From Crossaster papposus (lineage: Eukaryota > Echinodermata > Asteroidea > Velatida > Solasteridae): 64,000 nucleotides of DNA. The stretch lies in assembly GCA_037893245.1 (NCBI GenBank), contig JBAIAA010000441.1, positions 1,550,001 to 1,614,000 of the forward strand, in the 5' to 3' direction. The position numbers and the translations under genes are program-made. Below, piece by piece: positions 1 to 64,000 of this stretch; position 1 is the stretch's first letter; each line of letters starts with the position of its first letter. A model generated the notes under the pieces. That model searched no databases and was not told the origin of the DNA. It saw nothing but the letters and a program-made list of their open reading frames with translations.

Positions 1-790
1 AAATTATTATCCTCGGTGGTTTTTCTTCGGGCGAATTTTCACCGTTTTTATCACTACAAACTTAAACACGAATGTGTTGCAACGAACCGAAACTTGGAAT
101 TTTAAGACTCGGTGTCGTATTTCGAAACTCGCTGTTTTCCCGGGCGGATTGAGCGGATAAGTTAGCACGTTACAATCACATACTCGTTTATCCGCTGTGC
201 TTACTTCTCCTGATGCCGGGCTACCAACAGAGGGCGCTATCATCATATTGTTCATCGCATTTATGACAAAATTTGGCTGATTTCAGGACCAATTTTCGTT
301 AACTGGTCACCCAGATAACTATATACTATAGGGAAAAGACAACTAAATTGGGCAACATGATCAACAAAGATTGGTAAATAATTTAATTTGAAGATTGTAG
401 CAAGTTGTTTTTATCAGTAGGGATGATGAACTGAACTGAGGAGAAGTTTTAATTATATCTCTGAGCGCCCACATGAGGCGGACTATGTATAAATCTTGTT
501 GATAAATACACAAATATTCGTTGTTATTATTATTATTATAAATAAATGCAACAGGCAACTGTACACTTTTAAAACACATTTTTTTTGACCCTATAAAGTC
601 GGCGAAAATGTAAAACCACTGCGCAATTTTGCGCATGCGTGTTGAAGCGAAATGTTCCTTTCGGAGAAGTGAGCACCCCGGAGAAGTGAGACCGCCACAC
701 CGCCATTAAACAGCATTGTGGGGTGTATGTAAATCAATATTGATGGGGAATTGGCAACGTGTATATAGGGTGAATTAAGGTTAAGCAGAT
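1..790. other. Intergenic sequence with dispersed repeat fragments
   Basis: No gene is visible. The first 130 bases match a dispersed repeat also found near 4340-4440 and 55070-55200 (cctcggt...gttgcaacgaacc). The stretch near 700-735 (cattaaacagcattgtgggg) matches 4447 and 55207. A short TTA microsatellite lies near 525-540. Open frames here are short and have no recognisable domains. Confidence 0.6.
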
Positions 791-795
791 CATGC

Positions 796-2090
796 AGTTT
801 ATCTAGTCTCTATCTCTAGTCTCTATTATTTGTCTAGGAAAAATGGACATTGTGATATTTAGCCCAGCAAACCAAAACTGGGTAAAAATGGTGTGTCCAT
901 TAATTGGGCGGAAAAGTAGTTAAAGGGTTGCCTAACATAGACGTGAACAAGTTCAAGAAAATCCCCAAAATACATTTTAATTATTAATGATTACTGTAAG
1001 CAACAAAAATCTTTAATTTGGGTGGTTTCCTTGAACTTGTTCAAGTCTCTCACCTTCGGCAACCATTCACCTATCTTTTAGCCCAATTTATGGACACACC
1101 ATTTTCCCCAGTTTTGGTTTGCTGGGCTAAATATCACTATGTTATCATTGTCGTACCCCTCTGCCACATATCGTGCTGGGTATAAAAAAAGTCTCTATAA
1201 TAGTCTATAGTCTCTAGTCTCTGTAGTCTCTATATAGTACCCAGTCTCTATCTCTAGACTCTAGTCTATATCTAGTCTCTATAATAGTCTCTATTTTACC
1301 TGGACTATATCTAGTAGCCTGTAGTCCCTAGTCTCTATATATTCATTCATAGTCTCTATGTAGTCTATAGTCTCTTTCTAGTCTCTAGTCTCTAGTCTCT
1401 ATATAGTCTCTACAGTCTCTAGTATTTAGTAGCTAGTAGTCTCTAAACATTTCTCTAGCCTCTGTAGTCTCTAGTCTCTATAATAGTAAATGGTCTCTAT
1501 ATAGTCTCTAGTCTCTATATAGTCTCTATAGTCTCTATAAAGCTTCTATACAGTTCATAATAGTCTCTATAAATAATAGTCTCTAGTCTCTATTATTATA
1601 GTCTCTATAGTCTCTAGTCTCTAGTTTCTATATAGTCTCTAGTATCCATTCTGTAATATAGTCTCTAGTCTCTATATAGTCTCTATGTAGTCTATAGTCT
1701 CTAGTCTCTATGTAGTCTCTAGTCTCATATAGTCAGTCTCTATAGTCTCTTTAGTCCCTATAGTCCCTGTCTCTAGTCTCGATATAGTCTCCAGTCTCTA
1801 TCTCTAGACTCTAGTCTCTAGTCTTAATAGTCTCTATAGTCTCTAGTCAAAAATAGTCTCTGTACTCTCTATAGTCTCCGTATAGTCTCGAGTCTCTATA
1901 TTGTCTCCAGTCTCTATATAGTCTTTATGTAGTCCATAATAGTCTCTATAAATAATAGTCTCTAGTCTCTAAATATAGTCTCGTCTCTCTATAGTAGTCT
2001 CTATACAGTCTCTAATTTCTAGTCTCCAGTATCTAGCCTATCAATAGTCTCTAGTCTCTATATCGTCTGTAGTCTCTATTATATATTAAC
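796..2090. repeat. AGTCTCT(ATAT) minisatellite array
   Basis: The stretch is built almost entirely of AGTCTCTA-type units with variable ATAT spacers and degenerate copies, interrupted by a MITE at 852-1138. The same array type recurs at 48771-49060, 49575-49843, 50365-50502 and 52142-52560. The last 270 bases (from about 1822) match 52318-52556 in order of variant units, so they belong to the segmental duplication that carries both receptor genes. Confidence 0.9.
852..1138. mobile_element. MITE with about 57-bp terminal inverted repeats
   Basis: The left end reads gtgatatttagcccagcaaa and continues to a tgtgtccat...ttgggc block. The right end is its reverse complement over about 57 bases with few mismatches. 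There is no coding capacity. A right-half copy lies at 48201-48305. It is inserted in the minisatellite. Confidence 0.8.
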
Positions 2091-2150
2091 TATTATCTTC
2101 TATTTGTGAAGCTACATCATCACCAAGTTTCGGCGGATTACTGAATTCGT

Positions 2151-2168
2151 TGCAACATGGCGCCGCCT
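2151..2168 (+). promoter_or_regulatory. Possible YY1-like promoter motif upstream of gene 1
   Basis: The text gcaacatggcgccgcc resembles the CAANATGGCGGC motif bound by YY1 and often found at transcription starts. It lies about 740 bases upstream of the ATG and is kept in gene 2 (52625-52642). The small frame starting at its ATG stops after 13 codons. Promoter function is inferred only from motif and conservation. Confidence 0.25.
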
Positions 2169-2507
2169 TCCAGTGACATAACTACGGTGTTTCTGTGACT
2201 GTTAACCTTTGAGTAAATTATACAGACAGAGGCGATTGTGAAATGATGGTTGGTTTTGAAGGGGAATTCCATTATTTTGTTCACGTTCAGAAAGTGACGC
2301 CAACCGTTAAGAACGCACTGGGAGCTGGATCTTGTTGATTTTATACGAATCAGCAGTTTTTTTTGCTTATGGAAAATTCCTTTTGACCTTTACATCAAGT
2401 AAATTAATTAAAACATTACACATAAACACAATTTATTTCAAATCAGCAGAAAAGAATACAAAAATACGTGATTAAAAATCGGTGAAAACGAAATACTGTA
2501 TAGGGTG

Positions 2508-2665
2508 TACCCCCCCCCCCCCCCCCCAAAAAAAAAAAAAAAAAAAAAAGGCGGGGAAAAAAAGGGGGACAAAAAGGGAAAAAAAATAAAGAAGAAAAGA
2601 AAAGAAAAAAAAAAAAAACAACAGAAAAAGAAAAGAAAAAAAAAAAAAAAAAAAATTATAATAAA
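2508..2665. repeat. Poly-C / poly-A low-complexity tract
   Basis: A run of about 18 C is followed by about 20 A and then A-rich purine sequence with short G runs. The paralogous site at 52915-52975 is shorter. Translations across it (poly-K, poly-F, poly-P) are artefacts of composition. Confidence 0.9.
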
Positions 2666-2895
2666 TAAAAAAGAGTACAAAGTACAATAGTAACGTCTGG
2701 AACCAATACTAACCTACTAACCACGGGCGGACGACATAAATAAAAGGCCTCATTCATGTTCACGGTACGCACGCGACGCGTTCATCGCATAGGGCTACCT
2801 GTGCTTTATAACACGAATCTGCACTTTGGCTATTGGAGATAAACATTAGTGCTTTTTTTGTAAAAAAAAAGGGGAAGAATATCCATACTTGAGAA

Positions 2896-2979
2896 ATGGC
2901 GTGGACAATATCAGGAGCTAGGCTATTTGTGATGGTGGTGATTGGGTTTACACCGTTGATGTCAGTCGGCAAAGCCCAG
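2896..2979 (+). CDS. Gene 1 exon 1: signal peptide
   Basis: 28 codons starting at ATG 2896: a short polar start, a hydrophobic core (LFVMVVIGFTPLM) and a small-residue end (SVGKAQ), as in secretory signal peptides. It ends CAG before gtaaga, phase 0, matching the phase-0 acceptor of exon 2. The 53213 copy in gene 2 differs at one residue (I5 to R). I chose this ATG because it is conserved and precedes the hydrophobic core directly. Confidence 0.8.
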
Positions 2980-5900
2980 GTAAGAATCACTGTTAGGTCC
3001 AATGGGATTCAAACAACATTCTCTGCAGTAATTGTGGTCTCCGTATGCTGCGTTATACTACTACTAGCGCAGCATACGGGCCACACTGTATTGTGAGGCT
3101 AAGTTTCAGGAAGCATAGGCTAGAAGTTGCAGAACTGGACATGAAAGTCAGAAATCTCATGCGTCTTAATCCAGTTATAGTTAGAATAATTGCATGTTAG
3201 AACATTTGAATAATTATTTAGTAAGTTAACCCCTCAAGTGTTAGCTGGAGATCGACTTGGTTAAGATCAAATTCTCGAATCGTGAAATAGCACTCGTCTG
3301 AACATTGGAGACAAAACAATAATACAGAGTAACATTCGTTTTATCTCGAAAAGATCGCTGTGGTACTCATGCTTCGACAATAGTATTTTAATTTTAAAAT
3401 AAAACGATTATACTCTTAATTGCATTGTCCCCATTTTATATTACTTTGGGAATGACAGAAATTGCAATACGAGAATAATACAAAACATTGGGAAATGTCC
3501 GTGCTCCCGCACGCCCCCCCCCCCCCCCCTAATTTCCCTCAGAGACCTTTTTGTTTGAGGGTAGCGTACTAATGTATAGGCCGTGTTTGCACTGGTGTTT
3601 TTGTTTCTCTTTGAAAAAATATATTGAGTAAATCCTTTTATGTATTCAGTGTTACTAAATGACAATGAAAACAATGTGTATTTAAAAAAAAAAATTATAA
3701 CATCACATTCCACTGAATTTCGAAAAACAACGTCTCTCTCAGATTCCCGTTCACACACAAACTCGAGCGATATATGGGTATGTTTTGTAGTGTACACATT
3801 TAAAAACATAACAATAAAAAGACACTTAATGAATTATTATTGAAATACATTACTTGACTGCATGTACGTAAATAACAGTCTCAATCATTCTGTAAAATCA
3901 TTGCAATCGTTCTCAAGTTAAGAAAAGTGGTGTATACAACCTCTAATATTTGGAGTAAAAAATGGGACTTCCACCAATCAGGGGTTGTTGCGAAATTATC
4001 CTCGGTGATTATATTTCCAGGAAAATTCCAACGTGTTGATTACAAACTCGAACACGAAAGATACAAGCCAAGTAGTCTGGTTTCCTAACCCGATAATTTC
4101 CTGACACAACATTGCTTTGTTTCGTCTGAGGGAAGTCAGCGTACCAGACTATACAAGAACAACATTTGTATTGGTTTTTCCAGCATTTATAATCATATGA
4201 ACACAAAACGTCAGCGTCGCAATATTTACTATACAATCCAAATCCCCTAACCCATCCATTTATGAAAATTACAACAAAATCAAATGGTGTATACAACCTT
4301 TAATACTTGGAACCAAAAAATGGGAAATCCACCATTCGGGGGTTGTTGCGAAATAATCCTCGGGGTTTTTTCGGGGGAATTCCCACTTTTTCTTTACAAA
4401 CTGATGGCGCGAATGTTGCAACGAACCAAAACTTTGATGTTATCGCCATTAAACAGCATTGTGGGTTGTGAATAATTCGGAACCGGCAATCGGTTGGGGT
4501 GGGGGTTTGGGTGGGGGTGGGGGTGGGGGGTGGGGGGAATTCGTTGTCTCATTTTGATCACCACAGGATTTTCAAAATGTAAAACAAATTGCCACAAGTC
4601 AAAGCAGTCGTAGTGAATTATGTCGTACTCTTGTTAGAAGAGTTCGTAGGCATTCATAGAGTCGGAAATGGCAAACAATTATCACGAAATATCACTACGA
4701 CCTTCGTTGTCTCATTTTGATTTTCAAAATGTTACACAGTCACGCAGGCAGTCACGTACGTCACGTAAGCGGCGTTCGACGTCTGCAAATCCTGCATAAT
4801 TAAAATACCCACTCTTCAAATAATGGACATGCTTCTGTGAAATATTTGTAGCCCTTTCCAAGTTGTTTTCTCGCTAATACTCTTCGATTCTTTTATGATA
4901 AAATCTTCTACAAAACTATGTTTATGTCTAGACCCACTGACTATAACTCCTCTTTTTCAAATTTTGGATTTAGCTTGTCGTACTAGAGCCCTACGCAAAA
5001 CAATAAACAATATGCAAAATCTCCTACATGCATCTAACAAAAGTCGCCAAAACCATGAAAAATACTCAACAAAATACCTCAAAATCGTCTTCTATTTGTG
5101 TCCAAGATCAACTTCCGGGGCTTCGGTGATATTCGCGAACAATTCCTGACCTACAAATCAAGACGGTATTAAAAGTAGTTTGCACTGTTGCTCGCCATCT
5201 TAACAATTAAACCAAATTCTGACGAATGCAGTGGCCCTGATGGGACATAATCGGTGGTGAATATTTGTATGCGACGTTGTGAATTTATTTACAAATAGTT
5301 GTAAAAAAAAATTGCGGAGTCATAATTGTTCACGACGTGGCAAATATATTCACTAGTTGTGAAAAATTAACGATGCCACCAAATACTTACGACCAGTCGT
5401 AAATGTTTAATACATTGCAAAAAATAAACACCAATGATTATGTCCCGTCAAGGCCACCATAGGTGCGACAAAATTTGGTTTCATTTTCAAGTGTCAATTC
5501 AATTCAATGTTAGATTTGTTTGCCCTTCGTCTACGTGTATTTACACTGCTGAGTGTTGTTCCAAGGGGTTCTTTCGCAAATCGAAAACAATCCCTGACTC
5601 GGGTGGGACTCGAACGTATAACCTCCTGCTTTCTAGTGCAGATGTCTTACCTCTCAACCACCGAGATAGCCGTGACTGGCTGGCTGGCTAGCTAGCAGAC
5701 TCGAATCCGATTAGCAGGGTGTATCGCAACCAAATGTTTCATAAAATGAATTTGCGTCGGAAGATGTAAATCCAATATCAGATTTCTTTGCCCTTTGGGG
5801 CAACACTGACACAACAGTGTAAATACACGACAGTGAATGACAACACATCTAATACTGAAAGAACAATTACCGTAACTTGATTTGCTCTATTTTGTATCTT

Positions 5901-8900
5901 GCAGAATGCCACTACTGAAGAACCACCCAAGTTCTCAACCAAAGTGCTGTCTGCAGTGGAGACGCAACCACCTTCCTCTACCATTGCTGCCGAGGAATAC
6001 AGTGGTGGTTGTAGTCCGAACTGTGTCGAATGCCTTGGGCCAGCGGAAGGCGAGTGTACCGAATGCAACGAAGGGTTCAGCCTGTCTTTGGTGAGGGGAA
6101 CTGGCCAGGGAATGTGCCACCCAACTCCGTTCGCCGGCGTGGGAGGCGTCCCTGGCTTTATCGCAATTGTTGCCGCTGTTCTGGTCATCTTGCTGGTGGC
6201 GACTTTCTGTTATCGCTTATGTTGTGTAAACACGCTTTCGGTGAGTTTCAAGATCTATATAGGTTTTCCCGGCTATTAAAACAAAAATTACTACAAATTC
6301 ACCAAATCTTACATTAAATTTAGTCCGATGAAAAACATTACACGCTTTAGTCATTTATCATTCAATTTCAAATGTTGGTCACTCTATTTAAGCATTGTTT
6401 CGGGAATATTCGCCATTACAGATCAAATTTGTCCAAGATGTTGCTCAGACAAATTTGATCTATAATGAGGAATAATTCCGACCTGGTGTTTAAAAAAAGA
6501 TGACCAAACTTTGAAATTGAATGATATAAAGTGACTAAATTGGTTTGGTAAAAGCCTGCGAATTTTTGTCTCGGACAAAATTGAATGTGAGAGTTGGTGA
6601 ATTTGTATAAAACATGTTTTAAAATAGCCAGGAAAACACAAACAGTCACATTAACTATCGGAGTTGAATAGGCCTAAATTAAAAGGTGATATACAACATT
6701 TTCTTTTGCTGTAATTTTCAGAAATGTATAGATTTGGCGGTTAATAGTTTATGACAAATATTGTCTCAATGACCTGTGGAAAGTGTTGTGTTCATGGATG
6801 CTAACAACCGTAAAAGCAATTTCCGTTTTTGTAGTCTGGTTTTTTGACCCAATACCAGAGACAAAGTGGTGCAATTATAGACGTTGGGAAAAATGTCAGG
6901 AAACCAGACTAGCTGCCTTAAAACTGGTATTGTTTTCCTCTGTCTTTGATAGTTTGTCTTAACAGCTACGTATGAATTACTTTCCATTCCCTTCTATTGA
7001 TCATGGAGGAATAAGGGCTGATGAGCAAAGTTTTGTCATTGTAAATAAAACCAAAACTTCCGTAAATTGGTCGTTTGTTGCACATATATTACGTAAAGTG
7101 GATACAAATCACCTCGTGATCGCACCACAGAGCATCTGGATTCCAAAATTGTTCACGGGCCCTTCAGCGGTCCCCGGACCCCCACGCCGTAATTGGCTTC
7201 GGGCTTCGCGATCGCTGGAGTCAAGTTTAGAATAGGTAAATGATACGACTCCACGACCCCCATCGCAAAAAAACAACAATAACAACATATTACAATATAC
7301 GAACCACTGCCTGACGCCGGTTGAAAACGAATGCCGTTTTTCTTGCTTTTTTCAGCATCCATGATTGTAAAACTTCGAAAAGGCCAGTTATTAACGATAT
7401 TTTCTATAAAATACAACCCCCCAAATCCACCCATTCATGATAATTTTAAGCAATTACCAATGGTGTATTCTACCTTTAACTCTGCCTGAAAATCATTGGT
7501 TTCATATAAACTCTTACATTGTTGAAGTCAATTGCAGGGCTGCAATTATCTGATGACATAATTCACATTTTAACTTCAGAGTTCATATAAGTTTATGTCA
7601 CGGTTTTGCCATAACCTGGTCGATATTCTGTCACTAATTATGGCATTTACATAATTTCAAAATTCAAAATAATTTCTCCCTGTCAGGAAATGACCTATAG
7701 TTGCTTCAATATAAAATTGTCAATACATGTTAGGAGCCTCTGATTGCCTTTTTTGAAAACTTCTTGTCTTGTAGAACGACTATAGAATGCAGTAAGACGA
7801 ATGGTAATTATTTTACTGTCAACCTGCTTTAAAGTTGTAATCCAAGCAATAATAAATCACCTAATTGCAAGCGTAGGAAAGAAAGTGTAACTTTAAGAAG
7901 GAAAGAAGTTAACCTCCCGAGCCAGAAAAAGATATTTACTAAGAAAAGCAAGTCCAGTCTAATTTTCTTCAACAACAACAAAACTTCTGAGTATTACTGT
8001 TCCCCCAAGCCTTGCTTCACTCAATCTTTCTGTTTTCGTGATTTCATTACACGGCGGAGTTTTGATTTTTTCTTGGATTGCGATTTCACAGGTTCAACTT
8101 CTTTATACAATTATGTAATTGGAATTAAACAAAATTAATCCATAGGAAAAGAGAAATTATCCAGAAGAAAACGTTGAAACTTTGTAATAATATATCCATT
8201 GAGACGTAAGATGAAGACAAATTGTTGAATCCGGTGCCATTTTATAGGGTTTTATTCCATGTATACACACAATTCAACTTTATCAATGAATGCTTTTCTA
8301 ACATTTCTGTTTTGTTTCTTTACATGGCTCATCAGTCACGCATTGGTGCACAGGTAAGTGTAAATTCGATTCGCCTTCACTTTTTAACTTCGGAGTTCAT
8401 ATAAGTTTATTTCACGGTTTTGCCATAACCTGGTCGATATTCTGTCACTAATTATGGCATTTACATAATTTCAAAATTCAAAATAATTTCTCCCTGTCAG
8501 GAAATGACCTATAGTTGCTTCAATATAAAATTGTCAATACATGTTAGGAGCCTCTGATTGCCTTTTTTGAAAACTTCTTGTCTTGTAGAACGACTATAGA
8601 ATGCAGTAAGACGAATGGTAATTATTTTACTGTCAACCTGCTTTAAAGTTGTAATCCAAGCAATAATAAATCACCTAATTGCAAGCGTAGGAAAGAAAGT
8701 GTAACTTTAAGAAGGAAAGAAGTTAACCTCCCGAGCCAGAAAAAGATATTTACTAAGAAAAGCAAGTCCAGTCTAATTTTCTTCAACAACAACAAAACTT
8801 CTGAGTATTACTGTTCCCCCAAGCCTTGCTTCACTCAATCTTTCTGTTTTCGTGATTTCATTACACGGCGGAGTTTTGATTTTTTCTTGGATTGCGATTT

Positions 8901-11900
8901 CACAGGTTCAACTTCTTTATACAATTATGTAATTGGAATTAAACAAAATTAATCCATAGGAAAAGAGAAATTATCCAGAAGAAAACGTTGAAACTTTGTA
9001 ATAATATATCCATTGAGACGTAAGATGAAGACAAATTGTTGAATCCGGTGCCATTTTATAGGGTTTTATTCCATGTATACACACAATTCAACTTTATCAA
9101 TGAATGCTTTTCTAACATTTCTGTTTTGTTTCTTTACATGGCTCATCAGTCACGCATTGGTGCACAGGTAAGTGTAAATTCGATTCGCCTTCACTTTTTA
9201 ACTTCGGAGTTCATATAAGTTTATTTCACGGTTTTGCCATAATCTGGTCGATATTCTGTCACCAATTATGGCATTTACATAATTTCTAAACTCAGAAGAA
9301 TTTGTTACTGTCAGGAAGTGACATAGTTGCTTCGATATAAAATCGTCAATACATGTTAGGAGCCTCTGGGTGCCAAGTACATTCCTGGATCCTGTCTTGT
9401 AGAACGATTATAGAATGCATTAAAACGAATGGTAAGGATTTGACTGTCAACCTGTTTTAAAAAGTGTAAATTTAAAAAGGAAAGAAGTTAGCCTCCCCAG
9501 CCAGAAATAAATATTTTACAAAGTTTATTTTGCATACCGGTTGCATGTGTTCAAAACCAAGTTTATCCCAAATGTTGAAAACATTTTAAGACGATTCCCT
9601 TGGAATACCAACAATAGTATGAAATCATCAGTTGTTTTTATTGTATAAATACACTGATTAATGATGCCTTGTAGATTGGCTACCTTGTGGTTCAGCGCTG
9701 TTGTTCGTCAGTATCGATCGCTTTCCATTTTGCCGCATACATACCTACGCAGTTCATTAATCTTAGTCGCAACCGAACGATTATAGAATGCAGTAAAGCG
9801 AATGGTAAATATTTCACTGTCAACCTGCTTTAAAGTTGCAACCGAAACATTTCGATACGACACGAAAACCTAACATATTTACCTGGAAAAGTCTCTGAAA
9901 AGTGGCCGAACGATCACAACTTTGTGCCATGCCATGTTTGAGTTCTCGTTGCATACAGGTATGAGTGAATATAGAACCAACTATTTAATACTATTATGAT
10001 CAATACATGATCAATTATTTTGTCAGGAAACCAGACTAGCTGCCTTGTTTGTAACTAAAAACTAGTGTTTCTTTCTCTGTCTTTGATAGTTTGTCTTTAC
10101 TCAGTTTTAGCTATACGTATAACTTACATTCCATTCGCTTCTACTGAAATTGAATGGGCTGAAAACGAACCCAATGTGCTTTTTCCGATATTTTGTTCCT
10201 TTTACTCACGATAATAATATGGGCTGGCCCTCCCTCTCATAAATCACCCAACTGCACGCGAAGGGAAGAAAGTGTAACTTTAAAAAGGAAAGAAGTTAAC
10301 CCCTGAGCCAGAAATAGATATTTACAAAGAAAAGCAAGTCAAGTCAAATTTCATTTAACAACAACAAAAACTTCTGAGTATTATTGTTTCCCCAAGCCTT
10401 GCTTCACTCAATCTGTCTGTTTTCGTGATTTCATTACACGACGGAGTTTTGCGGGGAAAAGAGTCTGAAAAGTGGCAGAACGATCTTCAAATTTTTTTGA
10501 AGGACTTTGTGCCATGCCAAGTTCTTGTTGCACACAGATATTAGTGAATATAGAACCAACTGTAATACTATTATGATCAATACACGATATGAATACGACA
10601 TTTTTAGTATTATTGGTTAAAAGTTACCAGCCAATAATCCCCAGTTTGCTTTTAACTTTTTATCCGTTTCGGTTGTCAGATAAAAACATAATTTCCGAAT
10701 GCAATATAATTTCGCTCTGTCCGAAACTTACATCACAAGTTTAAATATAAATGGTCATTAAATTGTATGAACATCTGAATGATCAAGTACACCCTTTGAC
10801 GCTGCCTTGAAGAATAAAAGAAATGACAAAATGTCACCGTCAACCAGCTTTAAACATCCAACAAATATATCGTTGTCTTAGAAAGATCGAGATTGTCGTG
10901 ATGCGACTGTTGACACGGCGACTGCGATGAGGAGTTGTCTGTCGTTTGAGCTCCTTTTGCATAAAACAATAGGGAATAGAATCAATCATAAATATGACCA
11001 ACACACTATATAAATATGATAAGGTTCGTTTTATTGATTGCGAGCTTACCAAATGTAGTTTACTGGGATTCCAAGTAACTACAGACAGGGACGTAGCGAT
11101 TAGGGAGAGAGTGGGTGGTCTCACACATTCCCAATAATTTCTCTCGGTCGGCATTTCGAGCCCCAGTCGGCAACTGACCTGTACCACATAAACTCAGTCG
11201 GCAAATGGGCCACCAAATTAATAATTTGGTGGCCCATTTGCCGATTGAGGCTCTAAATGCCGACTGAGTATTCTTTCCCTGCCCATCTTCATTTTTTTTT
11301 TACGACTTTGTGCCATGTTGCGACCCCCGCAATATAACATATTTTCCCATCTTGTTTTATTTAATACAGGATGAAGACGAAGGCGTACCTGCATATGTAA
11401 GGACAACTCGTTTTATTTCTTTGGAGGGTGCAGCTGTCTATATATCTCAGTCAGCCAAACACCTATGTTCACCCTGCCACTTAGTTTTTTGAGCATGCCA
11501 CTGCGCATGTTAATACCGGGCCTGTCGAAACGAAGTGTTTAGGCCATAGTCATAATTATTTTGTAGGCCCTAACTAGCACCAATTTCTAAGCTTTGACTG
11601 GTAAAGCGGGTGTCACACATGATAGACCTAAACTCCCGATCAGCGCACAACCTTCACGATCTAAATTTGTTTAAATCGCGAGGAGAACGTAGGAAATGTC
11701 GAACCAAAATAACAAATGTCACGAGGTGAAGTCCAACTCACGTTTGTTAAGAACTATACACTCGTGTATCGCTCTGAAAGGTTTTGAGTGGAACGCCACA
11801 CTCCCATCGCTCCGACCATGTCCCATCATTAATTCCACTTTTTAACCCTCTCATGTGACCGATCACTCTTCTTATTATCTTCAATTATTCATGCGCAATA

Positions 11901-14900
11901 CTATACCAATGAGTCCGGATTTTATAAAATATGAAATTCGTGCTAAATTAAAACCAGACGTCAAAATATTGGGCAAATGTCCTCCAGGCGATCAGGGTAT
12001 CACTGGGGTTGCACTGGCTCCCTGTTGAACAAAAAGTCAAACACAAACATTGTCTGTTCATTTACAAAATACTGAATGCAATGGCTCCAGTGTATTTATC
12101 CGATGCTATCGAGATCTATTACTCCCGGTCGAAGTGGTCTTCGTTCCTCGCAACCATGACCGGAGCACCGAAATTATACAACAGCTTGCCTGAGACTGTG
12201 CAATCCTCAAGCAGCACACAGATATTTAGGCAAAAGCTAAAGACCTTTTTATTTAGAGAGCCCTTTTGAGCTTAAACTTCTTTGTTCATGATACATATAT
12301 CAATGTGCAACATTAAAACTCGCATCATGTATTTGCTATATTCTGCTTGCGGACAGTTACAGTTTTAGTTGTGTATGCAAAAGCGCCATGAGCGCTCAAC
12401 TCATCCTACCACTGTATCGTTTGTGCACGTAATGTTTTCGAAAGTTCTAATGACGAGAACAGTCGACAAGTGTAAGTGTAGATCAGTGTATGCTATTTTA
12501 TTTTCGTAATAGTATATATTTATTGAGACGTTAGATGAAGACAAAGTTTTGAATCCTGTGCCATTTTCTTGGTTTTTATTCCCTTTATACACAAAATTAA
12601 ACTGTATCAATTAATGTTTGTCTAACATTTCTGTTTTGTTTCTTTACAGAGCTCATCACGCATGCGTAATAGGGTAAGTGTACATTCGATTCGCCTTTAC
12701 TGTTTAACTTCATAGTGTTTATTTCACGGTTTTCTCCATATCTGGTCGATATACTGTCATCAGTGTATATGCGATTTTATTTCGTTAGTTTAACTCTGCC
12801 TGAAAACCATTGGCTCCATATAAACTCTTACATTGTTGAAGTCAATTGCAGGGCTGTAATATTAATTCTTTTGGCCCAATGTCGTGCAAGACCAAACTCC
12901 AAATTAAACTACAGTGTTAATACATTTTACCGAAATGTCCAGTACACTCATGGATCCCCTGTCTTGTAGAACGATTATAGAATGTATTGAAACGAATGGT
13001 AATTATTTCAACCTGTCAACCTGCTTTAAAGTTTCCACCGAAACATTTCCATGCTGCACGAAAACATATTTACCATAAAACATATTTAGTTTGTTTTTAC
13101 TACGTATGACTTACTTTCGATTCCCTTACATTGAAATTGAATGAGCTGAAAACGAACTCAATGTGTTTTTTCAGATATTTTGTTCCTTTTACTCACGATA
13201 ATATGGGATGACCCTCCCTCTCTGACTATAGGAAGCCTGTGGTGAGCGTGCGTGTGTATGTATGGGCGTCCGGGGCCGAATTTGTATCCCAGTCCGCCCC
13301 TGTTGAGGTCCTTTTGCGTACACTAAGAGTAAATAGAATCCACCATCTAATTGTATGATCAATACTCGAATAAAGATAATTTATGTGTCGTTGATTGCAA
13401 GTTGCCACCCATGTTTTGTTGTGTTCGTTCAGTCGTATTATTATTATTAAGGTATTATTTTGTCCACTCTTGTCAAATACGTTTTCTTACTATTCTTTAA
13501 TTTTGTTTTCTGTTCGCAGCATAACATTTGTTTTGAGTGTATCAATGTAGTTGATATACTGAGATTCAAAATAACCACAGACTCAGTGAAAATGCTACCA
13601 ACATCCAACAAATGTCGCTGGGTCAAAATGATGGAGCTTATCTTGATATGACTGTTTACACACAATGTCTCTGGCGATTAGGAGTTTTCTGTTTAGAATC
13701 ATTCCCTCATCTGTTTTATTGAAGTATCAGTTGAAAATGTGAGATGAATACAAAGTGTTCAATTATAAGCCATTTTCTTGATATTTCGTTTCTATATACT
13801 CACAATTAAAGTTTATCAAATAATGTTATTCTCATATCTCTTTTATTTCTTTACAGTCCGTACACTCGTCGTACCCGGTAAATGTACATTCGATTCTCCT
13901 TCATTTTTAACTTCGGAGTTCATATAAGTTTATTTCACGGTTTCGCCATAATCTGGTCGATATTCTGTCACCAATTATGGCACTTACATAATTCCCAAAT
14001 TCAGAAGAATTTTTTCCTGTCAGGAAAAGACATAGTTGGTTCGATATAAAATCGCCAATACATGTTAGGAGAGTCTGGGTGCCTTTTTAAGATGCCAAGT
14101 ACACCCCTGGATCCTGTCTTATAGAACGACTATAGAGTACATTAAAACGAATGGTAATTAATTCACTGTCAACCTGCTTTAAAATTGCAACCGAAACATT
14201 TCCATGCTGCACAAAAACCTAACATATTTACCGGGAAAAGTCTCTGAAAAGTGGCCGAACGATCTTAATTGTTTTCATAACTTTGTGCCATGCCATGTTT
14301 GAGTTCTTGTTGCATACAGATATTATTGAATATAGAACCAACTATGTAATACTATTATGATCAATACACGATCAATGATTTTGTCAGGAAACCAGACTAG
14401 CTGCCTTGTTTGTAACTAAAAACTATTGTTTCTTTTCCTGTCTTTGATAGTTTGTTTTTACTCATAGAGGTTCAGCTACGTATGACTTACTTTCCATTCT
14501 CTTATATACTGAAATTGAATGGGCTGAATACGAACCCAATGTGCTTTTTCTGATATTTTGTTCCTTTTACTCACGATAATATTGGGCTGGCCCTCCCTCT
14601 CATAAATCACCCGATTGCAAGCGAAAGGAAGAAAGTGTAACTTTAAAAAGAAAAAAACTTAACATCCTGAGCCAGAAACATATATTTACAAAGAAAAGCA
14701 AGTCCAGTCAAATTTCCTTCAACAACAAAACTTCTGAGTATTACTGTTTCCCCAAGCCTTGCTTCACTCAATCTCAATGTTTTCGTGATTTTATTACACG
14801 GCGGAGTTTTGCGTTTTTCTTGGAGGACGATTTTACAGGTTGAACGTCTTTATACAATTATGTCATTGGAATAAAAACAATCCAGAGGAAAGGAGGAAAT

Positions 14901-17900
14901 ATCCAGGAGAAAACGTTGAAACTTTGTAATAATATATCCATTGAGACGTAAGATGAAGACAAAGTGTTGAATCCTGTGCCATTTTCTAGGGTTTTATTCC
15001 CTGTATACACACAATTAAACGTTATCAATGAGTGCTTTTCTAACATTTCTGTTTTGTTTCTTTACATGGCTCATCACGCAAGATTGAACAGGTAAGTGTA
15101 CATTCGATTCGCCTTTACTGTTTAACTTCAGAGTTCATAGAAGTATATTTTACGGTTTTGCCATATCTGGTCGATATACTGTCATCAGTGTATATGCGAT
15201 TTTTCTTCGTTATTTTAACTCTGCCTGAAAATCATTGGTTTCATATAAACTCTTACATTGTTGAAGTCAATTGCAGGGCTGCAATATTATATCTTTTGAC
15301 TTTATGGCATGCAAGACCAAACTCCACTTTAAACTACAGTGTTAATCAATGTTACCGTGTCAAGTACACTCAAGTACACTCAAGTACAAGTACAAATACA
15401 CTCATGGACCTGGTCTTGTAAAACGATTATAGAATGCATAAAAACGAATGGTAATTATTTCACTGTCAACCTGCTTTAAAGTTGCAACCGAATCGTTTCC
15501 ATGCTGCAAAAAAAAACATTTTTACCGGGGAAAAGAGTCTGAAGAGTGGCAGAACGATCTTCATTTTTTAACGACTTTGTGCCATGCCATGTTTGAGTTC
15601 TTGTTGCACACAGATATTATTGAATATAGAACCAACTATGTAATACTATTATGATCAACACACGATCAATTATTTTGTCAGGAAACCAGACTAGCTGCCT
15701 TGTTTGTAACTAAAAACTAGTGTTTCTTTCCCTGTCTTTGATAGTTTGTTTTTACTCATAGAGCTTCAGCTACGTGTGACTTACATTCCATTTCCTTCTA
15801 CTGAAATTGAATGGGCTGAAAACGAACCCAATGTGCTTTTTCCGATATTTTGTCCCTTTTACTCACGATAATATGGGCTGGCCTTCCCTTTCATAAATCA
15901 CCCAACTGCACGCGAAGGGAAAAAAGTGTAACTTTAAAAAGGAAAGAAGTTAACATCCTGAGCCAGAAATAGATATTTACAAAGAAAAGCAAGTCAAGTC
16001 AAATTTCATTTAACAACAGCAAAACTTCTGAGTATTATTGTTTCCCCAAGCCTTGCTTCACTCAATCTTTATGTTTTCGTGATTTCATTACACGACGGAG
16101 TTTTGCGGTTTTTTTTTTTTTTTTTTGGGGGGGGGGGGATTTTACAGGTTCAACTACTTTTTACAATTATGTCATTGGAATTAAACAAAATTAATCCATA
16201 GGAAAAGAGAAAATATCCAGAAGAAAACGTTGAAACTTTGTAATAATATATCCATTGAGACGTAAGATGAAGACAAAGTGCCATTGTCTTGGTTTGTATT
16301 CCCTTTATACACACTATTACATTTTATCAATGAATGTTTTTCTAACATCTCTGTTGTTTCTTTACATGTTTTATTCGCCAAAGAGGAGCATGCAGGTAAG
16401 TGTACATTCGACTCGCCTTCACTGTTTAACTTCGAAGTTCAAGATATTTCACGGTTTTTCCATCTGGTCGATATACTGTCATCAGTGTATATGCGATTTT
16501 TCTTACTAGTTAGTGTAACTCTGCCTGAAAATCATTGGTTTCATATAAACTCTTACATTGTTGAAGTCAATTGCAGGGCTGCAATATTATATCTTTTGAC
16601 TTAATGTCGTGCAAGACCAAACTCCACTTTAAACAACAGTGTTATTCAATTTTACCAAAATATTGGTGAAATTGTATAAAAAATGTTTTAAAATTAGTAT
16701 TACTGTTCCCTCAAGACTTGCTTCACTCAATCTTTCTGTTTTCGTGATTTCATTACACGGCAGAGTTTTGCGTTTTTCTTGGAGGGCGATTTTACAGATT
16801 CAACTCCTTTATACAATTATGTCATTGGAATTATTAAAAAATTCAGAGGAAAGGAGGAAATATCCAGAAGAAAACGTTGAAACTTCGTAATAGTATATAT
16901 TTATTGAGACGTAAGATGAAGACAAAGTTTTGAATCCTGTGCCATTTTCTTGGTTTTCCCTTAATACACACTATTACACTTTATCAATGAATGCTTTTCT
17001 AACATTTCTGTTTTGTTTCTTTACATGGCTCATCAGTCACATATGCATGCATGGGTAAGTGTAAATTCGATTCGCCTTTACTGTTTAACTTCAGAGTTCA
17101 TATAAGTATATTTCACGGTTTTGCCATATCTGGTCGATATACTGTCATCAGTGTATATGCGATTTTTCTTAGTTAGTTTAACTCTGCCTGAAAATCATTG
17201 GTTCCATATAAACCCTTACATTGTTGAAGTCAATTGCAGGGCTGCAATATTATATCTTTTGACTTAATGTCGTGCAAGACCAAACTCCACTTTAAACTAC
17301 AGTGTTAATCAATGTTACCGAAATGTCAAGTACACTCATGGATCCCGTCTTGTAGAACGATTATAGAATGCATACAAACGAATGGTAATTATTTCACTGA
17401 TGTCAACCTGCTTTAAAATTGTAACCGAAGCATTCATAACTCACCCAATTGCAAGCGAAAGGAAGAAAGTGTAACTTTATAAAGGAAAGAAGTTAACCTC
17501 CCGAGCCAGAAATAGATATTTACAAAGAAAAGCAAGTCCAGTCAAATTTTCTTCAACAACAACAAAACTTCTGAGTATTATTGTTTCCCCTAGCCTTGCT
17601 TCACTTAATCTTTCTGTTTTCGTGATTTCATTACACGGCGGAGTTTTGCGTTTTTCTTGTACTGCAATTTCACAGATTTAACTTCTTTATACAATTATGT
17701 CATTAGAACTATATTAATTTAACAATCCAGAGGAAAGAAGAAAATATCCAGAGGAAAGAAGAAAATATCCAGAAGAAAACGTTGACACTTTGTAATAATA
17801 TATATACGAAGATGAAGACAACGTGTTGAATCCTGTGCCATTTTCCTGGTTTTTATTCCCTTTAAACACACAATTAAACTTTATCAATGAATGTTTAACA

Positions 17901-20900
17901 TCTCTTTTGTTCCTTTACAGGGCCCACTAGACGCGGGGCCATCGGTAAGTGTACATTCGATTCGCCTTCACTGTTTAACTTGGAGTTCATATAAGTTTAT
18001 TTTACGGTTTTTGCCATATCTGGTCGATATACTGTCATCAGTGTAAATGAGATTTCTTTTCGTTTGTTTAAATCTGCCTGAAAATCATTGGTTCCATATA
18101 AACTCTTACATTGTTCAAGTCAATTGCAGGGCTGCAATATTATTTCTTTTGTCTTGATGTCGTACAAGACAACACTCTATTTTAAACTGCAGTGTTAATC
18201 AATTTTACCGAAATGTCAAGTACACGCATGGATCCTGTATAATTATACTATAAGGAATATTTTCCCTCTTGAAATTAGCCTACATGGTCAATTCTGTTTA
18301 CGGGTTAGTAATAATCGTTAGAATGGCAGATAGCCCTACTGCCTGTAGAAGACTGGCTTTTGGAATAGTTATTGGAACACTGTGGTGGTAGTCCACTATC
18401 AAGTGATATGCAATTGCGTATCACCATAGGCTACGTACAAGAAGTATTAGCTAACCAGACGTGTTGTCAAGACGACTGTTTTCTTTGAGAGGCTGATGTC
18501 ATATGAAAATCAGACTCTTATGGAAATCAGACCTTTTTTTCTATTATTGGTTAAACCCTCTCACGTGACACATCACGCTCCTAATTATCTCTCCTTAATC
18601 ATGCGCAATACTACCAATGAGTCTGGATTTCATGGAGTCTGAAATTCATGCTACCCCGGATTTGCAAAAAGGAACGACTCTGTGTATTGAAAGGAAGGTA
18701 TATATGGCATGTTGGTACCTAAAATAGCTTATCTCAAAGTTGTTGTCGTAAATAATTCCAACGATTGTGGCTTGATCATCGACGTATCGATTACAAAAAC
18801 AGCACAATTGTTAATATTATCATTATAAAGCTCTCATATAAACACAAATATATTGCCTATTTGAGAGCTCAGTTGGTAGAGCACCGTAACTTCAATTCGG
18901 AGGTTACAGGTCTAAACCCCGTTCCAGTCAATTTCTTTGGTGCACGTTTAAGAATGAACAAAAAACACCACATTTTGCAGTTCCTCGTTTTTGTTTTCAG
19001 GAAACGAGCTTTGCTATAACAGCGGAGAAATCTGTGAATTCACAATCATCTCCAGGTACGTATATCCACGGATAATATTTACCTATATACGCTGTTTGAT
19101 ATGCGTCGAATGTTGGTGGAATCTTCTACAGGATGTCTCTAAAAAAGTATACCAATTTTAAAAGTTGTATTATTGAAAAACTACTGAATATTTTAGAAAA
19201 AGCCAAATGTATGTGAAAAGGGTAGAATGTTCTCTGTCTAATGGTATAAGGTTAATTATGTCATTGCCATGGATGACTAAACAAACAAGACATTTATGAA
19301 ATGTACAGAAATCAGCACTGAAATATTCAGTAGTTTTGCAATAATATGAATTTAAAAATGGGTATACTTTTTTTTAGAGACACCATGTATGTAGTCTGTA
19401 TTACGTTACAATGCAATGTCACAAATTTTTGAGGCAATTGTCAACTTTTTTTACAATGTACGAGGCGAATTTTGAACAGAAGGCCACTTAAATCACTAAC
19501 AGAGTGATTTTACTTAGTGGTTTAATACACTTTTAAAGGGTGGTTCATCATTTATGCAAATGCGAATGCGTTGCGAATTTGACGTCATAATAAACCATTC
19601 GCTGCGAATTTCGACGGTGCTGAAATGTGTTCAACTGGCTTTTTGCGCCAATTATGAACCGGGCTTAACGTACATGCATCATGATTTGTATTACAGACAG
19701 TTCGTCCGCTCTGCCAACTCTCCTGAAAAGGATCCTCGAGGAACACGACCAATTTGCCAAAGGATGCAGCGAAGAGACGCTGAGGAAGAACACCTTCCAG
19801 ATGATGTACATTGCAATCGGTTACTTCGACCATGAGGGTGGGAGCCTGTCCTTGTTCGAGTACAAAGTCCACCTGTACATCCCCCGCCGGGCACTACCCA
19901 AAGGTCGACTGCAGCAGGTGTTCATCTACGTCAACCCCAACGCGCCGACAGTTGACGGGGTCGGTCCGTCGGACTGTGTCCTGTCGCCGATGATCCAGTG
20001 CGGCCCAACAGGTCTGAAGTTTCTGGACAGCGTGGTGCTGTCTTACCCACACTTTGCCCAGGAGGGGAGCGGGTGGAAGTTGAACGTACAGTTGTGCAAT
20101 GACGAAGGAGGCTCGCCAAAATCCTGGAAGACTCTTGATGCAGACGACGACGGCATGCTGGTGTCTACCAAAGACCAGACCGTCGTACTCCTGATGAAGC
20201 ATTTCACAGGGGCAGCTTTAGTTGGCGAACCATCCGAAACCAGCACCAAAATAATGGAGGCAGGAGTGTTTGGGAGTCCCTTTGATCCGTCTGAGAAGCA
20301 CTATCCCTTCCGGATCCACCTCTGGAACGATGAACCAGTTGTAAAACAGGTAAACTCCCTGTTTCTTTGTTTTAAGGGTTGACACTTTTTATCTATAATT
20401 TTGGGGGAACAATGCAAGCGTCGGGACTATTTTGGTATTTTTGTAAATGTAATATCGCCCCAATCAAGGCTAAAAAGCCACTCTAGGCAAAAGGCTACAG
20501 AAAAAAGAAAAACAAATCACGAAAACTAAAAAAAGGAATTGATATTTCTCTTAGCGGTAGGATACACCATTGATAATTGCTTCAAATATCAGGAATGGGT
20601 GAATTTTGGGGGTTGTATTTTGGATGCCGAGAAAAAAGAAAAAAAACATGATTTTTGTTAATAAAATTCAATTTTTCGAAATAATTACAGGATATCTAGC
20701 GCAATAATTTTGCTGGATGCCTGGCATCATTATTTACTTTCAAATAGGCCTAACTACGATATTTCTTAGTAATTTGGTATTAATTGGTTTTCTCAATATG
20801 TGCAAATGGTGTATCTTCCCCAAAAATGCCAAATCATAAGAAGGGGGAAAATAACTACTGGGCAAATTGGTCCAAAGAGAAACAGACCGTGAAAAAAACA

Positions 20901-23900
20901 CGATTAGAGTATCTCTCTGTTCTATATCTCTACACAGCTAAAGTATATAGGTAAGAGGAAGCAGAGAGACTGGGTAAAGGAAAACACACTGACATTATTA
21001 TTCATTCATAAATACATGAGACAATAACCATTCGTATTGGTCAAGAGCTCGACACGTCGGTATGTTTAAACGACCGGTAAAACATGGCCCACAAAGTTGT
21101 TAACGCATTTTCGGTGTTAGATTATATTTGGAGTCCTATGAAGTCTGGTTCATGAACCTTTTATTTGTTGAAGTTTCACACGGCATGCGCAATTTTAGTC
21201 CATATATTAATAGTCCTCAATTACTCTGCAACACACATCACTCCATATCGAGCGTCAGATGGAACGCCCGCATCACAATGACACATACATGAGGTACATA
21301 CCTATATCTGGTTGAACCAAGATGGCGTGTGAGTACTAAAGACTGCGCAATAGTCGTAGCCTTGTTGCCATTTTGTGATTGGACAAATAACGCCGTTCAG
21401 CTAATGCATCAACTGTAAAATTAATAAATGACAAAAATAAATCAATGACAGTGATTGCGAGGTGCCGTTCCGTGTGTCTTTTTAGTTTTCTATATGGTGC
21501 AGCTCTGGATACCGCATATAATGTGTGGAATTAGAAACCATGCAGCGCGCAGTGCGAGCCTGCTGCATGCATGCTGAGCTAGCGCGCTCACTGGAGATAT
21601 GAAAACACCGCATCTCCAGCAAACGAACGTCGTTAATTGTTCAATCACAAAATGGCAACAAGGCTACGACTATTGCGCAGTTACTAAAGTACTAAGGTTG
21701 ACAGTGTTTTTTTTTTAACTCTTCTTTTTTGTTGTTTTGACTTTGTATGAATAGAACAAAATGTGGTTGGCCTGTATTAAATAATTCCATCAGTATAAAA
21801 CCGACTGATGGGATTGAGCATTAACACACCCAGGCCCATACTTGTAACTTAAAACCGAGTTAAATTTGAACATGGAGTAATTCGTAGGCAGCAAATAAAT
21901 ACTGAACATGAGCCTGTAAAGTTTAATTTGCTTTATTTATGCTGCTCAGAAAGTAACGGAGATGGAAAACGAAACTGGCTCCAAGCGGTTGGACGTTTAC
22001 CGATATCTAAAAGTGGGCAGATCAGGAGACGTACAGGCTGAAATCGAGAAAATCAAGCGTGGCTGGGAACAGGAAAACAAGGTAGTATACCAGCAAATCA
22101 GAGTATTATAGTTTCGGCACTTTCCCATGTCCGAAGTATAGCCTATGGCGCCGAGTGAAATTATAAAAACTCGAGGGACTACAATGCGGCAGCGTGCATC
22201 GAGTGCAGGATGGCTGAACATACTAATATCACTCGATCAGGAATAAGCCTATATTGAATATATTGCAATATTTTAAGTGAGGTAACTTTTTAATACAAGC
22301 TTGTTTTTAATTGCTTTTTCCCGTTATTATATCTTTGTCTTTTCACAGGCTTTAATTTGATGCATATAAGTATATTTGTAGACATTTTAAGTTTTACGAA
22401 CGTTAATGCGCATGAAGAGATTTTATGTCCGTTTTTCGACATTCACTTCCGAGCTCTCGATAAAATATCGTGATTTCTCTAACGCCCGAGACTGCCAACT
22501 CCCCGCAATTAGTACAACTTTGCTGTGTACGTCATTATCGAGTACGCTGCGCTGTGACTGTGTTGACGCAAATATCAAATGTTTTTGGCCCACAATGTAT
22601 TATAAAAACTCCAGATATAAATATATAATAGAAACACAAACTGTATGGTTAATCGTTTTTCAATTGAATCACGTAAAATAAAGGATCACAACGTTTATAC
22701 AGCATGTATCGCAATTGGGTTTAAAATTATTCCCGTTTTAAAAGAACACTTAAACAAAATATTTGTTTTCTTCTACAAAATAGAAACAGATAATACCTGT
22801 CGAAAGAATCTGGGAGTTACCAATGGACTCGGTGACCTTCAACCTTGAGCGCCGAAATGTGAACGAGGATCCTTATTGTGAGAGTTTCATATCCCAGTGT
22901 GGCACCGGAACGGAAGTCAAATCAAGCAGAGGAAGCTTTCGATTTACCATTATACCACCAAAGGTACGACTTAAGGGAGAAATCAGATAAAAATTAACAT
23001 GCATTCGGTGTACATTTTTAAAGCTTTTTTTTGAACGGGGCCGTATCGTAAGTCGGACGTCTCATAAGTCCAAAATAATCTCGAAATTATGAGGCGTCGG
23101 ACCTTTGGGGCGTCTGACCTGTGGGGCGTCGGACCTGTAAGCCTTAATATTTAATTGCGGTGAAATGTTGTCGGACCTATGAGGTGTCGGGCTTACGAGC
23201 GGACCCTTTTTGAATGCTTCCATTATGTTCCTATACTTCTTTCTATATTAGGCACTTTACTTCGCAATTCAGCTTCTCAGCGTTTAGCTCCCATTACAAT
23301 ATGGTTTTAGTCCACATGACACTTGCATTATAATGCTTGATTGTGTACACCTACTTTGGCTTATGAACAATTAAGTCTGAAAGTGTAAAATGTGCTGAAA
23401 AAAGGTATTATTTTATCAATTTTTTTCACAAAACAGAACAGATCGACACAACAGTCAAGCAAGCAGCGTCTGTGCAACATTTGCCAAAAGGTAAGTTTAA
23501 CAGATTGGAGAGATATTGACTTGTGGCAAAATGGCTTCGACCTCGTTATGTCCTAGTCACATTTACGCCGATTGTAGGAAATGCGCCCGCCGGCGAGCTT
23601 CTTGTATAACATCGCACCGGGAAATCGGGGAAATCTTACATGCCGCACGGGCTGCCGCCAACTTTTAACGCACAGTTATAATTTTCCGATGGCCGACAGA
23701 CTTTTTTTCGACCCAACTCATCGCATATTAACCGCACGGGACCCGTAAGGGAGCCGTCCAATAGCCTAACGGTCATCCCAAATTAAGAGATCAGGAAAGG
23801 CTCGGGGGCCACCTGGACCGTACGGTGTCCGGGGGTCCTCGTACGGGATACGTCCGGCCTCGTCTCGTTCACCTGGCGGGCTCCGCCCTGGCGAAAAACA

Positions 23901-26900
23901 TCGACTGGGTGCCTCAAGGCCTCCGTACCGTGCCTGGACGATGTTCGTAGGGCCACCCTCACCGCCCGGCGCCGAGGGTTATGCACGACTCTGCCTGGCA
24001 GTAGGGGTTGTTGCAGCGTAATCAAAGAGACAACTTCATGTGTTTTGCTTCCCAATAATCCCGGCTTATCTCTCTGGTAGACATAATGGATGTATTCAGG
24101 TAAAGTTGATATCAAAGTTGTGGTTTCTATATTGTACACCATGCTGGCTCTCTATAGTTAATCTGGATGACCGCTTGCACATACAAATATTCATGACGTA
24201 GGCTCATACTTTTTAAAATGCTCAGACACTGGACAACTGCCGGTACCCCGCCGGTACCCCGCCGGTTACCCCGCCGGTTACCAGCCGGTTGGATAGGTAC
24301 GTCTTTCTTTACAGTACATAAAGGAATTCGGAAGTCTGATAAACGTAAATATTAAGTTTAATGAGCAGAAGCACCCAACCTCGTCCCCATTATTTTCAAC
24401 CTTGTTTCCAATAGTAATTGGAAACTGTTGTCCATTATCTTGATTCGAAACAACAACGGCGCGCCGTTGATATTTTGACAACGATGCGCGCACACGAATT
24501 TGAATATGCGATGTCAATTATCACGTTCTCTTCACTTCAAAACAATCCCCACTTGTCCAGTTTGCTTTTAGATTAATTATTTAATGTGATAATGAATACT
24601 GGCTGATCTCACGCGCGACGAACTAAGTATGTTTACTACAATCACTAATTTAAAAAAAAACAGGCACCCGACTTTACCTAACTTGCATGCAGATCCAAAC
24701 CATCTTTCGAATAACAGGGTGAGAAACCAGGGCCCAATTAAACGGAATTGCTAAGCACACAAATTTGCCGAGCACCAACAAGTCTTGCTCCGAAAAAACA
24801 GGTTACCAGCCAAAACTCTACGTGCTTTTTATGCTAAGCAAAAATAAGCTGACTACCAGTCACAAACAACATGCCTTACCGGAACATTTGGTTGGTCACC
24901 CTGTTTTTGCCAAAGAAGAATGTTCACCATGCTGATCAATTTTGTTTTGCTTATTAGCAGCTTCATGAAATTGGCCCCAGGTTTAGATATCATTATTTTG
25001 TGACTATTTAGTATACACTTACATCAAAATTCTCTGTTGTCCATAGCAATTTTCTAGGGAAAGGAATATCAGTTTTTAGAAGGGTTTAAGACAAACTATC
25101 TTCCGTTTGTACACAAGTTGTATTTGTATTACGGTAAAAGATAAACCTTTGCAATGCATACTTGTTTTTGCATAGCTATCGATCATGTTTATTGATACAA
25201 CTGGACTGGACTTCTTAGATCCTAAACTTATTTATTTTGTTTTGTTTCCAGGATGAAGCCCCCGAATTCTGCGCTTCCTGTAAGGTGAATTAAGTCAGAC
25301 ATTTTGTTTCAGACGGTTTTGTCACCTTTCGCTAAATATCTTTTGTTTTTCTCCTAATTATCTCTGCTACATTGTTCTATAACAAATCGAATCTGTTTTC
25401 CTGAATTTGATACATTCTTGATAGTCTTAGACATACCTAGAAGCAACAAAACACTGTAAACCCACCGAACGTGAGCCCTTAAACGCGTGACAATTATGTA
25501 TAAACTGTTGCAAAAGGCGTTTATTTATGAGCTCAAAAGTTAAACCCCTTTATAGTGTATATGTGACCCAGCACGAGTAAACGAGACACTTTGAGGCAAA
25601 AATGAAAATTGAGATTTTGATTTTATCATTTAAAGCTAAACAAGCTTTAAATGATGAAATCAAAATCTCAATTTTCATTTTTGCCGCAAAGTGTCTCATT
25701 TACTCGTGTTGGGTCACATAAATGTACTGATAACGTATGTTGATTGATTATATTTTTAGGGGAAGATAAAGTATTCTCAAGTTCGCAAGGATCCACAGTC
25801 TTCGGATGGTGATTATGGAGGCTTGTCAGAGGAGATGGAGGGCGCTCTCTGTCGACAACCAAACACGACCGGAGCGTTGGCGGAGCTAGCAGGTGTCGAC
25901 CACAACTCCATAAAAACGGAGGATTCCGTAAAGATCTTCTTTGCACGTGAAAGGGCGCAAGGCCTCGAAGACAGGACATCCATAAAGCGTCTGCTGGATT
26001 CGTCTCCTGAAATCGCCAAGCCCATTTCGAAGAAACTTCGAGTGACAGGTATATAGACAAAAATATCGGGTGAAAATGACATTTCTCCGACTCACTTTAT
26101 GGGTTATTTTTTAAATCTGGGAAAACGTCAAATTTTGACCTAGACAAAATTAGTGTCAGGGAAAATAAAAGCCTATAGTTATTGGTTCACCGGAATAACA
26201 ACATACAATATTGTTTCATATGTTGTATACAAGACTAATTATTGTTTTATTTGCTCTTGCTCTAGAAACTTTGCCCGAAGGGGGTTCCATATCGACGGAT
26301 AGGCTAACCGTGAGTATTATGCTTGACAGTTTCAACTGGTCAATATAAAAAGGAAACGTACATGTACAACGTTTCATTTCGGTCAATCATTGCGGACGGA
26401 CAATGATCTGTTACGATGATTGTTTTTTGCTCTTTTATGTAATCTGTCTCTTTTCTTGTTTCCAGGTCTCTTTAGCTTTATGATTTGTTTTCTTTTCAGT
26501 CGGAAATTGCTGACGAGAAATGTTTCCGTGGACTTGAAGAGAAATTGGGAAAGGAGTGGCAGCCACTGGCCACAGAGTTAGGCTTCACTCCGGAGGACCT
26601 GTACAAGATAACAGAGAACAACCAACATAACATTGGTGAACAGATATTTCAAATGCTTGTGAAGTGGAGGCAGCGATGTGGACAGTTGGATGGAAGCATC
26701 TTAGCTGGAGCTTTAACAAAGGTTGGGCTACATAATCTGGCACAGCAGTTCGAAGGTGAGATTTCTATTATCCGGCGAATACCTAGTTTTTGTATATATA
26801 TATTTAATCACCTTTATTCTGGTAAGGAAACCAACAAGGATCCCTAAAAACTGAAGCGCCGTTACGCACTCTAAAGATTTCTTCAGGCTTTCGAGTTGTA

Positions 26901-28332
26901 CTTACTGTGCACACTGTAGAAGAAGTTACAGTTTTAGAATTTGGAGAAAAACACAAGAAGAATATTCTGGGAGAAACATGAGGTACCCATGCGGGATTTG
27001 GGATTCGAAGCCAGGTCATAGTGGTGAAAGGCGCGGGAAGAACCGCTACACCAGCCCGAATCCCCTACACAAAATAGATCATTGTAAGTTAAAATCGCTT
27101 GCAAGCTAATAATCATAAGTCCTCCTGTCCAAAATCAATAGGCACGTTATTGAAAATAAGCTTTGACAAAATACAATCACCTAGTGTTCCTTGCGTCACT
27201 TGTAAAATTCTCTAAGTATTATGACGACAAGGTCCATATTATCGGCTTGTGCATGATCGTATAAATCCAGGTGCACATGCACACAGTGCATTGTGCACGT
27301 ATTGCGCGGAGTTCGATTTGGCAGCTCGCCCTATCTTCTAGTAGCCACGCCTTTAATGAATCCCGCAGCCACCAGATCGAGACATTCCTGAACATCACCA
27401 AGCGCACGCTAGACCCAGGTAATGAGATTACCTGTACTCCCACGCCTGCAGCCCCTGTCCCAGGTAATGGGGTCACCTATACAATGAGCCAACGTACCCT
27501 ATCCCCGGTTGACACCAAAGTTCTGTCGTTGGGCTTAAACTTTGCTTCCAGAAAGACCCCACCTACGGCACAGCCAGGCATCTCGCCAATTCTTTACCCC
27601 CTGGTTTAGCCAACACCAAACAACACACCAATAACTTCTACCAGTTTACCACCATCCTCCAAAGCATCACCCTCTCCAGCCGAACGACACCATGGCCAGC
27701 TTCGACCTCCTTACCAATGTCCCCAGGTCCTATGCAAACACCATCAGCCAAGGACAGACTTCAAGCAGACCCCACCCTTAAGGACCTCAAGGACCGCACC
27801 GACCTCACCCCTGACCTCATCCCTGACCTCATCCCTGACCATGCTTCTGATGGCGGGATGAATTATTTAAACAGCCGGTTGGAACCTCCATGCATGGCAT
27901 CTCCTATATCCGGATATCCCTATATTTTGTTTTGTCGACGGATACTCTGTGGCAAACTCTTGGTGGCGCACTGCATTGTACGTTGTTATAAAGACAACAT
28001 ATCGCGTCGCCTATGGCACCACAGTGTAGGTACTGTGAATCGCCCGTAATCCTGGATCGGATCCCCCAACAAGATGTGATAAAAATCCCATTTATCCCAA
28101 GAAAACCAGAAGAGTGCTTCTCCATCAGGTTTATTTGGAGCTGATATTATCGCGACTGAGGCTCGTAAAACCGTGTTCCACTACATTCCATCTTTAAGTT
28201 TTCAACATTAGTTCATGTAACTGTTACAAAATACACAGCAATTACTTGATCAAAATTATTTATTTGTTTTTGTTTTTGTATTTATTTACAGAAAATACGA
28301 ACCAGCAGGACACGTCCATTATTTCTGTGTGA
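2896..28332 (+). CDS. Gene 1: UNC5-like single-pass receptor with ZU5-UPA-Death cytoplasmic region
   Basis: Spliced model: 2896-2979, 5905-6240, optional microexons between 8336 and 17944, 19001-19055, 19697-20349, 21950-22081, 22784-22963, 23437-23490, 25252-25284, 25760-26048, 26266-26309, 26500-26755, 28292-28332. Constitutive exons total 2157 nt with matching phases and no internal stop: 718 residues. Order: signal peptide (about 1-27), six-Cys ectodomain (64-99), membrane helix (about 110-131), microexon slot after 140, ZU5 then UPA (about 165-480), CxxC/CxxC knuckle (493-508), Death domain (about 622-705), tail ending IISV. UNC5 receptors and UNC5CL share the ZU5-UPA-Death order and signal in guidance, apoptosis or NF-kB pathways. 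This protein lacks Ig and TSP1 domains. Role as a signalling receptor is inferred; ligand unknown. Confidence 0.85.
2980..5904. other. Gene 1 intron 1
   Basis: No exon is visible. It contains a C tract at 3514-3529, two copies of a dispersed repeat (near 3984 and 4336, ggggttgttgcgaaat), a G-rich tract at 4496-4538 and a tRNA-derived SINE at 5594-5678. The whole intron is colinear with 53297-56677, except for extra MITEs there. Confidence 0.7.
5594..5678 (-). mobile_element. tRNA-derived SINE or tRNA pseudogene
   Basis: On the minus strand it reads like a tRNA: an A-box-like tctcggtggttgagaggtaa and a B-box-like cgttcgagtcccacccg. The anticodon loop is 8 nt and the stem imperfect, so it is not a working tRNA. 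The paralogous copy is at 56360-56441. Confidence 0.6.
5905..6240 (+). CDS. Gene 1 exon 2: cysteine-rich ectodomain and membrane helix
   Basis: 112 codons, phase 0 at both ends (acceptor cttgcag, donor tcg|gtgagt). It opens with an N-glycosylation sequon (NAT), then a Pro/Thr/Ser-rich stretch. A furin-like cysteine cluster follows (C-x3-C-x2-C-x7-C-x2-C, later one more Cys). Then comes a hydrophobic helix (GFIAIVAAVLVILLVATF) followed by Cys/Arg, as at a cytoplasmic membrane edge. The ectodomain is only about 80 residues after signal cleavage, far smaller than in UNC5. The 56678 copy in gene 2 has a shorter helix and a basic KMRR end. Confidence 0.85.
6263..6638. repeat. Intronic foldback (inverted repeat) just after exon 2
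   Basis: Arms of about 180 bases pair imperfectly. The outer ends are gttttcccggctatt and aaatagccaggaaaac; near the centre agatcaaatttgtc faces gacaaatttgatct. It starts about 22 bases after the exon 2 donor. The same foldback lies at 57028-57410 in gene 2. It is probably an old foldback MITE, but it can form a long hairpin in the pre-mRNA. Confidence 0.75.
8336..8353 (+). CDS. Microexon 1a (SRIGAQ)
   Basis: 18 nt between acceptor ggctcatcag and donor gtaagtg, phase 0 in and out. It encodes SRIGAQ. The ancestral acceptor position (tttacag in the 12650 module) reads tttacat here, so the acceptor would lie 13 bases downstream. Confidence 0.5.
9150..9167 (+). CDS. Microexon 1b (SRIGAQ, duplicate)
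   Basis: Identical to microexon 1a with identical splice sites, created by the 814-bp tandem duplication. Phase 0, 18 nt. Confidence 0.5.
9201..11340. other. Intron filler between microexons in gene 1
   Basis: Module fragments without an intact donor block. 10640-11060 is nearly identical to 59910-60360 in gene 2. A perfect-looking hairpin occurs at 11193-11249. No exon is supported here. Confidence 0.6.
11193..11249. repeat. 28-bp-arm hairpin
   Basis: ctcagtcggcaaatgggcca plus ccaaatta faces its reverse complement across one central base, with a single mismatch. The paralogous stretch near 60470 lacks it. Confidence 0.8.
11370..11396 (+). CDS. Microexon 2 (DEDEGVPAY)
   Basis: 27 nt between acceptor tttaatacag and donor gtaagga, phase 0. 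It encodes an acidic peptide ending in Tyr. Its flanks differ from the standard module, so this may be the founder or an independent exon. A good polypyrimidine tract (ttttcccatcttgttttat) precedes it. Confidence 0.5.
11990..12400 (+). mobile_element. 3' remnant of a CR1/L2-type LINE
   Basis: A broken frame contains the C-terminal reverse-transcriptase signature HWLPVEQ...FIYKILNAMAPVYLSD and then SLPETVQSSSSTQIFRQKLK. A tail follows with aagcgccatgagcgct, a stem common at L2-type 3' ends. Only the last part of the ORF remains; it is not functional. Confidence 0.75.
12650..12673 (+). CDS. Microexon 3 (SSSRMRNR)
   Basis: 24 nt between the strong acceptor ttctttacag and donor gtaagtg, phase 0. 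It encodes a basic serine-rich peptide. This module keeps the canonical acceptor lost in the SRIGAQ and SHMHAW modules. Confidence 0.55.
13857..13877 (+). CDS. Microexon 4 (SVHSSYP)
   Basis: 21 nt between acceptor atttctttacag and donor gtaaatg, phase 0. The donor has A in place of G at +5 (gtaaat), which should weaken it. Confidence 0.5.
15083..15091 (+). pseudogene. Decayed microexon (possible 9-nt IEQ)
   Basis: The module donor gtaagtg is intact at 15092, but the canonical acceptor reads tttacat. The only nearby AG (cacgcaag) would leave a 9-nt phase-0 exon, IEQ. Probably dead or very weak. Confidence 0.3.
16384..16395 (+). pseudogene. Doubtful microexon (RSMQ)
   Basis: Donor gtaagtg at 16396 is intact; the canonical acceptor reads tttacat. 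The AG in gccaaag would give a 12-nt phase-0 exon, RSMQ. A different AG two bases later would break the frame. Status uncertain. Confidence 0.3.
17037..17054 (+). CDS. Microexon 5 (SHMHAW)
   Basis: 18 nt between acceptor ggctcatcag and donor gtaagtg, phase 0. It shares the shifted acceptor with the SRIGAQ modules but has a different peptide. Confidence 0.45.
17921..17944 (+). CDS. Microexon 6 (GPLDAGPS)
   Basis: 24 nt between the strong acceptor tcctttacag and donor gtaagtg, phase 0. It is the counterpart of 58711-58734 in gene 2 (GPLGDGPS), differing at 4 of 24 bases. Frame and length are kept, which supports a coding role. Confidence 0.6.
18241..18858. other. Unassigned intron sequence
   Basis: Between the last module and the tRNA-like element. 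No open frame with recognisable similarity and no clear terminal repeats. 18550-18640 resembles text at 11850-11930 (ccctctcacgtgac...atgcgcaatact), so it is a dispersed repeat. Confidence 0.5.
18859..18934 (+). mobile_element. tRNA-like sequence (SINE head or pseudogene)
   Basis: gagctcagttggtagagcac matches a tRNA D-arm/A-box, and acaggtctaaacccc is a degenerate B-box. The anticodon loop reads acttcaa (TTC). The acceptor stem does not pair well, so I treat it as tRNA-derived, not a working tRNA gene. Confidence 0.5.
19001..19055 (+). CDS. Gene 1 linker exon before ZU5
   Basis: 55 nt between acceptor ttgttttcag and donor gtacgt. Enters in phase 0, like every microexon, and leaves in phase 1, joining the ZU5 exon through a split Asp codon. 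It encodes ETSFAITAEKSVNSQSSP, a polar, serine-rich cytoplasmic linker. Frame matching on both sides supports the call although the exon is short. Confidence 0.65.
19130..19389. mobile_element. Foldback MITE
   Basis: The ends ggatgtctctaaaaaagtat and atacttttttttagagacac are inverted, and similarity continues inward (aaaactactgaatattt facing aatattcagtagtttt). About 260 bases, no coding capacity. Confidence 0.75.
19697..20349 (+). CDS. Gene 1 exon: ZU5 domain and start of UPA
   Basis: 653 nt: acceptor attacag, phase 1 entry, phase 0 exit at cag|gtaaac. The ZU5 fold is recognisable from the GGSLSLFEYKVHLYIPRRAL strand followed by PKG, the IYVNPNAP strand, LSPMIQCGPTGLKF and VVLSYPHFA. A HFTGAALVGEP segment matches the end of the UNC5 ZU5 region. 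The exon ends inside the first UPA strands (FRIHLWNDEPVVKQ). In UNC5 proteins ZU5 and UPA pack with the Death domain to keep the receptor closed. The base composition is much more GC-rich than the flanking introns, as expected of a constrained exon. Confidence 0.92.
20350..21949. other. Intron after ZU5 exon
   Basis: AT-rich; no exon is visible. It holds the foldback element at 21332-21697. Confidence 0.6.
21332..21697. mobile_element. MITE with about 57-bp terminal inverted repeats
   Basis: The left end agtactaaagactgcgcaat runs on to cattttgtgattgg; the right end is the reverse complement (caatcacaaaatgg ... attgcgcagttac). About 365 bases, no ORF. Confidence 0.8.
21950..22081 (+). CDS. 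Gene 1 exon: UPA domain, middle part
   Basis: 132 nt, 44 codons, phase 0 at both ends (acceptor gctgctcag, donor aag|gtagta). It encodes a charged segment (KRLDVYRYLKVGRSGD, then EIEKIKRGWEQENK) at the place where UPA domains of UNC5 proteins carry a long loop and helix. It is joined in frame to the exons on either side. Confidence 0.75.
22784..22963 (+). CDS. Gene 1 exon: UPA domain, C-terminal part
   Basis: 180 nt, 60 codons, phase 0 at both ends (acceptor ctacaaaatag, donor aag|gtacga). It encodes the UPA strands IIPVERIWELP, VTFNLERRN and GSFRFTIIPPK, matching the end of UPA in UNC5 proteins (iPFYHIW...FTLER-like pattern). Composition is coding-like. Confidence 0.82.
23026..23207. repeat. 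Degenerate ggggcgtcggacctgt tandem motif
   Basis: Four to five near copies of a ggcgtcggacct motif, alternating on both strands with gtaagtcggacgtctcata. This looks like a small repetitive element in the intron. Confidence 0.5.
23437..23490 (+). CDS. Gene 1 exon: first half of CxxC knuckle
   Basis: 54 nt, 18 codons, phase 0 at both ends (acceptor cacaaaacag, donor aag|gtaagt). It encodes a polar stretch and then RLCNICQK with one CxxC pair. The next exon supplies the second CxxC. Confidence 0.6.
23560..24000. other. GC- and CpG-rich intron island
   Basis: This stretch is distinctly more GC/CpG-rich than its surroundings (for example cgcccgccggcgagcttctt near 23583). A 119-codon minus frame overlaps it but has no recognisable domain. 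It could be a repeat of recent origin or a regulatory island; I see no exon. Confidence 0.4.
24239..24290. repeat. Short tandem repeat ccggtaccccg
   Basis: Four to five copies of an 11-12 base unit (gccggt[t]accccg). Confidence 0.8.
24728..24980. mobile_element. MITE of the CAGGGGCCAATT family
   Basis: The ends cagggcccaatt and aattggccccag are inverted, followed inside by gctaagca-like blocks on both sides. Same family as 53441-53656. No ORF. Confidence 0.75.
25252..25284 (+). CDS. Gene 1 exon: second half of CxxC knuckle
   Basis: 33 nt, 11 codons (DEAPEFCASCK), phase 0 at both ends (acceptor ttgtttccag, donor aag|gtgaat). Joined to the previous exon it forms C-x2-C-x8-C-x2-C, a spacing seen in small zinc-binding knuckles. 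Zinc binding is inferred. Confidence 0.6.
25566..25721. mobile_element. Near-perfect foldback element
   Basis: Arms of about 75 bases: tgacccagcacgagtaaacg...gattttatcatttaaagct faces its reverse complement across about 5 central bases. Few mismatches, so it is recent or constrained. No ORF of its own. Confidence 0.85.
25760..26048 (+). CDS. Gene 1 exon: linker between knuckle and Death domain
   Basis: 289 nt, phase 0 entry (acceptor atttttag), phase 1 exit (acag|gtatat). The 96-residue linker is hydrophilic, rich in Ser, Asp and Glu, with no domain I recognise. It contains KTEDSVKIFFARERAQGLED and RLLDSSPEIAKPISKK, which may form helices. Confidence 0.75.
26266..26309 (+). CDS. Gene 1 small linker exon
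   Basis: 44 nt, phase 1 entry (acceptor cttgctctag), phase 0 exit (acc|gtgagt). It encodes ETLPEGGSISTDRLT. It bridges the phase between its neighbours exactly, which is the main support. Confidence 0.6.
26500..26755 (+). CDS. Gene 1 exon: Death domain
   Basis: 256 nt, phase 0 entry (acceptor tcttttcag), phase 1 exit (cgaag|gtgaga). Residues follow the six-helix Death-domain pattern: FRGLEEKLGKEWQPLATELG (helices 1-2), then FTPEDLYKITENN, IGEQIFQMLVKWRQRCG (helix 4) and GSILAGALTKVGLHNLAQQF (helices 5-6). The LG..W..LA..LG and ML..W motifs are classical. Death domains assemble with others in apoptotic or NF-kB signalling complexes. Confidence 0.92.
26840..27070 (-). mobile_element. tRNA-derived SINE
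   Basis: On the minus strand an A-box-like ctggtgtagcggttcttccc and a B-box ggcttcgaatccc are spaced as in a tRNA head, followed by about 120 bases of unrelated body. Confidence 0.65.
27360..27850 (+). mobile_element. Possible Penelope-like element remnant
   Basis: A broken frame contains SQRTLSPVDTKVLSLGLNFA, resembling the LT..E..VL.KGLNF motif upstream of the reverse transcriptase in Penelope-like elements. A related NITKRTLDPG block precedes it. The rest is Pro/Thr/Asp-rich and frame-shifted. No catalytic motif is present, so the call is tentative. Confidence 0.35.
28292..28332 (+). CDS. Gene 1 last exon
   Basis: Phase 1 entry (acceptor tttatttacag), then 12 codons and TGA at 28330-28332. 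The tail reads ENTNQQDTSIISV. The last residues (I-S-V) fit a class II PDZ-ligand pattern, which is only suggestive. An AATAAA follows 80 bases later. Confidence 0.65.
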
Positions 28333-28411
28333 GTTGTTTCTACAAGCAAAGCATACTGGTGCATCGATACAGCTGGACTTCCCCAATCAATTATTTTGCG
28401 TGGCTTTCAGA

Positions 28412-28417
28412 AATAAA
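28412..28417 (+). promoter_or_regulatory. Polyadenylation signal AATAAA of gene 1
   Basis: Canonical hexamer 80 bases after the stop codon of the last exon; no other gene lies nearby. Confidence 0.55.
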
Positions 28418-28885
28418 CCGTTGGGCCTACAATATAGAAAATAGCAACTTTCGGTCTGCCGTCAACTGTTTCAGCTGCGACTGAGCTGCATACCTATACG
28501 TGTATATTGTTAATCACAGTCGCGTCTTTCAAGGCGACCTGAACATGTTCTGTCAACGGTCCACTCTCTTTTGTGAATATAATTCCCGCGCTGCATATCA
28601 ATAATCGACCGTATACGGAGTTTGCATTAAATCCAATGTAATCGCCCGACTCTCCCATGAATACACAGCGCACCAGGATAAAAAACCTGATGAACTTAAG
28701 TGGGGGTCACAAATTCATAATTTGGATTCTAACGACTATAAACCAGGATATGAATTTTGACTGAGGATGTGAATTTTGGAGCATTTGAATGTGATTTTGG
28801 CGATCTTTTGTTGGCGATCTACAGTTATTATATGTTATGTTATGTTTATTGGATGTTATATATGTTAACTAGATTTTTTTTAAAA

Positions 28886-29593
28886 GTAATACTACGATGT
28901 GTGTATAATTAATACTAAAGTAATACTAACAACTTAACAAGTAAGACTAGATTTGTTTTGGGTGCAAATGAACGGTTAATTGAGTCATTCGTTTACTGTT
29001 TATTATTGTCTATACAGGGTGAAAACACTATGAAAACACTATGAAAACACTATGAAAACACTGTGTTCATACTGTGGAATCAAGTATGTTCACGCTATGA
29101 AAACACTATGACAACACTATGACAACGCTGTGGGAACACTGTGATCACACTATTGGGGACACTGTGAAATCAGTATGTTCACGCTATGAAAACACTATGA
29201 CAACATTGTGTTCGTACTGTGGAAACACTGTGGAAACACTGTGGTCATACTATGAAAACAAAACAATATGAAAACACTATGCAAACACTACGATGTGTGT
29301 ATAATTAATACTAAAGTAATACTAACAACTTAACAAGTAATACTAGATTTGTTTTGGGTGCAAATGAACGGTTAATTGAGTCATTCGTTTACTGTTTATT
29401 ATTGTCTATACAGGGTGAAAACACTATGAAAACACTATGAAAACACTATGAAAACACTATGAAAACACTATGAAAACACTATGAAAACACTATGAAAACA
29501 CTATGAAAACACTATGAAAACACTATGAAAACACTATGAAAACACTATGTTCATACTGTGGAATCAAGTATGTTCACGCTATGAAAACACTAT
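28886..29593. repeat. GAAAACACTATG satellite, first block, with duplicated 145-bp segment
   Basis: From 29019 the text consists of atgaaaacact units and variants (gtggaaacact, ttcatactgtgg, gttcacgctatg). A non-satellite segment at 28886-29018 (ctacgatgtgtgtataatta...) recurs at 29288-29415, showing a duplication of about 402 bases. The block is cut at 29593 by a LINE. Confidence 0.9.
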
Positions 29594-29897
29594 TTATTTA
29601 TTTATTTATTTATTCCATTTCTTTACCCAGGGTGTGCCCAAACAGTTTAAAACTGGTTTTCATTGGGGCCCTGCATACATCATCAAATAAAATAACAGTA
29701 CATATTATAAATACAAGGATATTACAGGAATTCTAAACATTAATACTAATTCTGATTTACGAGATAGGCGAAAACCCGCCAAATAAAAAACCTTTTAGGT
29801 GAAAAATAAGAAGGGGAAATTCCTATCCGGCTCCACATTATAGTGGCAACCAAGTTCTAACTCCGTAGATCAGCGCAATTGGCATAATATCTAACAC

Positions 29898-32812
29898 TCA
29901 GATGGCATGTCGGAGCTCTGATTTAAATGTGCTTAATGAGTCCAATGTTCGCAATTGTTCGGGCAGATTATTCCAAATATTTGCACCACTCACAGCGAAA
30001 CTTGTGGCGTAGCATTCTTTTTTGGCGAAAGGAACTTTCAGTGCCGTGTGGGTTGATTGCCTTGTTTCGCGAATTACTGTAAGTGGTTTGAAAATATTTG
30101 TCATGTACAAAGGAGTCATTTTGTTGATACTTTTGAAGACAAGAATAGCCTTTTTTGACTTGACTCTTTTTGAAAAAGGGGTCCAATTAAGACGAGCAAA
30201 CATATCCTCTGAAGGGGTGAGGAAGGTACATTTAAGGATTATCCGCGCGGCTCTTTTGAGACATTTGTTTAACATATTATCGTGAGATATGTACCTTCCT
30301 CCCCACACAGTACAACAATACTCTAACGTTGGCATAACTAGACTTACAAATAGTGTGTGCAAGCTGTGCTGAGGAATACAATCACGGATTCTTCTTAGTA
30401 TACCTAATTTAGACACCACATTTTTTCTTACGTATTCGACATGTGGGCCCCAACTTAATGCTTCATCAATAATTACACCCAAACATTTATAAGACTTCAC
30501 ATTTTCAATACGACTACCAGCAATGCATACATTTAAATTAACATTAGATATTTTCTGCCTAGTACCAATAAGCATGCATTTGGTTTTGGTGGCATTTAAA
30601 GCTAGCTTGTTTCTTCCGCACCAGTTGTGAAAACTAGTAAGAGCTGTATTTAAGCTACTTTCTATTATATTAATGTTGGAGGAGCTACACGTTAATGTTG
30701 AGTCATCTGCATACATAAATAAGTTGCAGTTTGGGGCAATACAAAATGGAAGGTCACTAGTATAAACAATGAATAAAAGTGGACCTAGTATCGACCCCTG
30801 TGGAACACCAGTGTTTACGGACAGGACCTTTGATATGGTGCCGCCAATATTCACAGACTGACTACGTTCACTTATAGGTACGACTTAAACCAATTTATTA
30901 CAGAAGACGACATGTTCATCCTTTCTAGTTTCTTTAGTAAGATTTCATGATCAACACAATCAAATGCTTTACTGAGGTCTATAAACACACTGCCTGTAAC
31001 TTGTCCATTCTCCATGGCCGCAAAACACTTGTTTGTTAAGTCATGTAGGGTGCTTTCAGTTGAGTGCAGGGGTCTAAATCCCGACTGGCAACTAGGAATC
31101 AGATTGTTTTCATCAAGATATCTATATACCGATGAGTGCACCCATCTTTCTAAAATCTTAGAGATAATTGGCAGTATAGAAATTGGACGATAGTTACCTG
31201 TACTACATTTATCTCCTCCCTTGTGAATTGGTGTTACTAAAGCATGTTTCCAATCTTTAGGGTATCGCTCACATCTTATAGACAGGTTAACAATATGAGT
31301 TAAAGATTTAATGATATAAGGTGAAGCAATTTTAATCATTTTAACACTAATTCCATCCGGACCTGTTGCTTTCCCAACCGACATGGATGATATTTGCTTT
31401 CGAACAAACTCTTCTGTAATGTTAGGTACTACGCAATCTTCATCAACAGAATCAAATATAGAGGCGTCAGTATTGTCATCTATTTCAAGTTCACGCAAAG
31501 GGTAATTTCCAGCAGTACGCTTGCCGATTGTTGAAAAGTGTTCATTTAATGTATCAGCAATGTCGGCGATATTGTCAATATTTTCCCCATTTGGGGAAGT
31601 AATCGAATTTGGTACAGTTTTTTGTTTCTTAGGGAGTACCTCCTTCAGAGTTTTCCACAGCATAGAAGAGTTGCTTTTATTTTCTTCTATGGCGGATGTG
31701 TAGTAATTACTCTTTTTACTGCGGATTTTATTAGTAACATTGTTCCGCAGGTTTTTGTATGAATCCCAATGAATTTGTAAGCCTGTGTGCTTTGCAATTT
31801 TGTGTACACGATCGCGCTGCCGCATAAGTTTAAGAATTTCGCTATCGAGCCACGGTACTGAGGCACCCCGAATGCGTTTAGTTTTGACTGGCGCATGGAG
31901 GTTAATAATACTCATAAATATGGAGTACCATATAGACCATGCATTATCCACATCATAACAACCAAAAACATCTTGCCATGGTGCATTACGGAGATCGTCC
32001 GTAAATGCATCACTGTTTATATTTTTTAGACATCGAAAATTTATTGAACGACCTTTCATTTTTGGTGTTTTCCAACTGTGTAGCTAATAAACAAGATAAT
32101 GATCACTGATTAGGACTGGTAAAACACCACAGTCCTTTATGAGCTCTGGGTGGGAACTAAAAATGAGATCGATGGTAGTTTTTGTAGATTCAGTGACACG
32201 TGTTGGGTCATGTATGAGTTGCGCCATTTGGAACAAACTAAAGCAAGAAATAATTGGATTTGATTGCATACTATCGTATTCCTCTGAAACATCACAATTA
32301 AAGTCCCCAGTTGTAATAATTTCTTTACATTCACACGAGGCCTTATTAAGGATATCACTCAGTTTTCCCATAAATTCGACAGAGCTTGAAGGAGGCCTAT
32401 AAATAGAACTGATAAGCACAGGCTGTCTTTGTTTGCACTTAATTTCAACCCATATACACTCGACATCATATATTTCGAGATCTTCACGACGGGTATCTCG
32501 AATGTAAATTGCAACACCGCCACCATGTCGGTTCCTGTCTTTTCTGACAATAGAATAATTTGGTAGAGTTATTTCGTCATCAGAGATTGAGGCGTCGCAA
32601 AAAGTTTCGTTTAGACAGATGATGTCGAATGGATTTTTAGACATTACAATCTTAAAATGGTCAAATTTGTTTATGAGGCTTCTTACATTAAGATGGGCGA
32701 ATGAGAAACCCTCGGAACTTTGATTGCAGATAATACCATCTGTTATGTCTATTTTAGAACCTTGCCTTGTGGGTTGAGCAGCTCCCTGACCATTTTCAGA
32801 TGTTGGTTCCAC
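29898..32812 (-). pseudogene. LINE ORF2: endonuclease and reverse transcriptase, broken
   Basis: The endonuclease (32084-32812) starts FAHLNVRSL and has ICLNETF, GDFNCD and ISDHYLV (catalytic E, D/N and D-H). One TAG just after it (frame kept) interrupts the link to the RT region (30872-32059). RT blocks are visible: TGPDGIS, NYRPISILP, QSGFRPLHST, FIDLSKAFDCVDH. A one-base frameshift near 30860 separates the last part (29898-30854), which has GVPQGSILGPLLF and the MYADDST active site, then a typical LINE C-terminal (WNNLPEQLR). Both lesions would block translation of a full ORF2, so the copy is probably immobile but young. Confidence 0.9.
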
Positions 32813-34668
32813 TCCTGGCCTCGATAATGTGTCGGGGCGGGTGCTCTGGTCTGGGATACTGGCTGCCGTCGTTGATTGAGGTTGATTTGGTGCCGTTTCG
32901 GATGGGGATGCGGGTAATACTGGTTGGCCATTAGAAAACCCGTCGGAACATCACGGGTCGCTGTAGTCCGCTTCGTCAGGACATCAGAGTACAAACTCTG
33001 ACCGAAAGGGGTTTTCTGATGTGGAATGCGACTATCAAAGGTCTTTGGTGGTCCTTTGATGTGTTGGATAATGTTCGTGGCAAGTAGGCGCACTCCTGCT
33101 GAGTCGAGGTGCACACCGTCCGACACAAGGTGGTTTGAGTTTATGTTACCGTTGTCAATAAAGCCCCAGTTATTTCGCTTTGCTATGGACTTGAGCAGAT
33201 TATTAGAATCATCTACTCTCTTGTACTGTGGCACCGTTTGGTTTTTACGGTGTATGATCGAAGATATTGTCACTGATCTTGGTTGTAGTGACTCGCCGAG
33301 GGAGGTGATCTGAGCGGCAATAGTCTCCGGGTTGTCGGATGTGTTGTTGGTCCCAACATGGAGAATTACCCGAGATACGTCGTGCTTGGTCGACAGCTGT
33401 ATGGCGTGGGGAGCAAGATCTTGGATTTTTGCTCCACGCATGGTGTGGCACATCACTTTCTTTTGCCTGCTCAATCTCCTGGGCTGAAGCCGTTTTATCA
33501 TCGAGTCACCGATTAGAAGCACATCTGCACAGTGGTGTTCCGTTGGTGTGGATGCTGATTGTTTTACTTTAGGTGCCGGTTTGTCCTTTGCAGTGGTCAG
33601 CTTCTTGTGCTTTTTCCGGTATTGATTCAGCTGCTCGTCAAATTCTAAGGACATTTTAGTTTTTGAGGGATGGGGCAAATGGTTTGGGGTTGGGGAGGAT
33701 CCCTGCTCCTCGGTGTCAGGCTGGCCGTTTAGCTGCAAGACTTCGAAGTACGAGTCGATCACCAACTCGGCCTCGGTCCGGGAATCACCGGTGCTGGAGT
33801 CGGTGATGACGGGATCCTCTGTCGCCAATGCAGCGAAGCGGTTGCTTGTCGGTACCAGAACCGCTGGGCCGACATCCAATGTACAGTGGCTCGCTGGACT
33901 GAGATCCGCTGTACGGTGGCTCGCTGGACTGGCTAGACTTGTGGGCGTCCATGGGTGGTTCCGGCTCAGAGCACTCGGCGGGCGTTCTGAATCATCATGG
34001 GCTTCACGAGAAGAAGGACTCATCAGCATATCAATGGTAGAATGGAGAGCGTCACATTCCTTCTTCAGGTGGTCTATTGTTTCCCTTTGGGAACAAGAAG
34101 ATCGAGAAATCTGGCCAGATAGTGTTGCAAATTGGTCTGAAAATTTCTGATCAAGTAATTTTATGTCATTTTGGACCTGTATGATGGCTTGATAAATGAC
34201 CTGTGGGGTGGGTTCAGGGACTTGATCGGGGGTTGTGACACCTGTTAGGTCCCGATCTGTAGTATGCCTTGTTTGCTTGTAATTTATCTGACAAGCTGAA
34301 CTAAGACAAGACATGGGAAAAGTGTTCCGATGACCAAAAATATACAGACATAGGTCCTTGATGTCATCGGATGCTGTTTGATTAGATCTACGGGATTTAA
34401 GTGAAAAAACTGTACTTAGCTTTTTTGACGAGTCGCCCGTTTCGTCGCCATCTTGGACGTCTTCACGGTACTTCTCCATCGCAGCTTCAAAAATCACAAT
34501 CCTCGCTTGTAACAATTCATCAATGGTAAAATCACTACTTAGCACTGACCGCAATGGCATAGGCGGCGACACTTGGAATTTAGACACGATATCCTGTATC
34601 TTAGTGTCGAGTTTTGATAGAAAACTCGGAGAGCTGACACAACACACGTCTTGTCCGTTGGCTGCCAT
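32749..34668 (-). CDS. LINE ORF1 protein with SGNH/esterase domain
   Basis: 639 residues, intact. The N-terminal half is helical and Ser/Thr-rich. The C-terminal half holds an SGNH-hydrolase domain: LLIGDSMIKRL (block I Ser), VILHVGTNN (block III Asn) and DGVHLDSAGVRLL (block V Asp/His). CR1 and some L2/Zenon elements carry such an esterase in ORF1, where it helps RNP function. It ends in Arg/Gln-rich sequence and overlaps ORF2 by 64 nt in another frame. Confidence 0.85.
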   Translation of the reverse strand: MAANGQDVCCVSSPSFLSKLDTKIQDIVSKFQVSPPMPLRSVLSSDFTIDELLQARIVIFEAAMEKYREDVQDGDETGDSSKKLSTVFSLKSRRSNQTASDDIKDLCLYIFGHRNTFPMSCLSSACQINYKQTRHTTDRDLTGVTTPDQVPEPTPQVIYQAIIQVQNDIKLLDQKFSDQFATLSGQISRSSCSQRETIDHLKKECDALHSTIDMLMSPSSREAHDDSERPPSALSRNHPWTPTSLASPASHRTADLSPASHCTLDVGPAVLVPTSNRFAALATEDPVITDSSTGDSRTEAELVIDSYFEVLQLNGQPDTEEQGSSPTPNHLPHPSKTKMSLEFDEQLNQYRKKHKKLTTAKDKPAPKVKQSASTPTEHHCADVLLIGDSMIKRLQPRRLSRQKKVMCHTMRGAKIQDLAPHAIQLSTKHDVSRVILHVGTNNTSDNPETIAAQITSLGESLQPRSVTISSIIHRKNQTVPQYKRVDDSNNLLKSIAKRNNWGFIDNGNINSNHLVSDGVHLDSAGVRLLATNIIQHIKGPPKTFDSRIPHQKTPFGQSLYSDVLTKRTTATRDVPTGFLMANQYYPHPHPKRHQINLNQRRQPVSQTRAPAPTHYRGQEWNQHLKMVRELLNPQGKVLK

Positions 34669-34675
34669 TGCTATG

Positions 34676-35067
34676 CACTATGAAAACACTATGAAAACAC
34701 TGTGTTCATACTGTGTTCATACTGTGTTCATACTGTGTTCATACTGTGTTCATACTGTGGAATCAAGTATGTTCACGCTATGAAAACACTATGACAACAC
34801 TATGACAACGCTGTGGGAACACTGTGATCACACTATTGGGGACACTGTGAAATCAGTATGTTCACGCTATGAAAACACTATGACAACATTGTGTTCGTAC
34901 TGTGGAAACACTGTGGAAACACTGTGGTCATACTATGAAAACAAAACAATATGAAAACACTATGCAAACACTATGAAAACACTGTGTTCATACTGTGGAA
35001 TCAAGTATGTTCACGCTATGAAAACACTGTGACAACACGTTGTTCATACTGTGGGAACACTGTGGTC
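34676..35067. repeat. GAAAACACTATG satellite, second block
   Basis: Continues the array split by the LINE. It includes four to five ttcatactgtg units in a row near 34705-34760, then the same variant order as 29100-29290 (ggggacactgtgaaatcagt). Confidence 0.9.
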
Positions 35068-35109
35068 ACATTATGTATTAAATTCTGTATTAAACAAGGG
35101 TAAGCAAAA

Positions 35110-36381
35110 ACGTATACCCCTCGCACTTTGTTCAAGATGGTGTAACGATTGACAGTAACAAAGACATTGCTGATGCATTTAATGAGTATTTTGTAAATGT
35201 GGGCTCTAGACTTGCAAGTAATCTACCATTATGTAACACCACATTTGAATCCTTTCTTCGTGATCGGGAGGCGAGTTCCCTTTTTTAAAATCCTATTACG
35301 TCAGAAGAAATTGTAGACATTCTTAACACAATTCCTAATGGAAAGGCCCCTGGCTTTGATGGTCTAAGTGCTTTTGTTATCAAACAGGCTAAGTACTGTT
35401 AGCAAAGCCACTTGCTTATATCTTTAATGAATCTCTAGTTACAGGTGTTTTCCCCAATGGTTTAAAGATAGGTAAAGTTGTACCAATATATAAGAATGGT
35501 GACAAACATAATATTGGTAATTATAGACCTATTACAGTTTTATCTACATTCTCAAAGGTTTTTGAAAAAATAATATACAACCGTCTCATAACTTTTATTA
35601 ATAAACATAATATTTTGTCCGAATCGCAATTCGGCTTCAGAAAAAAGCGTTCAACTGAACTAGCAACGTCGTATGTTATTCATAAATTACTCAAAGCCAT
35701 AGATGATGGTTACATTTCTATTGGTATTTTTCTTGATCTCTCTAAGGCTTTTGACACAGTTAACCATGACATTTTAATTTGTAAACTTGAAAATTATGGT
35801 ATTCGTGGTGTAGCCCTTAATTGGTTTAAAAGTTACTTATCTAATCGAAAACAATTTGTTTCATATAATTCTGTAAATTCAAATGATCAATCCATCCATT
35901 GTAGCGTTCCCCAGGGTTCTACACTAGGCCCTCTTCTATTTATTCTGTATATTAACGATATTCCTTGTGCATCTGACATTATATCATTCTGTTTATTTGC
36001 CGATGACACAAGTTTGGTGTACAGCCATAACAATGTGGATACAGCTATTCGGGTTTTTAATATTGAACTTAACCAACTAACTAATTGGCTTTTAGCAAAC
36101 AAATTGTGTATTAATCTGCTGAAATCTAACTATATGATATTTTCTTCAAGACAACAGAAATATACCCAATCCGTCCCACTAGTTTTAAATGATGTAAATT
36201 TAAACCGTGTCACGAATACTAAATTTCTAGGAGTGACAATTGATGAAAATCTTACGTGGAAGAAACACATTTGTGATATCTCTAGCAAGATTTCAAAAAC
36301 TACTGGTATAATGAACCGCTTAAACATTTTCATTCCAAGCAACATTTTAGTAATTCTTTATAATTCTTTAGTTCTCCCATA
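35110..36381 (+). pseudogene. LINE 2 reverse transcriptase, 5' part
   Basis: Starts within the region before the RT (FNEYFVNVG) and has PNGKAPGFDGL and NYRPITVLS in different frames because of stops and a frameshift between 35285 and 35560. From 35615 a clean frame holds SQFGFRKKRST, IGIFLDLSKAFDTVNHD, SVPQGSTLGPLLFILY, CLFADDTSLV and FLGVTIDENLTW. It has no endonuclease, so the copy is 5'-truncated. Cut at 36382 by the Ngaro element. Confidence 0.85.
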
Positions 36382-36382
36382 G

Positions 36383-36934
36383 TTATACTTGGAAGCAATT
36401 AAAATGTAGAACAAACATATCTTGGTTATTTGCTGCAGCCAAAAGCAGCTCTTTATTTGACCAAAAACTTCCTCAAACAAATTCAAACATATATATATGA
36501 TGAAGGTTCATCTCAGTGACCCCACCATGGTATAGCTGCGGGCGGCTCACCAGCGTGATGCCCGACTTTTACTTGGACCGACAGGGTCTCTTTTTTGGGT
36601 TCATCTCAGTGACCCCACTTGGACCGACAAGGTCTCTTTTTTGGGTTCATCTCAGTGACCCCACTTGGACCGACAGGGTCTCTTTTTTGGGTTCATCTCA
36701 GTGACCCCACTTGGACCGACAGGGTCTCTTTTTAAATTAAACTGTTATGATTTAACTTCAATGTGATCTTAACACAGATGTGCTGTTCAATCGTGGTACG
36801 GCTGGATCGAACAATATAATCTCTCGGGGAACAGCAAGAGAGATTGCAAGTCTGTGTAATAATATACATACTACCTTTGACTACAAAAGTTTTACAAAAA
36901 ACAAACTACTGGCTGTCTTAATCCCGCAATTTAG
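36383..36934. repeat. Ngaro split direct repeat B2
   Basis: Matches 37446-38090 from ttatacttggaagcaattaa to cccgcaatttag. Inside are tandem 47-48-base units (gttcatctcagtgacccc ... gacagggtctctttttt). B1 has one more, variant unit, which explains its greater length. Confidence 0.9.
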
Positions 36935-36989
36935 TTAAGGCAGACAGCCACTCAGGCCATTTAAGGCGGAATGAACGGGGAGGAGGTGG

Positions 36990-37448
36990 GATAACAAAAA
37001 GTTTAAGAAGTTTTGGTCAACAATTTTTTCTGAGTTGCTGATAGCTGCAACCAAATTGGCGGCCCGAATGCCTCGTGTTCTGGGTTAAATACCCAAACTC
37101 TTCGGACTGTCTTTTCTTCTCATTGGTCAAGGTAGGATATCTTAAGTTCCCCATTGGTCAATCTTACCTATTAATTTGCATATCTACCAGATATATCCTT
37201 ATATGGTAAGGAATTTATTTTCCCCCTTCTTCTTGCGCAACTTTCTAAACGACCAAGCCACGTTTCTTAAAAGTTAAAATATACCCGTCCGAAGGGGGGG
37301 GGGGGGGGGGGGGGGGGGGGTATTATTGCTGGTTGTGCAATTTTTCAGAACGACCTTAGAAACGTTTTTGCCTACGACGCCAAAAAGAGTTTAGGCTTCA
37401 TGTGCCCCAAGTATAACGTATTTTATCTTTTATGGATAAAATTAATTA
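36990..37448. repeat. Ngaro split direct repeat A2
   Basis: Matches 44871-45313 nearly base for base, from ataacaaaaagtttaagaag to ggata(a/c)aattaatt. It contains a run of 27 G (37294-37320), where A1 has 12 (45174-45185). Confidence 0.92.
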
Positions 37449-38090
37449 TACTTGGAAGCAATTAAAATGTAGAACAAACATATCTTGGTTCTTTGCTGCA
37501 GTCAAAAGCAGCTCTTTATTTGACCAAAAACTTCCTCAAACAAATTCAAACATATATATATGATGAAGGTTCATCTCAGTGACCCCACCATGGTATAGCT
37601 GCGGGCGGCTCACCAGCGTGATGCCCGACTTTTACTTGGACCGACAGGGTCTCTTTTTTGGGTTCATCTCAGTGACCCCACTATGGTATACATGCGGGCT
37701 ACTCACCAGCGTGATGCCCGACTTTTAAATGGACCGACAGGGTCTCTTTTTTGGGTTCATCTCAGTGACCCCACTTGGACCGACAAGGTCTCTTTTTTGG
37801 GTTCATCTCAGTGACCCCACTTGGACCGACAGGGTCTCTTTTTTGGGTCCATCTCAGTGACCCCACTTGGACCGACAGGGTCTCTTTTTAAATTAAACTG
37901 TTATGATTTAACTTCAATGTGATCTTAACACAGATGTGCTGTTCAATCGTGGTACGGCTGGATCGAACAATATAATCTCTCGGGGAACAGCAAGAGAGAT
38001 TGCAAGTCTGTGTAATAATATACATACTACCTTTGACTACAAAAGTTTTACAAAAAACAAACTACTGGCTGTCTGAATCCCGCAATTTAG
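37446..38090. repeat. Ngaro split direct repeat B1
   Basis: Second copy of the 36383-36934 repeat, directly abutting A2 (37448) as expected for the B1-A2 junction. It carries an extra cccgacttttaaatgg unit. Confidence 0.92.
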
Positions 38091-38213
38091 GCCAAACGCA
38101 TAGCGTCCCAAGGGAAAGACAGCCCCCAAAACATCACACAACACTATATATTTAGTAGTTGTGCGATTACGCTAGGCGCTATTGTAACTAATTAAGTCCG
38201 AAACATATGTACA

Positions 38214-38717
38214 TTATACAAAGGCCGAAATGGCTTGGCACAGGTTATCACGGAATATGCGATTGCCCACCGGTGACAAATGTATAGCATCAAACCTATA
38301 CAACGCGGCCTCAGTCCACTTAAACTGTGGATGGTGTAAATTACTAACTCCCAGCCAACTCCCTTGCGACCGCGCCCATCGATTGAGCGTGCGCCGCTTC
38401 TTTTCCATCCCGCTTTGCGACCGAGCCCCAAAATAGTACAGACGTGGTAATAAATCTGACCATATCAATGTGGTATGCGGGAATTGCTCGGCACATGTGC
38501 GCATGGATAGGACTAGGCGTTGTCTGAAAGAAAATTCGTCGACCTCCACCAGGTCATTCGTTCCCAGATGAATAATCAGGATTGACGGGGGAGAATCAGG
38601 TATACTTGTCAACAGCTGTGGTAAATCACCTAGGTGGGCGCCGCTTAGACCAAGCCACATCACTTTCATTGGAAGATTTAAAGGACCTTCGGCCCCATGC
38701 ACAATGGAATCTCCCAC
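38214..38717 (-). CDS. Ngaro SGNH/GDSL hydrolase ORF
   Basis: About 168 residues. Motifs: VGDSIVHG (block I, catalytic Ser), IIHLGTNDL (block III Asn) and FDAIHLSPVG (block V Asp-x-x-His). The frame is open about 80 bases upstream of the listed GTG, to near 38795, without an ATG. Expression may therefore depend on reinitiation or a frameshift after the recombinase ORF. Hydrolase ORFs are known in some Ngaro elements; their role is unclear. Confidence 0.8.
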   Translation of the reverse strand: MGDSIVHGAEGPLNLPMKVMWLGLSGAHLGDLPQLLTSIPDSPPSILIIHLGTNDLVEVDEFSFRQRLVLSMRTCAEQFPHTTLIWSDLLPRLYYFGARSQSGMEKKRRTLNRWARSQGSWLGVSNLHHPQFKWTEAALYRFDAIHLSPVGNRIFRDNLCQAISAFV

Positions 38718-38799
38718 TATCCATACTGGACCTATTAGGTAAATGACAGCAAATAACTGGGACTTAAGATAAACGTTTAACTGTGATTAATCAAGTGTT

Positions 38800-39711
38800 C
38801 TAGACGCCTGGCCAGGGAGAAATGGGCAGAGGACGGATATATGTATTGACCGCGTCCGAGCGCCAGCGACCCATAGCACGAATGTTTGTTTGAGGGACCC
38901 CCATTTGATATGCCGCCGAGGCCGCCCCTATGCGCAAAGAATGACCTTTAATGTGGTCAGCCGGTATGTTATTAAATGCCAGTGCTTTCTTCAATACCCC
39001 GTTAAACTGATAGCGAGTAAGGGGGGTACAGTTAAAATGACAAAAATATGAACCTGCATGATTGGGGCGTACCCGGACCCGAGCATATGTGAGCAGTGCT
39101 GACACGGGGCAGAGGAAAACATTATCGGACGGCTTTAGACATACGATTTGCGGATCACCATGTTGATTATTTTTACTCTGCTTGAATGAAATGGTAACAT
39201 GACATTGGGTATCGCGGTAAGAAAATTCTACATCCGAATCGGTAATCACTGAAGGTTGAGTGTGAAACCGAGAATTTGCCGTGAACTCCCCGAAAAAAAA
39301 TGCACTTAGAAACGCGGCGGAAAACATCTTTGCCTCGTAGAGAGATGAACACACATGGGGAAGAGACTGCACGATTTGATTTAGCATAGGCAAAGAAACG
39401 GGTTGGCGAGAATCGCGCGAGGGGCGTGTGCGACGGCACCCCTCGAGTAATTTGGAAACTAGAAAATCCTTAGTTGGGTCAGGCCAGCCTTGTAACCTGT
39501 GTTTATATCCAACTGCTGACACGTAAGTCGCAATTGTAGATGGGGAAATTGATTGTAATGACAGCCAAGCTATCAACTGTCGGATCTCATATGTCTTCGC
39601 GGCGCGCCCCTCTGATATGCGTTGTTGGCGAAACCGACAAAATGATGCCCAACCTGTTGCGTATGTTTTATGAGTACCTGGTGCTATTGAAGCGTCTAAC
39701 AGCCGGCGCAT
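38800..39711 (-). CDS. Ngaro tyrosine recombinase
   Basis: 303 residues, intact. The N-terminal core-binding part has GTHKTYATGWASFCRF and ISPSTIATYVSAV. The C-terminal catalytic part has HIKGHSLRIGAASAAYQMG (H-x-x-R), MGRWRSDAVNTYIRP (W in the second His position, catalytic Tyr). This enzyme replaces the integrase of LTR elements in the DIRS order. ATG 39711 lies 8 bases after the RT stop in a different frame, and the frame is open upstream, so overlap or frameshift expression is possible. Confidence 0.92.
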   Translation of the reverse strand: MRRLLDASIAPGTHKTYATGWASFCRFRQQRISEGRAAKTYEIRQLIAWLSLQSISPSTIATYVSAVGYKHRLQGWPDPTKDFLVSKLLEGCRRTRPSRDSRQPVSLPMLNQIVQSLPHVCSSLYEAKMFSAAFLSAFFFGEFTANSRFHTQPSVITDSDVEFSYRDTQCHVTISFKQSKNNQHGDPQIVCLKPSDNVFLCPVSALLTYARVRVRPNHAGSYFCHFNCTPLTRYQFNGVLKKALAFNNIPADHIKGHSLRIGAASAAYQMGVPQTNIRAMGRWRSDAVNTYIRPLPISPWPGV

Positions 39712-39719
39712 TTCATTCT

Positions 39720-41327
39720 CTACCAGATCGCTGGAAGGTGAGGTAAGGGGGTTGGGAGTGGACTTGCTCGTGGGGCCAGCTCGCGGAAACGGGACATCTG
39801 GAAACGGGATAGAGAGTCGGCAATTTCATTGTGTACCCCCGGCACATGCACGGCTTTAAACACAATATTACACCTAAGAAATTCAAGTACAAGTAGGCGC
39901 ACCAGATGCATTATTCTTGGGCAGTGAGACGTTTGCTTGTTTATAATATGGACAACAGCCATGTTGTCAGTGTTAAACCGCAGTTTTTGGTTTTGGAAAC
40001 GCGACGCCCAGCCAAGGATAGCAACAACTATGGGAAACAGTTCGATGAATGCAATGGATGGCGGGTTCGTTAATAAATCGTCCGACCATCGACCTTGCAT
40101 CCATTGACCGTCAAAATACACCCCAAAACCTATGCTACCGGACGCGTCCGTGTACAAAGCAAGTGTTTCATTATCTACCCAGTGCCTACTTGAAAATGTC
40201 GATACGCCATTAAAATGCACAAGAAATTCTAACCACATGAGTAAATCCAGACGCGCCCCTTGGGAGATACGAACTTTGTGATGTGGCCGTTTCAAGCCTT
40301 TGGTGAGGTTGGTGAAACGCCGCAAAAAGGCACGACCCGGGGCGATAGCCCTGCACAACAAATTGAGGGAACCCAATAACGACTGCATTGACACCAGCGT
40401 GGCCTTTGTCTTACTCAAGAAAGCATGAATTTGACCACATGTTTTGGTAACTTTCTCCTGTGGGACTTTAACTTGGGCGCGAACAGTATCGATTTCCAAA
40501 CCTAGATATTTAATCGTTTGCACTGGCCCTTCAGTTTTTTCGTGCGCTAAGGGGACGTTTAGCTTGGTACACATAGTTCGGAAAACATCTAATAACTCTG
40601 CACACGAGGAGGACGAGTTGACCACGAACAAAAAATCATCCAGATAGTGAGTGACCAAAGATACATCAGCCATACGCTTAACTTGAAATTCCAAAAATGA
40701 ACTAAACTTCTCGGAAAGCGAACAAGAAATGGCACAGCCCATTGGCATACATTTGTCAAAGTAAAAATGGTTGTCAAAGAAAAACCCCAGCAATTCATAA
40801 TCAGCAGGTGAAACTGGCAACAAACGAAATGCAGACTTAATGTCGGCTTTCGCTAACCAAGCCGATTCCCCTACGGTCATAACCAAATCCACAGCCTCGT
40901 CAAACGAGGCATAGTGAACTATACAATGTTCCCTGTCAATAAATTCATTGGTCGAATTACCGGCAGGGTAAGACAGGTGATGAATGAGTCGAAATGTATT
41001 AGGCATACTCTTGGGGACTAAACCTATGGGGGAACATTGTAGATTAGAAAAGGGGCGGTTTTGATAGGGGCCTGCAATCCTGCCTAAACTGATCTCCTTG
41101 GCAAGTTTTGCTTTGACCACCATTGGGCGTTCTGACGCCGTAGCTAAACAATTTGAATCACGGGGCATACGGGGACCCTCATAACCCAACGAAAAACCAT
41201 ATTTAAATCCATTACTTAGTATGCGACAATCATCTGCAATTGGGTATTTTGTCAGCCAGTTATCTAACACTGTTTGGTTAATGGGCGTGGGGGTAACAAA
41301 CGGGGTTTTGGGTTTGCTCAAATCGAG
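39720..41327 (-). CDS. Ngaro reverse transcriptase - RNase H
   Basis: 533 residues counted from the first possible start (TTG at 41321). RT motifs: PSMPNTFRLIHHLSYP-like block (VPKSMPNTFRLIHHLSYP), AWLAKADIKSAFRLLPV (motif A Asp), KCMPMGCAISCSLSEKF (motif B), THYLDDFLFV (motif C, DD). RNase H follows: LALYTDASGSIGFGVY (first Asp), AFIELFPIV (Glu), FNTDNMAVVHIIN (Asp), HNEIADSLSR (last Asp). All catalytic residues are present. It has no ATG start and follows the gag stop TGA in the same frame, which suggests stop readthrough. Confidence 0.92.
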   Translation of the reverse strand, partial: LDLSKPKTPFVTPTPINQTVLDNWLTKYPIADDCRILSNGFKYGFSLGYEGPRMPRDSNCLATASERPMVVKAKLAKEISLGRIAGPYQNRPFSNLQCSPIGLVPKSMPNTFRLIHHLSYPAGNSTNEFIDREHCIVHYASFDEAVDLVMTVGESAWLAKADIKSAFRLLPVSPADYELLGFFFDNHFYFDKCMPMGCAISCSLSEKFSSFLEFQVKRMADVSLVTHYLDDFLFVVNSSSSCAELLDVFRTMCTKLNVPLAHEKTEGPVQTIKYLGLEIDTVRAQVKVPQEKVTKTCGQIHAFLSKTKATLVSMQSLLGSLNLLCRAIAPGRAFLRRFTNLTKGLKRPHHKVRISQGARLDLLMWLEFLVHFNGVSTFSSRHWVDNETLALYTDASGSIGFGVYFDGQWMQGRWSDDLLTNPPSIAFIELFPIVVAILGWASRFQNQKLRFNTDNMAVVHIINKQTSHCPRIMHLVRLLVLEFLRCNIVFKAVHVPGVHNEIADSLSRFQMSRFRELAPRASPLPTPLPHLPAIW

Positions 41328-41984
41328 TCATGGACGAGGGTTGACTGGTGCAGTATGGGCAGCGTGAGAACCCGCAGAATTGGTATGCGGTGTACTAAAA
41401 TTCCCCCCTTTCACTGCATTGGTCATTGGAACTCTGGGTTGACGGGTCCTGGATTGTGTCTGCGCATGATACGTAAATGCGTTACGCGGTGCAGTGGAAA
41501 TTGAACCCACTGACGAGCATTGAGCTGCTCCGTGGCCCGAGCGCATACATTTACTACATGTATGCGCGTATCTACATCGAGGAAATGTACAACCCTGGTT
41601 ATTGTTAAAATTAAAGCAATGGCCGGTCCCGCGGCCGGTTTTGGACGCCGGGGCCCACCCTTGTGTGTTACCTAACCGATTGCCCGATTGGTTAGTGGTT
41701 ACCGGGACCGCAGCAACCGTCACCCAGAGTTCCATGTCAATTTCCCCCCATGAACGGGAGGGGTCAATCTCCATCTTTAACCGAAACTGCTCGTCATATG
41801 TTCGCCACCCGTAACCGGGAAACTGTGCTGACGCCATACGAATAATTTCACAGTATTTTAATAGCTGTGCATAGCTCTGGGTGTGTTGGTCCAGATAAAT
41901 GGACATAAATGTGTGAAAGGCCGATTGCCATATAGAGAAGAATTCGATGCGCCTACGCGATGGGCCGGGTTTCCTGAGGACCAG
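41328..41984 (-). pseudogene. Ngaro gag-like ORF, C-terminal part (interrupted)
   Basis: This part begins in VLRKPGPSRRRIEFFSIWQ and ends with two zinc motifs: a CCCH finger (C-x8-C-x4-C-x3-H in CFNFNNNQGCTFPRCRYAH) and a CCHC knuckle (CSKCMRSGHGAAQC). These fit nucleic-acid-binding Gag proteins. It stops at TGA 41330-41328. Its N-terminal half is at 43788-44686, separated by a TIR element. Confidence 0.8.
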
Positions 41985-42408
41985 CCCAGCAAACACAAAA
42001 CGTTTAAAAAACGTTTTTTAAACGTTTAAGTAGGTCTGCTAGGTCTTCGTCCTAAATAAACGTTTAAAAAACGTTATTTAAACGTTTAATTAGGCCCGCT
42101 AGGTCTTCGTCCTAAATAAACGTTTAAAAAACGTTTTTTAAACGTCCGCTACGTCTTGATTTTTAACAAACGTTTAAAAAACGTTTGGAGAACATCTAAT
42201 TTTGACCTAATATTTGCCCCAAAGCAAAGTTTTTTTTAAAACGTTTACAAAACGTTTACGAAACGTTTGAAAAAGACGATTTTTTTTCTGGACGTTTAAA
42301 AAACGTTTTCTTTACGTCCAAGTCAAATAAAAACTAATTGTAATTAATTATTGTTTTTTAATATTATGATTTAATATGATTATTATTTTGATGATTAAAT
42401 TGAGTAGC

Positions 42409-42486
42409 CTAATGATGGTGATTATGATGATGATTATGATTATGATGATCGATGATGATTATGATTATGATGATGATCATGATCGT
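42409..42486. repeat. GAT/GATTAT microsatellite
   Basis: gatgatgattatgattatga-type repeats inside the TIR element. Confidence 0.85.
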
Positions 42487-42831
42487 CATCCTCATCGTGT
42501 GGCCCATATGGTCGTCGTCGACGTCGTTGATGTACGTAATTGTTATATTTTGTGACATCGATATCATGCGGTGCGCCGGCGCGGCCTGGCTGGCCGCCTA
42601 CGTACAGCGTGCATGCCATCGTTTATATTCAAACGCTATGTTGGATGTTCTTGAAAGGTTTTCTGAACGTTCTGAATAGGTTTTCTGAACGTTCTTAAAA
42701 GGTTTTCTAGACGTTCTTAAAAGGTTTTCTGAACGTTCTTAAAAGGTTTTTTGAACGTTTTTAAAAGGTTTTCTAGACGTTCTTAAAAGGTTTTTTAAAC
42801 GTCTAAAGGTTTTCTAGACGTCCTAAAAAGG

Positions 42832-43468
42832 CACTGCAAAAACTGTGGTGTTAAAATTTTAACACCAATGTTTTTTTAATCTTTTGGAATGAACATTGGT
42901 GTTAAAATGAAGTAAAATGATTCTTGAAGTATTAGTTTCAAATCAAGTACTGGTGTTACGTACTTTTGGTGTTAAATTTGACCTAGTGCGCATGCGTGTG
43001 TGAAATAAAGCCCTCTGATTGGTCGATAAGGAATTATGGTATATGTTAACAATAGTCGATGTTAAATTGTTGTATTTAGTCCAAAAACCCATTTATTTTA
43101 CCATAATATGTAATTATTTAAACGATTCCATGATTGAATTTTGATTTTTGTGCAAACATAGTTAAAAATTCGCGTTACATTTTATTCGTTTTCAAATTTT
43201 GACATTATTCATAAAAACTAGCTGCGACTTCGTCGTGGACAAAAAAGCGTAGTATAAAACTAACAACGGCAATGGCTATGTGTGTAGTACGTATTCAGTA
43301 GGAATAGATAGATTATTATTGTATATGGATGTGTAATGTGTAATAAGTCAGTTCTTTGTAATATTTCATTACGTAATTTGTCCATGCAGTTAATATGTAC
43401 AAAATTATAGTGTTAAAACGGTATGATCCTCAAACTGGTGTTATTCAACACCCAATTTTTTTGCAGTG
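42832..43468. mobile_element. Inner MITE with CACTGCAAAAA ends
   Basis: The left end cactgcaaaaactgtggtgtt and the right end caacacccaatttttttgcagtg are inverted. About 637 bases, AT-rich, no ORF. It lies within the gacgttctt array of the surrounding element, so it is the youngest layer of the nest. Confidence 0.75.
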
Positions 43469-43787
43469 TAGACGTTCTTAAAGGGTTTTCTAAACGTTCT
43501 AAAAAGGTTTTCTAGACGTTCTTAAAGGTTTTCTAAACGTTCTTAAAAGGTTTTCTAAACGTCTAAATGTTTTCTGGAGAGCTGGTCTGGAAAACGAATA
43601 CGAGACAAGGTTTTAAATTGGTTTTTTAAACGTTTTAAATTGGTTTTTTAAACGTTCAATAAAAACGTTTTTTAAACGTCCAAAACCTACCACAAAAAAA
43701 CGTTTAAAAAACGTTTTTTTTGAACGTTTAAAAAACCAATTTAAAACGTTAAAAAAACGTTCAGAAAACGTCCGATTGTTAGCTGGG

Positions 43788-44686
43788 AGGTTGCCCCCTT
43801 CCATCCCGAAGGTTAAATTTGACTGATCTGTCCGCGAAAGTACGGCATGCGCCGTGTCGTTATAAAGTGGGGCCAGATCTATGTACTCCCCTGCCCGAAT
43901 TTTGTCTTTCGTGGATTGCGAGACATGAAACCCTAACGCTGCACACGACTTTCCTATTTGAAATAATGGCACTGGGCGGACATCCGCCCCTAGCTGAATT
44001 GCACTGATTGGAATGGCAGTATGAGAATCATGAACATTGTACTCACCCCCACCCCTTACTCCGCTAGTGCTAGTACTAGGACCCGAGAACGGATCAGTGT
44101 TATTGTTCATGTTGTTGTCATGGTGTAGCAGTTCATTTTCATCATGATGGCTGCGAGGAGGATGCACCTCCACGACGGAGGTTGACGGCTGGGTCTCTGG
44201 GTGCAGAAAATCCGGATCTGAGACCGAGCTTGGGTTTCTTCGGGGTCGACCGCGGCCACGACGGATTGGCGGCACAGGTTCCTGGTGTAGGGCAGGCACA
44301 GCTGCCCCGCGTCCGCTGCCTCTCGTAGACGGCTCCTGGTGCAGGGCAGGCCCTGTCCCGCGTCCTCTTCCTCTCGCAGGCGGCACAGGTTCTTGGTGTA
44401 GGGCAGGCACAGCTGCCCCGCGTCCGCTGCCTCTCGCAGACGGCTCCTGGTGCAGGGCAGGCCCTGCCCCGCGTCCTCTTCCTCTCGCAGGCGGCTCCTG
44501 GTGTGGGGGAGGGACAGCAGCCCCCCGCCCTCTGCCCCTCACAGACGGTTGGCGCTTCCGATACTTCTTTGGCGGGGGCACGCCGTCTTCAACTGTATGT
44601 GGCAGAGCTGTGCGACCGGGTCGGCGGCTAGCTACGGCGTTCTTTCGGTACGGCATGTCCGAAGAGGTGGCCAGCAAATCTTCCAC
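43788..44686 (-). pseudogene. Ngaro gag-like ORF, N-terminal part (interrupted)
   Basis: Starts at ATG 44686 and runs to the TIR element at 43787. Residues about 48-150 are RG-rich tandem repeats of roughly 20 residues (ARGRGRGAGPALHQEP, SARGSGRGAAVPALHQEP). A Ser/Pro-rich linker and a more ordered section (AIPISAIQLGADVRPVPLF) follow. The frame beyond 43788 belongs to the inserted element. Confidence 0.75.
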
Positions 44687-44870
44687 TCCTTGCTAAACGG
44701 AAGCTGTCGGGTTAGACGTGTACCAGGAGTTGTCGGATTATCGACAAGTGTTTCGTCCACAGGTGGTTTCGTCCGGTTGGACGAACGGAGAGTTGTCCGG
44801 TTCACAGGGCCTCGAAGCGTCGGAGGAGTTGGAAGTGAAGATAATAACAAAAAGTTTAAAAAGTTTAAGA

Positions 44871-45313
44871 ATAACAAAAAGTTTAAGAAGTTTTGGTCAA
44901 CAATTTTTTCTGAGTTGCTGATAGCTGCAACCAAATTGGCGGCCCGAATGCCTCGTGTTCTGGGTTAAATACCCAAACTCTTCGGACTGTCTTTTCTTCT
45001 CATTGGTCAAGGTAGGATATCTTAAGTTCCCCATTGGTCAATCTTACCTATTAATTTGCATATCTACCAGATATATCCTTATATGGTAAGGAATTTATTT
45101 TCCCCCTTCTTCTTGCGCAACTTTCTAAACGACCAAGCCACGTTTCTTAAAAGTTAAAATATACCCGTCCGAAGGGGGGGGGGGGTATTATTGCTGGTTG
45201 TGCAATTTTTCAGAACGACCTTAGAAACGTTTTTGCCTACGACACCAAAAAGAGTTTAGGCTTTATGTGCCCCAAGTATAACGTATTTTATCTTTTATGG
45301 ATACAATTAATTA
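44871..45313. repeat. Ngaro split direct repeat A1
   Basis: First copy (in element orientation) of the A repeat. It lies upstream of the gag ORF and likely holds the promoter. Its outer end is the junction with the interrupted LINE at 45316-45317. Confidence 0.9.
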
Positions 45314-45316
45314 AAC

Positions 45317-45720
45317 TATTCAGTTCTTAACTGGGGTAGTTCCTCGGTAAATGTTGATAAACTGTTGTTGTCACAAAAGCGAGCTGTTCGCATAATTTAT
45401 AATGTTGGTTACCGTGATCATACTGCCATTTTGTTTGCAAATCTAAAACTATTACGATTTAAAGACCTGTATTACTTAAATTTAGGTAAATTTATGTATG
45501 TACATGACAAATGCATTACCTGGTTGTTTCAGCTCGTTGTTTACGTTGTCATCTGATATACATTCATATAATACTCTAAGTGTTTCTAAAAAAAATATCT
45601 ACGTCTGTTACAGTCGAACATCATTGTTTAAAACAGTCTTATTCAACGTGGTGCAAATTACTGGAATAGTCTTAGTGAAAATATAAAAAAATCACCATCA
45701 CAAGATATATTTGTCAAAAA
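45317..45720 (+). pseudogene. LINE 2 reverse transcriptase, 3' part
   Basis: Resumes the LINE cut at 36382: LNWGSSSVNVDKLLLSQKRA, then RDHTAILFANLKLLRFKDLY and YLNLGKFMY, followed by frame breaks. It matches the intact order in 46956-47471. Confidence 0.85.
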
Positions 45721-46054
45721 AATAAAAAAATACTTCATGATGCATACATTAATACTATTTGTAATATACTTTGTATTGTTATGGCTTAGTACCTGCACGC
45801 ACACTCTTTCTGTTATAAGTCCTTTGTCCTGTCTGTCCCTTTGTCTGTCCCTAGGTTAGGGCACAAAAGCATTATTGCTTCACCCAAACCTAAATGTTGT
45901 CCTTAAGTTATCTAATAAGTATTTATTATAATGTAACAATACTATTTAACCTGTAATACTGTAATTCAACTTATTGTAAACACATTGTGTATTTCCTTGA
46001 CCAAGGACAGCGTTGAAATAAATGTACTACTACTTTAATGTTCTGTAAAAAAAT

Positions 46055-46207
46055 GATGTTCACGCTATGAAAACACTTTGAAAACACTGTGTTCATACTG
46101 TGGAATCAAGTATGTTCACGCTATGAAAACACTATGACAACGCTGTGGGGAACACTGTAGTCACACTATGGGGGACACTGTAAAATCAGTATGTTCACGC
46201 TATGAAA
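46055..46207. repeat. GAAAACACTATG satellite, third block
   Basis: Resumes after LINE 2 with gttcacgctatgaaaacact and the same variant order, then ends abruptly at about 46207. Confidence 0.85.
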
Positions 46208-46940
46208 ATTTGGGCGCGTATGTACGCACTGTAGTCGATCTAGTCATTTTATTTTATTTCCAGAATCTATGCATTTAATATAAATGTGATTGCTGAAATT
46301 AAAGGGGTACACGACCCTAGCTGAAATTCCCGAAAAATTGTATGTTTTGGACATCTGGTTGAAAGAAAACTAAACTAATGTCTTACCGTTTTTCCTAGAA
46401 AAGACGAAAACAGTACGTTGTTTACGTTTGACGCAGTGGACATTTTGGGTTATCCGTAGACGCATTTCTGGCCGTCATGGAATAATGATGGGCTGTATCG
46501 TGTAATTAGACTAGTGCCGCAAATAGTGCATTGAATACACAACCGATATCACACTTAGAATTGAGGTGTTATTTCACTGTAGCATAAACCTCGTTGTCAT
46601 GGCTACGATCTTGAGGCGCCATGTTGTCTCATCATGCCTTGCGCGATATTATCCCCGACCATCGGTTCAACTTTGGTCGCAACAGTCACGTGATCATGCC
46701 ACAACCGATGTCGCCAAAATGCTCAGCCAATGGCCGACTACCAAAACAGTTCTTGGTTGTGCGCGCGAAAACAGGCCCCAGATGTATGTGGTATCTGCGA
46801 GGTACAATGTAGTAGGCACACGCATTTTCAAAGATCACATGTGACTGAAATATACGACTAGTAAACACGGTCCGTTATTTTGGGGAGTAAAAAATACATA
46901 TACAGTATTGCGGACCGTTATTTGTCACAAATAAACTAAA
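46208..46940. other. Intergenic sequence without recognisable gene
   Basis: Mixed composition. Open frames up to 92 codons have no domain I recognise. Nothing repetitive is evident apart from palindromic short motifs. Confidence 0.5.
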
Positions 46941-46944
46941 CAAA

Positions 46945-47905
46945 ATCCACAACATTTGAAAAAAATTGATGTGAATCGATACATACAATATCTGTTATTA
47001 ATTTATAATTCCCTTATTCTATCATATCTTAACTACGGAATCCTATTATGGGGCAGCTCAAGCACTCAGTGTCAGAAACTCTTTCTTTTACAGAAGAGAG
47101 CAGTTAGAATAATTACAAAGGCCGATTATTTGGCACATACCTCTCCTTTGTTTTCAAAACTGAGAGTACTTAAGTTTAAAGATTTATACAATCTTAACTT
47201 GGGTAAATGTATGTTTAAGTACAACCATCGAATGCTGCCTCCAAACTTCAACAACATATTCACAATGTCTTCATCTGTTCACTCATACAGTACTCGTGGT
47301 GCATCGAAAGGTGATCTTTATATACACTACCGCAGAACATCGCTTGCAAAACAAAGCTTAAAAACTCGGGGTGTTCTCCTTTGGAATAAATTAGACAGAA
47401 AACTTAAAAACACCACCAGTTTGAAAGTGTTTGCAAAGGAGTTTAAAGATAATGTTCTAAGTCAATACTAGTCGTTGTTTTTTTTTGTTTTTTTTAATTA
47501 GTTCAGAGTAACAACTTGTTTATTTTAATAAAAAAAAGAATTCCTATCATATACCATTCAAGTACATTTCTGTATTGTTGTCCCTTGTCCGTAAACACTT
47601 GTCACTAATAATTATTGATGTATCATCCTACATACATGTATAATCTGGTCTCATAATATTTGGTCTCGTAATATCACTGCCTCTATGTGGGTATAAAGTT
47701 TTGTGTAATTTGTCTTATAGGGAGAACATAAAAGCTTGCTTCGCTCTTCCTACATGTTGGTAATGCTCTGTATAGTAATTGTTATACTATATTACTGATT
47801 TAATTATTACAATTAGATAACTTTATGAATAATATTGTTTACTCCATAGATTATCAATTGTCAACTTGCATTGTATATCAACATGAAAATAAATGTGTGT
47901 GTGTG
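46945..47905 (+). mobile_element. 5'-truncated LINE (same family as LINE 2)
   Basis: A 171-codon frame (46956-47471) is the C-terminal end of a LINE ORF2: LLLIYNSLILSYLNYGILLW, LQKRAVRIITKADY, RVLKFKDLYNLNLGKCM, and a WNKLDRKLKNTTSLKVF end. The 3' UTR has an aacataaaagcttgcttcgc stem and ends near aaataaatgtgtgtgtgtgt. It helps to define how LINE 2 reads across its Ngaro insertion. Confidence 0.88.
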
Positions 47906-48770
47906 TATACGCACGTTCAAGTACAACGATTGACTGGTTTTTACCCTGCATATTTTATTACGCTCAATTGAATAAACAATGAATGTACAATTAAGGATCT
48001 CGTATATCTTCGTGCACAAGGATCTGTCCTAGGCCAAATACATTCGACAAATTTACTTGTGACTGGTGTGATATTAAAATACAACTTTTCTACAGGTATA
48101 GTTTCGTTAGCCGTTGGATGCAGGTTAAAGGTTTAACAGGACATTAGCTAGGTTCCACCACATTGTATAATGTTTCCTCCAACTTAAGCTGTTGCGGTTA
48201 CTTGTTCAAGTCTCTCACCTTCGGCAACCCTTCCCCTATCGTTTAGCCCAATTTATGGACACACCATTTTCCCCAGTTTTGGTTTGCTGGGCTAAATATC
48301 ACTATGTTATCATTGTTCATAAGATTTTCCATTAGGTTTTAATATGATAACTGTGCCAGTAAGCAACTTGGTGAATTTGAAGCTCACCAATACTGACTAC
48401 TTGATGATATCTGGAGACAATGTAATGTGCGCACATTTATGGGTTTACGAAGTTGTCATTTTGGATAATTACTATGTTCCCATAATTATTCAGTCACGTA
48501 TATGCTTTAGAAAATGTTAATGAAGTAAGGATATGTAAGTAAAATCACCAAAATAAAATTTTCAAAAAAATTAAATAATAATAATATACCCAAATAAAGG
48601 AATAAATATATTACGCGGCAGGGATTAACAATTTATGTATATTAGTCATATTTCCACCACTTGGATTTTTCGAGTTTTTTAGTACATGTAGGCCTATGTC
48701 ATTCTAGGGACCTTATAGAAGTGCACTGTGGTGACAAATATTATAATAATAATAATAATAATAATAATGT
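47906..48770. other. AT-rich intergenic sequence with a MITE fragment
   Basis: No gene. 48201-48305 is the right half of the MITE seen at 852-1138. A short AAT microsatellite lies at 48742-48770. Confidence 0.65.
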
Positions 48771-49060
48771 ATCTATAGTCTCTATAGTCTCTAGTCTCTC
48801 TGGTCTATAGTCTCTATAGTCTCTAGTCTCTCTATAGTCTCTATAGTCTCTAGTCTCTATATAGTCTCTATAGTCTCTATTGTTATAGTCTCTAGTCTCT
48901 GTACATTTCTCTAGCCTCTATATAGTCTCTATAGTCTCTATAATAGTCTATAGTCTCTAGTCTCTGTAGTCTCTATATATAGTCTCTAGTCTCTGTAGTC
49001 TCTAGTCCCAGCCAGTCTCTATAGGCTCTATTATTGTCTCTATAGTCTCTATATAGTATA

Positions 49061-49222
49061 CAAATATTGACTGCTTTGAGTGGTATAGTAAAACTAGCCT
49101 CCCGAGGTGATCCATGAAGCATTCTATTTTCCCGAGGCGAAGCCGAGGGAAAATAGAATGCTCCATGGATCACCGAGGGAGGCTAGTTTTACTATACCGC
49201 GAAATAAAGCAGTCAATATTTG
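49061..49222. repeat. 162-bp near-perfect palindrome, copy 1
   Basis: caaatattgactgctttgag ... ggtatagtaaaactagcctc faces its reverse complement across gaggcgaagcc. It would form a long cruciform. Copy 2 is 49844-50003. Confidence 0.88.
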
Positions 49223-49225
49223 TTT

Positions 49226-49574
49226 TATAACACCTCACTCACAGATTCTGCACAATTTAAGCTTCCTGAAAGTACAGTAATGACAAAAAATCTCCGAATT
49301 ATACGTCTCTCGATCATACGTGTACTTTGTTGCCCTGATGAACAGGTGCGAAGGTGATAGAGCAATGTTTACGCAATGCACCGAAACACACGTCTGGGTT
49401 TCAGTCAAGGGCGTTCGTTGCTATGCGCATAGTTCGTGTGTTGCTATGCGCATAGTCCTTTTTGCGTGGTATAGTCTTTTTGGATAGCGCAAGTAAAAAA
49501 TAGTAAAAATAGCAAGTGACACGTGCCGCGCTCTCGGCCAATCAAGACACAGAATCTGTGAGTGAGGTGTTATA
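49226..49574. mobile_element. MITE with 24-bp TIR (tataacacctcactcac), copy 1
   Basis: The ends tataacacctcactcacag and ctgtgagtgaggtgttata are inverted over about 24 bases. About 349 bases, no ORF. A solo end fragment lies at 52233-52256. Confidence 0.85.
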
Positions 49575-49843
49575 ATCTATAATAGTCTATATAAATAATA
49601 GCCTCTAGTCTATATATAGTTTATAGTCTTTAGTCTCTATATAGTTTCTAGTCTATATATAGTCTCTATATAGTCCATAATACTAGTCTCTATAAATAAT
49701 AGTCTCTAGTCTCTATATAGTCTCTAGTCTAGTCTCTATAGTCTCTAGTCTCTATATAGTCTCTAGTATCCAGTCTGTAATATATAGTCTCTAGTCTCTA
49801 TATAGTCTAGTCTCTATGTAGTCTCTAGTCTCTATAGTATACA

Positions 49844-50003
49844 AATATTGACTGCTTTGAGTGGTATAGTAAAACTAGCCTCCCGAGGTGATCCATGGAG
49901 AATTCGATTTTCCCGAGGCGAAGCCGAGGGAAAATAGAATGCTCCATGGATTACCGAGGGAGGCTAGTTTTACTATACCGCGAAATAAAGCAGTCAATAT
50001 TTG
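49844..50003. repeat. Near-perfect palindrome, copy 2
   Basis: As copy 1, with a few substitutions that slightly weaken pairing (gagaattcg in place of aagcattct). Confidence 0.85.
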
Positions 50004-50006
50004 TTT

Positions 50007-50364
50007 TATAACACCTCACTCACAAATTCTGCACAATTTAAGCTTCCTGAAAGTATAGTAATGACAAAAAAATCTCCGAATTATACGTCTCTCGATCATA
50101 CGTGTACTTTGTTGCCTTGATGAACGGGTGCGAGGGTGATAGAGCAATGTTTACGCAATGCACCGAAACACACGTCTGGGTTTCAGTCACGCTTTCGTTG
50201 CTATGCGCATAGTACGTGTGTTGTTATGCGCATAGTCCTTTTTCAGAACGAGGCTGCGTGGTATAGTCTTTTTGGAGCGCAAGTAAAAAATAGTAAAAAT
50301 AGCAAGTGACACGTGACGCGCTCTCGGCCAATCAAGACACAGAATCTGCGAGTGAGGTGTTATA
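50007..50364. mobile_element. MITE with 24-bp TIR, copy 2
   Basis: As copy 1, with a short extra segment (cagaacgaggct) before gcgtggtatagtc. Confidence 0.85.
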
Positions 50365-50502
50365 ATCTCGTATATAGTCTCGTCTCTAGTCTCTATATAG
50401 TTATCCAGTCTCTATCTCTAGACTCTAGACTCTATACAGTCTCTATATAGTCTATATATAGTCCAATAGTCTCTATAAATAATAGTCTCTAGTCTCTATT
50501 TA

Positions 50503-52141
50503 AACTACTCTTGTGACGTCACTCTATTCAGAAAAGTGTCGATTATTTTAAAGAATGTACAGTTAACTGTACATTCTTTTAAGAATTAACAGAAAAAGAA
50601 CGACTCAATGGACACAGAAATTGCTATTGTTATATTTATTACAACTTAGTAAGAGCTATGTTGACAGTTTCTTTAGAGCTTTCAACAGTTAATTGTCTTG
50701 GAGGTCTCTTTGCCGTGTCGACGCGCTTATGCGGTTTCAGCCCGGCTGACTGCTCTCCTATGATCCTCACTGGTTCTGGCCACCGAAGCCCTTGTTGTAG
50801 AGACGAGATGCTGCCATGCTCGATCGTATGGAGTGGTTCGTCCAAAAGCCTTGTTGCACAGATTTGCCACAACCTGGGATATCAACAATAACAAAAATAA
50901 AATAAGATGGATGCGCCAAACCGCATGTAACAAATTGCATCAAGGTTTGTCTAAAACATTCGAAAATGAAAATGGCCCAAGAACTTATTACCACTAAGAA
51001 AACAAATGGAGGATAAACCTTTTTATTAGCAAGGTCGAAGCGATGGTTTGCAATTTAAAATATGTACATTTCTTGTAAATGGGAATAATTTTCGACGGAG
51101 ATAGGTCATAGTTATGTCATACGTTCGAAGGTCCTAAAAAGTACTACTAATGCACAACTTTAAAAGGGCTGATACGTATAACACGTACATGTACTTTACA
51201 TTCGCTAACTCGCCCATGTTGTCCTGTCCTGTCGTATACCTGTGTAGCAAAAACGGCAGAAAAACCAACAGAAATTAGTTTTGTTCCGAGTCTGGTTTGA
51301 CGTGTGATAATGAAACCGTTCCGGGTTTAACAAAAGGCTGGTATACTTTCGACACGGAATAATGACTACTGACGATATTGTTACACCATAAAAGGGCTAA
51401 AATTGGTAAAAATATTAAGCCAAAATGAGCTGCTGATGAGAGCTAAGCCAAATGTTGGGAATAACAAGTTCTTGTTTCCTTTTCTTGCTTATTTTCCATC
51501 ATTACCTGATCCGTTAGGGGTCCAAATCAGCCACGAGTAGTAGGAAGTTTCTTCACCTCTGAATTTGCCGCTTTAGTATAAATCCTCATTGGAGTATAAA
51601 TCCTCATCGAATATGTCCCAAAATACTGGTGTAAATCACCATCAAAATAAATTGGCGAGTCAGTTCTTGAAGTGACACAACATATCTCCCAACGTATTCC
51701 TACTCAAAAATATGTACGGATCCTCACTGGAAGACATATTAGCGGAGTTAGCAGAGACACACCCGACGCACAACAATGTATGGCATCAAATGACTTCGAA
51801 GTCGAATGTACTGGGCATTTTAAACACCCTCATTTTACCCAACCTTTATTCACTTGTTTGGTTACGCAACACGGAGACTAGACAGGACAAAGCTTTCACA
51901 TTCCTTAGTAGCTTGCACCACTGAACAATGGAATTAAATCGTCTCATACTTTAAAGCATTAGTAAGAATTTACACTTGTTGTTCCTTTTAAATATTGACA
52001 ATGGGTGTAAAAGGGACGTAGTTTAAGTCGGAGAAACGACTCAAAAGGTGGACATTCTTTGATTCAAATTGGGCTCGGACGCTGCGCGTCCTCGCCCATT
52101 CGAATCAAAGAATGTCCACTTTTTCGTCATTTCTCCTTAAC
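50503..52141. other. Unassigned block inside the minisatellite
   Basis: Non-satellite sequence. It contains a perfect 30-bp palindrome (50550-50579, centred on gttaac) and a large foldback at 52030-52136. Frames up to 77 codons have no recognisable domain. The whole block could be a non-autonomous element, but I could not find paired termini. Confidence 0.45.
52030..52136. repeat. Foldback, about 50-bp arms
   Basis: ggagaaacgac ... ggtggacattctttgattc faces gaatcaaagaatgtccac ... tcatttctcc, with cgctgcg at the tip. Confidence 0.85.
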
Positions 52142-52560
52142 ATAGTCTCTGGTCTCTATATTATAGTCTCTATAGTCTCTATAGTCTCTAGTCTCTATAT
52201 AGTCTCTAGTCTCTATATAGTCTCTATAATAGTCCATATTATAACACCTCACTCATAGATTAGTCTCGTCTCTAGTCTCTAGTCTCTAGTCTATATCTCT
52301 AGTCTATATATAGTCTCTAGTCTTAATAGTCTCTATAGTCTTTAGTCAAAAATAGTCTCTGTACTCTCTATAGTCTCTATCTCTAGTCTTTATATAGTCT
52401 TTATGTAGTCCATAATAGTCTCTATAAATAATAGTCTCTAGTCTCTAAATATAGTCTCGTCTCTATATAGTAGTCTCTATACAGTCTCTAGTTTCTAGTC
52501 TCTAGTATCTAGCCTCTATAGTCTCTAGTCTCTATATCGTATCTAGTCTCTAGTATATAT
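52142..52560. repeat. AGTCTCT minisatellite upstream of gene 2
   Basis: From 52318 on it matches the variant order at 1822-2090, so it belongs to the duplicated segment. A MITE end fragment sits at 52233-52256. Confidence 0.88.
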
Positions 52561-53212
52561 TAACTATTATCTTCTATTTGTGAAGCTACATCATCACCAA
52601 GTTTCGGCTGATTACTGAATTCGTTGCAACATGGCGCCGCCTTCCAGTGACATAACTACGGTGTTTCTGTGACTGTTAACCTTTTTACTAAATTATACAG
52701 ACAGAGGCGATTGTGAAATGATGGTTGGTTTTGAAGGGGAATTCCATTATTTTGTTCACGTTCAGAAAGTGACGCCAACCGTTAAGAACACACTGGGAGC
52801 TGGATCTTGTTGATTTTATACGAATCAGCAGTTTTTTTCGCTTATGGAAAAACCCCAAAACACCCCACATCAAACAACAACACCCCAAACGCAACAGGCT
52901 TTGTGTAGAGAACCGCCCCCCCCCCCAAAAAAAAAAAAGGGAAAAAAAGAAAAACAAAAAGAAAAGAAAAAAGAGTAGAAAGTACAATAGTAACGTCGTG
53001 AAACCAATACTAACCTACTAACCACGGGCGGACGACATAAATAAAAGGCCTCATTCCTTTTTCAACTTTCACAGTATACACGGTACGCACGCGACGCATT
53101 CATCGTATAGGGCTACCTGTGCTTTATAACACGAATCTGCACTTTGGTTATTGGAGATAAACATTGGTGCTTTTTTGTAAAAGAAAGTGAGGAGAATATC
53201 CATACTTGAGAA

Positions 53213-53296
53213 ATGGCGTGGACAAGATCAGGAGCTAGGCTATTTGTGATGGTGGTGATTGGGTTTACACCGTTGATGTCAGTCGGCAAAGCCCAG
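53213..53296 (+). CDS. Gene 2 exon 1: signal peptide
   Basis: 28 codons, one residue different from gene 1, ending CAG before gtaagt, phase 0. The donor (gtaagt) is closer to consensus than that of gene 1 (gtaaga). Confidence 0.8.
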
Positions 53297-56200
53297 GTAA
53301 GTCTTACTGTTAGGTCCAATGAGATTCAAACAACATTATCTGCAGTTGTGGTCTCCGTATGCTGCGGTACTAGCGCAGCATACGGGCCACACTGTATAGT
53401 GAGGCTAAGTTTCAGGAAGCATAGGCTAGAAGTTACAGAACAGGGGCCAATTTCACGGAGCTGCTAAGCACACAAATTTGCTTAGCACAACAAAGTCTTG
53501 CTCATTAAAAACAAGTTATCAGCCAATCTGACTGATTATCAATCAAAAACAATAAAGATCACGCGGAAATTTGGTCTGTAACCTTGTTTTTACCAAGGAC
53601 AAATTTTCATGCTAAGCAAATTGTTGTGCTTAGCAGCTCCGTGAAATTGGCCCCTGGACATGAAAGTCAGAAATATCCTGCGGCTTAATCCAGTTAGTTA
53701 GAATAACTGCATGTTAGAACATTTGAATAATTATTTAGTAAGTCAACCCCTCAAGTGTTAGCTGGAGATCGACTTGGTTAAGATCAAATTCTCGAATCGT
53801 GAAATAGCACTCGTCTGAACATTGGAGACAAAACAATAACACAGAGTAACATTCGTTTTATCTCGAAAATATCGCTGTGGTACTCATGCTTCGACGATAG
53901 TATTTTAATTTTAAAATGAAACGATTATACTCTTAATTGCATTGTCCCCATTTTATATTACTTTGGGAATGACAGAAATTGCAATACGAGAATAATACAA
54001 AACATTGGGAAATGTCGGGTCCCCCCCCACCCCCCTAATTTCCCTCAAAGACCTTTTTGTTTCAGGGTATAGCGTACTAATGTATAGGCCATGTTTGCAC
54101 TGGTGGTTTTGTTTTTCTTGGAAAAAAAATACATTGAGTAAATCCTTTTATGTATTCAGTGTTACTTAATGACAATGAAAACAATGTGTATTTAAAAAAA
54201 AAAAATTATAACATCACATTCCACTGAATTTCCAAAAAAAAACGTCTCTCTCAGATTCCCGTTCACACACAAACTCGAGCGATATATGGGTATGTTTTGT
54301 AGTGTACACATTTTAAAATATAACAATAAAATGACACTTAATGAATTATTATTGAAATACATTACTTAACTGCATGTACGTAAATAACAGTCTCAATCAT
54401 TCTGTAAAATCATTGCAAGTGTTCTCAAGTTAAGAAATGTGGTGTATAACAACTCTAATAATTTTAGAAAAAAATGGGACTTCCACCGATCAGGGGTTGT
54501 TGCGAAATTATCCTCGGTGATTATTTTTTTCAGGAAAATTCCAACTTTTTTATTACAAACTCGAACGCGAACATATGAAGCACGATATGTGGCAGAGAAC
54601 CCCCCCCCCCCCCCCCCTCTCTTTTGTGTTGACCATTGTGTTCCCGGGATCTCAGGAATTCCTTTTAGGTTTCAAGGGGGATGGGTTAGGTTACAATAGT
54701 GTTGAGTGCGTATAAAGTATAGGGATAAGAGGGGGGTACCCCTCTGCCACATATCGTGCTGGGTATAAACGCGAAAGGTATACAAGCCAAGTAGAGCCTA
54801 GTCTGGTTTCTTAACCCGATAATTTCCTGACACAACATTGCTTTGTTTCGTCTAAAGGAAGTCAGCGTACCAGACTATACAAGAACAATATTTGTATTGG
54901 TTTTTCCAGCATTTATAATCATATGAACACAAAACGTCAGCGTCGCAATATTTACTATAAAATATAAATCCCCTAACCCATCCATTTATGACAATTACAA
55001 CAAAATCAAATGGTGTATACAACCTTTAATAATGGGAACCAAAAAATGGGAAATCCACCAATCGGGGGTTGTTGCGAAATAATCCTCGGTTTTTTTTCGG
55101 GGGAATTCCCACCTTTTCTTTGCAAACTGATGGCGCGGATGTTGCAACGAACCGAAACTTTGAATTCTAATACTCGGTGTCGTATTTTGAAATTTGCTGT
55201 TATCCGCCATTAAACAGCATTGTGGGGTGTGTATAAATCGGAATCCGCAATCGGTTGGGGTGGGGGTTTGAGGTGGGGGTTTGAGGTGGAGGTGGGGTGG
55301 GGGTGGGGGATGAGGGTGGGGGGGGGGGGGGGTTTGTTGTCTAATTTTAATCATCACAGGATTTTGCCACAAGTCAAAGCAGTCGTAGTGAATTATGTCA
55401 TACTCTTGTTGAAAAGTTTGTAGGCATTCGTAGAGTCGGAAATGGCAAACAATTATCACGAAACAATACTACAACCTTCGTTGTCTCATTTTGATCACCG
55501 CAGGATTTTCAAAATGTTACACAGTCACGCAGGCAGTCACGTACGTTACTTTAGCGGCGTTCGACGTCTACAAATCCTGCATAACTAAAATATCCACTCT
55601 TAATGGACATGCTTCTGTAAAGTATTTGTAGACCTTTCCAAGTTGCTTCTCGCTGGTACTTTTCGATTCACTTATGATAAAATCTTCTACAAGACTATGT
55701 TTATTTTTAGACCTACTGACTGGTGCCCTGTATCTCCTCTTTTTTGAATTTTAGATTTAGGTTGTCGTACTAGAGCCCCAAGGAAAACAATAAGCAAAAT
55801 GCAACATCTCCTAGCATGCATCTTAGAAAAGTGGCCAAAACCATGACAATACTTAACAAAATACCTCCAAAACGCCTTCTATTTGTGTCCAAGAATAACG
55901 TCCGGGGCTTCGGTGATATTTGCGAACAATTCCTGGCCTGCAAATCCAGGAAATTCGACGACGGTATTAAAAGTAGTTTGCACTGTTGCTCGCCATCTTA
56001 AAAATGAAATATTCGGTGTTGAATATTTGTTGCGACGTTGTGAATTTATTTACAAATGGTTGTAAATATTTTTTGCGGCGTCATAATTATCACGACGTGG
56101 CAAAAATATTCACTAGTCGTGAAAAACTCACGATGCCACAAAATACTAACGACCAGTCGTAAATGTTTAATACATTGCAAAAAATAAACACCAATGATTA

Positions 56201-59200
56201 TGTCCCGTCAAGGCCACCATAGGTGCGACAAAATTTGGTTTCATTTTCAAGTGTCAAGTCAATTCAATTCAATGTTAGATTTGTTTGCCATTCGTCTACG
56301 TGTATTTACACTGCTGAGTGTTGTTCCAAGGGGTATCTTCGTAAATCGAAAACAATCCCTGACTCGGGTGGGACTCGAACCCATGACCTTCGGCTTTCTA
56401 TATTGCAGATGTCTTACCACTCAACCACCGAGATAACCGTGGCTGACTGGCTGGCTGGCTGGCTAAAACTGACTCGAATCCGATTAGCAGGGTGTATCGC
56501 AACCAAATGTTTCATAAAATGAATTTGCGTCGGGAGATGTAAATCCAATATCAGATTTTTTTGCCCTTTGGGGCAACACTGACACAACATTGTAAATACG
56601 CGACAGTGAATGACAACACATCTAATACTGAAAAAACAATTACCGTAACTTGATTTGCTCTATTTTGTATCTTGCAGAATGCCACTACTGAAGAACCACC
56701 CAAGTTTCCAACCAAAGTGCTGTCTACAGTGGAGACGCGACCACCTTCCTCTACCATTGCTGCCGAGGAATACAGTGGTGGTTGTAGTCCGAACTGTGTC
56801 GAATGCCTTGGGCCAGCGGAAGACGAGTGTACCAAATGCAACGAAGGGTTCAGCCTGTCTTTGGTGGTGGGAACTGGCCAGGGAATGTGCCAACCAACTC
56901 CGTTCGCTGGCGTGGGAGGCGTCCCTGGCTTTATCGCAATTGTTCTGGTCATCTTGCTGGTGGCGACTTCCTGTTGTTGCTTATGGGTGTTTATAAAAAT
57001 GCGTCGGGTGAGTTTCAAGATCTATATAGGTTTTCCCGGCTTTTTGATAAACAAAATGAATACAAATTCAACAACTCTTACATTAAATTTAGTCTGATGA
57101 CAAAAAATACACGCTTTAGTCATTTATCATTCACTTTCAAATGTTGGTCACTCCATTTAAACGTTGTTTCGGGAATATTCGCCATTACAGATCAAATTCG
57201 TACAAGCTGTTGCTTAGACAAATTTGATCTATAATGACGAATATTTCCGACCTGGTGTTTAAAAAAAGGTGACCAAACGTTGAAATTGAATGATATAAAG
57301 TGACTAAATTGGTTTGGTAAAAGACTGCGAAAAATTTTCATCGGACGAAATTGAATGTGAGAGTTGGTGAATTTGTATAAAACATGTTTTAAAATAGCCA
57401 GGGAAACAAAAACAGTCACATTAACGATCGGAGTTGAATAGGCCTCAATTCTTTTGCTGTAACTTTCACAAATGGATATATTTAGGGGTTAATATTTTAT
57501 AAAAAATATTGTCTCAATAACCTGTTGAAAGTGTTGTGTTCATGGATGCTAAAAACCGTAAAAGAACATTCCGTTCTTGTAGTCTGGTTTCTTGACCCAA
57601 TACTAGAGACAAAGTGGTGCAATTATAGACGTTGGGGAAAATGTGAGGAAACCAGAATATAGCTGCCTTAATACTAGTGTTTTTTTCCTCGGTCTTTGAT
57701 AGTTTGTTTAAACAGCTACGTATGACTTACTTTCCATTCCCTTTTATTGAAAATGAACGTGCTTTAAATAGTCGGAACCAATGTGATTTTCTGCTATTTT
57801 TTTCCTTTTTACTCACGATAATATTCTGAAATACTTTCTCAATTAATTTGTTTTACTCATATCAGTGGCGAATAGAGTGTGGGGAGGGGGGGGAGGGAGG
57901 GTGGGGGGGGGGGGGGGGGGGGGGTTTACCCCCCTTCTTCTCTTTGTCTGATGAGCAAAGTTTTTCCATTGTAAATTCCATTGGAATCCAAAATTGTCAC
58001 GGGCCCTCCAGCGGCCCCCGGACCCTGCACGCCGTAATTGGCTTCGGGCTTCGCGATCGCTGTAGTCAAGTTTAGGTAAATGATACGACTTCACGACTCC
58101 CATCGCGAAAAAACAACAATAACAACATATTATATATACGAAACACTGCCCGACGCCGGTTGAAAACGAATGCCGTTTTTCTGGCTTTTCTCAGCATCCA
58201 TTGTAAAACTTCGAAAAGGCCAGTTATAAACGATATGCAAGCGAAAGGAAGAACATGAACTTTAAAAAGAAAAGAAGTTAACCTTCTGAGCCAGAAATAG
58301 ATATTTAGAAAGAAAAGCAAGACCAGTCAAATTTCCTTTAACAACAACAACACTTCTGAGTATTACTTTTCCCCCAGCCTTGCTTCACCCAATCTGTCTG
58401 TTTTCTTTTTTTCATTACACGGCTGAATTTTGCGGTGTTTTTTCGTTTTGGGTTGTTGGGAGGGGGGGGGGGGGGTTTACAGATTCAACTTCTTTTTACA
58501 ATTATGTCATTGGAATTAAACAAAATTTATTCATAGGAAAGGAGAAAATATTCAGACGAAAACGTTGAAACTTTGTAATAATATATCCATTGAGACGTAA
58601 GATTAAGACAAATTGTTGAATCCTGTGCCATTGTCTTGGATTGTATTCCCTTTATACACACAATTAAACGTTATCAATGAATGTTTAACATCTCTTTTGT
58701 TTCTTTACAGGGCCCACTGGGCGATGGGCCATCGGTAAGTGGACATTCGATTCGCCTTCATTGTTTAACTTCGAAGTTCATATAAGTTTATTTCACGGTT
58801 TTGCCATATCTGGTCGATATGCTGTCATCAGTGTATATGCGATTTGTTTTCGTTAGTTTAACTCTGCCTGAAAATTATTGGTTCCATATAAACTCTTACA
58901 GTGTTGAAGTCAATTGCAGAGCTGCAATATTAGATATTTTGACTTTAAACTACAGTGTTATTCAATTTTACCAAAATGTTGGTGAAATTATATAAAAAAT
59001 GTTTTAAAATGAGTATTACTGTTCCCTCAAGACTTGTTTCACTCAATCTTTCTGTTTTCGTGATTTCATTACACGGCAGAGTTTTGCGTTTTTCTTGGAG
59101 GGCGATTTCACAGATTTAACTTCTTTGTACAATTATGTCATTGGAATTATAAAAAATCCAGAGGAAAGGAGAAAATATCCAGAAGAAAACGTTGAAACTT

Positions 59201-62200
59201 TGTAATAGTATATATTTATTGAGACGTTAAATGAAGACAACGTTTTGAATTCTGTGCCATTTTCTTGGTTTTTATTCCCTTTATACACACAATTAAACTT
59301 TATCAATGAATGTTTTTCTAACATCTTTTTGGTTTCTTTACACTGATTTAACTCGGTGTCACTGGTAAGTGTATATTCGATTTGCCTTCACTGTTCATAT
59401 GAGTTTATTTCACGGTTTCGCCATATCCGGTTGATATACTGTCATCAGTGTATATGCGATATGTCTTCGTTAGTTTAACTCTGCCTGAAAATCATTGGTT
59501 CCATATAAACTCTTACATTGTTGAAGTCAATTGCATGGCTGCGATATTATTTCTTTTGACTTAATGTCGTGCAAGACCAAACCCCACTTTAAACTACAGT
59601 GTTAATAAATGTTCCCGAAATATAAAGTACACTCATGGATCCTGTCTTGTAAAACGATTATATAATGCATAACAACGAATGGTAATTACTTCACTGTCAA
59701 CCTGCTTTAAAGTTGCAACCCAAACATGTCCATTCTGCAAGAAAACCTAACATATTTACCGGAAAAAGAGTCTGAAGAGTAGCAGAACGATCTTTTTTTG
59801 GAAGGACTTTGTGCCATGCCAAGTTTAGTTCTTGTTGCATACAGATATTAGTGAATATAGAACCAACTGTAATACTATTATGATCAATACACGATATGAA
59901 TACGACATTGTTCGTATTATTGGTTAAAAGTTACCCGCCAATAATCCCCAGTTTGCTTTTAACTTTTTATCCGTTTCGGTTGTCAGATAAAAACATAATT
60001 TCCGAATGCAATATAATTTCGCTCTGTCCGAAACTTACATCACAAGTTTAAATATAAATGGTCATTAAATTGTATGAACATCTGAATGATCAAGTACACC
60101 CTTTGACGCTGCCTTGAAGAATAAAAGAAATGACAAAATGTCACCGTCAACCAGCTTTAAACATCCAACAAATATATCGTTGTGTCAGAAAGATCGAGAT
60201 TGTCGTGATGCGACTGTTGATACGGCGACTGCGATGAGGAGTTGTCTGTCGTTTGAGCTCCTTTTGCATAAAACAATAGGGAATAGAATCAATCATAAAT
60301 ATGACCAACACACGATATAAGTATGATAAGGTTCGTTTTAGTGATTGCGAGCACACCAAAGGTAGTTATGGGATTTCAAGTAACTACAGACAGGGGCGTG
60401 GCAATTAGGGGGGAGTGGGTGGCCAAACACATCCCCAATAATTTCTCTCGGTCGGCATTTCGAGCCTCAGTCGTTTGGGAACGTACTGTTGTTAGAAAGT
60501 CCTATAATGATGAGAACAGTCGAAGAACATCGGGCTTATCAAATCGGATGATCTTATATATGTATTACGCGGATATATACATATACGTATTTATTTAATT
60601 GTGATCTCCCCAATATACATTGTAATACAGTTGGTCTACTTAATATTTTCCTCTGCTTTGTCATTTATCGCTCATTCCCTTCTTATTGATTATTTTACTG
60701 AGGTTCAAATCTTGATTAATCACGACTGTTTACACATAATGTCTCTGGGCGATTAGGAGTTTTCTATCTATAATTATTTCCTCATCTGTTTTAATGAAGT
60801 ATCAGTTCAAGACGTAAGATGAAGACAAAGTGTTCAATCCTGTGCCATTTTCTTGATATTTCTTGTTTATATACACACAATTAAACGTTATCAAATAATG
60901 TTTTTCTAACAACTCTTTTATTTGTTTACAGGGAGGTTACCGTGATGTGCCATCACAAGTAAGTGTACATTAAGCAGCCGCGGATCGAGATTTCCCAAAC
61001 TGGCCCGTCAAATGTACTGTAGCTATATAACGGTGAAGGCAAGTTGCGGCGCCGAGGGCGGGCCCGCCTGCCCTGCTTGGGGGGGTCCTGGTGCATTTTC
61101 TTGTAATCTAAGGCATATTTGTCTTGGTTTGTTTTGTTGTGCCTCTACCCCTCCCTATCTTGCTCTGTTTTTATGTTGCCAGGAAACCAGACTAGCTGCC
61201 TTGTTTTTAACTAACAACTATTTATATTTTCCCCTGTCTTTGATAGTCTGTTTTTACTCATAGAGGTTCAGCTACGTATGACTTACTTTCGATTCCCTTA
61301 CATTGAAATTGAATGAGCTGAAAACGAACCCAATGTGCCTTTTCCGATATTTTGTTCCTTTTACTCACGATAATATGGGCTGGCCCTCCCTCTCTGATTA
61401 TAGGAACCCTGTGGTGAGCGTCCGTGCGTATGTATGAACGTCCGGGGCCGAATTTGTGTCCCAGTTCGCCCCTGTTGAATTCCTTTTGCGTACACTAAGA
61501 GTAAATAGAATCCACCATCTAATTATATGATCAATACTCGAATAGAGATAATTGTAGTGTCGTTGATTGCAAGTTGCCACCCATGTTTTGTTGTGTTCGT
61601 TCAGTCGTATTATTATTATGGTATTTATTTGTCCACGCTTGTCAAATACGTTTTCCCACTATTATTTTATTTAGTTTTCTATTCGCAGCATAACATTTGT
61701 TTTGAGTGTATCGATGTAGTAGATATACTACAGGAGGAAATATCCAGAAGAAAACGTTGAAACTTTGTAATAGTATATATTTATTGAGACGTAAGACGAA
61801 GACAAAGCGTTGAATCCTGTGCCATTTTCTTGGTTTGTATTCCCTTTATATACACTATTAAACTGTATCAATTAATGCGTTTCTATCATCTCTTTTGTTT
61901 CTTTACAGCTTCCACCCATACCGCCACCGGTAAGTGTACATTCGATTCGCCTTCACTGTTTAACTTCGGAGTTCATAGAAGTATATATTTCACGGTTTTG
62001 CCATATGTGGTCGAAATACTGTCATCAGTGTATATGCGATTCCAAATAAACTCTTACAGTGTTGAAGTCAATTTTGCACCGGATCATTTCCATGCTGCAC
62101 GAAAACCTAACATATTTACCGGGGGGAAAGAGTCTAAAGAGTGGCAGAACGATCTTCAATTTTTTCACAACTTTGTGCCATGTCATGTTTGAGTTCTTGT

Positions 62201-64000
62201 TGCATACAGATATGAGTGAATATAGAACCAACTATGTAATACTATTATGATCAATACACGATCAATTATTTTGTCAGGAAACCAGACTAGCTGCCTTGTT
62301 TGTAACTAAAAACTAGTGTTTTTTCCCCTGTTTTTGCTAGTCTGTTTTTACTCATAGAGGTTCAGCTACGTATGACTTACTTTCAATTCCTTTCTACTGA
62401 AATTAAATGGGCTGAAAACGAACCCAGTATGCTTTTTCCGATATTTTGTTGCTTTTACTCACGATATTATGGGCTGGCCCTCCCTCTCATAAATCACCCA
62501 ATTGCACGCGAAGGGAAGACAGTGTAACTTTAAAAAGGAAAAAAGTTGTGAACAACAAGGTGTCAACTGATGGATGCAGTACACATCCAAAGTCACTTTC
62601 CCCCTCTCTGAAAAGGAACTTTAGAGGGAATTGGGGTTGGAGTTATACATGTTTGTGTATAAATGAAGGGGGACACTTGAGTGGACCAGAATCCAAATTT
62701 GGGGTTGAAAACATTTTCTGAATGCAAGAAAAAATAGTACTTAGCCAAAGTGTTGTTAACTACATGTTTTGTACCTGAATGTCCACAGTATCGTATCGTG
62801 GTGCGTTTTTGTGTAGTGTAATTTCATGTGAGTTTGTTTTTCTATTGAAATAGTGGACGTATAAATAAAGAGGACAATAGGGTCCCCTATTTCGCCAAGG
62901 TCCCCGATTCGGACTCGTGTGCAAATCTTATGGCGATCACCCGAAAACGTTAAAGTACAAACAAAAGAGGTCTCAATTAGCCCTCTCAAAAGGTTTTATC
63001 TTAAGTTCAACATTTTGTCATGTAAAAGTTACTACTTGTTGTTTTAACCTACCAAGAAGTATACATGTAGATACCATAATACTATAGAACAGTTACATTT
63101 CACCTCCAGCTAATAGATACATTACAAATCAATTTACAAATCACACCGAAGCATTCATAAATCACCCCATTGCAAGCGAAAGGAAGAAAGTGTAACTTTA
63201 AAAAGGAAAGAAGCCCAAGTCCAGTCAAATTTCCTTCAACAACAAAACTTCTGAGTATTACTGTTTCCCCAAGCCTTGCTTCACTCAATCTTAATGTTTT
63301 CGTGATTTTATTACACGGCGGAGTTTTGCGTTTTTCTTGGAGGACGATTTCACATATTTAACTTCTTTACACAATTATGTCATTGGAATTATATAAAAAA
63401 ATCCAGAGGAAAGGAGAAAATATCCAGAAGAAAACGTTGAAACTTTGTAATAGTATATATTTATTGAGACGTAAGACGAAGACAAAGCGTTGAATCCTGT
63501 GCCATTTTCTTGGTTTGTATTCCCTTTATATACACTATTAAACTGTATCAATTAATGCGTTTCTATCATCTCTTTTGTTTCTTTACAGCTTCCACCCATA
63601 CCGCCACCGGTAAGTGTACATTCGATTCGCCTTCACTGTTTAACTTCGGAGTTCATAGAAGTATATATTATTTCACGGTTTTGCCATATGTGGTCGAAAT
63701 ACTGTCATCAGTGTATATGCGATTCCAAATAAACTCTTACAGTGTTGAAGTCAATTTTGCACCGGATCATTTCCATGCTGCACGAAAACCTAACATATTT
63801 ACCGGGGGGAAAGAGTCTAAAGAGTGGCAGAACGATCTTCAATTTTTTCACAACTTTGTGCCATGTCATGTTTGAGTTCTTGTTGCATACAGATATGAGT
63901 GAATATAGAACCAACTATGTAATACTATTATGATCAATACACGATCAATTATTTTGTCAGGAAACCAGACTAGCTGCCTTGTTTGTAACTAAAAACTAGT
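53213..64000 (+). CDS. Gene 2 (partial): tandem paralogue of the ZU5-Death receptor
   Basis: Exons seen: 53213-53296 (signal peptide), 56678-57007 (ectodomain and membrane helix), microexons 58711-58734, 60932-60958, 61909-61929 and 63589-63609. The linker, ZU5, UPA and Death exons are expected beyond the window end. All visible exons are in phase 0 and free of stops, so this is likely a working gene. The ectodomain is highly similar to gene 1 (same six Cys). The cytoplasmic edge differs (KMRR against CCVNTLS). Confidence 0.75.
53441..53656. mobile_element. MITE (CAGGGGCCAATT family) specific to gene 2
   Basis: caggggccaatttcacggag faces ctccgtgaaattggcccctg. The paralogous place in gene 1 (near 3131-3140, agaactggacatg) is empty, so it arrived after the duplication. 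Confidence 0.88.
54578..54765. mobile_element. Small TIR element specific to gene 2
   Basis: agcacgatatgtggcagag faces ctctgccacatatcgtgct, with a C tract near the left end. Gene 1 lacks it near 4050. A related half-element end is at 1156-1180, beside the minisatellite. Confidence 0.8.
56360..56441 (-). mobile_element. tRNA-derived SINE (paralogue of 5594-5678)
   Basis: On the minus strand: tatctcggtggttgagtggt and gggttcgagtcccacccg. The B-box is closer to consensus than in copy A. Confidence 0.6.
56678..57007 (+). CDS. Gene 2 exon 2: cysteine-rich ectodomain and membrane helix
   Basis: 110 codons, phase 0 at both ends (acceptor cttgcag, donor cgg|gtgagt). The NAT sequon and the six extracellular cysteines are kept. 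The helix is IAIVLVILLVATSCCCLWVF, with three adjacent Cys and a basic KMRR stop-transfer end. Compared with gene 1 it lacks four residues in the helix and differs in the cytoplasmic edge. Confidence 0.85.
57028..57410. repeat. Intronic foldback after exon 2 of gene 2
   Basis: Paralogue of 6263-6638, with arms still pairing (ttttcccggctttttga facing ttaaaatagccagggaaac; agatcaaatt facing aatttgatct). Confidence 0.75.
57411..58230. other. Gene 2 intron sequence before the module array
   Basis: Colinear with 6640-7440. It has a G tract near 57902-57924. No exon is visible. Confidence 0.65.
58711..58734 (+). CDS. Microexon (GPLGDGPS), gene 2
   Basis: 24 nt between acceptor ttctttacag and donor gtaagtg, phase 0. 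Counterpart of 17921-17944. Confidence 0.6.
59345..59364 (+). pseudogene. Dead microexon module
   Basis: The donor block is intact at 59365, but no AG lies between the polypyrimidine tract (ggtttctttacact) and the donor, so no exon can be defined. Confidence 0.5.
60932..60958 (+). CDS. Microexon (GGYRDVPSQ), gene 2
   Basis: 27 nt between acceptor tttgtttacag and donor gtaagtg, phase 0. The text after the donor diverges from the module within about 12 bases. Confidence 0.55.
61909..61929 (+). CDS. Microexon (LPPIPPP), gene 2, first copy
   Basis: 21 nt between acceptor ttctttacag and donor gtaagtg, phase 0. It encodes a proline-rich core of the kind bound by SH3, WW or EVH1 domains; binding is inferred. 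Confidence 0.6.
62546..63150. other. Unassigned insert between the duplicated modules
   Basis: Sequence not seen elsewhere in the window. No domain is recognisable in the short frames. Adjacent text is standard module filler. Confidence 0.45.
63589..63609 (+). CDS. Microexon (LPPIPPP), gene 2, second copy
   Basis: Identical to 61909-61929 with identical splice sites, created by the 1.68-kb duplication. Confidence 0.6.

Follow-up and report, generated by a model that had tools for sequence, protein, structure and literature searches.

Does the long intron between the membrane exon and the linker exon of a starfish Death-domain receptor hold an array of usable microexons, and is the variation of the peptides that they would encode driven by selection? 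The window, by which we mean the whole 64-kb stretch of DNA that was analysed, contains two paralogous genes (genes 1 and 2) for small-ectodomain receptors with ZU5, probable UPA and Death domains, and all features given below lie on its forward (+) strand. In our model of gene 1, exon 1 (2896..2979) encodes a probable signal peptide (MAWTISGARLFVMVVIGFTPLMSVGKAQ), assigned by eye, and ends in phase 0. Exon 2 (5905..6240), which we aligned with the Patiria miniata protein P0001, encodes a short Cys-containing ectodomain, a membrane helix, likewise assigned by eye, and the start of the cytoplasmic tail. It also ends in phase 0, and the intron that follows, 12.8 kb long, contains nine candidate microexons in phase 0. 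Downstream of this intron lie the linker exon (19001..19055), which begins in phase 0 and ends in phase 1, and, identified by the gene model together with domain matches, the ZU5 exon (19697..20349), with KHFTGAAL near its end, and the Death-domain exon (26500..26755). Gene 2 was modelled with exon 1 at 53213..53296 and exon 2, for ectodomain and membrane helix, at 56678..57007, again ending in phase 0. The hand-made receptor model comprises 705 aa, with ordinary exons outside the array, and about 110 residues precede the membrane helix in this model, which could lack an exon. Up to the tail of the membrane exon, the ectodomains of genes 1 and 2 are alike at 97% of the aligned codon positions, with a dN of 0.033 that is not below the dS of 0.022. 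The cytoplasmic topology of the slot between helix and linker is deduced from the signal peptide and the helix, both read by eye.

Matches to the Pfam families ZU5 (1.4e-17) and Death (8.6e-12), together with a PDB match to UNC5B, confirmed that this is a ZU5-Death receptor, as had been proposed in the original prediction. The UPA domain scored 17.1 bits in Pfam, under the cutoff of 27, and the PDB sequence match to UNC5B covers the UPA region. The closest protein is P0001 (58% identity), in keeping with DNA of a sea star; it is a single sequence with no isoforms listed for it. A protein search limited to residues 29-175 returned 919 candidates, none of them with E <=0.01, which is a weak negative because P0001 shares that part of the receptor and yet went unmatched. 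The structure of P0001 was predicted with low confidence from nine sequences (mean pLDDT 59.8), and its residues 108-136, the interval between helix and ZU5, fall below 50 pLDDT, which is compatible with, and no more than compatible with, a disordered linker. In a Foldseek search with this model, UNC5B and ankyrin-B were the two PDB structures matched at E below 0.001. All nine homologues, as read, carry HF-T or HF-C (a regular expression caught eight of the nine) and none has Ser; H and F of this site are invariant in the homologue alignment. The HF-T of gene 1 aligns with a UNC5B leucine whose counterpart in the CARD8 SF/S site is the phenylalanine, according to PMC3210808.

A gap-free scan recovered 13 homologous donor-anchored modules, eight in gene 1 and five in gene 2. 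Together with segment X, whose flanks lie outside the module family, they amount to 14 segments, of which 13 have an AG acceptor and one, in gene 2, is dead. Along gene 1 the candidates are m1 (8336..8353, 18 nt, SRIGAQ, with a weak shifted acceptor); m2 (9150..9167, SRIGAQ, from module scan and splice scores), a tandem duplicate identical to m1; X (11370..11396, 27 nt, DEDEGVPAY, acceptor 7.6, donor 6.0); m3 (12650..12673, 24 nt, SSSRMRNR, strong sites); m4 (13857..13877, 21 nt, SVHSSYP, strong acceptor, donor 7.4); the doubtful m5 (15083..15091, 9 nt, IEQ, acceptor 0.9) and m6 (16384..16395, 12 nt, RSMQ, acceptor 3.4); m7 (17037..17054, 18 nt, SHMHAW, weak shifted acceptor); and m8 (17921..17944, 24 nt, GPLDAGPS, strong sites). 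In gene 2 we found candidate A (58711..58734, 24 nt, GPLGDGPS) with strong sites; the dead module B (59343..59364), which lacks the acceptor AG and would open with TGA, its donor being intact; C (60932..60958, 27 nt, GGYRDVPSQ) and D (61909..61929, 21 nt, LPPIPPP), both with strong sites; and E (63589..63609), identical to D and also rated strong by its splice scores. The two SRIGAQ copies are recent tandem duplicates, as are the two LPPIPPP copies. The candidate peptides carry net charges of -4 to +3, donor-to-donor spacings are 630-3506 nt, and the 5' and 3' flanks of the modules form a mosaic. Three modules used as queries against the 64 kb gave no matches beyond the juxtamembrane introns of genes 1 and 2, and on these grounds we rejected a transposon-borne repeat. 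The predicted phase-0 junctions, with the membrane exon ending and the linker exon beginning in phase 0, agree with the gene model. Repeated modules with conserved polypyrimidine and donor blocks, also predicted, were recovered as the 13 homologous modules, and the description does not extend to X, to five weak acceptors (see below) or to B.

Every one of the 13 segments with an AG has a length divisible by three (9, 12, 18, 18, 18, 21, 21, 21, 24, 24, 24, 27 and 27 nt) and contains no stop in phase 0, so that any combination of them preserves the frame; the predicted length range of 18-27 nt needs correction, two of the nine gene-1 segments being 9 and 12 nt long. Of 31 gap events in the aligned flanks of 10 modules (m2, C and D left out), eight are multiples of three. 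When stops were counted in the 11 distinct exon sequences (m2 and E left out), frame 0 had none in 75 codons and the other frames had 1/64 and 5/64. With the same two segments left out, GC content is 61% in the seven strong exons versus 34% in the flanks (0/20,000 draws as high). Allowing one length change per length class, we estimate the chance of the length pattern at roughly (1/3)^6 to (1/3)^7, a pattern that carries less weight because the modules share ancestry, as the original prediction had cautioned.

Splice sites were scored with matrices of textbook frequencies, not trained on this species. On this scale the acceptors of the eight better segments (X, m3, m4, m8, A, C, D and E) reach about the constitutive median or exceed it: seven score 9.5-12.8 and X 7.6, with a constitutive median of 7.7 (n=11, range 0.5-11.6). 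Their donors score 6.0-11.5 versus 4.4-13.0 for constitutive exons. The candidates, at 9-27 nt, are thus of microexon size (up to about 27-30 nt, with canonical sites), and 8/13 have acceptors at about the constitutive median or better. The remainder of the window, with both strands scanned, has 93 weak acceptor-donor pairs that lie 3-60 nt apart by chance, 23 of them at multiples of three. At a combined score of at least 19 there are six module exons, all six multiples of three and open, versus four pairs elsewhere in the window, none of which is a multiple of three. Five of the nine gene-1 segments have TTTACAT where the rest have TTTACAG, the presumed ancestral acceptor, and their acceptors are therefore weak (0.9-3.8), under nine of the 11 constitutive ones; two constitutive acceptors score just 0.5 and 1.6. 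U12-type splicing of TTTACAT was dismissed as having no basis.

Decay is common among the modules, with five of nine gene-1 acceptors weak and one of five gene-2 modules dead. Since several modules are weak or dead, some segments are not usable exons, and module B together with the weak acceptors rules out that all segments are functional. One could go further and regard the whole array as non-functional, a duplicated intronic stretch with a former exon whose pseudo-exons look exonic by descent only; the dead module, the recent duplicates and the mutation of the presumed ancestral acceptor in four modules, one of these in two copies, would all fit. Neutrality, however, should lose both frame and strong sites, and eight segments retain both; neutral segments should also diverge at the intron rate, whereas the divergence observed is about three times higher. 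We consider this reading unlikely.

The coding segments of the modules differ about three times more than the flanking introns, nearly like unrelated sequence. That the flanks are alike and the peptides unlike had been predicted and can now be quantified: in the 29 of 55 module pairs whose distal upstream parts are 86% identical or more, exon segments differ by a mean of 0.40 versus 0.06-0.27 for 24-nt flank pieces. In five disjoint pairs, which by descent are not strictly independent, the exon difference is 0.37 versus 0.12 for pseudo-exons moved across the flanks in overlapping windows, with 0/200,000 draws as high. The pair tests leave out m2 and D, as identical exon copies, and X, as not homologous. 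The 3' distal flank of C, non-homologous past the donor, was left out of the m4-C disjoint-pair comparison and kept in the 29-pair profile. The m8-A pair, one of the five disjoint pairs and made up of the gene-1 and gene-2 copies of one exon, has no exon excess (0.17 versus 0.11-0.13). Compared with the 100 nt directly upstream, five of the 15 strong-exon pairs miss significance at 0.05 (m4-m8, m4-A, m4-E, A-C and m8-A), and in 13 of the 15 the difference is one that shuffled sequences also give (mean 0.44, 5th percentile 0.35).

Differences that reach the shuffled range, and the mosaic of 5' and 3' flanks, would also be expected if the excess had arisen by mutation without selection, through local hypermutation or segment replacement, or through gene conversion that homogenises introns but halts at exons; such an origin is compatible with real splicing. 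A hot spot should, however, also yield frameshifts and stops, whereas none of the 13 segments with an AG has a frameshift or a stop, and it would need to hit the end of the membrane exon too. A purely mutational excess therefore appears distinctly improbable to us.

The end of the membrane exon, its last 36-39 nt (6205..6240 in gene 1, FCYRLCCVNTLS; 56969-57007 in gene 2, SCCCLWVFIKMRR), is hypervariable in the alignment of the two genes. Here 12/38 positions or gap events differ (32%), versus 11/292 (4%) in the remainder of the exon (p 5e-7, for a stretch picked after the alignment was seen). Of 914 windows covering the exon and 300 nt of intron on either side, this tail diverges most (0.31), and one in the intron, at 5605-5640, comes close to it (0.27). 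The tail is certainly coding and occupies the same juxtamembrane slot as the microexon peptides. Because exon segments and tail are both hypervariable, the data suggest diversifying selection on the cytoplasmic juxtamembrane peptide.

Judging from the sequence, we propose, with a probability of roughly two in three, that the juxtamembrane intron of this duplicated receptor is an expanding array of phase-0 microexon modules, some of which are likely usable cassette exons. Duplication of modules, both tandem and mosaic, would have lengthened the intron; most modules are spaced at 0.6-1.7 kb, and each has a conserved acceptor region ahead of one phase-0 microexon and a conserved donor after it. 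Of X, m3, m4, m8, A, C, D and E, at least some are likely usable as cassette exons, and each of these eight would add 7-9 residues after the membrane helix, ahead of the linker that precedes ZU5-UPA-Death. They could be included or skipped in any number with the frame intact, and we infer that inclusion is regulated. Modules would be born by duplication, diversify rapidly in their coding part and in some cases die (B, probably m5 and m6), with variation driven by selection, presumably, and not by mutation; the peptide may tune how the receptor couples to the membrane or to partners in the cytosol. More tentatively, and as something possible rather than probable, the two receptors may carry an inward-facing repertoire: death receptors with a little-changing ectodomain whose cytosolic juxtamembrane peptide would come from a fast-evolving, frame-neutral array that changes at a higher rate than the introns around it, with pathogen effectors or proteases acting at the slot as a possible driving force.

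In a special form of the cassette-exon explanation, exactly one microexon would enter each transcript by way of competing intronic RNA pairings, as in Dscam, which the original prediction had cited as a known case of mutually exclusive or combinatorial splicing. Homologous exons in tandem with conserved flanks would suit it. Phase 0 and lengths in multiples of three throughout, on the other hand, mean that frame imposes no exclusivity, and steric limits on splicing lie far below the donor spacings of this array. Dscam-type clusters use docking and selector RNA pairing, and in a crude docking-site scan of five flanks, duplexes of module flanks with both intron ends were no better than those of control introns. 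The Dscam-type mechanism is not borne out by these results, and we regard it as very unlikely. Highly improbable, finally, is that the variable peptide mimics cleavage sites as a tripwire for pathogen proteases, a cut near the membrane freeing or degrading part of the ZU5-UPA-Death module by analogy with NLRP1 and CARD8: the rapidly evolving linker ahead of ZU5-UPA, the HF-T/HF-C site at the position that matches the CARD8 SF/S site via the UNC5B leucine (PMC3210808) and the NLRP1 FIIND as third Foldseek match (E 1.7e-3) point that way, but the nucleophile would be Thr or Cys instead of Ser, the protein is a membrane receptor with a Death domain, unlike the CARD inflammasomes, and confidence in the model is low round the putative site (residues 297-310 below 50 pLDDT).

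Among the literature matches listed for microexons (also in immune receptors), tandem exon duplication, echinoderm ZU5/Death proteins and sea-star immunity, titles and abstract starts describe no such array. The starfish receptor shares its cytoplasmic module of ZU5, probable UPA and Death domains with the UNC5 netrin receptors (UNC5B, PDB 3g5b); these have extracellular Ig and TSP1 domains, neither of which was found in the modelled short ectodomain (Pfam at E up to 1 gave three families, neither among them). In UNC5B, a 33-nt alternative exon (exon 8) is reported to alter signalling (PMC8358048); this exon is single and extracellular, whereas the starfish candidates form an array and would be cytoplasmic. 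NLRP1 and CARD8 are described as having a rapidly evolving stretch upstream of ZU5-UPA (FIIND) (PMC8591160, PMC3210808), a likeness to the starfish receptor, but they are not Death-domain receptors and vary among species instead of by an exon array. Schistosome MEGs are described with very short exons, mostly multiples of three, long introns and numerous spliced isoforms (PMC10526429). Their products are secreted proteins encoded by 10 to 20 such exons, whereas the starfish array concerns one slot in a membrane receptor that is not mainly microexon-built. The Dscam-hv clusters of Pancrustacea, in which within-gene tandem exon duplication is reported to generate protein variants (PMC3364881), share tandem homologous exons with the starfish array; their variable exons are mutually exclusive and encode extracellular parts, whereas the starfish candidates are short and frame-neutral and their slot lies between membrane helix and ZU5. 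New here are exon segments that outpace their flanking introns and a divergent membrane-exon tail. To our knowledge, the known exon-array systems (Dscam and the schistosome MEGs) vary extracellular or secreted parts, whereas here the variable part is a cytoplasmic slot beside a Death-domain module, and the ectodomain differs little between paralogues. If the candidates are spliced, they would provide splicing-based tuning of death-receptor output and pose the testable question of what intracellular factor selects for a changing juxtamembrane peptide.

The hand-made model of gene 1, built from splice signals, comprises 11 exons in a single open frame with consistent phases; it covers the exons up to 26755, where it stops, and encodes 705 residues. 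Pfam profiles identified ZU5 (1.4e-17) and Death (8.6e-12) domains in the protein together with a UPA match below the family cutoff, and the signal peptide and membrane helix were assigned by eye. The best solved relative is the cytoplasmic domain of UNC5B, both by sequence and by predicted fold, the latter taken from the Patiria homologue. The gene 1 model yielded neither an Ig nor a TSP1 domain, so the receptor is not a strict UNC5 member. When the 7994 candidates sharing most words with it in a large protein database were scored, Patiria miniata LOC119735181 was closest (58% identity over 96%), and the remaining seven matches all carry the names of Patiria miniata or Acanthaster planci, which makes a sea star the most likely origin of the window. 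Between UPA and Death, two small phase-0 exons (23437-23490 and 25252-25284) encode a CxxC...CxxC insert (CNICQKDEAPEFCASC) that is zinc-ribbon-like by eye and has CYRCRNDEARSICPSC as its counterpart in the best Patiria protein, P0001. A 78-nt inverted repeat (95% complementary, 5-nt spacer) lies within a gene 1 intron at 25560-25720. The paralogous gene 2 starts at 53213, has its membrane exon at 56678-57007 and continues past the window end. The two genes are separated by retroelement remains at 29898-34677 (minus strand), 35393-36382 (plus) and 38800-41327 (minus), comprising two reverse-transcriptase elements and one tyrosine-recombinase/reverse-transcriptase pair, which we take to resemble DIRS elements. 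An open reading frame with a GDSL-lipase-like match (38217-38786, minus strand; 1.2e-8) sits beside the recombinase, and a weaker match of this kind, below cutoff, occurs in the frame at 32752-34677.

The intron of gene 1 between 6240 and 19001 contains eight homologous modules, and five more lie 3' of the gene 2 membrane exon. Each combines a conserved donor block with a conserved upstream sequence that has TTTCTTTACA, or a slight variant of it, at its end; BLAST searches with three modules as queries returned no match outside the two arrays within the 64 kb. Fourteen short segments sit between acceptor region and donor, namely those of the 13 modules and one at 11370 (X) that is outside the module family. 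As originally predicted, phase 0 holds both at the end of the gene 1 membrane exon (6240) and at the start of the constitutive exon that follows it (19001), and all 13 segments with an AG, out of the 14, are stop-free, phase-0 multiples of three. The predicted length range of 18-27 nt needs widening, as it omits the segments of 9 and 12 nt. In the remaining segment (B, 59343-59364, gene 2) TTTACAC replaces TTTACAG, no AG is present and TGA would be the first codon; it is probably a recently dead exon. At 13520-13585 and 61690-61735 we noticed by eye an acceptor-like CGCAG leading into an open frame (HNICFECI), alike in both arrays and without a clear donor, which is perhaps an older exon remnant.

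Splice sites were scored with generic textbook matrices rather than with ones trained on this species. On this scale, the acceptors of m3 (12650..12673), m4 (13857..13877), m8 (17921..17944), A (58711..58734), C (60932..60958), D (61909..61929) and E (63589..63609) reach 9.5-12.8 and that of X (11370..11396) 7.6, against a median of 7.7 (range 0.5-11.6) for 11 constitutive acceptors; the donors of these eight score 6.0-11.5 versus 4.4-13.0 for constitutive ones. In m1 (8336..8353), m2 (9150..9167), m5 (15083..15091), m6 (16384..16395) and m7 (17037..17054), TTTACAT replaces TTTACAG and only a downstream AG is left as acceptor, with scores of 3.8, 3.8, 0.9, 3.4 and 3.8, lower than nine of the 11 constitutive acceptors. 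The other two constitutive acceptors are also weak (0.5 and 1.6), so the weak module sites may be used. We rank eight segments as good candidates, m1, m2 and m7 as possible, m5 and m6 as doubtful, and one as dead.

For comparison with chance, both strands of the window were scanned for acceptors of at least 4 paired with donors of at least 7.5 at a spacing of 3-60 nt. The scan recovered six module exons, two constitutive exons (33 and 55 nt) and 93 further pairs, 36 on the plus strand (one using the donor of constitutive exon 19001-19055) and 57 on the minus strand; of the 93, 23 have a length divisible by three, 13 of them open. Their donors keep X and m4 under the thresholds. Among pairs with combined scores of 19 or more, all six module exons are in frame and open, versus none of four pairs elsewhere having a length that is a multiple of three. 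In the aligned flanks, 8 of 31 gap events have a length divisible by three, as chance would give, versus every one of the exon lengths. Across the 11 distinct exons, frame 0 contains no stop in 75 codons and the other frames 1/64 and 5/64; GC content is 61% in strong exons, 34% in flanks and 51% in constitutive coding sequence. Each of these tests is modest alone, given short exons and modules that are related to one another.

Stronger evidence, and new here, is the excess divergence of the exons, which upholds the claim that the flanks are alike and the peptides unlike. Among the 29 of 55 distinct-module pairs that share 86% identity or more in the distal upstream intron, the acceptor-to-donor segment differs by 0.40 on average versus 0.06-0.27 in 17 successive 24-nt flank pieces; the exon exceeds every flanking piece in 16 of the 29 pairs and does not in 13. 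Five disjoint pairs give a combined Fisher p of 8e-8 and a mean of 0.37 versus 0.12 for pseudo-exons slid along the flanks, with none of 200,000 draws as high; four contribute to the excess, and m8-A, the same exon in both genes, does not. Fourteen of the 15 pairs among the six strong module exons differ by 0.30-0.50, close to shuffled sequence (mean 0.44), versus 0.09-0.24 in the adjacent upstream 100 nt (significant at 0.05 in 10 of 15). Some modules have mosaic flanks, as in m4, whose nearest relative is C on the upstream side and m2 on the downstream side. All array results rest on one assembled sequence, and assembly error may have affected the tandem repeats, above all the near-identical copies m1/m2 and D/E.

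The slot is also hypervariable in sequence whose coding status is certain. As far as their final 12 or 13 codons, the membrane exons of the two genes share about 97% identity, and the introns on either side about 92-98%. The tail (last 36 nt in gene 1, 39 nt in gene 2, a difference of one codon) encodes the helix end and first cytoplasmic residues. In this stretch, which was picked after viewing the alignment, 12 of 38 positions or gap events differ, versus 11 of 292 in the remaining exon (p 5e-7) and 25 of 401 across 200 nt of intron per side (p 1e-5). It is the most divergent (0.31) of 914 windows in the exon plus 300 nt of intron per side, intron window 5605-5640 reaching 0.27. For the two exons together dN (0.073) exceeds dS (0.025); without the tail it does so only slightly (0.033, 0.022). 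Expression of the candidate microexons, which would extend the same slot, is made more likely by the variable tail. Just inside the following intron, both paralogues carry a foldback-like palindromic element (6292-6607 and 57032-57406).

Under the best reading, these would be cassette microexons included one at a time, several together or not at all, in an array shaped by birth-and-death evolution and diversifying selection. The candidate peptides vary in character, with acidic (DEDEGVPAY, -4), basic (SSSRMRNR, +3) and proline-rich (LPPIPPP) members, and could therefore change partner docking or shift the ZU5-UPA-Death module relative to the membrane. A crude scan gave no sign of Dscam-like docking sites. 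Some rival readings are special forms of the cassette reading or compatible with it, so that confidences overlap. A bolder one, which we offer as a lead only and by analogy, is that the variable slot might act as a tripwire, a cleavable stretch before ZU5-UPA. NLRP1 and CARD8 carry a fast-evolving cleavable stretch ahead of this module (PMC8591160), and PIDD cleaves itself at an HF/S site that follows its ZU5 domains (PMC3210808). At that place gene 1 has HF-Thr (KHFTGAAL, towards the end of exon 19697-20349), and each of the nine homologues (eight are named sea-star proteins, one is contig-derived) has Thr or Cys directly after HF. The gene 1 phenylalanine aligns with a UNC5B leucine. Counted from the Cys-663/Cys-670 pair named in PMC3210808, this is Leu-677, which that paper equates with the CARD8 cleavage-site phenylalanine. 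HF-T and HF-C are absent from UNC5B. The receptor may be autoproteolytic, with Thr or Cys as nucleophile.

Among the literature matches listed, taken mostly from freely available papers, we found no description of such an array. UNC5B has one alternative 33-nt exon, which is extracellular (PMC8358048), whereas the sea-star receptor has a cytosolic-side array of candidate microexons; schistosome micro-exon genes use very short exons as building units of secreted products (PMC10526429), whereas here the candidates lie in a death receptor. Tandem microexon diversity is the known part; what is new is its putative placement in a death receptor, on the side facing the cytosol.
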